Part shown: positions 1 through 46,257 of the stretch, piece by piece | How positions within the stretch are numbered: the stretch's first letter is position 1 | How the letters are laid out: each line of letters starts with the position of its first letter | Assembly: GCF_016429285.1 (NCBI RefSeq) | Contig: NZ_JAELUI010000030.1 | Location: 1 to 46,257, forward strand | Source of the DNA: Ralstonia sp. ASV6 | GTDB lineage: Bacteria; Pseudomonadota; Gammaproteobacteria; Burkholderiales; Burkholderiaceae | Length of the DNA: 46,257 nt | Direction: 5' to 3' | Notes under the pieces: generated by a model | The model's input: only the letters and a program-made list of their open reading frames with translations | Databases searched by the model: none | What the model was told of the DNA's origin: nothing | Program-made: the position numbers and the translations under genes

Positions 1-127
1 GTTCGACTACATCGAGCGCTTCTACAATCCGACGCGCAGGCATTCGACGCTCGGCTACGTCAGTCCGATACAGTTTGAGCAAGCTCGAGAAGCTTAGGTC
101 GGTGTCCACTGAACCGGCAGCAGCCCA
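1..127 (+). mobile_element. Right end of an IS3-family insertion sequence (left part outside window)
   Basis: The window opens inside an insertion sequence. After the transposase stop at 97 comes a terminal stretch at 101-127 which, read on the minus strand from the outer tip, begins TGGGCTGCTGCCGGTTCAGT. IS3-family elements usually have TG...CA tips, and CA falls at 126-127, so I place the outer boundary there. The other end, the target duplication and the full inverted repeat cannot be seen. The element lies in the 3' end of the gene read leftward from 482. Confidence 0.75.
2..97 (+). CDS. IS3-family transposase (OrfB), C-terminal fragment
   Basis: Only the last 31 residues are in the window. 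They read FDYIERFYNPTRRHSTLGYV and then SPIQFEQAREA before a TAG stop. The F-IE-FYN-RRHSTLGY-SP signature is the classic C-terminal end of the rve/DDE integrase domain in IS3-family OrfB proteins; the RRH-L-Y part lies near the last catalytic Glu. The start and the DDE residues lie upstream of the window. Subgroup cannot be assigned from this fragment. Confidence 0.9.
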   Translation, partial: FDYIERFYNPTRRHSTLGYVSPIQFEQAREA

Positions 128-482
128 AGTCAATCAACTTATCGTTGAGTGGATCTGCTTGATAGTGGAACGTTGCGTTGCGAAACCGGCGCAATAGATC
201 CACATAGTCACCCTTCGCCAAGACTTCTTCGAGAGGTTCGTATCTGAGGTCGAGTTCCTTGTAGCCTTCAACAACCACGTATAGCAATGAGTACCAGACC
301 TGCATACGGAAAACCATCGAGGCATGCTCACCGAATGCTACGTATTCGATACCGAGGTTCTTAAGTGCGCGTTCTTCTTGATCGGGTGTGAGTACCTTTT
401 GCTGTACTACAACGCGCACGGCGTCGGCGATGATCCAATGGCGATGCAGAGCTGCAAGCTTAACTGTCGGTATTTCACTCAT
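60..482 (-). pseudogene. Hypothetical protein with HEPN-like RNxxxH motif, 3' end replaced by IS
   Basis: The frame opens with ATG at 482 and encodes 140 residues, but only about the first 120 (482 to 128) are native. The last 20 or so are translated from the insertion-sequence end. The native part is helical in character and contains R101-N102-x-x-x-H106 in the context LLRRFRNATFHYQ. That matches the Rx4-6H motif of HEPN ribonuclease domains, which often have a polar residue just after the Arg. I do not recognise the exact family, and many non-toxin hypotheticals share this motif. Base composition is less GC-rich than the neighbouring genes, which suggests accessory origin. The native stop codon is lost, so the gene is called broken. 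Confidence 0.65.
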
Positions 483-557
483 AGGACTTAATTCATGGTC
501 AGGATTCCTTGGATGATAGTTTCCCCGCCCGTCCCCGGGGAAAGCAACTACACCTTC

Positions 558-832
558 TTATTTACCCCGCCCCCGCTCCAACGCCCCCAACAACTCCCAC
601 CGATACAAATCCACCAGCACCCCTCCAACGTGGTGAGCAGATACACCCCAATCCCATCCAAAAAACCCGCGTGGTACTCAGCCGATTTTTCGCAGGCGTA
701 ACTCTGAAACTCCCACCGGAACACCCTCGGCTCAAACTGCCGATGCAGCTTCAATCCCGCCTGCGTCCGCCGCAAGAATTCACGAGCTGCCAGCGCGCCT
801 CGCAGATAGTCGCGGTTACGTTCAAGCGCCAT
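558..832 (-). pseudogene. Small hypothetical protein, probably frameshifted near its 3' end
   Basis: ATG at 832 is preceded on the minus strand by a good GGAGG ribosome site 6 bases upstream. The frame reads MALERNRDYLRGALAAREF and continues sensibly to about LLTTLEG, near 625. It then turns into a Cys/Trp/Gly-rich, unnatural tail. Restoring one G in the GGGG run near 623-630 continues the protein as VLVDLYRWELLGALERGRGK with a TAA stop at 558-560. A one-base deletion (or sequencing error) is the simplest explanation. The product would be about 91 residues with no recognised domain. It lies just inside the accessory left end. Confidence 0.5.
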
Positions 833-1186
833 CGTGCACCTCCGCAAATTGCGTGCGATCAGTACAAGGCGGGGAGGGGAAATGCGCGGAGCAGCGTCCG
901 CAAGAGAAGGGAACAGCTTGAATCAGTAACGCCATCGTCTTGCCCTCTAACTGGTTGATTGGGGGAGCCGACCACCGTTGAGGGTGGGCGGGTACACGGC
1001 AAGGTTTGCACTACCGATCAAGTGCCGGCCTTTCAGGAAGCGTCTTCCTTATCAACGTCTTTCCCTGTCCCGCTGTGCCCCTAAATTTGGGGATGTTTGC
1101 GCCCACCCGGTTTGTTATTTCTGCGCCTACCTGAGCGATCCCCCTTTCTACGGCTCAGGTCATGTTCAAAACAGGGAGAGATAACA
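833..1186. other. Intergenic region, 354 bases
   Basis: No convincing gene. It contains the start region of the leftward small gene and the leader of the rightward lipoprotein gene. A short perfect inverted repeat, AGGAAG-cgt-CTTCCT, lies at 1035-1049. It has no T tract, so it is not an obvious terminator, and its role is unknown. Confidence 0.4.
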
Positions 1187-2038
1187 ATGAAACGCACCAA
1201 CCGGCTGGCGACCTTGCTCTTATGCGCAAGCGCCGCTCTGATGATCGCCGCATGCGGCGGTGGCGATGATGGAAGTCGTGGCAGCAATGCATCCGGGTCT
1301 GGAGGTTCCCTCACCGGCGATGGCGCAAGCTGCAGTGCCGTCAAGCCGCAATGCACGGTGTCTGCGTCTCCGGCATCCACGGCAAACAGTCCATTGCCGG
1401 CCGGGACCAACGTCGTACTCAGCGCAAGTTGCAGCACGGGCGTGACGCAAGCGGATTGGTTCACCAATGCGCAGACGTTTGCCAAGGGCCTGAACGTGAC
1501 CGTCAACCCGAGCACGACAACGGGCTACGGTTTTGCCTACAGTAACTGCGCGGGCGGCGACCACGCAGGCCTTTACGTCTACGTGGGGGCGGGTTCCAAC
1601 GGCGGCACGCCGGGCAATGGGGGCGGAAACAACGGCGGCAGCAGCGGTGGCAGTAGCGGCAGCATCAGCACCAATTCCGGCACGAGCGCCGTCAATTGCT
1701 TGCGCATGGGCACCAACGCACAGGGCTCGATTACCGTGACGAATACCTGCAACGCCAGAATTGGCTATTCCTTCTGCAACCTCTACGCAACGGCGCCCAG
1801 CTCAACGGGTTCGCTATTTGTCTGCCAGGGCCATTCAGCCTCCTACAGCCCAACCGGTTATGTGTATGAGCAAGGTGCTGACTCGTTGAGCCCTGGGCAG
1901 ACGGACATCCTTCTGGGCACCGCCGTGCAAAATCAGAAAGCCTGGGTGATGGCCTGCGCGAGTGGGGCTCCGCATATCGTCAATTTCAATACACCCACCA
2001 TCAATGCCAACTCTACGGCTACCGGCATTTGCTATTGA
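1187..2038 (+). CDS. Predicted outer-membrane lipoprotein, function unknown
   Basis: The 283-residue product starts at ATG 1187, behind a GGGAGAG ribosome site. The N terminus (MKRTNRLATLLLCASAALMIAAC) is a lipoprotein signal peptide: basic n-region, hydrophobic core, and a lipobox ending ...IAAC, with Cys as the lipidated residue. Next come a Gly/Asp/Ser stretch, a domain with paired Cys residues (about residues 40-140), a Gly/Asn/Ser-rich linker of roughly 25 residues, and a C-terminal domain of about 110 residues with more Cys pairs (NCLRMG, NTCNARIGYSFC, VMACASG, GICY). The even spread of Cys suggests disulphides in the periplasm or at the surface. I do not recognise either domain. It is a single-gene unit followed by a bidirectional terminator. 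Confidence 0.8.
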   Translation: MKRTNRLATLLLCASAALMIAACGGGDDGSRGSNASGSGGSLTGDGASCSAVKPQCTVSASPASTANSPLPAGTNVVLSASCSTGVTQADWFTNAQTFAKGLNVTVNPSTTTGYGFAYSNCAGGDHAGLYVYVGAGSNGGTPGNGGGNNGGSSGGSSGSISTNSGTSAVNCLRMGTNAQGSITVTNTCNARIGYSFCNLYATAPSSTGSLFVCQGHSASYSPTGYVYEQGADSLSPGQTDILLGTAVQNQKAWVMACASGAPHIVNFNTPTINANSTATGICY

Positions 2039-2121
2039 ATGCTTTCGCTCAGGCAGGCCTACACGCGCGCTTGCTGTCGTAGGGTGCTCCGGCTGGTGAG
2101 TCTTCTCGGCGCCTCCAAAAA

Positions 2122-2149
2122 AAAACGCCAACCCTAGGGTTGGCGTTTT
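2122..2149. terminator. Bidirectional Rho-independent terminator
   Basis: A perfect hairpin, AACGCCAACC-ctag-GGTTGGCGTT, is flanked by a run of A on the left and TTTT on the right. It therefore works on paper in both directions. It sits between the converging lipoprotein gene (ends 2038) and aceA (ends 2169). Confidence 0.85.
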
Positions 2150-2168
2150 GCTTGAGGCAAGACCCGTA

Positions 2169-3755
2169 TCAGTGGAACTGATTCATCGTGTTGTCCTTAC
2201 CGGCAGCCTTCAGCGCTGCTTCGCCGCTGAAGTATTCCTTGTGGTCATCGCCGATGTCCGAGCCCGACATGTTCTGGTGCTTGACGCAGGCGATGCCTTG
2301 ACGGATTTCCTTGCGCTGCACGCCAGCCACATAACCCAGCATGCCTTGGTCGCCGAAGTATTCCTTGGCCAGGTTGTCGGTCGACAGCGCGGCGGTGTGG
2401 TACGTCGGCAGCGTGATCAGGTGGTGGAAGATACCGGCTTCGCGCGATGCGTCGGCCTGGAAGGTGCGGATCTTCTCGTCAGCGATCTTGGCCAGTTCGG
2501 TGTCGTCGTATTCCGGGCTCATCAGCGCGCCGCGCTCGTAGGCCGACACATCCTTGCCGGCTTCCTTCATTGCGTCATACACCTGCTGACGGAAGTTCAG
2601 CGTCCAGTTGAACGACGGGCTGTTGTTGTACACCAGCTTGGCGTTCGGGATGACCTTGCGGATCTCTTTCACCATGCCGCCGATCTGCGCGATGTGCGGC
2701 TTCTCGGTTTCGATCCACAGCAGGTCGGCGCCGTTTTGCAGCGAGGTGATGCAATCCAGCACGCAGCGTGCTTCGCCCGTGCCAGCGCGGAACTGGAACA
2801 GGTTGCTCGGCAGGCGCTTGGGGCGCAGCAGCTTGCCGTCGCGCTTGATGACCACGTCACCGTTGCCCAGTTGATCTGCCGACAGCTCTTCGCAGTCGAG
2901 GAACGCGTTGTATTGGTCGCCCAGGTCGCCCGGCTCCTTGGTCACGGCGATCTGCTTGGTCAGGCCGGCGCCCAGCGAGTCAGTACGGGCCACGATGATG
3001 CCGTCGTCCACGCCCAGCTCCAGGAACGCGTAGCGGATCGCGCGGATCTTGGCCAGGAAGTCCTCGTGCGGCACGGTGACCTTGCCGTCTTGGTGGCCGC
3101 ACTGCTTCTCGTCCGACACTTGGTTTTCGATCTGGATGCAGCATGCACCGGCTTCGATGAACTGCTTGGCCAGCAGGTAGGTGGCTTCAGCATTGCCGAA
3201 ACCAGCGTCGATGTCGGCAATGATGGGCACCACGTGCGTCACGTGGTTGTCGATCTTCTGCTGGATGGCGGCCTTGGTAGCGGCATCCTTGGCGGCGTCC
3301 AGCTCGCGGAACAGGCCGCCCAGTTCACGGGCATCCGCTTGGCGCAGGAAGGTGTACAGCTCGCGGATCAGTGCGCTGACCGAGGTCTTCTCGTGCATCG
3401 ACTGGTCCGGCAGCGGGCCGAACTCCGAGCGCAGCGCAGCGACCATCCAGCCCGACAGGTACAGATAGCGGCGCTCGGTGCTGTTGAAGTGCTTCTTGAT
3501 GGAGATCATCTTCTGCTGACCGATGAAGCCGTGCCAGCAGCCCAGCGACTGGGTGTACTTGGCCGGATCAGCGTCGTAGGCAGCCATGTCGGCGCGCATG
3601 ATCTTGGCGGTGTACTTGGCGATGTCCAGACCCGTCTTGAACTTGTTCTGCGCACGCATGCGGGCTGCGTACTCGGGGTTGATCGCATTCCATGCGCTGC
3701 CGTGGGTTTCTTTCAAACCGGCAACTGCCTTGATGTCGTCTTGGTACTGGGCCAT
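2169..3755 (-). CDS. aceA: Isocitrate lyase
   Basis: The 528-residue enzyme splits isocitrate into glyoxylate and succinate, the first committed step of the cytosolic glyoxylate shunt used on acetate, fatty acids and other C2 sources. Visible landmarks are GCWHGFIGQQ (about residues 72-81), DIDAGFGN (181-188, metal and substrate region) and the catalytic signature KQCGH (217-221, nucleophilic Cys219). The length is that of the long isocitrate lyases of Pseudomonas, Ralstonia and Burkholderia (about 530), not the 430-residue E. coli type. The ATG at 3755 follows a GGAGA ribosome site. It is a single gene with its own terminator. Malate synthase is not adjacent. A palindrome about 120 bases upstream of the start is a likely control site. 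Confidence 0.97.
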   Translation of the reverse strand: MAQYQDDIKAVAGLKETHGSAWNAINPEYAARMRAQNKFKTGLDIAKYTAKIMRADMAAYDADPAKYTQSLGCWHGFIGQQKMISIKKHFNSTERRYLYLSGWMVAALRSEFGPLPDQSMHEKTSVSALIRELYTFLRQADARELGGLFRELDAAKDAATKAAIQQKIDNHVTHVVPIIADIDAGFGNAEATYLLAKQFIEAGACCIQIENQVSDEKQCGHQDGKVTVPHEDFLAKIRAIRYAFLELGVDDGIIVARTDSLGAGLTKQIAVTKEPGDLGDQYNAFLDCEELSADQLGNGDVVIKRDGKLLRPKRLPSNLFQFRAGTGEARCVLDCITSLQNGADLLWIETEKPHIAQIGGMVKEIRKVIPNAKLVYNNSPSFNWTLNFRQQVYDAMKEAGKDVSAYERGALMSPEYDDTELAKIADEKIRTFQADASREAGIFHHLITLPTYHTAALSTDNLAKEYFGDQGMLGYVAGVQRKEIRQGIACVKHQNMSGSDIGDDHKEYFSGEAALKAAGKDNTMNQFH

Positions 3756-4104
3756 GTGTCTCTCCTAAGGGCAAAACGTGTTTGAGTAACTGGGTGGGTG
3801 TGTCGCCACGTTTGTCGAAACTCGAAGCGAACCGCATGACCAAATTGTAGTGCTGCCTTGATGCGTCGCAACAAGGTCTTATATAAGACATAAGACTTTG
3901 TTTATTGTTATTTTTCAACGGGTTACGTACTGTTTTTTGCAATGCGGAAAGTGTTTTCGCGGAGCGAAAACGAGGTGGCGCGGAAATTCCAGACGAATTT
4001 CGCAATGTGAAACGGGCTTTCAGTCGCCGGAGATGGGGGCTTGGATAGCGCGAGCGACGACCGTTGGGGAATGTGTGGAGGTGCGCTGGCGTAGCTGCGC
4101 GGGC
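3756..4104. other. Intergenic region, 349 bases, with the aceA leader and promoter
   Basis: This stretch is noticeably more A/T-rich from about 3840 to 3930 than its surroundings, as expected for a promoter. It contains the palindrome listed at 3876-3889. The remainder up to 4104 is untranslated spacer before the 3' end of the WYL regulator. I see no gene here. Confidence 0.6.
3876..3896. promoter_or_regulatory. Candidate operator upstream of aceA
   Basis: GTCTTATATAAGAC (3876-3889) is a perfect 14-base palindrome, followed directly by ATAAGAC (3890-3896), a repeat of its right half. It lies about 120 bases upstream of the aceA start in the A/T-rich part of the leader. A symmetric site plus an extra half-site is typical of a dimeric repressor or activator. 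Which regulator binds cannot be told from sequence. Confidence 0.55.
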
Positions 4105-5076
4105 TTACTTCTTATAGAGCGCCTTCAACTGCAGCAGCTCTTCCATCAACTGATGCTTGAGTTCCTGCGGCCCCAGTATCTTTACGTGGGCGCCGTATCC
4201 CAGCAACTTTCGCGCACCGTGCTCGATGGATTCGATGGGCATCAGACACGCCTTCCAGCCGGATGGCACCTCGGCATGCCCGGCATCCTGCGCGACAGGC
4301 AGCGTCTTGACGCGCGCGTTGATGAGCCAGTTCTCGCCACGCGGCGAGACAGCAATGTGCGCCGTCAACCGATAGAGATCGGTTTCGTACCGGTGCATGG
4401 CGTCATGCCAGTGCCTGGCCAGATCAAACCGTGCGGGCCGCCTGAAGCGGCGGCGCGAGGGCTTGAGTTCGACGATCTTCGCGAGCCGGAAGGTCAATGG
4501 GCTGGGCTTGCCCACCACTTTGGCAACCAGGTACCAGGCCCCGCCTTTGAGCACCAGGCCGAGCGGTTCAAGTTCGCGATTGGATACGCCGCGCCAACTT
4601 TCGTACTTCACTTCGATACGGTGCGCGCTCCACACCGCGTCGGCCACTTCACGCAGGAACACCGGCGTTTCCTGTGCGCGGTACCAATCCACCGTATCGA
4701 TATGCAGCCGGCTGGCGACGCGATCCGCGTGCTCGCGCGAGTCTGGGGCCAGGCTTGCAATCATCTTCCGCCGCGCGGAGGTCGCCATGTCGTCCAGGCC
4801 AAGCTCCGTTGCTGGGCCGGGTAAACCTGCCAGAAACAGCGCGTGCGCTTCCTGCTGGGTAAGGCCGGTGAGGTCGGTGCGCCAACCCTCACGCAGCTGA
4901 AAGCCGCCGTTGCGACCGCGGTCTCCCCAGATGGGCACGCCGGCAGTGGAGAGCTGATCGATATCCCGCAGGATCGTGCGTTCGGAAACCTCCAGTGCTT
5001 CAGCCAGTGCCGGTGCAGTCATCCGCCCGCGCGCTTGCAGCAGCATCATGATCGACAGCAGCCGGCTCGCTTTCAT
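4105..5076 (-). CDS. YafY-type transcriptional regulator (HTH plus WYL domain)
   Basis: The protein has 323 residues. Residues 1-60 (MKASRLLSIMMLLQARGRMT, then AEALEVSERTILRDIDQLSTAGVPI) form a DeoR/HTH_11-type winged helix: the recognition helix is at SERTILRDID and the wing at GDRGRNGGFQL. From about residue 138 a WYL domain follows (IEVKYESWRG, then LEPLGLVLKGGAWYLVAK, and FRLAKI), a ligand-sensing fold found in many bacterial repressors. It is transcribed away from the NIPSNAP gene, with 85 bases between the starts. A perfect inverted repeat in that gap suggests it controls itself and its neighbour. The ligand is unknown. Confidence 0.9.
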   Translation of the reverse strand: MKASRLLSIMMLLQARGRMTAPALAEALEVSERTILRDIDQLSTAGVPIWGDRGRNGGFQLREGWRTDLTGLTQQEAHALFLAGLPGPATELGLDDMATSARRKMIASLAPDSREHADRVASRLHIDTVDWYRAQETPVFLREVADAVWSAHRIEVKYESWRGVSNRELEPLGLVLKGGAWYLVAKVVGKPSPLTFRLAKIVELKPSRRRFRRPARFDLARHWHDAMHRYETDLYRLTAHIAVSPRGENWLINARVKTLPVAQDAGHAEVPSGWKACLMPIESIEHGARKLLGYGAHVKILGPQELKHQLMEELLQLKALYKK

Positions 5077-5098
5077 GAATGTCCTACGACCTCAAATA

Positions 5099-5117
5099 CA
5101 TGACATGAGGTGTCATG
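5099..5117. promoter_or_regulatory. Candidate operator of the WYL regulator
   Basis: CATGACA-tgagg-TGTCATG is a perfect inverted repeat with 7-base arms in the short divergent intergenic region. It starts about 22 bases from the regulator start and about 45 from the NIPSNAP start. The position suits control of both promoters by the adjacent YafY-type protein. Confidence 0.6.
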
Positions 5118-5161
5118 TTAATGGACATATCGTGGGTGCATTCCCCACGCAAAGGTCAAAC

Positions 5162-5899
5162 ATGAACGCGAGCATTCAAGACAGGCAACTGGAGGTGATC
5201 GAGCTGCGCCAATACACGCTTCGCCCCAACAAGCGCGATGCGTTGATTGACCTCTTTGATCGTGAGCTGGTCGAGCCGCAGGAAGCGGTCGGGATGACGA
5301 TCATGGGACAGTTCCGCGACCTGGATCATCCGGATCTGTTTGTCTGGCTGCGTGGGTTTGAGAGCATGCAGACCCGTCTGAGCGGCCTGCAGGCCTTCTA
5401 TGGCGGCGCCACCTGGCAGGCGCATGCCGAGGCGGCCAACGCCACGATGCTGGATTCGGACAACGTACTGTTGCTGCGCCCCGCCTGGGAGGGCGCACAC
5501 CTGCCCACGGATGTGATGCACCGCGCGAGTCGTGATGCGGTGGCGATTCCGCCAGGGTTTGTCGACATCACGGTCTTCTATCTGGAGGCGCCGGCGTCAA
5601 CAGAGCTTCTGGCGTTCTGCCGCGAACGCATGACCTACGTTCTCAACGTCGGTGGCGCGGGCGCTCAGGGCTGGTACACCACAGAGCCCCGTGAGAACAA
5701 CTTCCCCCGATTGCCCGTGCGTGCAAGCGAGCACGTGCTGGTGGGCGTTGCCGTGTTTCCCGACCTCGCACGGTTTGAGGCATTCGGCCGCTCGAATCTA
5801 TGGGCGCGTGAGATTGCCCCGCAGTTGGCGCAGTGGCCGATTCGGTCGACCGAGACGCACCGGCTGTTGCCAACGGCGCGCTCGGCCATCCATGCGTAG
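5162..5899 (+). CDS. NIPSNAP-family protein
   Basis: The product has 245 residues from ATG 5162. An in-frame upstream extension reads back through the divergent regulator and is rejected. The N-terminal half (VIELRQYTLRPNKRDALIDLF, then MTIMGQFRDLDHPDLFVWLRGF, then WQAHAEAANATMLDSDNVLLL) has the NIPSNAP / dimeric alpha-beta barrel pattern: a strand-helix start, the W(L)RGF strand and a late LLRP strand. The C-terminal half may repeat the fold in degenerate form. NIPSNAP proteins are small ferredoxin-like folds of mostly unknown bacterial function. The divergent WYL regulator is the likely controller. Confidence 0.82.
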   Translation: MNASIQDRQLEVIELRQYTLRPNKRDALIDLFDRELVEPQEAVGMTIMGQFRDLDHPDLFVWLRGFESMQTRLSGLQAFYGGATWQAHAEAANATMLDSDNVLLLRPAWEGAHLPTDVMHRASRDAVAIPPGFVDITVFYLEAPASTELLAFCRERMTYVLNVGGAGAQGWYTTEPRENNFPRLPVRASEHVLVGVAVFPDLARFEAFGRSNLWAREIAPQLAQWPIRSTETHRLLPTARSAIHA

Positions 5900-5968
5900 G
5901 CCGAGCGTGGTCATGAAGATCGTTTCCGGCCCCCGAGGTTCGGACGACGCCGTCAGATCGGAGAAGCC

Positions 5969-6637
5969 TCAAGCGCTAGCGTCCGCACGCGCCTGGCGCT
6001 GCAGGACGACATGCGTGGCCTTCTCCGACGCGACAGATTGAACGCATGCGTACCCCAGCGCCCGCAAGTCCAGCCCTTCGAACAGCGGCTCCCCCTGGCC
6101 GAGCAGGACAGGCGAGATCGCAATGTGCAGTTCGTCAATCAGGCCCTCACGAAGATACTGCCGGATGGTGTTCGGTCCACCACCGATCCGCACATCCTTT
6201 CCGGCAGCAGCCTCACGTGCACGGTCAAGCGCCTCGCGAATGCCTCCTGTGACGAAGTGGAACGTCGTGCCGCCCTCCATCTCAATAGAGGGGCGAGCAT
6301 GGTGGGTCAGGACGAACACCGGAACGTGATACGGCGGGCTGTCTCCCCACCAGCCTTTCCAATTCATGTCTGGCCAGTCCCCGCGAATGGGGCCGAACAT
6401 GTTCCGCCCGAGAATCCAGGCGCCGACATTCTGAAAGCTACGGGCAGCGAAATCATCGTCCACCCCGGTCGTACCGCCGTCCTTGCCGAACAGGGCCTGC
6501 TGGAATGTGCGTGTCGGGATCAGCCACTGGTGCAGTTCGATCCCGCCAACGCCGAGCGGATGGTTGATGTCTTGATGCGGACCCGCTCCATATCCGTCGA
6601 GCGAGATGGTGAAGCCTGCAACTCGAACGCGTGCCAT
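5969..6637 (-). CDS. Dihydrofolate-reductase-like protein (RibD C-terminal domain family)
   Basis: The 222-residue protein opens VRVAGFTISLDGYGAG, the usual start of stand-alone RibD_C reductases. It continues with AWILGRNMFGPI, PVFVLTHHARP, VRIGGGPNTIRQYL and IDELHIAISPVLLGQG, the NADPH-binding and dimer-contact blocks of the fold. These proteins resemble the reductase half of riboflavin RibD and dihydrofolate reductase, but stand-alone copies usually have no proven substrate. The start at 6637 has a GGAGG ribosome site. It converges with the NIPSNAP gene and may be co-transcribed with the methyltransferase upstream (88-base gap). Confidence 0.88.
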   Translation of the reverse strand: MARVRVAGFTISLDGYGAGPHQDINHPLGVGGIELHQWLIPTRTFQQALFGKDGGTTGVDDDFAARSFQNVGAWILGRNMFGPIRGDWPDMNWKGWWGDSPPYHVPVFVLTHHARPSIEMEGGTTFHFVTGGIREALDRAREAAAGKDVRIGGGPNTIRQYLREGLIDELHIAISPVLLGQGEPLFEGLDLRALGYACVQSVASEKATHVVLQRQARADASA

Positions 6638-6725
6638 CGGTTTGCCTCCGTGTAGACGTCCAACAGGGTATCCGCAGCCGTGCCATGCCTGAGGAGGGGC
6701 ATGGCGTCATGCCGGCTGCGGTAAT

Positions 6726-7331
6726 TCAGGATTCCCGCTTCAGGGCGAGGAAGCTCCACGTCACATCACCCCGGCCAAGCATGTCTTCGCGCGTGCTGCG
6801 GTGATGTTCTTGCAAGCCGGCTTGTCGACCAAGAGCGATCGTCTCATCTGCGGACACATCGAACATTCGCCGCCCCTCCGGAACCGGACCGTGCCGAAGC
6901 GACATGACGATTACGCCACCAGCGCGCACCAATCCGGCCACGGCAGACATTGCAACCTTCCGCTCCGTTTCGTCAAGGTGCATCCAGACCGCGGTGAGCA
7001 GGATGAGATCAAAGCGCCGCGCGCTGTTGCGCATCACAGGCAGCATCGGCAGGTGATCGTCCACCCATTCAAGATTGGGCAACGGATGCAGTCGCTTTCC
7101 TTCTTGACGTAACTCCGGTGTTGGCTCGACCGCGACGACGCGATGCCCGCGTGCAGCCAGTGCGGCAGCATCGCGGCCGGAGCCGGCACCGATGTCGAGC
7201 ACATCGGCTTCATGTTGCGGAAAGAGGTGGATGACATCTCGGTGAACCGCCTCAAACGCAATGCTTTCATACTGCGCAACCAACTCAGTCGCACGGCTGC
7301 CATAGCCGGCGGTTCCTGCGGGAGCATTCAT
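6726..7331 (-). CDS. Class I SAM-dependent methyltransferase
   Basis: The product has 201 residues. SAM-binding motif I is VLDIGAGSGRDAAALAARGH (about residues 45-64), followed by an acidic residue at the end of strand 2 (VVAVEPTPEL), motif III-like NLEWVDDHLP, and motif IV FDLILLTAVWMHLD. The layout is that of a Methyltransf_11/25 small-molecule methyltransferase. The substrate is not predictable. A GGAGA ribosome site precedes the ATG at 7331. It lies upstream of the DHFR-like gene on the same strand. Nothing is clear in the 247 bases between it and the next gene. Confidence 0.9.
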   Translation of the reverse strand: MNAPAGTAGYGSRATELVAQYESIAFEAVHRDVIHLFPQHEADVLDIGAGSGRDAAALAARGHRVVAVEPTPELRQEGKRLHPLPNLEWVDDHLPMLPVMRNSARRFDLILLTAVWMHLDETERKVAMSAVAGLVRAGGVIVMSLRHGPVPEGRRMFDVSADETIALGRQAGLQEHHRSTREDMLGRGDVTWSFLALKRES

Positions 7332-7578
7332 GAAGTCTCCGGGGGCGCGAGGGACAACCCTCGCGATTTGAAACCTGCATTCTGATGGAGATCAACCACC
7401 CCGGGTAGCTGGCTGGCCTTGCAGATGGCGCGGCATGGTCGTGAGCCCATCGTGTGGCCAAGTGGCGTTCCATCGGCCATTTGCTGGGGAGAGGTACCGC
7501 CTTGAACTCCGCGGTGTACGTCGATCGCCTTACCCTTTACCGCTTGCTGTCGTCCTGGCGGTATTCCGCCTTTCGCTT

Positions 7579-8436
7579 TCAGTCCGCCCGCCCTGCGCGC
7601 AGGTCACTCTTGCGGATGAGCTGCAGGAGCGTTTCCGCAGGCTTGGTCAGCCGCCGCGCCGACAGCGTGATGAATTCGATTGCCGGCAGGGGCGGCAGCG
7701 CATCGACGTTGACGGGCGGCACCAGTCCGCCCCCGGTCAGGTCTTGCGCACGCACCGTAATGCCTAGGCCGCCGCGTGCTGCGGCAATGCAGCCGGAATG
7801 GCTGCTGCTGGTGCACACCACGCGCCAGAGCCAGCCTGCCGCCGCCAGTGTGTCCAGCACCACCGAGCGGGTCACGCTCGGCTCATTGACGAGGATGAGC
7901 GGCAGCGGCTGACCCACATCGACTGCGGTGCCGGGCCGCGCCAGCCATTCGAGCTGACCACGGAACAGCGGTACACCGCGCCGCCCGCCTTCGCGGCGCT
8001 TGCCGATGATCAGGTCGAGCGAGCCGTCTTCAATGCCCTCGTAAAGCTTGCTGGTCATCCCCATCGTGATCTCAAGCTCGACGTCCGGGTGCGTGGCACG
8101 GAATGCCGCCAGCAGATTGGGCAGTGGCCCGGAGGCCAGGTCCTCCGATGTTCCCAGCCGAACGCGCCCCTGTAGCCGAGGCGCGCTGAACTGCAGCTCG
8201 GCGCGCGCCAGCGATTCGAGGATCAGCCTTGCGTGGACGAGCAGCGCCTCGCCATCGGGCGTCAGTGATAGGGAGTGCGTGTCGCGCACAAACAGCCGTC
8301 GGTTCACGCTCTGTTCCAGGCGGCGGATGTGATCGCTGACCGACGATTGCGACAAGCCAAGCTGGCGCCCGGCATCGGTAAAGCTGCGTGCCGCGGCCAC
8401 GGTGGCGAAGGTCTGAATCCATACGGGATTGAGCAT
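7579..8436 (-). CDS. LysR-family transcriptional regulator
   Basis: The protein has 285 residues. The winged HTH lies at residues 1-60 (FATVAAARSFTDAGRQLGLS, then SSVSDHIRRLEQSVNRRLF). An effector-binding domain follows from about 88 (GRVRLGTSEDLASGPLPNLL, then LEITMGMTSKLYEGIEDGSLDLII). It is divergent from a DHA2 multidrug-type transporter. An inverted repeat with T-N11-A spacing sits just upstream of its own start, so it is probably autoregulated and controls the transporter. The inducer is unknown. Confidence 0.93.
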   Translation of the reverse strand: MLNPVWIQTFATVAAARSFTDAGRQLGLSQSSVSDHIRRLEQSVNRRLFVRDTHSLSLTPDGEALLVHARLILESLARAELQFSAPRLQGRVRLGTSEDLASGPLPNLLAAFRATHPDVELEITMGMTSKLYEGIEDGSLDLIIGKRREGGRRGVPLFRGQLEWLARPGTAVDVGQPLPLILVNEPSVTRSVVLDTLAAAGWLWRVVCTSSSHSGCIAAARGGLGITVRAQDLTGGGLVPPVNVDALPPLPAIEFITLSARRLTKPAETLLQLIRKSDLRAGRAD

Positions 8437-8443
8437 GGCGCAT

Positions 8444-8466
8444 TGTCATCGGATTTTCCGATGACA
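8444..8466. promoter_or_regulatory. LysR-type binding site (T-N11-A inverted repeat)
   Basis: TGTCATCGG-atttt-CCGATGACA is a perfect inverted repeat with 9-base arms. Inside it, T at 8449 and A at 8461 have the T-N11-A spacing typical of LysR boxes. It begins 8 bases upstream of the lysR start codon and about 96 bases upstream of the transporter start, in keeping with autoregulation plus control of the divergent gene. Confidence 0.7.
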
Positions 8467-8561
8467 GTCAACGTCTCCAGAGGGGTTCCCGATTGGTCAA
8501 CCATGCGTAGCATTGCGGGTGTTGTCCGGAACGTTCTGGGCAGGTACTCCCAGGATTGCTC

Positions 8562-9974
8562 ATGCACACCGCTTCTTCCGCCGTCGCCAAACAGGATGTG
8601 TCTCAGAAGGCCATGCTGTGGATCGTCTTTGCAGGCTTCTTCATGCAGGCGCTGGACACGACGATCGTCAATACCGCGCTGCCCTCGATGGCGCACAGCC
8701 TGGGCGAGAAACCGCTCGACCTCAAATCGGTCGTGGTGGCTTATACGCTGACCATGGCGCTGCTGACGCCGGCGTCGGGTTGGCTGGCTGACAAGTTCGG
8801 CACGCGTCGCGTCTATTTCAGCGCCATCCTGATTTTCGTGATCGGCTCAGTGTTCTGTGCCACGGCCCACACGCTGCCGCAACTCGTCATCGCCCGCGTT
8901 TTGCAGGGCATTGGGGGCTCCATGCTGCTGCCGGTTGGCCGGCTGGCGGTGTTGCGCAATATTCCGGGCGAGCAGTACATCGCGGCACTGGCTTTCGTGT
9001 CGGTGGCCGGGCAGGTGGGGCCGCTCCTGGGGCCGGCGCTGGGCGGATGGCTCGTGCAGGATGCCTCTTGGCACTGGATTTTTCTGATCAATGTGCCGGT
9101 CGGTCTGGTGGGCCTGCTCGCGGTACGACGCTATCTGCCGCAGGACGCATCCAACGCGGTGGCGCCATTCGACTGGATCGGCTGCGGTCTGCTGTCGATG
9201 TGCATGGTGACGTTTTCACTGGCGTTGGAGAGCGGCGCGGATAGCCCGTGGAGTGCGCTACTCGTTGCCGTCAGTCTCGTCAGTGCACTGCTCTATATCC
9301 CGCATGCAAGGCGGCGTGTCTCTCCGCTGTTCCGGCTATCGCTGTTCCGGGAGCCCAACTTCAGTGTTGGCCTGATCGGCAACCTGTTCTGCCGGATTGG
9401 CTCGGGCGCTGTGCCGTTTCTGCTTCCGCTGCTGTTTCAGTTGCAGCTTGGCTATTCGCCGTTCCATTCGGGGTTGCTGCTGTTGCCGATTGCCATTGCG
9501 GGCATGCTTGCCAAGCGCTGGGTCGTGCCCCTTGTGAACCGGTTCGGGTATGACGGATTCCTGCTGATCAACACGTTGATCGTCGGTGTATCCATTGCAT
9601 CGTTTGCGGCCATGTCGCCGGGCTGGCCGCTGGCGCTGTCGATCCTGCAACTGTCGATTTTCGGGTGGGCGAATTCAATGCAGTTTGCCGCCATGAACAG
9701 CATCACGCTCAAGGGGCTGTCCCACCAGGATGCTGGCAGCGGCAACAGCTTGTTTTCGATGGTGCAGATGCTGGCGATCGGCTTGGGGGTGACGATCGGC
9801 GGCGGGCTCGTCAGTCTTTTCTCGGTGAAGCTCGGCGTGGCCGCTCCGGCTTACCAGCTCGCCTTCCTTACCATGGGCTTGGTGACGGTGCTGTCTGCGT
9901 TGATCTTCCGCCGGTTGGATGCCAGACCGTTCCAACCTGATCGCGTGGAGTCCGAAGCTGTGCAGGCACGCTAG
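8562..9974 (+). CDS. DHA2-family MFS transporter (multidrug efflux type, MdtD-like)
   Basis: The 470-residue inner-membrane protein has about 14 hydrophobic segments. Segment 1 contains LDTTIVNTALPSMA, a hallmark of drug:proton antiporters of the EmrB/QacA class. Motif A is GWLADKFGTRRVYF. The antiporter motif C is GPLLGPALGGWLV. Length and sequence resemble MdtD/YegB-like proteins. I chose ATG 8562; an in-frame TTG lies two codons earlier. It is a single gene divergent from a LysR regulator that probably controls it. The substrate is unknown, and drug export is a family inference. Confidence 0.9.
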   Translation: MHTASSAVAKQDVSQKAMLWIVFAGFFMQALDTTIVNTALPSMAHSLGEKPLDLKSVVVAYTLTMALLTPASGWLADKFGTRRVYFSAILIFVIGSVFCATAHTLPQLVIARVLQGIGGSMLLPVGRLAVLRNIPGEQYIAALAFVSVAGQVGPLLGPALGGWLVQDASWHWIFLINVPVGLVGLLAVRRYLPQDASNAVAPFDWIGCGLLSMCMVTFSLALESGADSPWSALLVAVSLVSALLYIPHARRRVSPLFRLSLFREPNFSVGLIGNLFCRIGSGAVPFLLPLLFQLQLGYSPFHSGLLLLPIAIAGMLAKRWVVPLVNRFGYDGFLLINTLIVGVSIASFAAMSPGWPLALSILQLSIFGWANSMQFAAMNSITLKGLSHQDAGSGNSLFSMVQMLAIGLGVTIGGGLVSLFSVKLGVAAPAYQLAFLTMGLVTVLSALIFRRLDARPFQPDRVESEAVQAR

Positions 9975-10001
9975 TGCGGTTGACGTTGGCTGTGCCGGTA
10001 C

Positions 10002-11360
10002 TCAGCGCGGGCAGTCGTCCGTTTGGGCTGAGTGACTTTTCTGCTGCAGAAGTTGTGCAACATCCGGGTGCCCATAGCAGCGTGCGTAGGCAAGTGCGGT
10101 GAAGCCTGCGGGGGATTTGGCATTGGGGTCCGCGCCCGCCTCCAGAAGTGATTTCGTCAACGGCAGGTCGCCATAGGCCGCGGCGCCGACCAGTAAGCCA
10201 TAGCCACGAGGATCCCGCGCGTTGATGTCAACAAGACGGCTCGACGGCGACATCGCGTTCAGCTGGTCATTGATATGCCGGAGCTGGACTTCGGGAATCT
10301 TATTCAACGCCTCAAACAGCACGGTTTTCATGCGCTGGTTGACCTCATCCGGAATCAGCGGCTGCGGCGACATGCCGATCAGCATCTCCAGCGCACGGGT
10401 ATCTCCCTTGATGGCAACCTGGGCGCTGCTCATCAGCGGCGATGTCCAGACGCCGGTTGCGTGGCGTTGCACGGGAAGCGCATAGCCGCGTTGGATCAAG
10501 GTTTCGACGATGTCCAGGCGGCTAGCATGGATGGCGGCATCCCAGGCGGCCATCTCGGGCGGGGCAGGCTCTCGCAGGTCAAGCAGGGCGCGCACGACGT
10601 CGATGGGCGCGCGCTTGCGGATGGCAACCGTAATATCCGCGCTTCTGAGCGGATAGGTAACCCCAGGATCGCGCTGCCATGCATCGCGGCTTGGGGTGAA
10701 CTGGCTGAACTGTGCTTTCAGCCGTTGCAGGGCTTCCCCTCGCTGCGGTTCCGGTAAATCGACAATGCCCGACCAGAGTGTCGATAGATCTGCCGTCTGC
10801 TCCGCAGGCGCCTTGTCGAGCAGGCGATCGAGAAAGAGGTGAGCCACTTGCGCTGATTCTTCAGGCGTGACGCGGCCGTTACCAAGCACTTGCAGAAGGC
10901 GCCCAACTTCTCCCCAGGCGTACTTGCCGTCTCGCGTTGGCGCGGCGCCGTCGTCAAGCAGCAACTCGATCCCGCGCAAGACCGGCTTCAGATGCAGCTG
11001 GTTTGGCGCCAGACCGATAAAGAAATCCAGGCGCATGTTATTCAGTTCTGCCCGGTCTTCCGGGCGGGCAAGATCACGGAACGCTAGCCAATCCTCCTGC
11101 CGGAGGTTTTCGGTGGCGATGCTCGCCTGCGTGAATACGGTATGCGGGCACTTGAGGAAAGGCTGCAGCGGTTCGTTCAATGCGCGCAAGCGTTGAATAT
11201 CGCCATCAATGACGGCCTCACATTGCTTTTCAGATGCTTCCGCGGTTGTCGGCTCTGCTGATCGCGCCGCTACGGCTAGTGTTGCGCTTCCGAGCGCCAT
11301 ATTCAAAACCACGGATAGCTGGGCCACTCGGCGCAACCAGGCAGATGTGAATGGCGTCAC
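10002..11360 (-). CDS. Exported ankyrin-repeat protein
   Basis: The product has 452 residues. The N terminus has a basic start, a hydrophobic stretch and an AxA-like site (about residues 10-33), so export to the periplasm is likely. The middle is helical with no recognised domain. The last 60 or so residues contain clear ankyrin repeats (RGYGLLVGAAAYGDLPLTKS, then LLEAGADPNAKSPAGFTALA, then YGHPDVAQLL). Another degenerate repeat lies near 250-330 (AAIHASRLDIVETLIQRGY). Ankyrin repeats mediate protein contacts; the partner is unknown. It is a lone gene, convergent with the MFS gene. Confidence 0.8.
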   Translation of the reverse strand: MTPFTSAWLRRVAQLSVVLNMALGSATLAVAARSAEPTTAEASEKQCEAVIDGDIQRLRALNEPLQPFLKCPHTVFTQASIATENLRQEDWLAFRDLARPEDRAELNNMRLDFFIGLAPNQLHLKPVLRGIELLLDDGAAPTRDGKYAWGEVGRLLQVLGNGRVTPEESAQVAHLFLDRLLDKAPAEQTADLSTLWSGIVDLPEPQRGEALQRLKAQFSQFTPSRDAWQRDPGVTYPLRSADITVAIRKRAPIDVVRALLDLREPAPPEMAAWDAAIHASRLDIVETLIQRGYALPVQRHATGVWTSPLMSSAQVAIKGDTRALEMLIGMSPQPLIPDEVNQRMKTVLFEALNKIPEVQLRHINDQLNAMSPSSRLVDINARDPRGYGLLVGAAAYGDLPLTKSLLEAGADPNAKSPAGFTALAYARCYGHPDVAQLLQQKSHSAQTDDCPR

Positions 11361-11445
11361 TTAAATGTTCCTTGATCAGGTGGAGATACCGGACGATTTA
11401 GCGTGTTGAGTGTATGGCAGGGCTTGTGCGCTCCGGCGCAGCATG

Positions 11446-11468
11446 AAAAAAGGGGGCCGAAGCCCCCT
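11446..11468 (-). terminator. Rho-independent terminator of the HU-like gene
   Basis: Read on the minus strand, AGGGGGC-TTCG-GCCCCCT is a strong stem with a stable UUCG loop, followed directly by a run of T. It lies 20 bases after the HU-family stop codon. Confidence 0.9.
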
Positions 11469-11487
11469 GTATTCCTGTTGCGGCGTG

Positions 11488-11898
11488 TTACCCGTTCAGG
11501 GCCGCATCCTTGACCTTCTTCAGGGCGCGGACTTTCACGCGCACCGATGCCGGCTTCGCTTCGAACCACTGCTCCAAACCAGTAAAGGGGTTCTTGCCAA
11601 AGCGGCGCTTGGTTGCCGGAACCTTCACGGACGTCACCTTGAACAGGCCCGGCAGCGTGAACTCGCCGGCGCCCTTCTTGTGCAGTGCGCCTGTGATGGT
11701 GTTTTCCAGATGCAGCAGAACCGCCTTCACCGCCTTGGCGTCAACCTGTGCCTGTTCGGCCAGATGGGTCACCAGGCTCGATTTGGTGAACGTGTTCTTC
11801 AACGGTTTGACCGATGCCGTGGTGGCGGCAGGCTTCTTTGCCGGCGCGGCCTTCTTCGGTGCTGCTTTCTTTGCTGCTGTTTTAGCTTTGGTTGCCAT
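11488..11898 (-). CDS. HU/IHF-family DNA-binding protein with histone H1-like N-terminal tail
   Basis: The product has 136 residues from ATG 11898. Residues 1-30 are an Ala/Lys/Pro tail (ATKAKTAAKKAAPKKAAPAK, continuing) like eukaryotic H1 tails. Residues 35-130 are a divergent HU fold: TKSSLVTHLAEQ helix, LENTITGALHKKGAGEFTLPG beta-arm entry, KRRFGKNPFTG at the arm tip, VRVKVRALKKVKDA C-terminal helix. Such tailed HU proteins are found in Burkholderiales and probably compact the nucleoid; the tail should bind DNA without specificity. It is monocistronic with a strong terminator. Confidence 0.92.
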   Translation of the reverse strand: MATKAKTAAKKAAPKKAAPAKKPAATTASVKPLKNTFTKSSLVTHLAEQAQVDAKAVKAVLLHLENTITGALHKKGAGEFTLPGLFKVTSVKVPATKRRFGKNPFTGLEQWFEAKPASVRVKVRALKKVKDAALNG

Positions 11899-12203
11899 AG
11901 GAGTATTCAGAAGTAGGTGAATGGGCCAGCAAGGTTTTAGCGTATCGCACAGCGCGATACGCCGCAAGAAAGGATAGCAAAACTCGCACAGATCGAATGT
12001 GGAAATCACGGGTGATGACTGCAGCCGGCTTGCTCGCGAGGCCATCCACCAAGGGGTTTTTGATCCGCTGGGCAGGTAAGACCATCGCCCACACTTAAGC
12101 CGAGACCGAACCGTTCCTACTGAAGAAACGCCCCTGTTCGATCTGCGATCCCCGGCATTGAGGCACAGGCGGTGCGGGGATTCAGGTGCAAAACTGAATC
12201 CGC
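11899..12203. other. Intergenic region, 305 bases, with HU leader hairpin
   Basis: This region holds the promoter and leader of the HU-like gene (read leftward). GCGTATCG-cacagcg-CGATACGC at 11940-11962 is a perfect 8-base inverted repeat about 40 bases upstream of the HU start codon. It could be an operator or a leader hairpin. No gene is apparent in the rest. Confidence 0.45.
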
Positions 12204-12998
12204 TCACCGCTGCCACGTGGCCGGCCGCTTCTCCAGAAACGCGTCAATCCCTTCGCCGGCATCCTCTTCCATCATGTTGCGCGCCATGACATCGCCGGCG
12301 TAGGCATAGGCGTCGCTCAGTGCCATCTGCCGCTGCCGATAGAACATCGCCTTGCCATAGCGGATGGCGGCAGGGCTCTTTGACAGGATGTCGGCCACCT
12401 TGCGCGCGATGGCCTCGTCAAGCGCAGCGTCAGGCACGGCCTCGTTGATGAGGCCCCAGTCGGCAGCCGTGGCCGCGTCGATGAAGCGGCCCGTTACCAG
12501 CATGTCGAATGCGCGCTTGGCCGAGACGTTGCGCGACAACGCTACGGCAGGCGTTGAGCAGAACAGGCCAACATTGATGCCTGATACTGCAAACTGTGCC
12601 GCGTCGGACGCAATCGCCAGGTCACAACTGGCAACGAGCTGGCAGCCCGCCGCAGTGGCAATGCCATGCACCCGCGCGATGACCGGCACCGGCAGTGCCT
12701 GGATGGCCTGCATTACCACGCTGCAGCGCGCAAACAGCGCCTGGTAGTGGGCGAGCTGCGGTGTGCCGCGCATTTCGCGCAAATCGTGTCCGGCGCAAAA
12801 CGCCTTGCCTGCGGCGGCGAGCACCACGCAACGTACGCCGTTGTCTGTCGCCACGTCGTCAAGGGCGCGCTGCAAAGCATCCAGCATGGCTTCAGACAGT
12901 GCGTTGAATTGCAGCGGGCGGTTCAGGGTGAGGGTGACGACGCCTGCGTGCGCTTCCTGCAGCACCAGCTCATCCGTTGTTGTGGAGTGGGAATCCAT
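12204..12998 (-). CDS. Enoyl-CoA hydratase/isomerase family protein
   Basis: The 264-residue crotonase-fold protein starts at ATG 12998; a longer frame running back through the TetR gene is an artefact. The oxyanion-hole segments are AGKAFCAGHDLREM (about residues 62-75) and IATAAGCQLVASCDLAIAS (about 109-127). At the second catalytic position CGG-E is replaced by a Gln/Leu context (GCQLVASCD), as in several enoyl-CoA hydratases of the EchA type. The C-terminal helix is present. It is predicted to act on acyl-CoA in fatty-acid or aromatic breakdown. The TetR stop is 10 bases upstream, so the two form an operon. Confidence 0.9.
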   Translation of the reverse strand: MDSHSTTTDELVLQEAHAGVVTLTLNRPLQFNALSEAMLDALQRALDDVATDNGVRCVVLAAAGKAFCAGHDLREMRGTPQLAHYQALFARCSVVMQAIQALPVPVIARVHGIATAAGCQLVASCDLAIASDAAQFAVSGINVGLFCSTPAVALSRNVSAKRAFDMLVTGRFIDAATAADWGLINEAVPDAALDEAIARKVADILSKSPAAIRYGKAMFYRQRQMALSDAYAYAGDVMARNMMEEDAGEGIDAFLEKRPATWQR

Positions 12999-13008
12999 GC
13001 GGCATCTC

Positions 13009-13563
13009 CTACACAGGGAGTCGATGCGGAAGTCCGCCGCTCCGCAGCCGCGCAATCGCCATCTGAGCAAGCTGCGCAAACGACGCCGGCTGGTTACGCT
13101 CCCCCGATTGCTGTCCGCCGATGAGCCACAGGTGTGCGAAGCGTGCCACGATCTCTGCGTCGACAGGGTTGTCCATCCTCGCGCGGCAGGTCGAGATGGC
13201 GAACCACAATCGGGTACGGTCGACCCGCTCTTGGTACTCAGCGACCACGCGGTCCCGGCGTGCCCATGCCCGAATCGCGATCTCCCGCTGCGGGTGCTTG
13301 TCGGCGGCCACCGCCAGATAGCGCGTGAGCACATCTTCCAGGGTGAGACCTTCCGCCGCATGGGCGAGCATCCGCTCGGTGTAGTCCTGCTCCCATTGCG
13401 CGAGCACGGCGCGGACAAAGGCTTCGCGACTGCGGAAGTGGTGATAGAACGAGCCGCGCGTCACATTCAGGCGCCGGGCCAGGCGCTCGGCAGACACGCC
13501 GGAGTAGCCCTCGTGGTCAAGCGCATCGAGTGCGGCGGCAATCCATTGATCTCGCGTCAGCAT
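13009..13563 (-). CDS. TetR-family transcriptional regulator
   Basis: The product has 184 residues. The N-terminal HTH (residues 1-55: WIAAALDALDHEGYSGVSAE, then RLARRLNVTRGSFYHHFRSR) is a textbook TetR DNA-binding domain with the GSFYHHF recognition helix. The C-terminal helical ligand domain is not specific. It is first in a two-gene unit with the enoyl-CoA hydratase and divergent from a DJ-1/PfpI protein. It probably represses both directions. An acyl-CoA ligand would fit its partner, but this is inference. Confidence 0.92.
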   Translation of the reverse strand: MLTRDQWIAAALDALDHEGYSGVSAERLARRLNVTRGSFYHHFRSREAFVRAVLAQWEQDYTERMLAHAAEGLTLEDVLTRYLAVAADKHPQREIAIRAWARRDRVVAEYQERVDRTRLWFAISTCRARMDNPVDAEIVARFAHLWLIGGQQSGERNQPASFAQLAQMAIARLRSGGLPHRLPV

Positions 13564-13584
13564 GGGTGGGGGTAACGATAACGT

Positions 13585-13593
13585 ACAGACTGT
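13585..13593. promoter_or_regulatory. Possible TetR operator core
   Basis: ACAGACTGT is a small perfect inverted repeat with a central A, within a looser TACAGACTGTGTA palindrome. It sits in the 81-base gap between the divergent tetR and DJ-1/PfpI genes. It is short, so it is only a candidate. Confidence 0.3.
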
Positions 13594-13644
13594 GTATGGC
13601 CGTGCCGGCGTCTCTAGACTGCGGCTTCAATTCTGGAGCCGCCA

Positions 13645-14256
13645 ATGAAGCAAATCGCACTGATCGCCTTTGAGCAATTCACCGACATCGACCTGTTCCT
13701 GATGTGGGACATTCTGGGTCGCAACAGGAAGGATTGGCAAGTTCGGATTCTGGGTAAGCAACCGGAACTCCGTTCGGCCCATGGTCTGCTGATTCCGACG
13801 CATGGCCGGCTTGAAGAGGCCAGCCGGGCCGATGTCGTGCTCTTCTCCAGCGGCAAGGAGGGCGTACCTGCCGCCATGTCGGATGCCGCCTTCATGGGCG
13901 CATTTCAGCTGGACCCGAGTCGCCAGTTGATCGGCTCCATCTGCGGGGGGGCGCTCATTCTTGCGCGGCTTGGCCTGCTTGCGCATCCCCTGGCGACGAC
14001 GCATCCTGACGCGCGTGAGGCGCTGCGTGCAGAAGGTGTGGAACCCGACGAGCGGCCATTCGTGAACGATGGCAATGTCGCCACGGCTGGCGGGTGTCTT
14101 GCTGCGCTCTACCTCGTTGGCTGGGTTGCGCAGCGCCTGTACGGCACAGAGAAATGCCTGGAGACGCTGCGGCCAGTGCTGCCTTCAGGTCAGTACAGCG
14201 TGTATGAGAAGTTGATTGTGTCCAGCCTGGAGCAGGGCCGAGCGCAGCACGCTTGA
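13645..14256 (+). CDS. DJ-1/PfpI family protein (class I glutamine-amidotransferase-like)
   Basis: The product has 203 residues. It starts KQIALIAFEQFTDIDLFLMW and contains the nucleophile elbow GSICGGALILARLGLL, with the Cys at about residue 99. This is the place of the reactive Cys in DJ-1/PfpI and AraC-associated amidotransferase-like domains. A His at TTHPDARE and TAGGCLAALYLVGW complete the family pattern. Substrates in this family range from isonitriles to glyoxal, and none can be assigned here. A GGAG ribosome site precedes ATG 13645. It is divergent from the tetR-echA unit. Confidence 0.9.
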   Translation: MKQIALIAFEQFTDIDLFLMWDILGRNRKDWQVRILGKQPELRSAHGLLIPTHGRLEEASRADVVLFSSGKEGVPAAMSDAAFMGAFQLDPSRQLIGSICGGALILARLGLLAHPLATTHPDAREALRAEGVEPDERPFVNDGNVATAGGCLAALYLVGWVAQRLYGTEKCLETLRPVLPSGQYSVYEKLIVSSLEQGRAQHA

Positions 14257-14716
14257 GCCTCGGTGTCGGGCTATGCATTCGTACTTGTGATGCGCGATGC
14301 CGGTGCGGCACCGGATGAGGCTTGTGTTATGTCGACGACGCATGACTTCATGTTCCATCTTCGTTGATACCGGAGTGCCGCTGTCACAGGCGTTCTTGCG
14401 GCTGTTCAACGACAACAACCGCAACTGAAGTAAAGACCACTTACGCCCTGGCCCATGGCGGCAACGTCAGCGCGAAGCCGCCTGGCATTCCTTCTCTCAT
14501 GAGAGCCCCTCTGGCAAGGCTATTCCGCGCTTTCCCGACCGGACGACCCGCCACGAGGGTACGCATACCTTCCGCGGAATCTCTGCCGCGCCGCAGCTTG
14601 GGGCTAGTCCCGATATGCGGCCCCCGCATACCCCGTCATCGAAATTTGTCGCTTCCCGGGTGGATTCGCGCGCCGACACAATGGCCACGCATAACCCTCT
14701 TGGACGTGACATTGCA
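14257..14716. other. Intergenic region, 460 bases, upstream of the fae-like operon
   Basis: No gene longer than about 28 codons looks plausible. A compact stem, CCGGTGC-g-GCACCGG, occurs at 14300-14314, shortly after the PfpI stop; it lacks a T run. The right half should hold the promoter of the four-gene fae-like operon and contains the inverted repeat at 14614-14630. Confidence 0.5.
14614..14630. promoter_or_regulatory. Inverted repeat upstream of the fae-like operon
   Basis: TATGCGG-ccc-CCGCATA is a perfect inverted repeat with 7-base arms, 86 bases upstream of the fae-like start. A partial copy of one arm (GTACGCATACC) lies near 14560. The likely binder is one of the LysR proteins of the neighbourhood, but that is inference. 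Confidence 0.5.
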
Positions 14717-15241
14717 ATGACTTCCTCCACCCAAAAGCAGCTCTACATCGGCGAAGGCTTTGAAGGCCCCGGCGTCAATCTCGCGCACATCAACGTGCTG
14801 GTTGGCCCGCGCAACGGCCCTGCCGGCCAAGCGTTTTCCACCGCACTGGCAACCCCGTCGGCTGGCCATGCACCGTTCGTCATCATTGCGCAGCCGGGCG
14901 TGCCGACCAAGCCGCTCACGCTGTACGTGAACAAGGCGCCGATCGAGAGCGACTTCCATGGCAACGCGACATGGGGTGCCTCGCAGGCAGGCATCGCCAA
15001 GGCTGTTGCCGAAGCGCTGGAAAACGGCACGCTGCCGCCGGAAGCGGAGAACGACTGGGTGGTCGTGTCGGCCAACTGGGTGAACCCCAAGACTGACGAC
15101 CTCGACGCCGTGTTCGAGAACAACTACAAGGCCTGCCGCAACGCGATCATCGCCGCCATGGAAGGCCTGCCGCGCAAGGAAGCTGTGTTTGCCGCCGCGC
15201 GTGAAGTCTCCAATCCGTTCTACACCCCGAAGAAGGGCTGA
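14717..15241 (+). CDS. Formaldehyde-activating enzyme (Fae) homologue
   Basis: The product has 174 residues, the normal Fae length. It reads YIGEGFEGPGVNLAHINVLV, then GPRNGPAGQAFSTAL. His in LAHIN matches the proposed catalytic His of Methylorubrum Fae (VAHID, compared from memory), while the next Asp is Asn here. Later blocks PTKPLTLYVNKAPI, ASQAGIAKAVAEALENGTLP and FENNYKACRNAIIAAMEG also fit. True Fae joins formaldehyde to tetrahydromethanopterin. No pterin-pathway gene is nearby, so another substrate is likely. ATG 14717 is chosen by family length; an in-frame ATG at 14681 is possible, and neither has a clear ribosome site. First gene of the operon. Confidence 0.88.
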   Translation: MTSSTQKQLYIGEGFEGPGVNLAHINVLVGPRNGPAGQAFSTALATPSAGHAPFVIIAQPGVPTKPLTLYVNKAPIESDFHGNATWGASQAGIAKAVAEALENGTLPPEAENDWVVVSANWVNPKTDDLDAVFENNYKACRNAIIAAMEGLPRKEAVFAAAREVSNPFYTPKKG

Positions 15242-15252
15242 GGAGACCCAAG

Positions 15253-16275
15253 ATGGAATACGTCCGCCTGGGCCAATCCGGCCTGAAGGTATCGCGCCTG
15301 TGCCTGGGCACGATGAACATGGGCACGCCGCAGTGGAAGCCGTGGATTTTTGATGAGGCGCAAAGCGAGCCGATCGTGCGTCACGCGCTGGAAGCCGGTG
15401 TCAACTTCATCGACCTGGCCGATTTCTACTCGACCGGTGTTGGCGAAGAGGTTGTCGGCCGCATCCTGAAGCGCCTTGCGCGCCGTGAAGAGCTGGTCGT
15501 GACCACCAAGGTTGGCTACGACATGGGCAACTACCCCAATGCGGGTGGCCATTCGCGCAAGCACATCCTCGATGGCATTGATGCGTCGCTCAAGCGGCTC
15601 GACATGGACTACGTCGATGTCTACATGCTGCATTTCTTCGACGTGAACACGCCTGTTGAGGAAACCATGCGCGCGATGCACGACGTTGTCGAGGCCGGCA
15701 AGGCGCGTTACCTCGGTGTGTCGACCATGTACACGTGGCAGTTCGCCAAGATCATGCAAGTGTGCGAGCGCAACGGCTGGCACAAGCCGATCAACATGCA
15801 GCTCCAGCTCAACCTCGCCTACCGCGAAGAAGAGCGCGAGATGGTGCCGTACTGCATCGACCAGGGCGTTGGTGTGTCGGTGTTCAGCCCGTTGGCACGC
15901 GGTCTGCTGACTTGCGAGCCGAAATCCACCCGCAACCAGACCGATTTCTTTACCGCGCAGATGTATGGCGATCCGGCATCGCTGGCGATTGCGGAATCGG
16001 TGGCAAGAGTGGCCAAGCGTCGCGGTGTGCCGCCCGCGCAGATTGCGCAGGCATGGGTGCTCAGTCGCCCGGGGATTGCCAGCATGCTGGTCGGCGCGGA
16101 TTCGGTTGCGCAGTTCGACAGCGCACTCGGCGCGCTCGAAACCAAGCTGACCGAAGACGAGTTGTACGAGTTGGACCGCAACTACACACCATGCGACCTG
16201 ATCAACGACTACACGGCCGGCAAGCGCTGCGCGCGTGAGGCGCGTCCGTCGCAAGGCGTGTTTGCGACAGAGTAA
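15253..16275 (+). CDS. Aldo/keto reductase
   Basis: The product has 340 residues, a cytosolic NAD(P)H-dependent TIM-barrel reductase. The full catalytic tetrad is visible: Asp54 and Tyr59 in NFIDLADFY, Lys86 in VVTTKVGYD and His127 in VYMLHFFD. The C-terminal cofactor-binding part (SMLVGADSVAQFDSALGAL) is typical of the YajO/voltage-channel-beta-like branch. It follows the fae-like stop by 11 bases with AGGAGA as ribosome site, so the two are co-transcribed. Expected role: reversible reduction or oxidation of a sugar or small aldehyde in the same pathway. Confidence 0.94.
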   Translation: MEYVRLGQSGLKVSRLCLGTMNMGTPQWKPWIFDEAQSEPIVRHALEAGVNFIDLADFYSTGVGEEVVGRILKRLARREELVVTTKVGYDMGNYPNAGGHSRKHILDGIDASLKRLDMDYVDVYMLHFFDVNTPVEETMRAMHDVVEAGKARYLGVSTMYTWQFAKIMQVCERNGWHKPINMQLQLNLAYREEEREMVPYCIDQGVGVSVFSPLARGLLTCEPKSTRNQTDFFTAQMYGDPASLAIAESVARVAKRRGVPPAQIAQAWVLSRPGIASMLVGADSVAQFDSALGALETKLTEDELYELDRNYTPCDLINDYTAGKRCAREARPSQGVFATE

Positions 16276-16289
16276 AGGAGCACGACACC

Positions 16290-17738
16290 ATGAGCGAATT
16301 TCTCAAGACCGGCCACTATATTGGTGGCGAGTGGTACGAGCCGCAGGGCGGCGCAGCCACCTACGCGGTGCTGAACCCTGCAACGGGCGAGGCCATTGCA
16401 CAGGTTGCAAAGGGTGGCGCTGCCGAAACCCAGCAGGCCATTGATGCCGCCGAGCGCGCGCTGCCCGCCTGGCGCGCGCTCACCGCCAAGGAGCGCGGTG
16501 CACGCATCAAGCGTTGGGGCGAACTGATGCTCGAGAACCGCGATGCGCTGGCTGAGCTGATGTCGCGCGAGCAAGGCAAGCCGCTGGCTGAAGCCAAGGG
16601 CGAAGTGGCGTATGCCGCGAGCTTCCTGGAATGGTTTGCCGAAGAAGCCAAGCGCATGTACGGCGACGTGATTCCGAGCCCGAAGCCGAACGCGCAGATT
16701 GTCGTCACCCGTGAGCCGATTGGCGTGGTGGCGGCCATCACGCCGTGGAACTTCCCGCTGGCGATGATCACGCGCAAGGCGGGCCCCGCGCTGGCAGCCG
16801 GCTGCACGATGGTGCTCAAGCCGTCGGAAGAGACGCCGCTGTCGGCATTCGCGCTGGCCGTGTTGGCCGAGCGTGCAGATGTGCCGGCCGGGGTTTTCAA
16901 TGTCGTGTCGGGCGATGCGGTGGCCATTGGTGCGGTGCTTACCGGGTCCGAGGTCGTGCGCAAGCTGTCGTTCACAGGCTCGACGCGGGTGGGCAAGCTG
17001 CTTGCCAAGCAGTCAGCCGACACGCTGAAGAAGCTGTCGCTGGAGCTGGGCGGCAACGCACCGTTCATCGTGTTTGACGATGCCGATCTCGATGCTGCGG
17101 TTGAAGGCGCCATGGCTTCCAAGTTCCGCAACACCGGACAGACTTGCGTGTGTGTGAACCGCTTCCTGGTGCAAGACGGCGTGTATGACGCGTTCACGCA
17201 GAAGCTGGCGGCGGCGGTCAGGAAGCTGCGTGTGGGCAATGCGCTCACGGGCGATGTCGATCAGGGGCCATTGATCAACTCGGCAGCACTCGCCAAGGTG
17301 GAGGTGCACGTTGCCGATGCAACAGCCAAGGGTGCCACGGCAGTTACGGGTGGTAAGCGTCACGCGCTCGGCGGCACGTTCTACGAGCCGACCGTGCTGA
17401 CCGGCATGACGCCCGATATGCTGATCGCGGAAGAGGAGACCTTCGGCCCGGTCGCCGCGTGCTTCCGCTTCCAGACCGAGGAAGAAGCGATTGCCGTTGC
17501 CAACGACACCCCGTTTGGCCTGTCCGCGTACTTCTATACGCGTGACCTCGGTCGCGCATGGCGTGTCTCGGGCGCGCTGGAAAGCGGCATGGTTGGCGTC
17601 AACGACGGCATTATCTCCACCGAGGTCGCCCCCTTTGGCGGCGTGAAGCAATCCGGCCTCGGCCGTGAAGGCTCGAAGTACGGCATCGACGAGTACGTCG
17701 AGCTCAAGTACACGCTGATGGCCCGTCTCGGCCGTTAA
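16290..17738 (+). CDS. NAD(P)-dependent aldehyde dehydrogenase, succinate-semialdehyde dehydrogenase-like
   Basis: The 482-residue protein has the length and sequence style of GabD. The cofactor domain carries ITPWNFPLAMITRK and FTGSTRVGKLL. The general base is Glu252 (LELGGNAP) and the nucleophile Cys286 (NTGQTCVCVNRF), with a second Cys two residues on, as in bacterial SSADH enzymes. It oxidises an aldehyde to its acid in the cytosol. Given the operon, the true substrate may be a sugar-derived semialdehyde rather than succinate semialdehyde. An AAAGGAG site precedes the ATG; the gap to the reductase gene is 14 bases. Confidence 0.93.
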   Translation: MSEFLKTGHYIGGEWYEPQGGAATYAVLNPATGEAIAQVAKGGAAETQQAIDAAERALPAWRALTAKERGARIKRWGELMLENRDALAELMSREQGKPLAEAKGEVAYAASFLEWFAEEAKRMYGDVIPSPKPNAQIVVTREPIGVVAAITPWNFPLAMITRKAGPALAAGCTMVLKPSEETPLSAFALAVLAERADVPAGVFNVVSGDAVAIGAVLTGSEVVRKLSFTGSTRVGKLLAKQSADTLKKLSLELGGNAPFIVFDDADLDAAVEGAMASKFRNTGQTCVCVNRFLVQDGVYDAFTQKLAAAVRKLRVGNALTGDVDQGPLINSAALAKVEVHVADATAKGATAVTGGKRHALGGTFYEPTVLTGMTPDMLIAEEETFGPVAACFRFQTEEEAIAVANDTPFGLSAYFYTRDLGRAWRVSGALESGMVGVNDGIISTEVAPFGGVKQSGLGREGSKYGIDEYVELKYTLMARLGR

Positions 17739-17756
17739 GTCGCTTCCCCAGCGATT

Positions 17757-17787
17757 GCGCCGCGCACCTTGTCTGGCTGCGCGGCGC
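17757..17787 (+). other. Intercistronic hairpin between the dehydrogenase and MFS genes
   Basis: GCGCCGCGCA and TGCGCGGCGC form a perfect 10-base stem around an 11-base loop in the 111-base gap. It is GC-rich but followed only by a weak pyrimidine run. It may be a partial terminator or an mRNA-stabilising stem that lowers transporter expression. Confidence 0.45.
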
Positions 17788-17849
17788 CCGTTTCCCCTTG
17801 GCGGGGCGCCCCACGCCCACGCATCACCCATAAGAATTCAGGAGGAGCC

Positions 17850-19223
17850 ATGAGCCAGTCGAATGCTCAGTATGTGGCGGACGGCGCGATGCCGCAGTCA
17901 TCTGCGGTTGAACGCCCGCAAGGTCGGGTCAACCTCGACGATGTGCCGCTGAACCGCTTCCATATCAAGATTGCTGGACTGACGTTCGGCGCGCACCTGA
18001 CCGAAGGCTACGTGCTGGGTACTGTTGGTTACGCGCTCAGCGCCATGGGCACGCAGATGCCGCTTGATCCGTTCTGGATGGGGCTGCTTGGCAGCTCCGC
18101 GCTGATCGGCATCTTCCTGGGTAGCCTCCTGTTTGGCCGCCTGTCCGACATCATGGGCCGTCAGAAGATTTTCCTGACGAGCTTCCTGATCATCACCCTC
18201 GCTTCGGCAGCGCAGTTCTTCGTGACGTCACCGATGGAGCTGTTGCTGCTGCGTATCCTGATTGGCATCGGGATGGGCGGTGACTTCTCGGTTGGCCATG
18301 CGATCCTGGCCGAATTCTCGCCGCGCAAGCATCGTGGGGTTTTGCTGGGTTCGTTCAGTGTGATCTGGACCGTGGGCTACGTCATCGCCAACGTGCTCGG
18401 CATGGTCTACGCGCACGCCACGCCAGATTCCTGGCGCTGGTTGCTGGCCTCGGCCGCGTTGCCTGCTGCAATCATCCTGCTCCTGCGCATGGGCACGCCG
18501 GAATCGCCGCGCTGGCTTGCCGGCAAGGGCCGCGTAAAAGAAGCCCGTGACATCGTCACGAAGCTCTTTGGCCCGAATGTGGTGCTGGACGGCGTGGGTG
18601 AACGTCATGAGAACGCGGGTTTCGGGCGCCTGTTCCAGCCGGATCTGATTCGCCGCACGATCTTCAATTGCGTGTTCTTCATGTGCCTGGTGATCCCGTA
18701 CTTCGCGATCTACACGTTCTTGCCGACGATCCTCTGGACGATCGGTCTGTCACAAGGCTTTGGCACGGATCTGCTGCTCAACGGTTTTCTTGTGTTGGGT
18801 GCTTTGATCGGCATCTGGCTCACGATCGTGCTGTCGCGGCGCGGTTTCCTGATCGGTTCGTTTGCCGTGACCTGTGTGTCACTGCTGGCGCTGGCGCTGC
18901 TGCCGTCCACCGCGTCGGTTGCCATGATGATCGCGTTCGCCATCTTCACGCTCACCATGTCGGCATTTAGCAACCTCGTTGGCGTGTTTCCGCCTGAGTG
19001 CTTTCCGACGGAAGTGCGGGCAAGCGGCGTTGGCCTTTCGGTTGCGTGCAGCCGGCTGGGTTCGGCTGTCGGCACGTTCCTGCTGCCGGTGGGCATCACG
19101 ACGCTCGGCTTTCAGGCGACGATGTTTGCGCTTGCCGGTGTGTTGCTCGTTGGAATGATTGTGTCGATTGCGTGGGCACCCGAGACGAAGCACCTGACGC
19201 TCAACCAGGCGGCGGGCCACTGA
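17850..19223 (+). CDS. MFS transporter, sugar-porter-like
   Basis: The product has 457 residues and 12 predicted membrane spans in the inner membrane. ATG 17850 follows a near-perfect AGGAGGAG ribosome site, so an upstream in-frame extension is rejected. Motif A is GRLSDIMGRQKIF. The sugar-porter signature PESPRWL follows span 6. Another marker is VGVFPPECFPTEVRASGVGL near spans 10-11 (PTEVRA-G is common in metabolite:proton symporters). It is probably the importer for the substrate of the fae/AKR/ALDH genes upstream. The next gene (LysR) converges, with 4 bases between the stops. Confidence 0.92.
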   Translation: MSQSNAQYVADGAMPQSSAVERPQGRVNLDDVPLNRFHIKIAGLTFGAHLTEGYVLGTVGYALSAMGTQMPLDPFWMGLLGSSALIGIFLGSLLFGRLSDIMGRQKIFLTSFLIITLASAAQFFVTSPMELLLLRILIGIGMGGDFSVGHAILAEFSPRKHRGVLLGSFSVIWTVGYVIANVLGMVYAHATPDSWRWLLASAALPAAIILLLRMGTPESPRWLAGKGRVKEARDIVTKLFGPNVVLDGVGERHENAGFGRLFQPDLIRRTIFNCVFFMCLVIPYFAIYTFLPTILWTIGLSQGFGTDLLLNGFLVLGALIGIWLTIVLSRRGFLIGSFAVTCVSLLALALLPSTASVAMMIAFAIFTLTMSAFSNLVGVFPPECFPTEVRASGVGLSVACSRLGSAVGTFLLPVGITTLGFQATMFALAGVLLVGMIVSIAWAPETKHLTLNQAAGH

Positions 19224-19227
19224 GGCA

Positions 19228-20133
19228 TCAGCACATACGTGGTGGAGCGTTTTCCGGTCTGGCCCGCTCTGCCACTTGCTCCCGCAACCATGCGGTGAAC
19301 GCGCGCACATGTTCGGCCGCGACGTTCTCCGGCGCAACGTCGAGCCAATAGCCGAATGGCCCGACCACTTGCTCCGGCGAGAGCTGTACCAGGCTGCCTT
19401 CGCCGATTTCCTCTTCAATCATGTTCACATCGACGATGGCAAGCCCTGCGCCCTTGCGCGCTGCATGAATCGCTTGTTCGAGTGTTGAAAATTCGATGCC
19501 GTCGCCCATGCGCTTGAACGGGATGCCTGCCTGCGCGCACCAGTCCGCCCACATCGTCAGGCGCTTGCCTTCATGCAGCACGTGCAGCGGCGGCAGCCTG
19601 GCGAGTAGCCTGTCCAGCGGCTCATCTGCCAAGCGTGGTGCGCCGACCAGGGCGTGCCGTTCCATCATCAGCAGTTCCGAATGCATGCCGGTCTGTGCTG
19701 CGCGTCCGAAGCGGATGTGGCAATCGCAGTCGTCCGTGGCGGTCGTGCGGATCGACAGTTCAACATCCGGTTGGGCCTCTGACAGCGTACCGAGGCGCGG
19801 CGAGAACCACTGGGTCGCAAGTGTGGGCGGCAGCGACACCGTGAGGCGCTGTTTTGTTTCTGGGCGCTCGACGGCAATTTCGCCGATGCCATGTTCGATG
19901 GCGTCGAATGCCTGCTCCACGAATGGCAGCAGGCGCTGTCCCGCATCGGTCAACGACACGCCTTTGTGGTCACGCTCGAAGAGCTGTGCGCCAAGTGCAT
20001 CCTCCAGCAGCCGGATCTGCCGGCTGACTGCGCTCTGGGTAACGCACAGCGACGTTGCCGCGCGGCTGAAGCTCAGGTGCTGCGCGGTTTCCTCAAAAAA
20101 TCGCAGGGCGATGAGCGATGGCAAACGTCGCAT
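19228..20133 (-). CDS. LysR-family regulator (GcvA-like), candidate controller of the fae-like operon
   Basis: The product has 301 residues from ATG 20133, preceded by AAGGGA. The frame extends farther upstream but without support. The HTH is residues 1-60 (LIALRFFEETAQHLSFSRAA, then TQSAVSRQIRLLEDALGAQLF). The effector domain opens RLTVSLPPTLATQWFSPRLG, the PP-T-A--W--PRL pattern of GcvA-type LysR proteins. It is clearly paralogous to the divergent LysR starting near 20466. It abuts the 3' end of the fae-like operon and probably regulates it. Confidence 0.92.
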   Translation of the reverse strand: MRRLPSLIALRFFEETAQHLSFSRAATSLCVTQSAVSRQIRLLEDALGAQLFERDHKGVSLTDAGQRLLPFVEQAFDAIEHGIGEIAVERPETKQRLTVSLPPTLATQWFSPRLGTLSEAQPDVELSIRTTATDDCDCHIRFGRAAQTGMHSELLMMERHALVGAPRLADEPLDRLLARLPPLHVLHEGKRLTMWADWCAQAGIPFKRMGDGIEFSTLEQAIHAARKGAGLAIVDVNMIEEEIGEGSLVQLSPEQVVGPFGYWLDVAPENVAAEHVRAFTAWLREQVAERARPENAPPRMC

Positions 20134-20465
20134 GGTGTTCCCTTGGTTTGGATTCGTGCGGGGCTCAGGTCCTGATGGCAGGTCGGTGCATCCGCGATGC
20201 ACGCATTGATGGCTGCCGATCCGCAGTGTGGCACGCCACTTGAGCGGTCCCGTCCGGTGTCGTTGGTATCGCCACTGTACTGGCGCGGCCAGACCATATT
20301 CGCTTTGCCCCCCGTTCAGCATTGAGACGTGTCTGAAAATTCTGACTGGCAGCCGTCAGCCATCTTCATCGCGCGGCAGTCGTCTACTTCGATGGGGGGA
20401 TCGCCCATGCCGAGCACGCGGGCTGACCCTACAATACGCCTCCCGACACTGAATGCTCCCGCCCC
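20134..20465. other. Divergent intergenic region between two lysR genes, 332 bases
   Basis: No gene. It must hold the promoters of both lysR genes. One clean inverted repeat occurs (20186-20202, listed separately). Sequence nearer the rightward gene contains CAGTCGTC and GACTGGCAG elements, but no longer symmetry that I trust. Confidence 0.5.
20186..20202. promoter_or_regulatory. Inverted repeat upstream of the leftward lysR
   Basis: GTGCATC-cgc-GATGCAC is a perfect 7-base-arm inverted repeat about 53 bases upstream of the leftward lysR start. It is a candidate autoregulatory site. The T-to-A spacing (N13) is slightly longer than the classic LysR T-N11-A. Confidence 0.5.
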
Positions 20466-21407
20466 GTGAGACGCAAGATGCCGGCGCTGAATGCGCTCAA
20501 AGCCTTTGAAATGGCCGGTCGCACCGGCAGCTTTACGCGTGCGGCGGAACTGCTCAACGTGACGCAAAGCGCGGTGAGCCGCCAGGTCCGGCAGCTCGAA
20601 AGCCAGCTCGGTGAATCCCTGCTCGAGCGCCGCCATCATCAGCTGGAGCTGACGGCGGCCGGCCGCGTGCTGCTGCACGCGCTGCAGCAGTCGTTCGACA
20701 AGATCGAGTTGACGGTGCGCAGCCTGCAGGAGAAAACGCACCTGAACCGGCTGCGCGTGAATGTGCCGCCGACCTTTGCTGTGCGCTGGTTCATGCCGCG
20801 CCTGGGGCGGCTATGCGAGGCCTATCCCGAATCCGAGCTCAGTCTTACCACGCGCATCCACGACAGCCTGGGAGAGTCACGCGTGCTCGATTGCGCCATC
20901 CGCTTTGGTGATGGCGAGTGGGATGGCTTTGACAACGTGTTGCTGATGCAGGAGCAACACATTGCCGTCTGCTCACCGGCGCTGTATGCGAGGCTGCGGC
21001 AGGGCAGTGAGCCCATCGACCTGAACCGCTTCACGCTGCTGCATGTGCTCGCGACCGACGATCAGCGCTACCTGACCTGGCAGCACTGGTTGAAGGAGGC
21101 CGGCATCACCGGCGTCGACACCAGCGGCGGCTACGAATTCGACCTGCTTGACCACGTGATCCGCGCCGCCATCGATGGGCTTGGCATTGCCATTGCCGAT
21201 CGCCACATGGTCGCCCGCGAGCTTGCGGCAGGCCAGTTGATGCAGGTGCTCAACGTGCATGTGGATGGTCATCAATCGTATTGGTTTGTGACGCGCCCGG
21301 AGCAGACCAACCTGCCGCACATCGTGCAGTTTCGCGAATGGCTGCAGCAGGAAGTGTGGTTGGCCAAGCGCCATCTCGAGCCCTCGTCACCGCCGTCGCG
21401 ACGCTGA
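20466..21407 (+). CDS. LysR-family regulator (GcvA-like), candidate controller of the aldA-like operon
   Basis: The product has 313 residues if GTG 20466 is used; ATG 20478 (PALNALKAFEMAGRTGSFTR) is four codons on and equally possible. The HTH is at 1-65 (TQSAVSRQVRQLESQLGESL), the effector domain opens RLRVNVPPTFAVRWFMPRLG, and a YEFDLLDHVIRAAIDGLGIA block follows. It aligns along its length with the divergent LysR, so the pair looks like an old duplication. It points towards and precedes the aldA-like gene by 277 bases, and probably controls that operon. Confidence 0.92.
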   Translation: MRRKMPALNALKAFEMAGRTGSFTRAAELLNVTQSAVSRQVRQLESQLGESLLERRHHQLELTAAGRVLLHALQQSFDKIELTVRSLQEKTHLNRLRVNVPPTFAVRWFMPRLGRLCEAYPESELSLTTRIHDSLGESRVLDCAIRFGDGEWDGFDNVLLMQEQHIAVCSPALYARLRQGSEPIDLNRFTLLHVLATDDQRYLTWQHWLKEAGITGVDTSGGYEFDLLDHVIRAAIDGLGIAIADRHMVARELAAGQLMQVLNVHVDGHQSYWFVTRPEQTNLPHIVQFREWLQQEVWLAKRHLEPSSPPSRR

Positions 21408-21584
21408 AAGGGCAAGCCCTTATCCGCCGTAGTTGGGCCCGGCTTTAGGACCAGTCGGAAAATGCTGCTGGGCGCACGTCCATGCTGTGATGCGGCACAC
21501 GAATGCGCTCCCTTGCACTGTCTGGGTTTCCAGAAGATTCGCGGATAAACATGAGTTTTTTGCATGTTACGTGCGCGAATAAGT

Positions 21585-21604
21585 CGTTTGTCGTGCGTTT
21601 GTCG
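21585..21604. repeat. Direct repeat CGTTTGTCG upstream of the aldA-like gene
   Basis: CGTTTGTCG occurs at 21585-21593 and again at 21596-21604, an 11-base period (one DNA helical turn), about 80 bases upstream of the aldA-like start. This spacing suits a regulator bound as a dimer or dimer pair on one face of the helix. Confidence 0.4.
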
Positions 21605-21684
21605 CATGCACAGAATGCGCTCCAGTCCAGCAACGGGGGACGCCAGTCGAAGCGCTCCGCCCGTCCACTCGGAGGAGCCTCTGC

Positions 21685-23109
21685 ATGCGTACCGAACGCA
21701 ACTACGTCAACGGTCAGTTCGTCGCTTCCGAAAGCGACACGTTCATCGTTGTTAAGAACCCCGCCACCGAGGCGCCGTTTGCCCGTGTGCACGCTGTTAC
21801 GGCCAACGAAGCCATCGCTGCAGTCGACGTGGCCGCGGCCGCGCAGAAGGCATGGCGCAAGCTGCCCAGCACCGAGCGCGCGGCCTACCTGCACAAGCTC
21901 GCCGATGCATTGACCGCACGCGCTCCGGAAATCGGAGCAGCGCTCGCGCAGGAATCCGGCAAGAGCGTCGAAGACGCCTCAAACGAAGCCGTCTACGCGG
22001 CCCAGATCACGCGCTATCACGCAGAATGGGCACGCCGCATCGAAGGCGAAGTCATCCCCAGCGACACGCCTGATGAAAACCTGTTCTTGCAGCGCGAGTC
22101 TATTGGCGTTGTCGCCTGTCTGATCCCATTCAACTACCCCGTCTACACGCTGCTGCGCAAGGTCGCGCCGGCGCTGATCACCGGCAACACGGTCGTCGTG
22201 CGCCCGAGCAACAACACGCCGGTGTCGGCCTTCGAGATTGCGAAGGCTGTGGAAGACGCAGGTTTCCCCCCGGGCGTGATCAACATCCTGACGATGGACC
22301 ACGCCACTGCCGAGGCGCTGTGCACGCATCCGGCCGTCGGCATGATCACGCTCACGGGCAGCGTGAACGCCGGCCGCAAGGTGCTCGACTACTGCAAGGC
22401 GAACATTGCACGGCCGTCGCTCGAGCTGGGCGGCAAGACGCCCGCGATCATCGAGCCTGATGCCGATCTTGACCGCGCCGCCGCCGATCTGGTCGCGGCA
22501 AAGACGGCGCACTGCGGTCAGCGCTGCACTGCCATTGAGCGCATTTACGTGCATGACAGCGTGCACGATCGCTTTGTCGCGCTGCTCAAGGAAAAGATGG
22601 CGGCTGTGCAGATTGGCGACCGCGCAGTCGATCCGTCACGCATGGGGCCGCTCGTCAGCGCCTCGGCGCGCATGCAGATTCACGGCATGGTTGAACGCGC
22701 GATTGCCGCCGGTGCAACGCTCGAAACGGGCGGTGTCATTCCGGAAGGCGCCGGCTTCTTCTATCCGGCCACACTGCTGACCGGCGTCCGCCAGGACATG
22801 GAGATCGTGCAGGAGGAAACATTCGGCCCGATCCTGCCGGTGTTGCGCTACTCGACCATTGACGAAGCCATCACCTTGGCGAACGACCACCAGTTCGGCC
22901 TGGCATCGGTGCTCTACACCGAGAACTATCGCAACGCGATGAAGGTTGCGAACGCGATCGAATCGGGTGAGCTGTACGTCAACCGCACGCCGGCAGACCC
23001 GTACCAGGGCTACCACGCGGGTTGGAAACGCTCGGGCCTGGGCGGCGACGACGGCAAGCACGGGATGCTCGAGTTCACGCAAACGCGCCTCGTCGTCATG
23101 AAGTACTGA
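21685..23109 (+). CDS. NAD-dependent aldehyde dehydrogenase, AldA-like (lactaldehyde/glycolaldehyde type)
   Basis: The 474-residue protein resembles E. coli AldA in length and sequence (YVNGQFVASESDTFIVVKNP near the start). The cofactor region is CLIPFNYPVYTLLRKVAPAL, the general base Glu247 (LELGGKTP) and the nucleophile Cys281 (AHCGQRCTAIE). The C-terminal ends YHAGWKRSGLGGDDGKHGML, as in AldA. It is expected to oxidise short hydroxyaldehydes such as glycolaldehyde or lactaldehyde to the acid. It is first in an operon-like run with an MFS, a dehydratase-like enolase, a GMC oxidoreductase and a porin. Confidence 0.93.
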   Translation: MRTERNYVNGQFVASESDTFIVVKNPATEAPFARVHAVTANEAIAAVDVAAAAQKAWRKLPSTERAAYLHKLADALTARAPEIGAALAQESGKSVEDASNEAVYAAQITRYHAEWARRIEGEVIPSDTPDENLFLQRESIGVVACLIPFNYPVYTLLRKVAPALITGNTVVVRPSNNTPVSAFEIAKAVEDAGFPPGVINILTMDHATAEALCTHPAVGMITLTGSVNAGRKVLDYCKANIARPSLELGGKTPAIIEPDADLDRAAADLVAAKTAHCGQRCTAIERIYVHDSVHDRFVALLKEKMAAVQIGDRAVDPSRMGPLVSASARMQIHGMVERAIAAGATLETGGVIPEGAGFFYPATLLTGVRQDMEIVQEETFGPILPVLRYSTIDEAITLANDHQFGLASVLYTENYRNAMKVANAIESGELYVNRTPADPYQGYHAGWKRSGLGGDDGKHGMLEFTQTRLVVMKY

Positions 23110-23222
23110 CGGGGCGGGCGTCCTGTTTCCGGCGCGCGCCGCAGCACGCGCGCCGTTCCCCAAATCACGACAAAACAAGATCTGCAGACCTCCACATCGG
23201 AAGTCTGATGGAGGACGACACC

Positions 23223-24539
23223 ATGCCGACTCAATCGTCGACAACCGCCCCATCGTTGGGGGCCTCAACTGATACACGCACATCAAACAGTTCACGCACG
23301 CAGCGCTATCTGCAACTGCTGCTGCTGGTGATTGCCGCAGGCGCGATCTATCCGATGTTGTATCTCCGGCAGGTGTACCAGCCGACGATGCTCGCGTTCT
23401 TCCACATCGACGACGCGCAACTCGGTTATCTGTATTCCGCGCTCGGTACCATCTTCTTCATCAGCTACCTGCCCAGCGGCTGGCTGGCCGACCGCATGTC
23501 GCCGCGCTGGCTGATCTGCTTTTCGTTGCTTGCCACCGGCGCGCTCGGGTTGCTCTACGCAACGGGCCCGTCGTTCGACACGCTGATGATCATCTTCTGC
23601 GGCTGGGGCCTGACGACCGGGCTCACCTTCTGGGCTGCCGTGATGAAGCGCGTGAACCTCATCGCCAGCCAGGACGAGCAGGGTCGCTTCTTCGGCCTGC
23701 TGGATGGCGGCCGCGGCCTGATCGAAGCGTTGCTGGCGACCATCGCCATCTCGCTGTTCGCCTACGTTACGCAAACACGTAACGGCACCGAAGCCGAAGG
23801 CTTCCGGCTGGTCGTGCACCTGTACGCGTTCTTCTGTATCGCGCTGGGCGTGTTGCTCGCGCTGGTGAAGGAGCCTGTGCGCGCAGGCCAGGTGAAGGCG
23901 GCCAAGCACCGCGAAGGCAGCGTGCTGACTGACCTGAAAACACTTGCGGCGATTCCCGAGCTGTGGCTCGTTGCCGCCATCGTGTTCTGCGGCTATCAGG
24001 TGTTCTGGGCCACCTACAGTTTCTCGGCGTATCTGCACGAAGGCAACTTCGGGTTGAGTGCGACAGCGGCCGGCTTCATCACCACGCTCAAGCTGTGGAT
24101 GCGCCCGATCGGTGGCATCGGTGGTGGCTTCCTGGGTGACCGTCTCTCGAAGGTCTCCGTGCTGTTCTGGGCACTGGTGTTCGCGGCGCTTTCGCTCGTC
24201 GGGTTGATCCTCGCGCCGCCGCACAGCCCACAGGCGATGCTCGTCGTGCTGGTGCTGTTCATCGGCATCCTGACTTATGCGATCCGTGGCCTGTATTGGT
24301 CGCTGCTGGACGACTGCAAGGTGCCCACGCACTGCGCGGGGCTTGCGATCGGCCTGATCTCGGTGCTCGGCTATTCGCCGGACATCTTCCTGCCGCTCAT
24401 CAACGGCTACGTGACGCAGCACCACCCTGGTGCATCCGGCTACCAACTCTACTTTGGCTACATCACGGCCATCGCGCTCTGTGGCGCAGGCGCCGCCGCG
24501 TTCCTCAAATACCGCCTCAACCGCAAGGAGTCCGTATGA
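23223..24539 (+). CDS. MFS transporter
   Basis: The product has 438 residues and 12 predicted membrane spans. ATG 23223 has GGAGG seven bases upstream and is preferred over ATG 23208. The hydrophilic first 30 residues (Ser/Thr-rich) are cytoplasmic. Features include GWLADRMSPRWLICFSLLAT (motif A) and YAIRGLYWSLLDDCKVPTHC near span 10. It resembles organophosphate/anion:proton symporter-like MFS proteins more than drug pumps. Its stop overlaps the next start (ATGA), so the two are translationally coupled and the transporter should import the dehydratase substrate. Confidence 0.92.
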   Translation: MPTQSSTTAPSLGASTDTRTSNSSRTQRYLQLLLLVIAAGAIYPMLYLRQVYQPTMLAFFHIDDAQLGYLYSALGTIFFISYLPSGWLADRMSPRWLICFSLLATGALGLLYATGPSFDTLMIIFCGWGLTTGLTFWAAVMKRVNLIASQDEQGRFFGLLDGGRGLIEALLATIAISLFAYVTQTRNGTEAEGFRLVVHLYAFFCIALGVLLALVKEPVRAGQVKAAKHREGSVLTDLKTLAAIPELWLVAAIVFCGYQVFWATYSFSAYLHEGNFGLSATAAGFITTLKLWMRPIGGIGGGFLGDRLSKVSVLFWALVFAALSLVGLILAPPHSPQAMLVVLVLFIGILTYAIRGLYWSLLDDCKVPTHCAGLAIGLISVLGYSPDIFLPLINGYVTQHHPGASGYQLYFGYITAIALCGAGAAAFLKYRLNRKESV

Positions 24540-25753
24540 AGATCGTTTCGCTTGAAACCCACATCGTTGCTGTGCCGCAGCCGCATGTCGGCGGGATGTA
24601 TTGGATCTTCGTCAAACTGAAGACCGATGACGGTATCGAAGGCGCTGGTGAAATCTATTCGGCGACGTTCGGCCCGAAGGCGATGGTGCCGATCATTGAA
24701 GACGTGTTCGAGCGTCATCTGCTCAACCACGACCCGCACCACGTCGAGCGCCTGTTCCGCCAGTGCTATTCGAGCGGCTTCACGCAGCGCCCGGATCTGA
24801 CGATGATGGGTGTCGTCAGTGGTCTGGAAATGGCCTGCTGGGACATTGTCGGCAAGGCGGCCAACAAGCCGGTGTATGAACTGCTCGGCGGCAAGATTCA
24901 CGATCGCCTGCGTTCGTACACGTACCTGTACCCGAAGAACGCGCAAGGCGAATACGACTACGACGATCCGGACCTCGCTGCAGAGTGCGCGGCCGAGAAC
25001 GTGAAGCTTGGCTTCACGGCAGTCAAGTTCGATCCGGCTGGCCCGTACACGGCGTACTCAGGTCACCAACTGTCGATGGAAGTGCTCGACCGCTGCGAGC
25101 TGTTCTGCCGCCGCGTACGTGAGGCGGTTGGCAGCAAGGCTGATCTGCTGTTCGGCACGCACGGCCAGATGGTGCCGTCGTCGGCTATCCGCCTGGCCAA
25201 GCGCCTGGAGAAGTACGACCCGCTGTGGTTTGAAGAGCCGGTGCCGCCGGGCCAGGAAGAGGCCATGGCCACCATCGCCCAGCACACATCGATTCCTATT
25301 GCCACCGGCGAGCGCCTGACCACCAAGTACGAGTTCCACAAGCTGCTGCAAGCGGGCGCTGCCTCCATCATTCAATTGAACGTGGCGCGTGTTGGCGGCC
25401 TGCTGGAAGCCAAGAAGATCGCCACGCTGGCCGAGGTGCACTACGCGCAGATCGCACCGCACCTATATAACGGCCCGGTGGGCGCCGCCGCGAGTATCCA
25501 ACTTGCGGCCTGCACGCCCAACTTCCTGATCCAGGAAAGCATCATGACGTGGGGCGGCTTCCACGCCGAAGTCGTCAAGACGCCGATCCGCTGGGAAGAC
25601 GGCTACATCATCCCGTCGAGCGAGCCGGGCCTGGGCATCGAACTGAACATGGACGTTGTGCGTGCGAACACACCGTACACGGGCCAGCGGCTGCACCTGC
25701 AGATGGGCGAGAAGCCCGTCGACGTGAAGGACTTGGCGCCTGCCAAGGGCTGA
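24536..25753 (+). CDS. Enolase-superfamily dehydratase (mandelate racemase/muconate-lactonizing family)
   Basis: The product has 405 residues, starting inside the MFS stop with AAGGAG upstream. An N-terminal capping domain (1-125) is followed by a TIM barrel. Visible residues are Lys164 in AVKFD, Glu234 in WFEEP, Glu259 in ATGERL and His309 in APHL. In galactonate-dehydratase-like members these supply metal ligands and the acid-base pair. The usual first metal ligand Asp (DFHG in E. coli DgoD, from memory) is replaced by Gly207 in FGTHGQ. It probably dehydrates a sugar acid to a 2-keto-3-deoxy acid; the acid cannot be named. No matching aldolase is adjacent. Confidence 0.88.
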   Translation: MKIVSLETHIVAVPQPHVGGMYWIFVKLKTDDGIEGAGEIYSATFGPKAMVPIIEDVFERHLLNHDPHHVERLFRQCYSSGFTQRPDLTMMGVVSGLEMACWDIVGKAANKPVYELLGGKIHDRLRSYTYLYPKNAQGEYDYDDPDLAAECAAENVKLGFTAVKFDPAGPYTAYSGHQLSMEVLDRCELFCRRVREAVGSKADLLFGTHGQMVPSSAIRLAKRLEKYDPLWFEEPVPPGQEEAMATIAQHTSIPIATGERLTTKYEFHKLLQAGAASIIQLNVARVGGLLEAKKIATLAEVHYAQIAPHLYNGPVGAAASIQLAACTPNFLIQESIMTWGGFHAEVVKTPIRWEDGYIIPSSEPGLGIELNMDVVRANTPYTGQRLHLQMGEKPVDVKDLAPAKG

Positions 25754-25769
25754 CTGGATGGGGCGCAAC

Positions 25770-27431
25770 ATGACTTACGACTACATCATCGTCGGCGCGG
25801 GTTCAGCGGGCTGCATTCTGGCAAACCGTCTGAGTGAATCGGGCAAGCACTCGGTGCTGCTGCTTGAAGCAGGCGAGCGCGACAGCTCCTTCTGGTTCAA
25901 GGTGCCCGTTGGTTTTACCAAGACGTACTACAACCGCCGCTATAACTGGATGTACTACAGCGAGCCCGAAGCGCAGCTCGCCAACCGCCAACTGTATTGC
26001 CCGCGCGGCAAGGTCGTGGGCGGCTCGGGTTCGATCAACGCCATGGTCTACGTGCGCGGCCAGCGCAGCGACTATGACGATTGGGCCGCCGCCGGCAATC
26101 CAGGCTGGGGGTACGACGACGTGCTGCCGTACTTCCGCAAGCTGGAGACGCACGCGGCCGCGGCAACCGACCCGCAGCATCACGGAGCCACGGGGCCGAT
26201 CCATATCACGTCGATGAAGAACGACGTGCACCCGATCGTGCACGAGTTCCTGAAGGGTTGCGAGCAGTTGAAGCTGCCGCGCACCAATGATTTCAACGGC
26301 GCGAATTTTGAAGGCGCGGGCATCTACGATCTGAACACGAAGAACGGCGAGCGTTGCAGCAGCAGCTTTGCCTATCTGCGCCCGGCGGAAAGCCGGCCGA
26401 ACCTGACGGTCCGCTCCAGCACCCTGGTGCGTCGCGTGCAGTTTGAGGGCAAGCGCGCTGTTGGCGTAGTGGTGGCTGGCCAACATGGCGATGAGACGAT
26501 CGCCGCGACGTGCGAAGTGATCATGGCAGCCGGCGCGGTGGATACGCCCAAGCTGTTGCAACTCTCGGGCGTGGGCGATCCTACGCTGCTGGGCCGCCAT
26601 GGCGTGCCGCTCGTGCACGCGCTGCCTGCTGTGGGCCGCAACCTGCAGGACCACCTATGCGTGAGCTTCTACTTCAAGGCCAATCGCCCAACGCTCAATG
26701 ACGAGATGGGCACGCTCTTCGGCAAGATGAAGATCGGCCTGCGCTATCTGCTGAGCAAGCGTGGTCCGCTCGCCATGAGCGTGAACCAGGCGGGCGGTTT
26801 CTTCCGCGGTTCACCGGATGTGCTGGAGCCGAACATCCAGCTCTACTTCAACCCGCTGTCGTACCGGATTCCGAAGAGCGAGCACGCGAACATCGAGCCG
26901 GAGCCATATTCGGGCTTCCTGATCGCGTTCAACCCGTGTCGGCCGACGAGCCGCGGCACGATCGAGATTGTGTCGAATCGCGCGGAAGACGCGGCGAAGA
27001 TCCACATCAACGCGCTGACGACGCAAAAGGATCTGGAAGAAGCTGTGCAGGGCAGCAAGGTGATCCGCTCGCTGATGCATGCACCCGCGTTGAAAGCGAT
27101 GACTGTCGAGGAGATCTCGCCGGGGCCGCAGGTCACGTCGGACGAGGCGCTGCTGCAGTACTTCCGCGAGCAGTCGGGTTCGATCTATCACCTGTGCGGA
27201 TCGTGTGCCATGGGCCCGGATGCCGCCACGTCGGTCGTCGACGCCTCGCTGCGCGTGCACGGGCTGCAAGGCTTGCGGATCGTCGATGCCTCGATCTTCC
27301 CGAACATCACTGCCGGCAACATCAACGCGCCGACGATGATGGTGGCCGAGAAGGGCGCAGGCCTGATTCTGCGCGATGCACAACGCACGGCAACCGCGCC
27401 GGCTGAGGCGCGCGAAGCAGCGGTGGTGTAG
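25770..27431 (+). CDS. GMC-family FAD oxidoreductase (alcohol or choline dehydrogenase-like)
   Basis: The 553-residue flavoprotein starts MTYDYIIVGAGSAGCILANR, the FAD-binding GxGxxG. ATG 25758 is four codons earlier. The first GMC signature is GKVVGGSGSINAMVYVRG, the second GAVDTPKLLQLSGVGD, and the active-site region SIYHLCGSCAMGPD holds the expected catalytic His. The C terminus NINAPTMMVAEKGAGLIL completes the family. It should oxidise a primary or secondary alcohol, perhaps a sugar alcohol, passing electrons to a membrane acceptor or oxygen. It starts 16 bases after the dehydratase stop. Confidence 0.93.
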   Translation: MTYDYIIVGAGSAGCILANRLSESGKHSVLLLEAGERDSSFWFKVPVGFTKTYYNRRYNWMYYSEPEAQLANRQLYCPRGKVVGGSGSINAMVYVRGQRSDYDDWAAAGNPGWGYDDVLPYFRKLETHAAAATDPQHHGATGPIHITSMKNDVHPIVHEFLKGCEQLKLPRTNDFNGANFEGAGIYDLNTKNGERCSSSFAYLRPAESRPNLTVRSSTLVRRVQFEGKRAVGVVVAGQHGDETIAATCEVIMAAGAVDTPKLLQLSGVGDPTLLGRHGVPLVHALPAVGRNLQDHLCVSFYFKANRPTLNDEMGTLFGKMKIGLRYLLSKRGPLAMSVNQAGGFFRGSPDVLEPNIQLYFNPLSYRIPKSEHANIEPEPYSGFLIAFNPCRPTSRGTIEIVSNRAEDAAKIHINALTTQKDLEEAVQGSKVIRSLMHAPALKAMTVEEISPGPQVTSDEALLQYFREQSGSIYHLCGSCAMGPDAATSVVDASLRVHGLQGLRIVDASIFPNITAGNINAPTMMVAEKGAGLILRDAQRTATAPAEAREAAVV

Positions 27432-27598
27432 CTACACGCTGTGTCGCCGTATGGCCGTGCGGCACGCAGGTGTGCCCCACGGCAGTCAACCCCGAGGCGG
27501 CGCTGTTGCCGCCGCCTATCCCTAAAAGAAAGGCAGATCGGCGATCCCTGTGCCGCTTGGCACCGGAACAGCATTTGCCAATGTCGTTGGAGACCACA

Positions 27599-28750
27599 AT
27601 GAAGAAGCATCTCATCACCCTGGCCGCTTCCGCTTGCTGCGCGAGCCCCGTTTTCGCGCAAAGCAGTGTCACGCTGTACGGCATCCTGGACGAAGGCATC
27701 AACTACACGAACAACACGGGGGGCAACCACCTCTTCGAGTTGGCCAGCGGTTACGCCTACGGCAGCCGTTGGGGCATCAAAGGCAGCGAGGATCTGGGCG
27801 GTGGCAACAAGGCCATCTTCCAACTGGAAAACGGCTTCAATATCAGCAACGGTGCCGCGGCACAAGGCGGGCGGATGTTTGGCCGCCAGGCCTACGTGGG
27901 CGTGAGCGGCAACGAGTGGGGGACGGTCACGCTGGGCCGTCAGTACGACTCGGTGGTCAACTACGTGGCGCCGCTCACAACAAACGGTAACTGGAGCGGC
28001 TGGCTGCTGGCGCACCCGTATGACAACGACAACACCGACAACTCGTTTCGCCTGAGCCAGTCGATCAAGTACGCCAGCCCGGATTTCAACGGCTTCCAGT
28101 TTGGCGGCGCGTATGCCTTCAGCAACAGCACCAACTTTGTGGCCAACCGTGCCTATAGCGTGGGCGCGAAGTACAACAACGGTGGCCTTGCCCTGGGCGC
28201 CGCATACATGCAGGTTGACCAGCCCGGCATGACCGACGTCGGTGCACTCGCCACCAATGATGCGAGCTTCATGGCACAGCGCATGCGCGTGTTTGGCGCG
28301 GGCGTGAACTACACACTGGGGCCCACCACCGTGGGGTTCGTCTACACGAACTCGAACTACCAAAACCCCACCGGCAACGGCTATCTCGGCACGCCCGGTG
28401 ACATCATCGCCCCGGGTGCAACGCTGGGCGCGATCAAGTATCAGAACTTCGAGGTGAACGCCAAGTACCAGTTCACGCCAGCGTTCTTCGTGGGTGGTCA
28501 GTACGTGTTGACGCTGGGCAAGTACGACGCCTCGACCGCCAGCCCGCAACAGAAGATCCATTCGGTCGGCTTGATGGCCGATTACAACTTCTCCAAGCGA
28601 ACAGACATCTACCTGCAGACCGTGTACCAGCACGTGGCAGGCGGCAAGACGGGGTCGGTGCTTGACCAGGCGTACATCGTGGGCACGGCGGGGCCCTCGT
28701 CCACCACAAGCCAGACGGTCGTGCGCGTCGCGCTGCGCCACCTGTTCTAA
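27599..28750 (+). CDS. Outer-membrane porin (Burkholderia-type, trimeric)
   Basis: The product has 383 residues from ATG 27599, with TTGGAGA upstream. The first 20 residues are a signal peptide ending PVFA before QSSVTLYG, the near-universal mature N terminus of beta-proteobacterial porins (SSVTLYGILDEGI). FELASGYAYGSRWGIKGSED and GRQAYVGVSGNEWGTVTLGR follow. The last residue is Phe (VRVALRHLF), the BAM insertion signal. A 16-strand barrel for small solutes is expected. It lies at the end of the aldA-like operon, 167 bases after the GMC gene, and likely admits that pathway's substrate. Confidence 0.95.
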   Translation: MKKHLITLAASACCASPVFAQSSVTLYGILDEGINYTNNTGGNHLFELASGYAYGSRWGIKGSEDLGGGNKAIFQLENGFNISNGAAAQGGRMFGRQAYVGVSGNEWGTVTLGRQYDSVVNYVAPLTTNGNWSGWLLAHPYDNDNTDNSFRLSQSIKYASPDFNGFQFGGAYAFSNSTNFVANRAYSVGAKYNNGGLALGAAYMQVDQPGMTDVGALATNDASFMAQRMRVFGAGVNYTLGPTTVGFVYTNSNYQNPTGNGYLGTPGDIIAPGATLGAIKYQNFEVNAKYQFTPAFFVGGQYVLTLGKYDASTASPQQKIHSVGLMADYNFSKRTDIYLQTVYQHVAGGKTGSVLDQAYIVGTAGPSSTTSQTVVRVALRHLF

Positions 28751-28798
28751 TGCGCCGCAACAACGGCGCTGACCAACTGCTGGTCAGCTAAGGCCCGA

Positions 28799-28837
28799 AA
28801 AGGCCGCTCCGATTGACGTCGGGGCGGCCTTTTTTTT
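28799..28837 (+). terminator. Rho-independent terminator after the porin
   Basis: AGGCCGC (28801-28807) pairs with GCGGCCT (28824-28830) around a 16-base loop and is followed by eight or more T residues. It closes the aldA-like/porin transcription unit. Confidence 0.85.
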
Positions 28838-29012
28838 GGATTCCGGCCTCGCTCTGCCCCGGGTCCCCGCTCTGGTTAGTGACCACAACGGGGCGGGTAC
28901 GCCGCCGGCCATGGAAACAAGGGTTGCCGAAATACGCAACCCAATTGCACCGCCGATGGCGCAAAATAGCGGTTTGGGCGTTTTTGCGCCCCTCGCACCC
29001 CATGGAGACGGT

Positions 29013-30113
29013 ATGAACAACGTTGTCGAATCGACCCTTTCGATCGAAAAGAACCCGAACCCTGTTCCGGCGGATGAGCGCGCGCGCCGCCTTGAAAACC
29101 CGGCCTTCGGCCGCGTGTTCACCGACCACATGGCCACCATCCGTTACACCGAGGGCAAAGGCTGGCACGACGCGAAGGTCGGCCCGCGCGGTGTTATCCC
29201 GTCCGATCCGGCCATGCAGGTGTTTCACTACGCGCAGGAAATTTTCGAGGGCATGAAGGCGTATCGGCTGCCGGACGGCGGTGGTGCGCTGTTCCGCCCC
29301 GACGCCAATGCGCGCCGCTTCCAGAACTCCGCCAAGCGTCTAGCGATGCCATCGTTGCCTGAGGATCTGTTTCTGGCGTCTGTGCGTGAACTGGTGCGAC
29401 TGGATCGCGAGTGGATTCCGTCGGGCGAGGGCTCGGCGCTGTATCTGCGGCCGTTCATGATGGCGACCGAGGTCGCCCTGGGCGTGAAGCCCGCAGCGGA
29501 GTATCTCTATTGCGTGATTGCCTGCCCGGTGGGCGCGTACTTCAAGGGCGGCGCATCGGCGGCGGTCACGATCTGGGTGTCCGACAGCTACACGCGCGCC
29601 GCGCCCGGCGGTACGGGCGAAGCCAAGTGCGGCGGCAACTACGCCGCCAGCCTGGTCGCCCAGGCTGAAGCCACGCGCGAGGGCTGCGACCAGGTGGTCT
29701 TCCTCGATGCGGTGGAGCGCCGTTGGATTGAAGAACTCGGCGGCATGAACGTGTTCTTCGTCTTTGAAGACGGCTCGCTGCAGACGCCGCCGCTCACGGG
29801 CACGATTCTGCCGGGCATCACCCGCGATTCGCTGATCACCCTGGCACGCGACATGGGCCTGACCGTGCGTGAAGAGCCGTATTCCATCGACCAATGGCAG
29901 GCTGACGCCCAGAGCGGCCGTCTGCGTGAGGCCTTTGCGTGCGGTACCGCCGCCGTGGTTACGCCCATCGGCAAGGTCAAGGGCCACAAGCACAACTTCA
30001 CCATCGGTAACGGCGGCGCGGGCGAGTTGACCACCAAGCTGAAGGCTGCGCTGGTCGACTTGCAGAACGGCCGCGCACCGGATCCGCACGGCTGGCTCGA
30101 TCGCGTGTTCTGA
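29013..30113 (+). CDS. ilvE: Branched-chain amino acid aminotransferase
   Basis: The 366-residue fold-type IV PLP enzyme interconverts Leu, Ile and Val with their 2-oxo acids in the cytosol, using glutamate. The PLP lysine is Lys205 (GTGEAKCGGNYAASL). Other blocks are FEGMKAYR (78-85), YLRPFMMATEV (144-154) and the C-terminal ACGTAAVVTPIG. Length and sequence are those of the larger BCAT2-like IlvE (about 360) rather than the 310-residue E. coli type. ATG 29013 with GGAGACGG upstream is chosen over a longer frame starting in the terminator. The alpha/beta hydrolase follows 13 bases later. Confidence 0.93.
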   Translation: MNNVVESTLSIEKNPNPVPADERARRLENPAFGRVFTDHMATIRYTEGKGWHDAKVGPRGVIPSDPAMQVFHYAQEIFEGMKAYRLPDGGGALFRPDANARRFQNSAKRLAMPSLPEDLFLASVRELVRLDREWIPSGEGSALYLRPFMMATEVALGVKPAAEYLYCVIACPVGAYFKGGASAAVTIWVSDSYTRAAPGGTGEAKCGGNYAASLVAQAEATREGCDQVVFLDAVERRWIEELGGMNVFFVFEDGSLQTPPLTGTILPGITRDSLITLARDMGLTVREEPYSIDQWQADAQSGRLREAFACGTAAVVTPIGKVKGHKHNFTIGNGGAGELTTKLKAALVDLQNGRAPDPHGWLDRVF

Positions 30114-30126
30114 AGCTGACGCGAAT

Positions 30127-30930
30127 ATGACGGAGTCGCTCTCCCTGTACGCTGCCGAGACATGGATCACCACCGTCAACGGCCGTCTCTATGCCAAGCG
30201 TTGGGGTGGCACGGCGGATGGCGCCGTGTTGCCGCCCATCGTGCTGCTGCATGACTCGCTCGGCTGCGTTGAGCTATGGCGCGATTTTCCGCAGCGCTTG
30301 GCGCAGGCGACCGGGCGTGCGGTGATTGCCTACGATCGCCTAGGTTTCGGCCAGTCGGATCCGCACCGGGGCCCGATCGGTGCGGATTTCATCCGCCAGG
30401 AAGCGCATACCGGCTTTTCTGCCCTGATCGACCAGCTTGGCGTGGAGCGTTTCATTGCCTTTGGCCACAGTGTGGGTGGCGGCATGGCGGTGTCGATTGC
30501 TGCCGCGTATCCGGACCGTTGCGTTGGGCTGATTACCGAGTCTGCGCAAGCATTTGTCGAAGCGCAGACGCGCGAGGGCATCCGCACGGCCCAGGCCCAG
30601 TTTGCCGAGCCCGGCCAGATGTCACGCCTGGAGCGGTATCACGGTGACAAGGCACATTGGGTCTTGGATGCCTGGGTCAGCACGTGGTTGTCGCCCGCGT
30701 TTGCCGACTGGTGCCTGGATGAAGAACTGCTGGGTGTCCGCTGCCCGGTGCTCGCCATGCACGGCACGGAAGACGAGTATGGCTCGACCGCGCAGCCCGA
30801 GCGCATCGTGACCTTGGCCGGCGCGCCGGCTCGGCTGGCGTTGCTGCAGCGCTGCGGTCACGTGCCGCATCGGGAGCAGGAAGCCACGGTGCTGGATGCG
30901 GTGAGGGTGTTTGTGACGGCGTCACACTGA
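30127..30930 (+). CDS. Alpha/beta-hydrolase
   Basis: The product has 267 residues. The nucleophile elbow is FGHSVGGGMAV with Ser115. The acid is probably Asp in MHGTEDEYG and the base His in CGHVPHRE near the C terminus. The lid region (about 140-200) is helical and substrate-specific. LHDSLGCVELWRDFP supplies the oxyanion loop. It is a cytosolic esterase or related hydrolase, with no substrate predictable. It follows ilvE by 13 bases and is probably co-transcribed. Confidence 0.9.
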   Translation: MTESLSLYAAETWITTVNGRLYAKRWGGTADGAVLPPIVLLHDSLGCVELWRDFPQRLAQATGRAVIAYDRLGFGQSDPHRGPIGADFIRQEAHTGFSALIDQLGVERFIAFGHSVGGGMAVSIAAAYPDRCVGLITESAQAFVEAQTREGIRTAQAQFAEPGQMSRLERYHGDKAHWVLDAWVSTWLSPAFADWCLDEELLGVRCPVLAMHGTEDEYGSTAQPERIVTLAGAPARLALLQRCGHVPHREQEATVLDAVRVFVTASH

Positions 30931-30958
30931 TCCGCGATCGGCCATTTGACGCTGCCCC

Positions 30959-31852
30959 ATGGAACTCTATCAACTCAAGGCTGTACTCGCTGTTGCACGC
31001 ACGGGCCAGCTCGCACGGGCTGCGGAGCAGCTGCATCTGACGCAGTCCGCCATCTCCAAGCAGATCAAGGGGCTGGAGGATGAGCTGGGCGTGCTGCTGT
31101 TCGACCGCACGCCCACCGGCATGCCCGTCACCGCAGCGGGCCGGCGCTTGCTGCCGATTGCCGGGCGCGTGGTGGACGCCACACAGGAGATGGCCGCACT
31201 GGCATCGTCGCTGCGCGGCAATGTGTCCGGTGTGTTGCGCCTGGGCACGATCATCGATCCGGAGTCGATCCGCCTGGGGCCGCTGCTGGCGGCGCTGCTG
31301 CAGTTCTATCCGCACATCGACGTGACGCTGGCGCATGGCATTTCCGGCAGCGTGCTGCAGATGCTGCGTGATGGCCAGATCGATGCCGGTTTTTACCTGG
31401 GCACCTTGCACGATCCGGAGATCACCGTGCACCCGCTTGCCGTGGAGCACTACGTGGTGGTGGCGCCCGCCGCGTGGGAGGCCAAGCTGCGCGGAGCCAG
31501 CCTGCAGGAGCTTGCCGCCATGCCGTGGCTGGCGACGCCCGCCGGCAGCTCGCAGCACGGCATGGTCGCGCAGATGTTTGCTGAACGCGGCCTGTCGCAC
31601 AACACCGTCGTCGAGGCCGATCAGGAGGCGTCGATGATTGAACTGGTGCAGTCCGGTGTGGCCCTGGGGATCATGCGCGAGCGCCTGGCCGCCGGCATGG
31701 TGCAGAGCGGCCAGGCCATCATTTGGGATGGCGCCCGTCTGCCATGCCCGCTGTGCCTGCTGCATCGTCGTGCCAGTGCGGACAACCCCATGGTGCAGGC
31801 CCTGCTGGCAACCTTGCCGATGATCTGGCAACCCGAAGCGGACGTCGCCTGA
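30959..31852 (+). CDS. LysR-family transcriptional regulator
   Basis: The product has 297 residues. The HTH is residues 1-60 (MELYQLKAVLAVARTGQLAR, then TQSAISKQIKGLEDELGVLLF). The effector domain begins GVLRLGTIIDPESIRLGPLL. It follows the hydrolase by 28 bases on the same strand and precedes glycerate kinase by 175 bases. Its target is uncertain; the kinase gene is the simplest candidate. The effector is unknown. Confidence 0.92.
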   Translation: MELYQLKAVLAVARTGQLARAAEQLHLTQSAISKQIKGLEDELGVLLFDRTPTGMPVTAAGRRLLPIAGRVVDATQEMAALASSLRGNVSGVLRLGTIIDPESIRLGPLLAALLQFYPHIDVTLAHGISGSVLQMLRDGQIDAGFYLGTLHDPEITVHPLAVEHYVVVAPAAWEAKLRGASLQELAAMPWLATPAGSSQHGMVAQMFAERGLSHNTVVEADQEASMIELVQSGVALGIMRERLAAGMVQSGQAIIWDGARLPCPLCLLHRRASADNPMVQALLATLPMIWQPEADVA

Positions 31853-32027
31853 ATCGGGCATTCCATCCTAGGGTTTGTCCGGACAGGAACCCCGGCCGTC
31901 AGCCGCAAGGCGTTGCTCCATCAGGGGTTTCCTGCGCGTTCAGGCGGTCTTGAAGATTCTCCAATAGGCGACTTGCGCGCCGCTCCATAGACTGCTTCCA
32001 ACCTGTTCAACCCGTTCGAGGCGTCTC

Positions 32028-33320
32028 ATGCAACCCACGTCCCCCGCCAACCAACCCGCGCTGCTGCGTGCCATGTTCGATGCCGCTGTGGCCAGCGCCC
32101 AGCCGTCGCTCTGTCTGGCGCAGCATCTGCCGCCGGTGCCCAAGGGCCGGACCATCGTCATCGGTGCGGGCAAGGCATCGGCAGCCATGGCCCAGGCGCT
32201 TGAAGCGCATTGGCCCGGGCCGCTCGAAGGGTTGGTCGTCACACGCTACGGCTATGCCGTGCCGTGCGAGCGTATCGAGATTGTCGAAGCCGCACACCCG
32301 GTGCCTGACGCGGCGGGCTTGGAAGCCACGGCGCGCGTGCGTCAACTGGTGTCGGGGCTGACCGAAGACGACCTCGTTATCGCATTGATTTCCGGCGGCG
32401 GTTCGGCGCTGCTGGTGGCGCCGGGCGAGGGCATCAGCCTGGCCGACAAGCAGGCCGTGAACGCTGCGCTGCTCAAGAGCGGCGCCAACATTGCCGAGAT
32501 GAATTGCGTGCGGCGCCACCTGTCGCAGGTCAAGGGCGGGCGGCTGGCGGCGGCCTGCTATCCCGCGCGTGTGGTGACGCTGCTGATTTCCGACGTGCCG
32601 GGTGACAACCCGGTCGACATTGCCTCCGGCCCCACGGTGGCCGATCCGACCACGCGTGCAGACGCTCTGGCGATCATCGAGCGCTATCGGATTGCTGTGC
32701 CCGACAACGTGCGTGCATTCCTCGCCAAGGAGGCAGCAGAAAGCATCAAGCCGGGCGACGCACGCCTGCAGAACATCACCACACGCATCATCACGGCACC
32801 GCAGATTGCACTGGAGGCCGCAGCAAAGGTGGCGGAGGCGGCGGGCTACACACCGTACATCCTCGGCGACAGCCTGGAAGGTGAGGCACGCGACCTGGGC
32901 CTGGCGATGGCCGGTATCGCGCGTCAGGTGGTACAGCGCGGCCAGCCGTTCAAGACGCCGTGTGTGCTGCTGTCGGGTGGCGAGACGACTGTCACCGTCA
33001 CGGGCAGCGGCCGCGGCGGGCGCAACGTGGAGTTCCTCCTCTCGCTGGCCGTAGCGCTGGACGGGCTGCCCGGCGTGCACGCCATTGCTGGTGATACCGA
33101 CGGCGTGGACGGCGCCGAAGAGATTGCCGGTGCCATCATCTCGCCCGACACGCTTGCCCGTGCGTGGGCAGCCGGCATTCAACCGCGCAAGAGCCTCGAC
33201 AACAACGATGGCCATGGCTTCTTTCAGGCACTTGGCGACTCCGTCATCACCGGCCCGACGCTGACCAACGTCAACGACTTCCGCGCCATCGTCATCGATA
33301 CGCCGACCGGCGCGGCGTAA
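32028..33320 (+). CDS. ttuD: Glycerate 2-kinase (MOFRL family, TtuD/GckA-type)
   Basis: The product has 430 residues. The N-terminal half carries RTIVIGAGKASAAMAQALE and the active-site ALISGGGSALLVAPGEGISL; MNCVRRHLSQVKGGRLA is the conserved Arg/Lys segment. The C-terminal MOFRL domain has LLSGGETTVTVTGSGRGGRN and AIAGDTDGVDGAEEIAGAII. Proteins of this family phosphorylate glycerate to 2-phosphoglycerate with ATP; older databases call them hydroxypyruvate reductase. It feeds glycerate from tartrate, glyoxylate or sugar-acid breakdown into lower glycolysis, which fits the oxidative modules upstream. It appears as a single gene. Confidence 0.9.
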   Translation: MQPTSPANQPALLRAMFDAAVASAQPSLCLAQHLPPVPKGRTIVIGAGKASAAMAQALEAHWPGPLEGLVVTRYGYAVPCERIEIVEAAHPVPDAAGLEATARVRQLVSGLTEDDLVIALISGGGSALLVAPGEGISLADKQAVNAALLKSGANIAEMNCVRRHLSQVKGGRLAAACYPARVVTLLISDVPGDNPVDIASGPTVADPTTRADALAIIERYRIAVPDNVRAFLAKEAAESIKPGDARLQNITTRIITAPQIALEAAAKVAEAAGYTPYILGDSLEGEARDLGLAMAGIARQVVQRGQPFKTPCVLLSGGETTVTVTGSGRGGRNVEFLLSLAVALDGLPGVHAIAGDTDGVDGAEEIAGAIISPDTLARAWAAGIQPRKSLDNNDGHGFFQALGDSVITGPTLTNVNDFRAIVIDTPTGAA

Positions 33321-33394
33321 GGCGAACGTGCTGCCTGATGTGCTAGTTGCGGCGCTTGTCAGGCAGCGTGCGTGTTTGCACCGCACCAAAATCG

Positions 33395-33404
33395 AACGAT
33401 CGTT
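33395..33404. promoter_or_regulatory. Palindrome AACGATCGTT upstream of alkB
   Basis: A perfect 10-base palindrome about 210 bases upstream of the alkB start, in a gap of 292 bases. Short palindromes of this type are common TetR-family operators, but no tetR gene is adjacent. It could also be chance in GC-rich DNA. Confidence 0.3.
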
Positions 33405-33612
33405 AGTAAAACGCCGGTTTCAATCACCAGCGCTTTTCCCGCCCGTGCGCGCCATGCCACGGGTGTTCTTGTTTGGAAGTGCCCGCCTAAATCGAGGCGT
33501 TGGCACCCCCCTCCTGCTGGTCCTATAAAACAGGCGTTGGGCAGGACCCGACGGCGCACGCGTGTGCGTACACAAGCCAACCGAATCAAGCGGGGCAAAC
33601 AGGAGGAAGACA

Positions 33613-34776
33613 ATGGCTACACCCGGCATCGTCGCGTCCATTGAGTGGACCGACAGCAAGCGGTATCTCTGGATGCTCGGCGCGCTGACGATCACGCTGC
33701 CGATGATTGCCGCCGCTCTGGCGCTGTCGACCGGGTGGCATCCGTTATGGTGGGCCGGGCCTGTCATCGTGTTTACGATCATTCCGCTACTTGATTACCT
33801 GATTGGCGACGACCGGGACAACCCGCCCGAAGAGGTCGTCCCCGAGTTGGAGAAGCAGCGCTACTACCGCCGCATCGTCTATCTGGCGACCACTGTGCTC
33901 TACGTGAGCTTTGCCATGGCGATGTGGGTGCTGCACACCTATCAGCTCACCTGGTACGACTACATTGCATTCGCGTTCTCACTGGGCGTGGTGACGGGCA
34001 TCTCAATCAACACCGCGCACGAACTCGGCCACAAGACCAACGGTTTTGAGCGCTGGCTAGCCAAGATCACGCTCGCGCCGGTGGCGTACGGACATTTCTT
34101 TGTCGAGCACAACCGCGGCCACCACGTGCGTGTGGCCACACCGGCCGATCCGGCGAGTGCCCGCTTTGGTGAGTCGTTCTGGGAGTTCCTGCCGCGCACC
34201 GTGGTGGGCAGCGTCAAATCGGCATGGGCGCTGGAGAAGCAGCGCCTGGAGCGCAACGGGCACTCGGTGTGGTCGTGGCGCAATGACGTGCTCAATGCCT
34301 GGGCGATGACGGTGGTGCTGTGGGCTGCGTGCATCGCCTTTGTCGGCATCAAGGTCGTACCGTTCCTGTTGATCCAGGCGGTGTACGGCGCTTCACTGCT
34401 GGAGGTGGTGAACTATCTGGAGCACTACGGCCTGTGCCGCAAGCAACTGCCCAGCGGCCGCTACGAGCGTTGCACGCCGCAGCATTCGTGGAACAGCAAT
34501 CACGTCGTGACGAACCTGTTCCTGTATCAGCTGCAGCGCCATGCCGATCATCACGCCAACCCGACGCGTTCGTTCCAGGCGCTGCGTCACTTCGAGCATT
34601 CACCGCAATTGCCTGCCGGCTATGCCGCGATGGTGCTGCTGGCCTATGTGCCGCCGCTGTGGTTTCGCGTGATGAACCCGCGCGTGATTGCGCACTACCA
34701 GGGGGACATGTCGCAGGCGAACATCAAGCCGTCGATTCGCGAACGGGTGGTGGCGCAGTATCCGGCGTGCGCCTGA
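33613..34776 (+). CDS. alkB: Alkane 1-monooxygenase (membrane di-iron hydroxylase)
   Basis: The product has 387 residues. ATG 33613 follows an AGGAGGAAG ribosome site. Six hydrophobic spans and all histidine clusters of AlkB are present: HELGH (136-140), EHNRGHH (165-171), NYLEHYG (267-273) and LQRHADHH (307-314). It hydroxylates medium-chain n-alkanes at the terminal carbon in the inner membrane, using electrons from rubredoxin. No rubredoxin or rubredoxin reductase gene lies in the window, and there is no rubredoxin fusion at the C terminus. It ends 20 bases before the 3' end of the convergent cupin gene. Confidence 0.95.
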   Translation: MATPGIVASIEWTDSKRYLWMLGALTITLPMIAAALALSTGWHPLWWAGPVIVFTIIPLLDYLIGDDRDNPPEEVVPELEKQRYYRRIVYLATTVLYVSFAMAMWVLHTYQLTWYDYIAFAFSLGVVTGISINTAHELGHKTNGFERWLAKITLAPVAYGHFFVEHNRGHHVRVATPADPASARFGESFWEFLPRTVVGSVKSAWALEKQRLERNGHSVWSWRNDVLNAWAMTVVLWAACIAFVGIKVVPFLLIQAVYGASLLEVVNYLEHYGLCRKQLPSGRYERCTPQHSWNSNHVVTNLFLYQLQRHADHHANPTRSFQALRHFEHSPQLPAGYAAMVLLAYVPPLWFRVMNPRVIAHYQGDMSQANIKPSIRERVVAQYPACA

Positions 34777-34795
34777 TGCGGCGGCTGCAGATGCG

Positions 34796-35059
34796 CTAAC
34801 GCCTGCCGACCAGGTACTGCACGCCTTGCGGGCCGTAGCGCTCGGCGTGCGGTGCGTTGGCACCCAGGTGAAAGATGTCGCCGGGCTGGAAGATGCGCTC
34901 GTCGTTACCGACGCGGATGGTGATTTCCCCCGCCAGGATGAGCGCCTTTGCCTTGAACGGGTGCGTGTGCTCCTCCAGCTCGCCTGCCTCGCGTGTGACG
35001 AGGACGAACTCGGTAAAGCCCTCGGCGGTGAGCGCGTTTTCAAACGCATCGCGGTTCAT
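34796..35059 (-). CDS. Small cupin-domain protein
   Basis: The product has 87 residues, a single cupin. Motif 1 is EEHTHPFKAKALILAGEITI, with two His and a Glu as metal ligands. Motif 2 is FQPGDIFHLGANAPH, including the PGD turn and the last His. Such single-domain cupins bind a metal or a small molecule and occur as sensors or isomerases; no function can be assigned. It has a GGAGA ribosome site and lies between alkB and the AraC regulator. Confidence 0.88.
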   Translation of the reverse strand: MNRDAFENALTAEGFTEFVLVTREAGELEEHTHPFKAKALILAGEITIRVGNDERIFQPGDIFHLGANAPHAERYGPQGVQYLVGRR

Positions 35060-35276
35060 GGCGGATCTCCTTGATGGCCGCTGGAGCCTTCACCTTAGGC
35101 TTTGTACGCGGGAAGACAAAGACGGCCCGCTGGCCGCCGTTGGTCAAATCGGCTGGGACGGCCGAATGCAACGGCGGCAAGTATCCGGCTATCGACGGGC
35201 ATCATCAAATTGATCCTTCTTATGGCGGCAATAGAGCGCAGAATGTCGGGCGACTACCGCACCGTCTGCCCACGCT

Positions 35277-36179
35277 ATGCCCGCTGCCTTGCCTGCCTCC
35301 ATGCCTGAACCTGCACCCGTCAGCCTGCGATCCAGTGAAGGCCTCGGCTGGCAGGGCTTTGCCGCCACGCTGCTCGGTATCCGCCCGGGAACGTACCGCG
35401 TGCCGGCCATGGAGGCTCACCGCATCAATGTGCATATCGGTGCGCCTGTTCGGGCGAACTGCGTGTGTGACGGTCGCCGCTATTCCCGCATCCAGGCGCA
35501 TGGCGATGCGGACGTCATCCCCGCCGGGTTGCCCGGCATGTGGACGGACGACGCCGACTGCCGCATCCTCCGGATCGCCATCAGCGACGCGTTCGTACGC
35601 AGCATCGGCGAGCAGGTTGGGGCGCCGTCGGTACAGATCGCACCGCATCTGCAGTGGCGCGATGCGCGCGTACACCACCTGGCTGCGGCGCTCGGCGCAG
35701 AGCTGGAGGCGGAAGACACCTCCGACGCGCTGTATGCGGAAAGCCTGTGCACTGCGCTGGTGGTGCGCTTGCTGAACAGCAGCAGAGACGTTGCCGCTGG
35801 TGCGGCCGCCGGCGCGCGCGCACTGGCGCCCCGTGTGGCCGCACGCGTGATCGACTACATCGAGGCCAATCTGCATCAGCGGCTGACGTTGGCAGAGCTG
35901 GCGGCACTGACGGGCTTGAGCACGCCGCATTTCAAGGTGCTGTTTCGCGCAACACTGGGTGTGCCGGTGCATCGTTATGTCGTGCAGCGCCGGGTGGAGC
36001 GCGCAAAGGTGCTGTTGCTGGACGGCCGGCGCAGCGCTTCGCAGATCGCACTGGAAGTTGGCTTTGCACATCAGAGCCACATGACGCAGTGGCTGCAGCG
36101 GCTGCTTGGCGTGACACCACGTGAAATCATCCGGGCTGGCCGGGCAGCGGCGGCCGTTGCCGACACGCTCGCCGCATAG
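35277..36179 (+). CDS. AraC-family transcriptional regulator
   Basis: The product has 300 residues (ATG 35277; ATG 35301 is an alternative, and neither has a clear ribosome site). The N-terminal 170 residues have the cupin-like sensing fold. The C-terminal 100 residues hold two helix-turn-helix units: LTLAELAALTGLSTPHFKVL, then F-ATLG-PVHRYVVQRRVERA, then ASQIALEVGFAHQSHMTQWL. It points towards the NmrA-like gene, 105 bases downstream, and may activate it. GCCAGA at 36206 and TCTGGC at 36234 form a spaced inverted pair in that gap. Confidence 0.92.
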   Translation: MPAALPASMPEPAPVSLRSSEGLGWQGFAATLLGIRPGTYRVPAMEAHRINVHIGAPVRANCVCDGRRYSRIQAHGDADVIPAGLPGMWTDDADCRILRIAISDAFVRSIGEQVGAPSVQIAPHLQWRDARVHHLAAALGAELEAEDTSDALYAESLCTALVVRLLNSSRDVAAGAAAGARALAPRVAARVIDYIEANLHQRLTLAELAALTGLSTPHFKVLFRATLGVPVHRYVVQRRVERAKVLLLDGRRSASQIALEVGFAHQSHMTQWLQRLLGVTPREIIRAGRAAAAVADTLAA

Positions 36180-36284
36180 CCGGCACAACCCGATCCTCCA
36201 AACCTGCCAGATTCCTCCGTTTCTGCAAGTTCGTCTGGCGGGGCCGGCCTAAGCTCGCGTTTCTCATCTGAAAGGAGCGCGAAC

Positions 36285-37175
36285 ATGTACGTCATCTTTG
36301 GGGCATCGGGCAAGGTCGGGCGCGCCACCGCCACCGCGTTGCGCAACGCGGGCCGCCCCGTGCGTGCGGTGGTGCGCCAGGCCAAGCAGGGCGAGGCACT
36401 GGCCAGGATCGGCTGCGAAATCGTCTCCGCCGATCTGACCGACCCCGCCACGGTTGCGTCTGCCATCAAGGGCGCCACGGCGGTGCAGATCCTGTGTCCG
36501 GTGCCGGTGGGCGATTCGGACCCGGCATCGACCATGCAACGCATGATCGATGTTGCCGCCGATGCCCTACGAGCCAACCCGCCACCGGCAGTGCTGGCGT
36601 TATCGGACTACGGTGCGGAGCTTGACCAGGGTACTGGCCTGACGCGCCTGTTCCATCTGCTGGAAGAGCGGCTCAAGCCGCTGCCCACGCACCTGACGCT
36701 GCTGCGCTCGGCGGAGCACGCGCAGAACTGGGCGGCGATGCTGCCCGTGATGTTGGCGACAGGGCGGCTGCCGAGTCTGCACAGTCCGTTGAACCGAGCC
36801 TTTGCGACCGTCTCAACGCAGGACGTGGGCGCACTGGCCGCCGAACTGCTGCTGGCGGCATCGCCGGCCAAGTCGCCACGCATCGTCAGCGTGGAGGGCC
36901 CGCGCCGCGTGAGCCTGATCGACGTTGCGCGCGCCTTCAGCACCGTTGTCGGCCGTGAGGTCACTGCTGACGCCGTGCCGCGCGAGGCCTGGGCGCCGAT
37001 GCTGCAACGGGCAGGCTTGAGCGAAAACCACGTGCAACTGCTCACCGAGTTGTACGACGCCGTCAACGCGGGGCAGATCGATGTCGAGAAGGGCGTATCC
37101 GAGCAGCGCTTTGGCAAGACCGAGCTGACGGAAGCGTTCACTGCGATGCTGGTCGCACACGTGCAATCGAGATGA
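36285..37175 (+). CDS. NmrA-like NAD(P)-binding protein (atypical SDR)
   Basis: The product has 296 residues. It begins MYVIFGASGKVGRATATALR, the GxxGxxG Rossmann motif of atypical short-chain dehydrogenases, followed by RPVRAVVRQ (cofactor-selecting Arg) and VSADLTDPATVASAIKGATA. There is no YxxxK catalytic pair in the usual place, as in NmrA/HSCARG redox-sensor-like members. It could be a quinone or flavin-type reductase or a redox sensor. It has a GGAGCG ribosome site and is probably under the AraC regulator upstream. Confidence 0.88.
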   Translation: MYVIFGASGKVGRATATALRNAGRPVRAVVRQAKQGEALARIGCEIVSADLTDPATVASAIKGATAVQILCPVPVGDSDPASTMQRMIDVAADALRANPPPAVLALSDYGAELDQGTGLTRLFHLLEERLKPLPTHLTLLRSAEHAQNWAAMLPVMLATGRLPSLHSPLNRAFATVSTQDVGALAAELLLAASPAKSPRIVSVEGPRRVSLIDVARAFSTVVGREVTADAVPREAWAPMLQRAGLSENHVQLLTELYDAVNAGQIDVEKGVSEQRFGKTELTEAFTAMLVAHVQSR

Positions 37176-37297
37176 CCCGATGGCGCGGCAGCCCGCAAAT
37201 GCGAATGCCTCTTATGCGGATTTCTGTCTGCGCCTTCCGGTTATTCCGCGCAGCGCGCGTTGCGCCACTATGATCTCGGAAATTCCCTGGGGTCATC

Positions 37298-38083
37298 ATG
37301 CTGTTTGGACGTGTCACACGCGCTGTTTTGATGGTGGTCGTGCTCGGCGGTGCATCGCTGCCCGCGCGTGCGGTCCTGCCCGACGAGATCCAGGTCTACA
37401 CCGGCGACATCAACGCCCCCGGACAGTTCGGCCTGGAACTGCATCTGAACACCACGCCCAGCGGCATCAGCGAGCCCAGCTATCCGGGTGAGGTGACGAC
37501 ACCGCACGGGTGGCGTGCCACGGCGGAATTCTCTTACGGGCTGACGCCGTCGCTGGAGCTTGGGCTGTACGTGCCCACCACGCTGACGCGCGAAAACACG
37601 ACCTATGTGACAGGCCCCAAGGTGCGGTTGAAGTGGATGCCGATCCGCCCCGAGGATGATGTGGGCCAGTTTGCCGGTATCAACATGGAACTGGCTCACG
37701 TTGCCGGGCGCTTCGAGCAATCGCAGAACGCGCTGGAGCTGCGGCCCATCTATGGGTACCAGGATGCGCGCTGGCTGTGGGCCGTCAACCCGGTGCTGGA
37801 CTGGAACCTGTCCGGCCCGGGCCGCAGTGGCGTGCCAGAGGCCGCGCCAAGCTTCAAGATCGCACGCACCGTAACAACGGGTGTGCGTGCCGGCATGGAG
37901 TACTACGCGGGTCTTGGGCCTATCAACCACATCGCGCCGTTGCACGAGCAGCAGCACACGGTGTTTCTGGCATTCGACGTCGACCTCAAGCCCTTCGTCT
38001 TCAACTTTGGCATCGGGCGCGGCCTGACACGTGCAACGGACCGCTGGACGTTGAAGTGGATCTTTGAGATCCCGTTCAGTTGA
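37298..38083 (+). CDS. Exported beta-rich protein, possible outer-membrane barrel, unknown function
   Basis: The product has 261 residues. Residues 1-25 are a signal peptide (GRVTRAVLMVVVLGGASLPA, then RAVLPDE). The mature part alternates short amphipathic strands (FGLELHLNTTPSG, WRATAEFSYGLTPSLELGLY, GPKVRLKWMPI, FVFNFGIGRGLTRATDRWTL) typical of outer-membrane barrels. The last residues are EIPFS rather than a terminal Phe. I do not recognise the family. It precedes another exported protein by 74 bases and may be co-transcribed with it. Confidence 0.75.
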   Translation: MLFGRVTRAVLMVVVLGGASLPARAVLPDEIQVYTGDINAPGQFGLELHLNTTPSGISEPSYPGEVTTPHGWRATAEFSYGLTPSLELGLYVPTTLTRENTTYVTGPKVRLKWMPIRPEDDVGQFAGINMELAHVAGRFEQSQNALELRPIYGYQDARWLWAVNPVLDWNLSGPGRSGVPEAAPSFKIARTVTTGVRAGMEYYAGLGPINHIAPLHEQQHTVFLAFDVDLKPFVFNFGIGRGLTRATDRWTLKWIFEIPFS

Positions 38084-38157
38084 GCCTTGGCCGCGCCGCC
38101 CTGCAGCACCTATGCTTGGCAGCAACCGATTGCGCCGGGTCTTCCAGGGAGGCCACC

Positions 38158-38685
38158 ATGACGATCGACATCCGCTGCATAGCACTGGTACTGCTCTTGC
38201 TCGGCACGCCGGCCCTCCATGCAGAAGACGACCTGCAGAATCGCGGCCACGATCCGTTCTTCCAGATTTCGTCAGGCGTTGCCAACTGCCCCGAGCCTGC
38301 CGGCCCGCGCATCAGCGAGGCCGAATGGAAGCGCGATTCCCACCACCGCATCGAGCACGGCAACCACTGCTGGGTCGAGGGCCGATGCCGGTTGCCCAAC
38401 GCCTTTGCCTACGACGACGAGATTGCCGAGACGGCGCAGCGGCGCCTGCAGTGGATGGCGATTCACGTGCCCGGATGGAAGCAAAGCACGACGCTGTGGG
38501 TGACGGTGTGGCAGCGCTGGATGCTCGTGCAGGGGTGCGTGGCGCCGGGCTATGCGTTCGAGCCGTTCATGACCGCGCTGCGCGACGTGCCGGATGTCGA
38601 GCGCTTCATCAACGAGACGACGGCACACCCGGAGCGCGGCGTGCCGTATGCGCTGTTCCACAAGGGCGCGGTTGCCAAGCCCTGA
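38158..38685 (+). CDS. Small exported protein of unknown function
   Basis: The product has 175 residues from ATG 38158, behind AGGGAGG. An N-terminal signal peptide ends ALHAEDD at about residue 23. The mature protein has four or five Cys residues (VANCPEP, GNHCWVEGRCRLPNAFAYDD, VQGCVAPG) that could form disulphides in the periplasm. A YDDEIAETAQRRLQWMAIHV helix follows. No family recognised. It converges with the PEBP gene, 3 bases apart. Confidence 0.75.
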   Translation: MTIDIRCIALVLLLLGTPALHAEDDLQNRGHDPFFQISSGVANCPEPAGPRISEAEWKRDSHHRIEHGNHCWVEGRCRLPNAFAYDDEIAETAQRRLQWMAIHVPGWKQSTTLWVTVWQRWMLVQGCVAPGYAFEPFMTALRDVPDVERFINETTAHPERGVPYALFHKGAVAKP

Positions 38686-38688
38686 TCG

Positions 38689-39264
38689 TCAGGGCTTGTG
38701 CTTCTGATAGGTGCCGACGAGCTCCGCCTCGGCGATGACGTGACCGCGCATGGCACGTTCCAGTGCAGCCTTGTCGGGTGCGCCCATCTCCGGCAGTTCC
38801 ACGTTCAGCGCATAGAGCTTGTGATAGTAGCGATGGCGCCCGACGGGTGGGCAGGGGCCGCCGTACGCGGTGCGTTGCCAGTCGTTGGTGCCGGCGCGCG
38901 TGCCGGGTGGTAGCCCCTTGCGTGCCGCATCTTCGACGATGGCCGTTGCGCTGGGCGGGATGTTGTAGAGCAGCCAGTGCACCCAGGTCATCTTCGGTGC
39001 GGCGGGGTCTGGAGCGTCCGGATCGTCGACGATCAGCACCAGGCTGCGTGTGCCCGCCGGCGCGCCGCTCCAGGCCAGTGGTGGCGAGGTGTCCGAGCCT
39101 TCGCATGTAAGGTGGCTGGGGATCTCGCCACCGGTGGCAAAGGCGGGTGAGGTCAGGGTCAGCGTCATGGCGGTTCTCGCGTTCACTTGAGCAGAGACGG
39201 GAAGGCCGCATACGCCCGCTAGCAGCAGCGCCAGGAAGCCTCTTTGGCAGGTTGCGTGCGACAT
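38689..39264 (-). CDS. Exported YbhB/YbcL-type protein (PEBP/Raf-kinase-inhibitor-like)
   Basis: The product has 191 residues. The signal peptide is residues 1-25 (FLALLLAGVCGLPVSAQV). The PEBP fold is clear: LTSPAFATGGEIPSHLTCEG, SLVLIVDDPDAPDP (anion-pocket DPDAP), WVHWLLYNIPPS (the H-W-----P motif), GGPCPPVGRHRYYHKLYAL. The bacterial family binds anionic ligands; the true role in bacteria is not known. It lies convergent with the small exported protein. Confidence 0.93.
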   Translation of the reverse strand: MSHATCQRGFLALLLAGVCGLPVSAQVNARTAMTLTLTSPAFATGGEIPSHLTCEGSDTSPPLAWSGAPAGTRSLVLIVDDPDAPDPAAPKMTWVHWLLYNIPPSATAIVEDAARKGLPPGTRAGTNDWQRTAYGGPCPPVGRHRYYHKLYALNVELPEMGAPDKAALERAMRGHVIAEAELVGTYQKHKP

Positions 39265-39339
39265 GATTGCAATCCCGTTGATCCCTTCAAGCTAGTGCGC
39301 AATGGCGGAGCCGACAAGCTCCGCCGGGTTGGCATCACC

Positions 39340-39714
39340 CTATGCGAACCACCCCAGCACCAGAGCTGCCACCGCCGGTACCGTCTGCACGTAGAGAATC
39401 CGCTTGCTGACCGTGATTGCGCCCCAGATGCCGGCCACCGCCACGCAGATCAACCCGAACAGCGCGAACGATGCGTTGACCACCGGGTCCGGCGCCACCA
39501 GCCCGATCACCAGCGCCGCTACCAAGAAGCCGTTGTACAAGCCCTGGTTGGACGCCATCGCCGCGGTTTCTGCCGCCTTCTCCGGTGTAATGCGGAACAC
39601 CTTCGGGCCGCGTGTCTTCCACAGCACCATCTCCAGCACGACGATGTAGACGTGGATCAGCAGCACCAGCAGATAGACGATCAAGGCAAGGGTTTTGATC
39701 ATGGTGTTTGTCAT
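39340..39714 (-). CDS. DUF1304 family membrane protein
   Basis: The product has 124 residues and four predicted membrane helices (about 6-28, 56-76, 80-100, 104-122). The segment LLIHVYIVVLEMVLWKTRGP, then MASNQGLYNGFLVAALV is the DUF1304 signature (membrane protein with conserved N-x-G-x-Y-N). Function is unknown. The start may be ATG 39714 or the internal ATG five residues in. It lies between the PEBP gene and the marR-like gene on the same strand, with 67 bases to the latter. Confidence 0.88.
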   Translation of the reverse strand: MTNTMIKTLALIVYLLVLLIHVYIVVLEMVLWKTRGPKVFRITPEKAAETAAMASNQGLYNGFLVAALVIGLVAPDPVVNASFALFGLICVAVAGIWGAITVSKRILYVQTVPAVAALVLGWFA

Positions 39715-39781
39715 GTCAGGAATGAGCGTGCCGCCATGATAGAGATTTTGCGCTGTCTGCCTGCTCCCAGAAGGAGGGGTA

Positions 39782-40216
39782 TCAGAGCGCCGTCAGCGCG
39801 CGGGCCTTGGCAAAGGTGTGCAGCGCGGTTTCTGTCGAGGCGATGGATGCCGGCGCGATTGCCGCCAACGCTTGGCTGCCGAGCCAGTTGATGGTCTCGC
39901 GTGCGTTGTGCACGAGCGTCTTGCCAGCGGGGCGAATGGCAATCCGGCGGCCCGCGTCGGTGCTTTGGCGCTCGACCAGGCCGATCTTCTCCAGCGCCAG
40001 CACACGCTTGAGCACGGCAGGGCGTGGCAGCCCGAGTGGCTGCACGCATTCCGCAAGGCTGGCATGGCCGTCTGCATGTGAGGCCAGCCAATCCAGCAGC
40101 ACGAAATCAGCAAAGTCGACCCCGTAGTGCGTGCCGAGCTTGTCGTCGAGTTTGCACCGCAGGCTGGCCTGCGCGCGCTGCACCGCCATGCAGAACGTGA
40201 ATCCGGCGGTGCTCAT
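39782..40216 (-). CDS. MarR-family regulator
   Basis: The product has 144 residues. A winged helix spans about residues 35-105 (FADFVLLDWLASHADGHASL, then GLPRPAVLKRVLALEKIGLV, with wing STDAGRRIAIRPAGK). The flanking helices form a dimer interface. Its start overlaps the GIY-YIG stop (ATGA, 40213-40216), so the two are translationally coupled. The strong CCCGGG-centred palindromes upstream of the pair are its most likely operators, giving autoregulation and control of the divergent hydrolase. Confidence 0.85.
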   Translation of the reverse strand: MSTAGFTFCMAVQRAQASLRCKLDDKLGTHYGVDFADFVLLDWLASHADGHASLAECVQPLGLPRPAVLKRVLALEKIGLVERQSTDAGRRIAIRPAGKTLVHNARETINWLGSQALAAIAPASIASTETALHTFAKARALTAL

Positions 40217-40587
40217 GCCGTGTGCTCCGGGTTCTCATAGGCGGATGCGCCTTGGCATGGGATCTCCTGGCGCCAGAGCGTCACCAGCGTTTCCAGTTCG
40301 TGCACCGCATCAAAATCCGGCGCCTCGCGGTGTTTGACCAGGTCGAGCACTTCAAACACGAAGCTCGATTCACCGTGGTCCGCCCAGTCCCTGCGGAGCA
40401 ACGCGTTGGCATGGGTGCCGTGCTTTAGCTCGAAGTGATGGCGGTTGAGCGTGCTCTGCGCATCGGTGCTGCCCTTGACCAGCGCCCGGCCGGTGATGAG
40501 GTTGCGGATGGCATAAACCCCCCAGCCTGCGCCCGCGCGGCTTCGGGTCTCAAGGTACTGGCGTTTCAGCTCCCGTCGATCGGTCAT
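40213..40587 (-). CDS. GIY-YIG-like nuclease family protein (degenerate)
   Basis: The product has 124 residues. The GIY element appears as WGVYAIRNLITGRALVKGS, where YIG is degenerate (LVKG). Then come STLNRHHFELKHGTHANALL (the Arg/His helix) and WADHGESSFVFEVLDLV, with a later Glu in VHELETLVTLW. Small stand-alone proteins of this type are widespread and lack proven nuclease activity. The altered YIG raises doubt about catalysis. It is first in a two-gene unit with the marR-like gene. Confidence 0.82.
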   Translation of the reverse strand: MTDRRELKRQYLETRSRAGAGWGVYAIRNLITGRALVKGSTDAQSTLNRHHFELKHGTHANALLRRDWADHGESSFVFEVLDLVKHREAPDFDAVHELETLVTLWRQEIPCQGASAYENPEHTA

Positions 40588-40649
40588 GGTGGGTCCTTGT
40601 GCGATGCATGTAGGTGCGGCCTGCGTTGATAGGCAGGCATCGTCTGCGA

Positions 40650-40669
40650 ATTATTACCCGGGTAATAAT
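40650..40669. promoter_or_regulatory. Perfect 20-base palindrome, candidate MarR operator 1
   Basis: ATTATTACCCGGGTAATAAT is exactly symmetric over 20 bases and lies in the divergent gap between the GIY-YIG/marR unit (starts 40587) and the dienelactone-hydrolase-like gene (starts 40804). Confidence 0.8.
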
Positions 40670-40677
40670 GATTGGTC

Positions 40678-40697
40678 AATAATACCCGGGTTAAATT
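40678..40697. promoter_or_regulatory. Second CCCGGG-centred palindrome, candidate MarR operator 2
   Basis: AATAATACCCGGGTTAAATT is an imperfect copy of the site at 40650. Its centre is 28 bases from the first centre, close to an integral number of helical turns within error, allowing two dimers on nearby faces. Confidence 0.65.
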
Positions 40698-40803
40698 TGT
40701 GATGCGTGTGCTTTCGCGCACTTGGGCCGTTGCGAGGGGCGGCTGCAAATTTCACCGCCCGCAGCTATGCTGTGCGCTTTCGTTTCAGGCAAAGGAGCCA
40801 CGC

Positions 40804-41520
40804 ATGACTGCACCGCAAGGATCCATGATCTCGTTCAAGCGCCCGGATGGGCAGGAACTCCAGGGCTATCTGGCCAAGCCGGCCAAAGCGGAGGGCGCCC
40901 CCGGGGTGGTCGTCATCCAGGAGTGGTGGGGTCTGAACGACCAGATTCGTGGCGTGGCTGACCGCCTCGCACGCGCCGGCTACGTGGCGCTGGTGCCCGA
41001 CCTGTATCGCGGCACCATGACGGTGGAAGAGGAAGAAGCCCACCACCTGATGAGCAACCTGAACTTTGGCGATGCGGCCACGCAGGACGTGCGCGGCGCC
41101 GTGCAATACCTCAAGCAGAGCTGCGACCGCGTGGGTGTGACGGGCTACTGCATGGGCGGCGCGCTCACGCTGCTGGCGCTGTGCAATGTGCCGGAAGCGG
41201 CAGCGGGTGTGGTGTGGTACGGCTTCCCGCCGCTGGAATACATCGATGCCTCGAAGATCAAGGTGCCGGTGCAGGGCCACTGGGGCACGCAGGACACAGC
41301 CTTCAAGATCGAAACGGTGGACGCGCTGGAGAAGAAGCTGGCCGATGCCGGTGTCGATGTCGACTTCCACCGCTATCTCGCGCATCACGCCTTTGCCAAT
41401 GAAACGGCCGTGGGCGAAAACCGCATCGCCATCACGCAGTACGATCCGGTGTGGGCGCAGCACGCGTGGGATCGTGCACTGACGTTCTTTGGCCGTACGC
41501 TCTGGCCGAACAAGGGCTAA
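40804..41520 (+). CDS. Dienelactone hydrolase family protein
   Basis: The product has 238 residues from ATG 40804, behind AAAGGAG. The Cys-Asp-His triad of dienelactone hydrolases is visible: Cys116 (GYCMGG), Asp164 (WGTQD) and His195 (LAHHAFAN), with Glu40 in VIQEWWGLND. The family opens dienelactones in chlorocatechol breakdown, but most genomic members act on unknown esters or lactones. The frame extends upstream through the palindromes without a ribosome site, so that start is rejected. It is divergent from the marR-like/GIY-YIG pair. Confidence 0.92.
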   Translation: MTAPQGSMISFKRPDGQELQGYLAKPAKAEGAPGVVVIQEWWGLNDQIRGVADRLARAGYVALVPDLYRGTMTVEEEEAHHLMSNLNFGDAATQDVRGAVQYLKQSCDRVGVTGYCMGGALTLLALCNVPEAAAGVVWYGFPPLEYIDASKIKVPVQGHWGTQDTAFKIETVDALEKKLADAGVDVDFHRYLAHHAFANETAVGENRIAITQYDPVWAQHAWDRALTFFGRTLWPNKG

Positions 41521-41536
41521 AGCGCTGCCTCTTGGA

Positions 41537-43159
41537 TCAGGCGGCCAGAATGGCCCGCGCTGCCTGATCACCCCACCACGCTGCTTCTTCAAACACGGAA
41601 TAGCCGGACAGATCCGCATGCGCATAGTGGATCGGCCCGGTGTTTTCGCGCAGGCGCGCAATGCCCGGCCGCGAGAGAAAGCCCGGCGTGGGAATCGCCA
41701 TCGCATGTCCGCGCAGGGTCAGGTCGGCCCGGCGGATCTGCGTGCGCAGACGGATGCCGTAGACCCTGTCCAGATCGGCCAGTGCGCGATCGAGCAATGC
41801 CTGTGGCGATGCGTTCAGCATCCACTCACGCGCCACTTTGGGCGCCATGTCTGACAGCGCCACGTAGGCAGTGAACACGCTTTGCGCGGGCGGCCCCACG
41901 CGAATGTCCTGGTGATTGGCCACCACATAGCCCAGCCCCGTGCCGCGATAGACCACGTTGTCCCACGCGAGCGGCGTGTCGTCGTATTCGGGCGGAAAGC
42001 CTTCGATCAGCAGATTGGCCAGCAGCCACGGTGCGGCTTCGGGCAACTCGGTGGCCGGCACATCAAAGCCCTCGACGACGTGTTTGGCAACATGCAGCGG
42101 CATCGCGCTCACCACATGGTCGGCCAGCAAGCGCACCACGCGGCCATCGGCTTGCAATACGTCGGCATAGACGCGTGCACCGCCTTCGCTGGTTTTGCCG
42201 ATGCGCGCTGCGCTGCCCGGGAGCAGGCGGCCAGCATTGTTCAGGCCGGCGGTCTCGAACAGACGTTCGGCCATCCAGTCCAGCCCTTCCGGCCAGGTGA
42301 GCACGGTGCCCTGTTCCGCATTGCTGGCCATGCCGCCCCGGCTGGCAAAGTAAGCGATGCCGGCCCAGGCGGATACGTGATCCGCGGTGACGCCGTAGTC
42401 GTCGCGGCAGCAGTAGTCGGCGTACCAGTGCAGCGTGGCGGCCTGGTAGCCCTCGCGGTGTAGCCAGTCGCGGAAGGTGAGCGTATCGAGTGCGCGCCAG
42501 GCCGGGTCGGCTGAAGAGAGCGCAGTCGGCACGGCAAAGAGGCGGCGGCCGTCGTTGCCTGTGGTCTGGCGCAGACGGTCGATCTGAGCGAAGAAACGGG
42601 TGTGCTCGGCGCGCTCTGCTTCGGTAATGCCTTCATGCGGCACGAAGCCGTCTTGCCAGCGGTTGCCCAGCCACAGGCGTTCATCTGGGGCGTGAACGAG
42701 CACACGTTCGTCATAGGTCGGGCGCAGTGCGAAGGGGTTGCGCTCAATGACGCCAAAGTCGGCCAGCATCTCGCGCACGTGTGTCGATTCCATCGACGGC
42801 AGCGGCAGGTAATGCGCGCCGGTCGGAAAGCGTTGCGTGCCAAATGCGCCGCCGGCGGCATTGCCGTAGCGCTCTGGCCCTTCCACGACCACCACATCGC
42901 GCCGTCCGCTTTTCGCCAGCCGCCACGCGCAACTCAATCCGCCGATGCCGCTGCCGCAGATGGCCACGCCCACGCGTCGCGTTTCCGATGGCGCGGGCAA
43001 CGCGCGCAGATCGCGCAGTTGGTGGCCGGCGGCCTGGCCGGGCATGCGCACGTTGGGCGTGATCTCGGTCAGTGCGCGAAAGCCTGCCCAGGAGGCGGCG
43101 CCAGCCGCTGCCGCGCCGGCGGCTGCTGCACCGATCAGAAAGCTGCGTCGTGTTGCCAT
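41537..43159 (-). CDS. Tat-exported FAD-dependent oxidoreductase (amine-oxidase-like)
   Basis: The product has 540 residues. Residues 1-24 are a twin-arginine-type signal (ATRRSFLIGAAAAGAAAAGA), which implies a folded, cofactor-bearing periplasmic protein. From about residue 62 comes the FAD-binding VGVAICGSGIGGLSCAWRLA (GxGxxG), then VVVEGPERYGNAAGGAFGTQ. The C-terminal flavin-binding end is IHYAHADLSGYSVFEEAAWW. The overall pattern is that of the NAD(P)-binding/amine oxidase superfamily. Its start overlaps the stop of the upstream polyamine-synthase-like gene by one base (TGATG), so the two proteins are made together and probably act on linked substrates. An amine or polyamine substrate is inference. 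Confidence 0.88.
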   Translation of the reverse strand: MATRRSFLIGAAAAGAAAAGAASWAGFRALTEITPNVRMPGQAAGHQLRDLRALPAPSETRRVGVAICGSGIGGLSCAWRLAKSGRRDVVVVEGPERYGNAAGGAFGTQRFPTGAHYLPLPSMESTHVREMLADFGVIERNPFALRPTYDERVLVHAPDERLWLGNRWQDGFVPHEGITEAERAEHTRFFAQIDRLRQTTGNDGRRLFAVPTALSSADPAWRALDTLTFRDWLHREGYQAATLHWYADYCCRDDYGVTADHVSAWAGIAYFASRGGMASNAEQGTVLTWPEGLDWMAERLFETAGLNNAGRLLPGSAARIGKTSEGGARVYADVLQADGRVVRLLADHVVSAMPLHVAKHVVEGFDVPATELPEAAPWLLANLLIEGFPPEYDDTPLAWDNVVYRGTGLGYVVANHQDIRVGPPAQSVFTAYVALSDMAPKVAREWMLNASPQALLDRALADLDRVYGIRLRTQIRRADLTLRGHAMAIPTPGFLSRPGIARLRENTGPIHYAHADLSGYSVFEEAAWWGDQAARAILAA

Positions 43160-44736
43160 CAGCGCAGCACGCCGTGCCAGTCTTCTTCAAAGTACCGCAC
43201 CAGCGACTGGTTGTTCAGCCGGTTGGGCTCCACCTGCGGGCGCGGCATGTCGGGCGCGAAGCTGAACATCTGATGCGTGGTGTCGGCATCCAGAAAGCGT
43301 GTCGGCACGCGGTACGACGTGGGCGGCTGGAAATCTGCCCGGCCTGGCGCGGCGAGGATGAAACCCCATTCACCGAAGGAAGGCACCAGCGCGTGATACG
43401 GCCACGTGCGGTAGCCCGCTTCTTTCAGGGTCGCATCCACGCACCAGTACGAGCGCGGCGCGAAATAGGGCGAGGTGGCCTGAATGACCACCAGCCCCGT
43501 GTCTGCCACGTGCCGCGACAGCAGTCGGTAGAAGGGCACCGAATACAGCTTGCCGATGCTGAAGTTGGACGGGTCCGGAAAATCGACGATGGCCACGTCG
43601 AACATGTCGGTGGCGGTCTGCAGCCATTGCCCCGCATCGGCATTGACCACCGTCACGCGCGGATCGCTGAACGAATGCTGGTTGAGCGCAACCAGCGCCT
43701 CCGCATGCGAGAACAGGTTGGTCATGCGCGGGTCCAGATCGACCAGGGTGACGTGTTCGACTTGCGGGTACTTCAGGATCTGCCGCAGCGCGAGGCCATC
43801 ACCGCCGCCCAGCACCAGCACGCGCCGTGCGCCGCGCACGGACTCCAGTGCGGGCAGCACCAGCGCCTCGTGATAGCGGTATTCGTCACGCGAGGAGAAC
43901 TGCAGGTTGCCGTTGATGTACAGGCGCAAGTCGTCCTTCCAGCGTGTTACCACCAGCCGCTGATAAGGCGACGAAATCGCATGGATGATCTCGTCACCAA
44001 AGAGCGCGCGTTCAGACCAGTGCGTGAGCTTGTCCGATGCCGCAAAGCCTGCCAGCAGCGCGGCAGCGACGGCACCCGCGCGCCACGCCATCGCATTGCG
44101 CATGCGGGCGGTGAGCGCCAGTTCTGCGCGAAAGTGCCAGAGCGTCCAGACCGCAATCGCCGTATTGAGCAGTCCGAACAGGAAGCCTGTGCGCACTAGC
44201 CCCAGGCGCGGGGCCAGCACCAGCGGAAAGAGCAGCGACACGGCCAGTGCGCCCAGGTAATCGAACGTCAGCACGCGGCTGACCAGATCGGAAAACTTGG
44301 CTTGCCGGCGATGCAGCATGCGCATCACCAGCGGAATCTCCATGCCGACCAGCACGCCGATGATTGTCACCAGCGCGTATAGCACCAACCGGAACGGCGC
44401 CGACTCCAGCGCAAACAACGCAAACAGCGCCGCCGCCGAGACGCCGCCAAACAACCCCACCAGCAGTTCCAGATCGACAAAACGGGCGAGCAGCGTATCG
44501 TCCGCCACGTAGCGCGAGAGCCACGAGCCGATACCCATCGCAAACAGGTAGGCGCCGATGATGGAAGAGAACTGCAGGATCGAATCGCCCAGCAGGTACG
44601 AAGCCAATGCCCCGGCAATCAGTTCGTAAGCCAGCCCGCATGAGGCGACCACAAACACGGCAAGGACCAGCAAGGCGTTACCGCGGCCGGCCGGCTGCGT
44701 GGGTTCGTACGTGGCGTCAGGCTGCGGCGTCGACAT
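43159..44736 (-). CDS. Membrane-fused polyamine (spermidine) synthase-like protein
   Basis: The product has 525 residues from ATG 44736 (no clear ribosome site). Residues about 15-230 contain seven or so hydrophobic helices. The C-terminal half has the aminopropyltransferase-like Rossmann fold: YHEALVLPAL (about 305), RRVLVLGGGDGLALRQILKY as SAM motif, VTLVDLDPRM (acidic ligand) and VAIVDFPDPSNFSIGKLYSV, matching the DxxDP active-site region of spermidine synthases. It may move an aminopropyl group at the membrane, or methylate, or have a different acceptor. It is coupled to the FAD oxidoreductase downstream and divergent from the DUF350 gene. Confidence 0.9.
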   Translation of the reverse strand: MSTPQPDATYEPTQPAGRGNALLVLAVFVVASCGLAYELIAGALASYLLGDSILQFSSIIGAYLFAMGIGSWLSRYVADDTLLARFVDLELLVGLFGGVSAAALFALFALESAPFRLVLYALVTIIGVLVGMEIPLVMRMLHRRQAKFSDLVSRVLTFDYLGALAVSLLFPLVLAPRLGLVRTGFLFGLLNTAIAVWTLWHFRAELALTARMRNAMAWRAGAVAAALLAGFAASDKLTHWSERALFGDEIIHAISSPYQRLVVTRWKDDLRLYINGNLQFSSRDEYRYHEALVLPALESVRGARRVLVLGGGDGLALRQILKYPQVEHVTLVDLDPRMTNLFSHAEALVALNQHSFSDPRVTVVNADAGQWLQTATDMFDVAIVDFPDPSNFSIGKLYSVPFYRLLSRHVADTGLVVIQATSPYFAPRSYWCVDATLKEAGYRTWPYHALVPSFGEWGFILAAPGRADFQPPTSYRVPTRFLDADTTHQMFSFAPDMPRPQVEPNRLNNQSLVRYFEEDWHGVLR

Positions 44737-44923
44737 GCTGCGAGAGGAGAAAAATGAATGGGTGTTAACAAACGGCTGGCGCAAAGGGCGAGCGCGATTG
44801 TGCCGCCTTTTTTGCGGCGCGGCGAGCGGGTGGTGCGCAGCCGCATCGGGGGGTACGCAAGCGACGGATCAGCCGCTATAGTGGCGCCACTTGCGCACTG
44901 CCCTGGCTGATTGCCTTCTGCCC

Positions 44924-45322
44924 ATGCCCGATATGACCGCTTCCGTGATCGCCTATGCCTCGCACCTGCTGGCGGGTGCTGTGGTGTTTGCTGGTTTCTT
45001 CTTCGTCTACCTGCGCCTGACGCCGTACGACGAGTTCAAGCTGATTCGCGAAGGCAACGTTTCCGCGGCGCTGTCGCTGGCCGGTGCGCTGCTCGGTTTC
45101 GTGCTGACCATCGCATCGAGCATCGCGCACGCCGACGGCCTGCTGCCGTTCCTGTTCTGGTCGGTGATGGCGTCGGTTGTGCAGTTGATCGTCTTCCTGG
45201 TGCTCACGCGCCTGATGCCTGACTACCGCCTGCAGATCGAGCACAACAACACCGCCGCCGGTATGCTGTTCGGCGTGAGTGCGCTGGCGGTGGGTGTGAT
45301 CAACGCTGCCTGCCTGTCCTGA
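44924..45322 (+). CDS. DUF350 family membrane protein (YjfL-like)
   Basis: The product has 132 residues from ATG 44924; ATG 44933 is nearly as good, and no strong ribosome site is seen. Four predicted helices carry the DUF350 markers: AYASHLLAGAVVFAGFFFVY, LIREGNVSAALSLAGALLGF and the later QIEHNNTAAGMLFGVSALAV. The conserved GN-A-A--L-G pattern repeats in the two halves. In other bacteria DUF350 (YjfL) genes sit with PspA-, SPFH- and glutathionylspermidine-synthase-like genes in envelope-stress operons. It is followed 38 bases later by an SPFH gene. Confidence 0.88.
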   Translation: MPDMTASVIAYASHLLAGAVVFAGFFFVYLRLTPYDEFKLIREGNVSAALSLAGALLGFVLTIASSIAHADGLLPFLFWSVMASVVQLIVFLVLTRLMPDYRLQIEHNNTAAGMLFGVSALAVGVINAACLS

Positions 45323-45360
45323 TTGTTCCTGCACCGCGAATCATCGCGAAGGAGTTTCCT

Positions 45361-46257
45361 GTGAGCCTGTCCAGCTTTATCAAAAAGCAGTTTATTGACA
45401 TCCTGCAGTGGACGGAGAGCGAAGACGGCGTGCTCGCCTGGCGCTATCCCATGCAGGACATGGAAATCCAGAACGGCGGCATGCTGGTCGTGCGCGACTC
45501 GCAGATGGCGATGTTCGTCAACGAAGGCCAGATTGCCGACGTGTTCGGCGCCGGTACCTTCAAGCTGACCACGCAGACGCTGCCGGTCCTGACCTACCTG
45601 AAGAACTGGGACAAGTTGTTTGAGTCCCCCTTCAAGTCCGATGTCTACTACTTCAGCACGCGCCAGCAGCTTGGCCGCCGCTGGGGCACGCCGCAGCCGG
45701 TGACGGTGCGCGACAAGGATTTCGGCATGATCCGCCTGCGCGCCTTTGGCGTGTATGCCTATCACGTGGCCGATCCGAAGCTGTTCTACCAGCAGGTGAG
45801 CGGCACGCGCGACATCTACTCCGTGGATGAAGTTGAAGCCCAGCTTGGCCCCGTCATCATGGGCGCCATGGCCACGGCGTTTGGCGAATCCGGTGTGCCG
45901 TTCCTGGACCTGGCTGCCAATCAGACGCTGATGTCGAACAAGGTGCGCGAGACCCTCGCGCCGCAGTTCACGCAGTACGGCCTGGCGCTCGACAGCTTCC
46001 AGGTCTCCAGCGTCACGCTGCCGGACGAACTGCAGGCCGCGATGGACCGCCGCATCAGCATGGACATGACCGGCGACATGGGGCGCTTCACGCAGTATCA
46101 GGCGGCGGAATCGCTGCCGCTGGCTGCACAGAACGAAGGTGGCATCGCCGGCACGGGTGCAGGTTTGGCAGCCGGTTTGGCAATGGGCCAGACGATGGCC
46201 GAGAGCCTGCGCACTGCTGTGCAGGGCAATGCCGGTGCAGCACCTGCCGCACAACCG
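45361..46257 (+). CDS. SPFH-domain protein (YdjI/virion-core-like), 3' end outside window
   Basis: At least 299 residues are visible, starting at GTG 45361 behind GAAGGAG. It begins with FIKKQFIDILQWTESEDGVL, then IQNGGMLVVRDSQMAMFVNE, followed by an SPFH/band-7 core (AFGVYAYHVADPKLFYQQVS, then LAPQFTQYGLALDSFQVSSV). A coil with GDMGRFTQYQAAESLPLAAQ and a Gly/Ala-rich stretch come last. It matches the cytosolic virion-core-like SPFH group, which often ends in a zinc ribbon or similar domain not visible here. It is co-transcribed with the DUF350 gene. It probably organises a membrane-associated complex. Confidence 0.88.
   Translation, partial: MSLSSFIKKQFIDILQWTESEDGVLAWRYPMQDMEIQNGGMLVVRDSQMAMFVNEGQIADVFGAGTFKLTTQTLPVLTYLKNWDKLFESPFKSDVYYFSTRQQLGRRWGTPQPVTVRDKDFGMIRLRAFGVYAYHVADPKLFYQQVSGTRDIYSVDEVEAQLGPVIMGAMATAFGESGVPFLDLAANQTLMSNKVRETLAPQFTQYGLALDSFQVSSVTLPDELQAAMDRRISMDMTGDMGRFTQYQAAESLPLAAQNEGGIAGTGAGLAAGLAMGQTMAESLRTAVQGNAGAAPAAQP

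Follow-up and report, generated by a model that had tools for sequence, protein, structure and literature searches.

A Fae-like protein with an AHIN motif at the head of a catabolic operon in Ralstonia sp. ASV6: a class best read as independent of tetrahydromethanopterin

Formaldehyde-activating enzyme (Fae) is known for joining formaldehyde to tetrahydromethanopterin (H4MPT) in methylotrophs. The contig NZ_JAELUI010000030.1 of Ralstonia sp. ASV6, which was analysed over its whole length of 46,257 nucleotides and is called the window here, carries a Fae-like gene that the original prediction placed at the head of a tight operon with no H4MPT genes in view. The question is whether this protein is still a C1 enzyme and, if not, in which pathway it might act. 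The operon (module I) and its adjoining regulator are as follows.

14717..15241, + strand: Fae-like protein of the AHIN class, 174 aa (PF08714 161.6 bits, cut-off 27; Asn26 in 117/117 matched loci)
15253..16275, + strand: aldo/keto reductase (AKR), 340 aa, full tetrad (PF00248 227 bits; tetrad conserved)
16290..17738, + strand: SSADH-like aldehyde dehydrogenase (ALDH), 482 aa (TIGR01780 706 bits, cut-off 646; NF008415 731 bits, cut-off 828)
17850..19223, + strand: MFS importer, 457 aa from ATG 17850 (PF00083 177 bits; GlcP the nearest solved structure)
19228..20322, - strand: LysR1 regulator, GcvA-like (LysR Pfam domains at residues 72-350)

The coordinates bear out the tight operon, with gaps of 11 bases from the Fae-like gene to the AKR gene and 14 bases from there to the ALDH gene. 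For the MFS gene, ATG 17850 (gap 111, AGGAGG directly 5') was preferred over TTG 17769, and the true start of LysR1 probably lies downstream of the listed one. A promoter/terminator scan gave no promoter-like site and 3 terminator-like sites, a yield not above that of shuffles. A DJ-1-like gene stands just upstream of the operon in the window.

The predicted Fae-like nature of the first ORF was confirmed by its Pfam match and by the TIGR03126 model (136.1 bits, cut-off 118.05), and its motif reads AHIN where the solved Fae 1y5y has AHID. Because the pN/pS of the ORF is low (0.08-0.20 against five closer relatives), it is no chance ORF; against two more distant relatives, for which silent sites are already heavily altered, the ratio is 0.42-0.48. 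Together with conservation across loci, these values rule out a decaying relic as well. The ligand contacts of Fae in M. extorquens numbering are His22, Asp24, Leu53, Lys71, Thr73 and Gln88. In the Fae-like class His24, Lys73 and Gln90 are present in all 117 matched loci, the window counted, and Asn26 replaces the Asp in every one of them with the catalytic His kept. A functional Fae is expected to show the His with an adjacent Asp (AHID/AHVD), and this pair is broken here by the change of Asp to Asn.

A functional Fae is likewise expected to be accompanied by an H4MPT pathway, and the original prediction held that such a pathway elsewhere in the genome would make this a normal Fae. The check covered two marker families, PF02289 for Mch and PF01913 for Ftr (the FhcD family); neither gave a match in the whole 5.9 Mb genome, where the window gene is the sole match to PF08714. 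On these two markers a normal Fae with its H4MPT genes elsewhere was ruled out. Among 398 genomes of the family, Mch occurs in 73/73 genomes with canonical-range Fae and in 0/67 genomes holding AHIN-class Fae only. Since at least nine genomes carry AHIN-class Fae, canonical Fae and Mch together, the two types are not mutually exclusive.

The AHIN class forms a clade with support 0.983 (101 unique sequences). Thirty-two alignment columns have a residue that is near-fixed in it (>=97%) and a different one in 47 canonical sequences (>=95%), the latter being selected by their AHID/AHVD motif. The corresponding residue in 54 fetched sequences of <40% identity is Asp in 47, Glu in 7 and Asn in 0. 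A third Fae class of 7 sequences, without the AHI(D/N) motif, forms its own clade (support 0.998). The window protein is best read as a member of a distinct, H4MPT-independent Fae class in a catabolic operon. A literature search of titles and abstract openings, with most subscription papers beyond its scope, returned no description of this class or operon; PMC5209427 concerns a glutathione-dependent Gfa-type protein, which is unrelated.

AKR and ALDH genes follow immediately 3' of the Fae-like gene in 78/80 named loci, joined by the MFS gene in 70/80, and LysR1 homologues are close to the cassette in many loci, though not all. Beyond many Burkholderia relatives, among them the plant-associated Paraburkholderia graminis C4D1M (L108), the cassette was also found in other gammaproteobacteria, in Ensifer and in Streptomyces (family and order placements of the genomes with G codes are presumptive); a divergent member at 43% (L222) has a different neighbourhood. 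Across 5,426 E. coli genomes, 80% coverage of the fae-AKR-ALDH stretch of one locus (L166) was reached at no site, and gabD was hit in all five matches listed. The full tetrad that had been claimed for the reductase is indeed there (Asp54/Tyr59/Lys86/His127), which places it in the AKR family; of 117 loci examined, 115 passed the filter, and the tetrad residues are retained in 113-115 of these. Equally, the TIGR01780 score and a pair of Arg residues place the dehydrogenase in the SSADH subfamily, as proposed, and Arg162, Arg280, Cys286 and Glu252 are found in 112/112 filter-passing loci (of 117). In human SSADH, the residues with assigned roles are Arg213, Arg334 and Ser498, the Arg pair binding the substrate carboxylate. 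The score against the GabD equivalog NF008415 is below its cut-off, and GabD of the GABA shunt was rejected as the identity of this ALDH because two other GabD-like genes of the genome outscore it, both of which also stay under the equivalog cut-off.

A new finding is that a second module, made up of an ALDH, an MFS transporter, an enolase-superfamily enzyme and a GMC oxidoreductase, is inherited together with the AHIN class; this module is also present in the window, with its neighbours.

20466..21407, + strand: LysR2 regulator, GcvA-like (adjoins module II in most loci read)
21685..23109, + strand: module II aldehyde dehydrogenase, AldA-like (NF007497 527.9 bits, cut-off 500; module II order)
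23208..24539, + strand: module II MFS transporter (weak PgtP and galactonate transporter matches; an intact ORF in 8/10 loci compared)
24536..25753, + strand: module II enolase-superfamily enzyme, galactonate-dehydratase-like (NF010624 258 bits, cut-off 311; PDB 4e4u)
25773..27431, + strand: module II GMC oxidoreductase, choline-dehydrogenase-like (TIGR01810 486 bits, cut-off 732; 8b7s 9e-113, 9lq0 2.5e-112)
27470..28750, + strand: outer-membrane porin-like gene after module II (ORF recognised by eye; homologues adjoin module II in 4/10 loci compared)

By these scores the enolase falls short of the galactonate dehydratase equivalog and the GMC protein short of the choline dehydrogenase (BetA) equivalog. 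A glycerate 2-kinase-like gene is found at 32028-33320. The module II enolase is present in 65/67 AHIN-class-only genomes and in 1/80 genomes without Fae, and it is often unlinked from the Fae-like gene: in nine genomes it sits on a different contig or at a distance of about 500 kb. This association, the nine unlinked genomes included, speaks for a single pathway of the two modules. The enolase is missing from two genomes that do have the Fae-like gene, G158 (88% complete) and G307 (100%). Module II also occurs on rhizobial plasmids where the stretch read lacks a Fae-like gene, so it can work without one; in two rhizobial records the beta-hydroxyacid dehydrogenases (beta-HADs) adjoining module II match L-threonate dehydrogenase best (182 and 173 bits of 350).

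The transporters bear on the type of substrate. A BCCT gene stands between the FAE and AKR genes in G801; in Streptomyces clavuligerus the last gene of an OpuAC ABC operon overlaps fae by 4 bases; and in five out of five g21/g25 loci (L127-L131) ProV/ProW are divergent from fae with OpuAC near. The window has no such betaine-type (BCCT or OpuA/ProU) transporter. Their presence with the cassette in three lineages suggests a nitrogenous substrate. Meanwhile, the window importer, which had been described as sugar-porter-like, agrees with that description (GlcP 2.6e-27, then OCTN2 1.5e-17 among solved structures), and a dipeptide/nickel-type ABC system accompanies the cassette in Ensifer, G1005 and L224. 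As most members have an MFS protein for which a glucose transporter is the closest solved relative, and others the dipeptide/nickel system, most loci need no betaine. The GMC, ALDH and galactonate-dehydratase-like enolase of module II would suit a polyol or glycerol-like part. Of the proposed catabolic role on a sugar-derived aldehyde, the catabolic setting is supported, as is the tight operon, which is widely conserved; "sugar-derived" is unproven in view of the betaine-type transporters. In agreement with the original prediction, no known pathway was recognised in the gene set.

From the observed sequence class, gene order, absence of the two H4MPT markers, co-inheritance and residue conservation, we infer a substrate type, a direction of the steps and a reaction for the Fae-like protein. 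With about an even chance of being correct, the AHIN-class protein would catalyse an H4MPT-independent step in a two-module catabolic pathway for an imported compound, probably a hydroxylated betaine or another small organic cation or zwitterion. The GMC and ALDH of module II would convert its primary alcohol to a carboxylate, across which the enolase-superfamily enzyme would carry out an elimination. The AKR of module I (elsewhere a beta-hydroxyacid dehydrogenase) would turn a hydroxy-carboxylate into a semialdehyde, on which the Fae-like protein would probably act as a lyase or hydro-lyase through His24, Lys73 and Gln90 without a pterin, and the SSADH-like ALDH would oxidise the semialdehyde to a dicarboxylate. 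The semialdehyde step is proposed because the carboxylate-binding Arg pair of SSADH occurs in all of the ALDHs read.

A specific form of this pathway, to which we give only a slender chance, is degradation of the head group of the betaine lipid DGTS (glyceryl-trimethylhomoserine), with the Fae-like protein releasing trimethylamine. The glycerol end would become a glycerate ether through the GMC and ALDH, the enolase would eliminate homoserine betaine and leave pyruvate, and the AKR or beta-HAD would turn homoserine betaine into its semialdehyde. The Fae-like protein would then be a carbon-nitrogen lyase, with Phe54, Trp86 and Trp121 as candidate residues for the trimethylammonium group, and the SSADH-like enzyme would convert fumaric semialdehyde to fumarate. 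Six enzymes would be used once each, and betaine-type transporters fit.

A plain sugar-acid route is unlikely. The GMC and ALDH would take a small polyol or aldose to an aldonate, the enolase would give a 2-keto-3-deoxy acid (4-hydroxy-2-oxobutanoate from a C4 aldonate), the AKR or beta-HAD would oxidise the terminal hydroxyl and the ALDH would end at oxaloacetate or 2-oxoglutarate, leaving the Fae-like protein as a tautomerase, dehydratase or aldolase on a keto intermediate. The galactonate-dehydratase-like enolase, the L-threonate dehydrogenase matches of the rhizobial beta-HADs and the likeness of both window MFS proteins to sugar or sugar-acid carriers are consistent with this route, but the BCCT and OpuAC-type transporters of three lineages argue against it, and neither module has a recognised aldolase or sugar kinase among its conserved genes, the glycerate 2-kinase-like gene at 32028-33320 notwithstanding.

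It is quite improbable that the protein is still a formaldehyde enzyme, one that uses tetrahydrofolate, a thiol or another amine instead of H4MPT to trap formaldehyde from demethylation. The TIGR03126 score and the invariant His, Lys and Gln would agree with such a function, and betaine-type transporters would suit demethylation; however, the conserved neighbours are AKR, ALDH, transporter and LysR genes (the C1-gene search covered Mch and Ftr), all members read have Asn for the Asp, and the partner ALDH retains carboxylate-binding Arg residues that formaldehyde would not need. A general role in aldehyde stress, with methylglyoxal or other reactive aldehydes as targets, is very unlikely. Enzymes of this kind do occur in the AKR and ALDH families and the window has its DJ-1-like gene, but a DJ-1 gene was matched in only 1/80 named loci (flanks up to 8 kb), dedicated importers are present and the operon is co-inherited with a catabolic enolase module. 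Vitamin B6 degradation was considered in view of two structure matches, pyridoxine 4-oxidase 4ha6 for the GMC protein (4.6e-73) and pyridoxine 4-dehydrogenase 8te8 as the last of the 60 AKR matches listed; it was dropped because no ring oxygenase could be recognised in the conserved gene set.

Annotated plasmid records name AHIN-class members formaldehyde-activating enzyme. As the NCBI equivalog passes the window protein and these records are so named, genomes that lack H4MPT are assigned a C1 enzyme, a label that is probably wrong for this class. The co-inheritance connects this orphan class of Fae with a group of the enolase superfamily that has solved structures and for which we know of no reaction, and the two modules make up a defined gene set for assay. 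If the betaine reading is true, a small fold that joins formaldehyde to a pterin nitrogen would have been redirected to new chemistry on an aldehyde or amine.

Compared with canonical Fae (5,6,7,8-tetrahydromethanopterin hydro-lyase, M. extorquens, 1y5y), the window protein is homologous over its whole length (E 9.7e-21) and similar in length. The class shares the site His, Lys and Gln and differs by Asn for Asp, a variable Thr73 site, Phe for Leu and Trp for Phe at two sites; canonical Fae is Mch-linked, unlike the AHIN class where it occurs alone. The Fae2/Fae3-type paralogues of methylotrophs are likewise Fae relatives without a settled role, and the third Fae class may be equal to them. 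Fae3 is given as a distant homologue of Fae in PMC5023235. The window ALDH shares with GabD the TIGR01780 match and both Arg residues, and stays under the GabD equivalog cut-off. The module II enolase is very similar over its whole length to PDB 4e4u (885.6 bits), whose title gives the superfamily only and for which no function is known to us. Finally, plasmid pSCL4 of S. clavuligerus carries on a single strand, as the window does, genes for a Fae-like protein, a dehydrogenase and an SSADH-like enzyme, and differs in that a beta-HAD, 834 bases after fae, replaces the AKR and an OpuAC ABC system replaces the MFS importer.

The original prediction of a Fae homologue heading an operon with an aldo/keto reductase (AKR), an aldehyde dehydrogenase (ALDH) and an MFS importer was confirmed. 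The four genes, hereafter the cassette, are arranged as follows:

14717-15241, + strand, Fae homologue of 174 aa (PF08714, 161.6 bits; TIGR03126, 136.1 against a cut-off of 118.05)
15253-16275, + strand, AKR, 11 bases after the Fae-like gene
16290-17738, + strand, SSADH-like ALDH, 14 bases after the AKR
17850-19223, + strand, MFS protein, 111 bases after the ALDH

The MFS gene probably starts at ATG 17850, which is preceded by an AGGAGG site, rather than at TTG 17769. The closest named relative of the Fae-like protein is found in Ralstonia sp. A12 (97%), where the neighbours are the same as in the window, upstream TetR and DJ-1 genes included. Since pN/pS was 0.08-0.20 in five closer comparisons and 0.42-0.48 in two more distant ones, the Fae-like gene is under purifying selection. 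At 11488-12216 the window also encodes an HU-like DNA-binding protein with a histone-like tail rich in Lys, Ala and Pro (recognised by eye).

The catalytic tetrad of the AKR is complete. The matched loci were 117 in total (the window, 100 from Burkholderiaceae, in which some genomes are represented twice, and 16 others); of the 115 that passed the filter, 113-115 keep the tetrad residues. The ALDH scored above the SSADH subfamily cut-off and below the GabD equivalog cut-off, and two genes elsewhere in the genome outscored it on the latter, both also below the cut-off. Its catalytic Cys and Glu were kept in all 112 of the 117 loci that passed the filter, as were the two Arg that bind the substrate carboxylate in human SSADH. 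Conservation of these residues points to a carboxylate-bearing semialdehyde as the likely substrate and a dicarboxylate as the product.

The Fae-like protein keeps the key His and carries Asn for Asp, as had been predicted: its motif is AHIN, compared with AHID in the solved Methylobacterium extorquens Fae (1y5y, E 9.7e-21). The 155 unique Fae-family sequences from the fetched loci comprised 101 of the window's class (at least 40% identity) and 54 below that value, of which 47 were assigned to the canonical set for their AHID or AHVD motif and seven, which lack the His motif, made up a third class. Clade support in the FastTree tree was 0.983 for the window's class, 0.998 for the third class and only 0.554 for the canonical set. 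Thirty-two columns were near-fixed to differing residues (at least 97% in the window's class vs at least 95% in the canonical set), including Asp to Asn26 (the canonical Asp follows from the motif-based selection), Leu to Phe54, Phe to Trp86, Phe to Trp121, Gln to His81 and His to Asn166. Independently of that selection, Asn occupied the Asp site in none of the 54 sequences below 40% identity. At the position of canonical Thr73, the window's class has mostly Gln, with Asp, Pro or Glu in the remainder; His24, Lys73 and Gln90 are common to both sets. Invariant over the 117 loci were His24, Asn26, Phe54, Lys73, Trp86 and Gln90, sites which presumably correspond to the H4MPT (tetrahydromethanopterin) contacts in Fae. 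A divergent Fae-like protein (L222:8980-9507; 43%, motif AHPN) adjoins urease-looking genes (by eye), distant from any AKR/ALDH cassette. In PDB 8ub7, a Fae domain spans residues 126-286 of a chain named Avd.

No Mch, Mtd or Fhc gene had been visible in the window, and a search for H4MPT genes had been proposed. It was run for the markers Mch and Ftr over the whole source genome (5.9 Mb, 718 contigs, one Fae match), and neither was found there. Among 398 genomes of the window's family, Fae matches occurred in 145 and Mch in 76. When the 145 were sorted by best E-value, Mch was present in all 73 within the canonical range (≤1e-66) and in 0/67 within the window-class range (1e-45 to 1e-55), the class of the 67 being assigned by score (the window and 15 others confirmed by reading, 51 by score alone). 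Five genomes lay outside both ranges, two with Mch and three without, and G305 had Mch with no Fae match. Because a match in the window-class range also occurs in at least nine of those 73 genomes (G009, G040, G047, G055, G128, G182, G202, G235 and G299), the window's class and H4MPT can coexist in one genome. The TIGR03126 equivalog passes the window protein although its genome has neither marker, and therefore automatic annotation will name it formaldehyde-activating enzyme. The Fae-like protein should not be classed as a functional Fae.

The cassette is widely conserved. In the 80 named loci (the top 80 out of 221 confirmed matches), the AKR lay directly downstream in 80, AKR plus ALDH in 78 and the MFS gene too in 70. 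The corresponding counts were 20, 19 and 12 for 20 further family loci, and 11, 11 and 9 for 16 other loci. The five exceptions in this last set of 16 were the order AKR-Fae-ALDH (L162), a beta-HAD replacing the AKR (L163, Streptomyces), a transporter between Fae and AKR (L220), an AKR preceding Fae with no SSADH-like ALDH found adjoining (L221) and a locus in which no cassette was seen (L222). In a phylum-wide draw, members of at least 60% identity occurred in 6/398 genomes, four of them in the window's family. Outside that family, the class was present in 11/148 genomes of the family of G543, 2/197 of the order of G562 (whose copy adjoins genes that by eye resemble glnS and nag) and 2/249 of the order of G425 (counting matches that span the full length and exceed 40% identity). 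It is also plasmid-borne in Ensifer adhaerens (47%) and Streptomyces clavuligerus (47.6%).

A second group of genes, module II, lies downstream in the window:

20466-27431, LysR2 (GcvA-like regulator, 20466-21407, + strand), AldA-like ALDH (ALDH2), MFS transporter, enolase-superfamily enzyme and GMC oxidoreductase

Close to it are a glycerate 2-kinase-like gene (32028-33320) and an alpha/beta hydrolase gene (30127-30930). Module II members were found near the cassette in L033, L127-L131, L221 and L223, partly beyond the stretch examined; those of L127-L131 and L221 came without the MFS gene. A second enolase-superfamily gene (ENO2) was matched in 5/5 of L127-L131. To test the link beyond the neighbourhood, the enolase was searched at E ≤1e-120. 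It was present in 65/67 genomes whose Fae is of the window's class only, and in 1/80 genomes without a Fae match (the first 80 of 100 random draws from 253), many of which are small and of other genera. Within genera shared with the 67, the control count was 1/20 (g1 5, g12 7, g21 3, g25 2, g10 3). Among the matches listed, Fae and enolase lay on separate contigs or about 500 kb apart in nine genomes (G013, G020, G051, G218, G249, G301, G311, G339 and G365), those of G365 both being close to contig ends and hence possibly neighbours. G158 (88% complete) and G307 had Fae without enolase; G306, the sole Fae-less genome with enolase, has a module II (L241) split into several short ORFs. All four genes were present in eight of ten module II loci (the enolase of L234 and L238 placed by the genome search), the G034 locus being without MFS and that of G306 broken. 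The window enolase closely resembles PDB 4e4u, whose title gives the superfamily only, and the closest matches of the GMC protein are a chloramphenicol-inactivating oxidoreductase and choline dehydrogenase.

On rhizobial plasmids (L242-L244, L247-L252), ALDH2, enolase and GMC genes occur together, in most cases beside LysR2 and in some beside MFS, and the stretches read contain no Fae-like gene; this weakens strict coupling of the modules. Thus either module II is able to function in the absence of the Fae-like protein, or something else takes over the Fae step on these plasmids. The ALDH of L251 belongs to another branch, and a beta-HAD accompanies module II in L243 and L251. In L242 and L250 (Shinella), an SSADH-like ALDH and an omega-aminotransferase follow module II, which may represent a different version of the route or a neighbouring GABA operon. 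The Ensifer CTYH record holds both modules, far apart.

Transporters gave a hint of the substrate type. The Fae-like gene of S. clavuligerus shares 4 bases with that of an OpuAC binding protein, the last gene of an ABC operon, and beta-HAD and SSADH-like genes follow 834 bases further on. In G801, the Fae-like gene and the AKR are separated by a BCCT gene (PF02028, 395 bits). In L127-L131 (genera g21, which includes G040, and g25), ProV- and ProW-like genes diverge from the Fae-like gene with an OpuAC protein nearby, the L129 ATPase scoring 345 on TIGR01186 against a cut-off of 327. L128 and L131 have two OpuAC matches each. BCCT, ProU and OpuAC transporters carry betaines and similar solutes. 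The transporter in most members of the class is an MFS protein, for which GlcP is the nearest solved structure to that of the window (2.6e-27), followed by OCTN2 (1.5e-17), and Ensifer, G1005 and L224 carry a transport system of the dipeptide/nickel type; a betaine-type substrate is therefore only a lean, not proof. A rival sugar-acid route seems unlikely, and a more specific form of the mechanism proposed below, breakdown of the DGTS head group with the Fae-like protein as a C-N lyase, is more doubtful still.

For the pathway as a whole, we propose a mechanism whose observed basis is the gene set, its conservation and co-inheritance. GMC and ALDH would convert a terminal alcohol into a carboxylate by oxidation, and the enolase would eliminate the group beta to it. 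The AKR or beta-HAD would form a semialdehyde on which the Fae-like protein would act, the SSADH-like enzyme taking the last step.

The genomic context is stronger than a sequence-only reading could see. No description of this class or operon was found in the literature, judging by titles and the beginnings of abstracts. Among known systems, PMC5023235 describes Fae2 and Fae3 in Methyloversatilis universalis, single mutants of which grew much like the wild type on methanol and methylamine, and PMC7356819 describes a Methylobacterium aquaticum fae2 mutant slower on methanol. Such paralogues may correspond to the third sequence class. The window protein is a new type of Fae-family member and appears to belong to a catabolic pathway.
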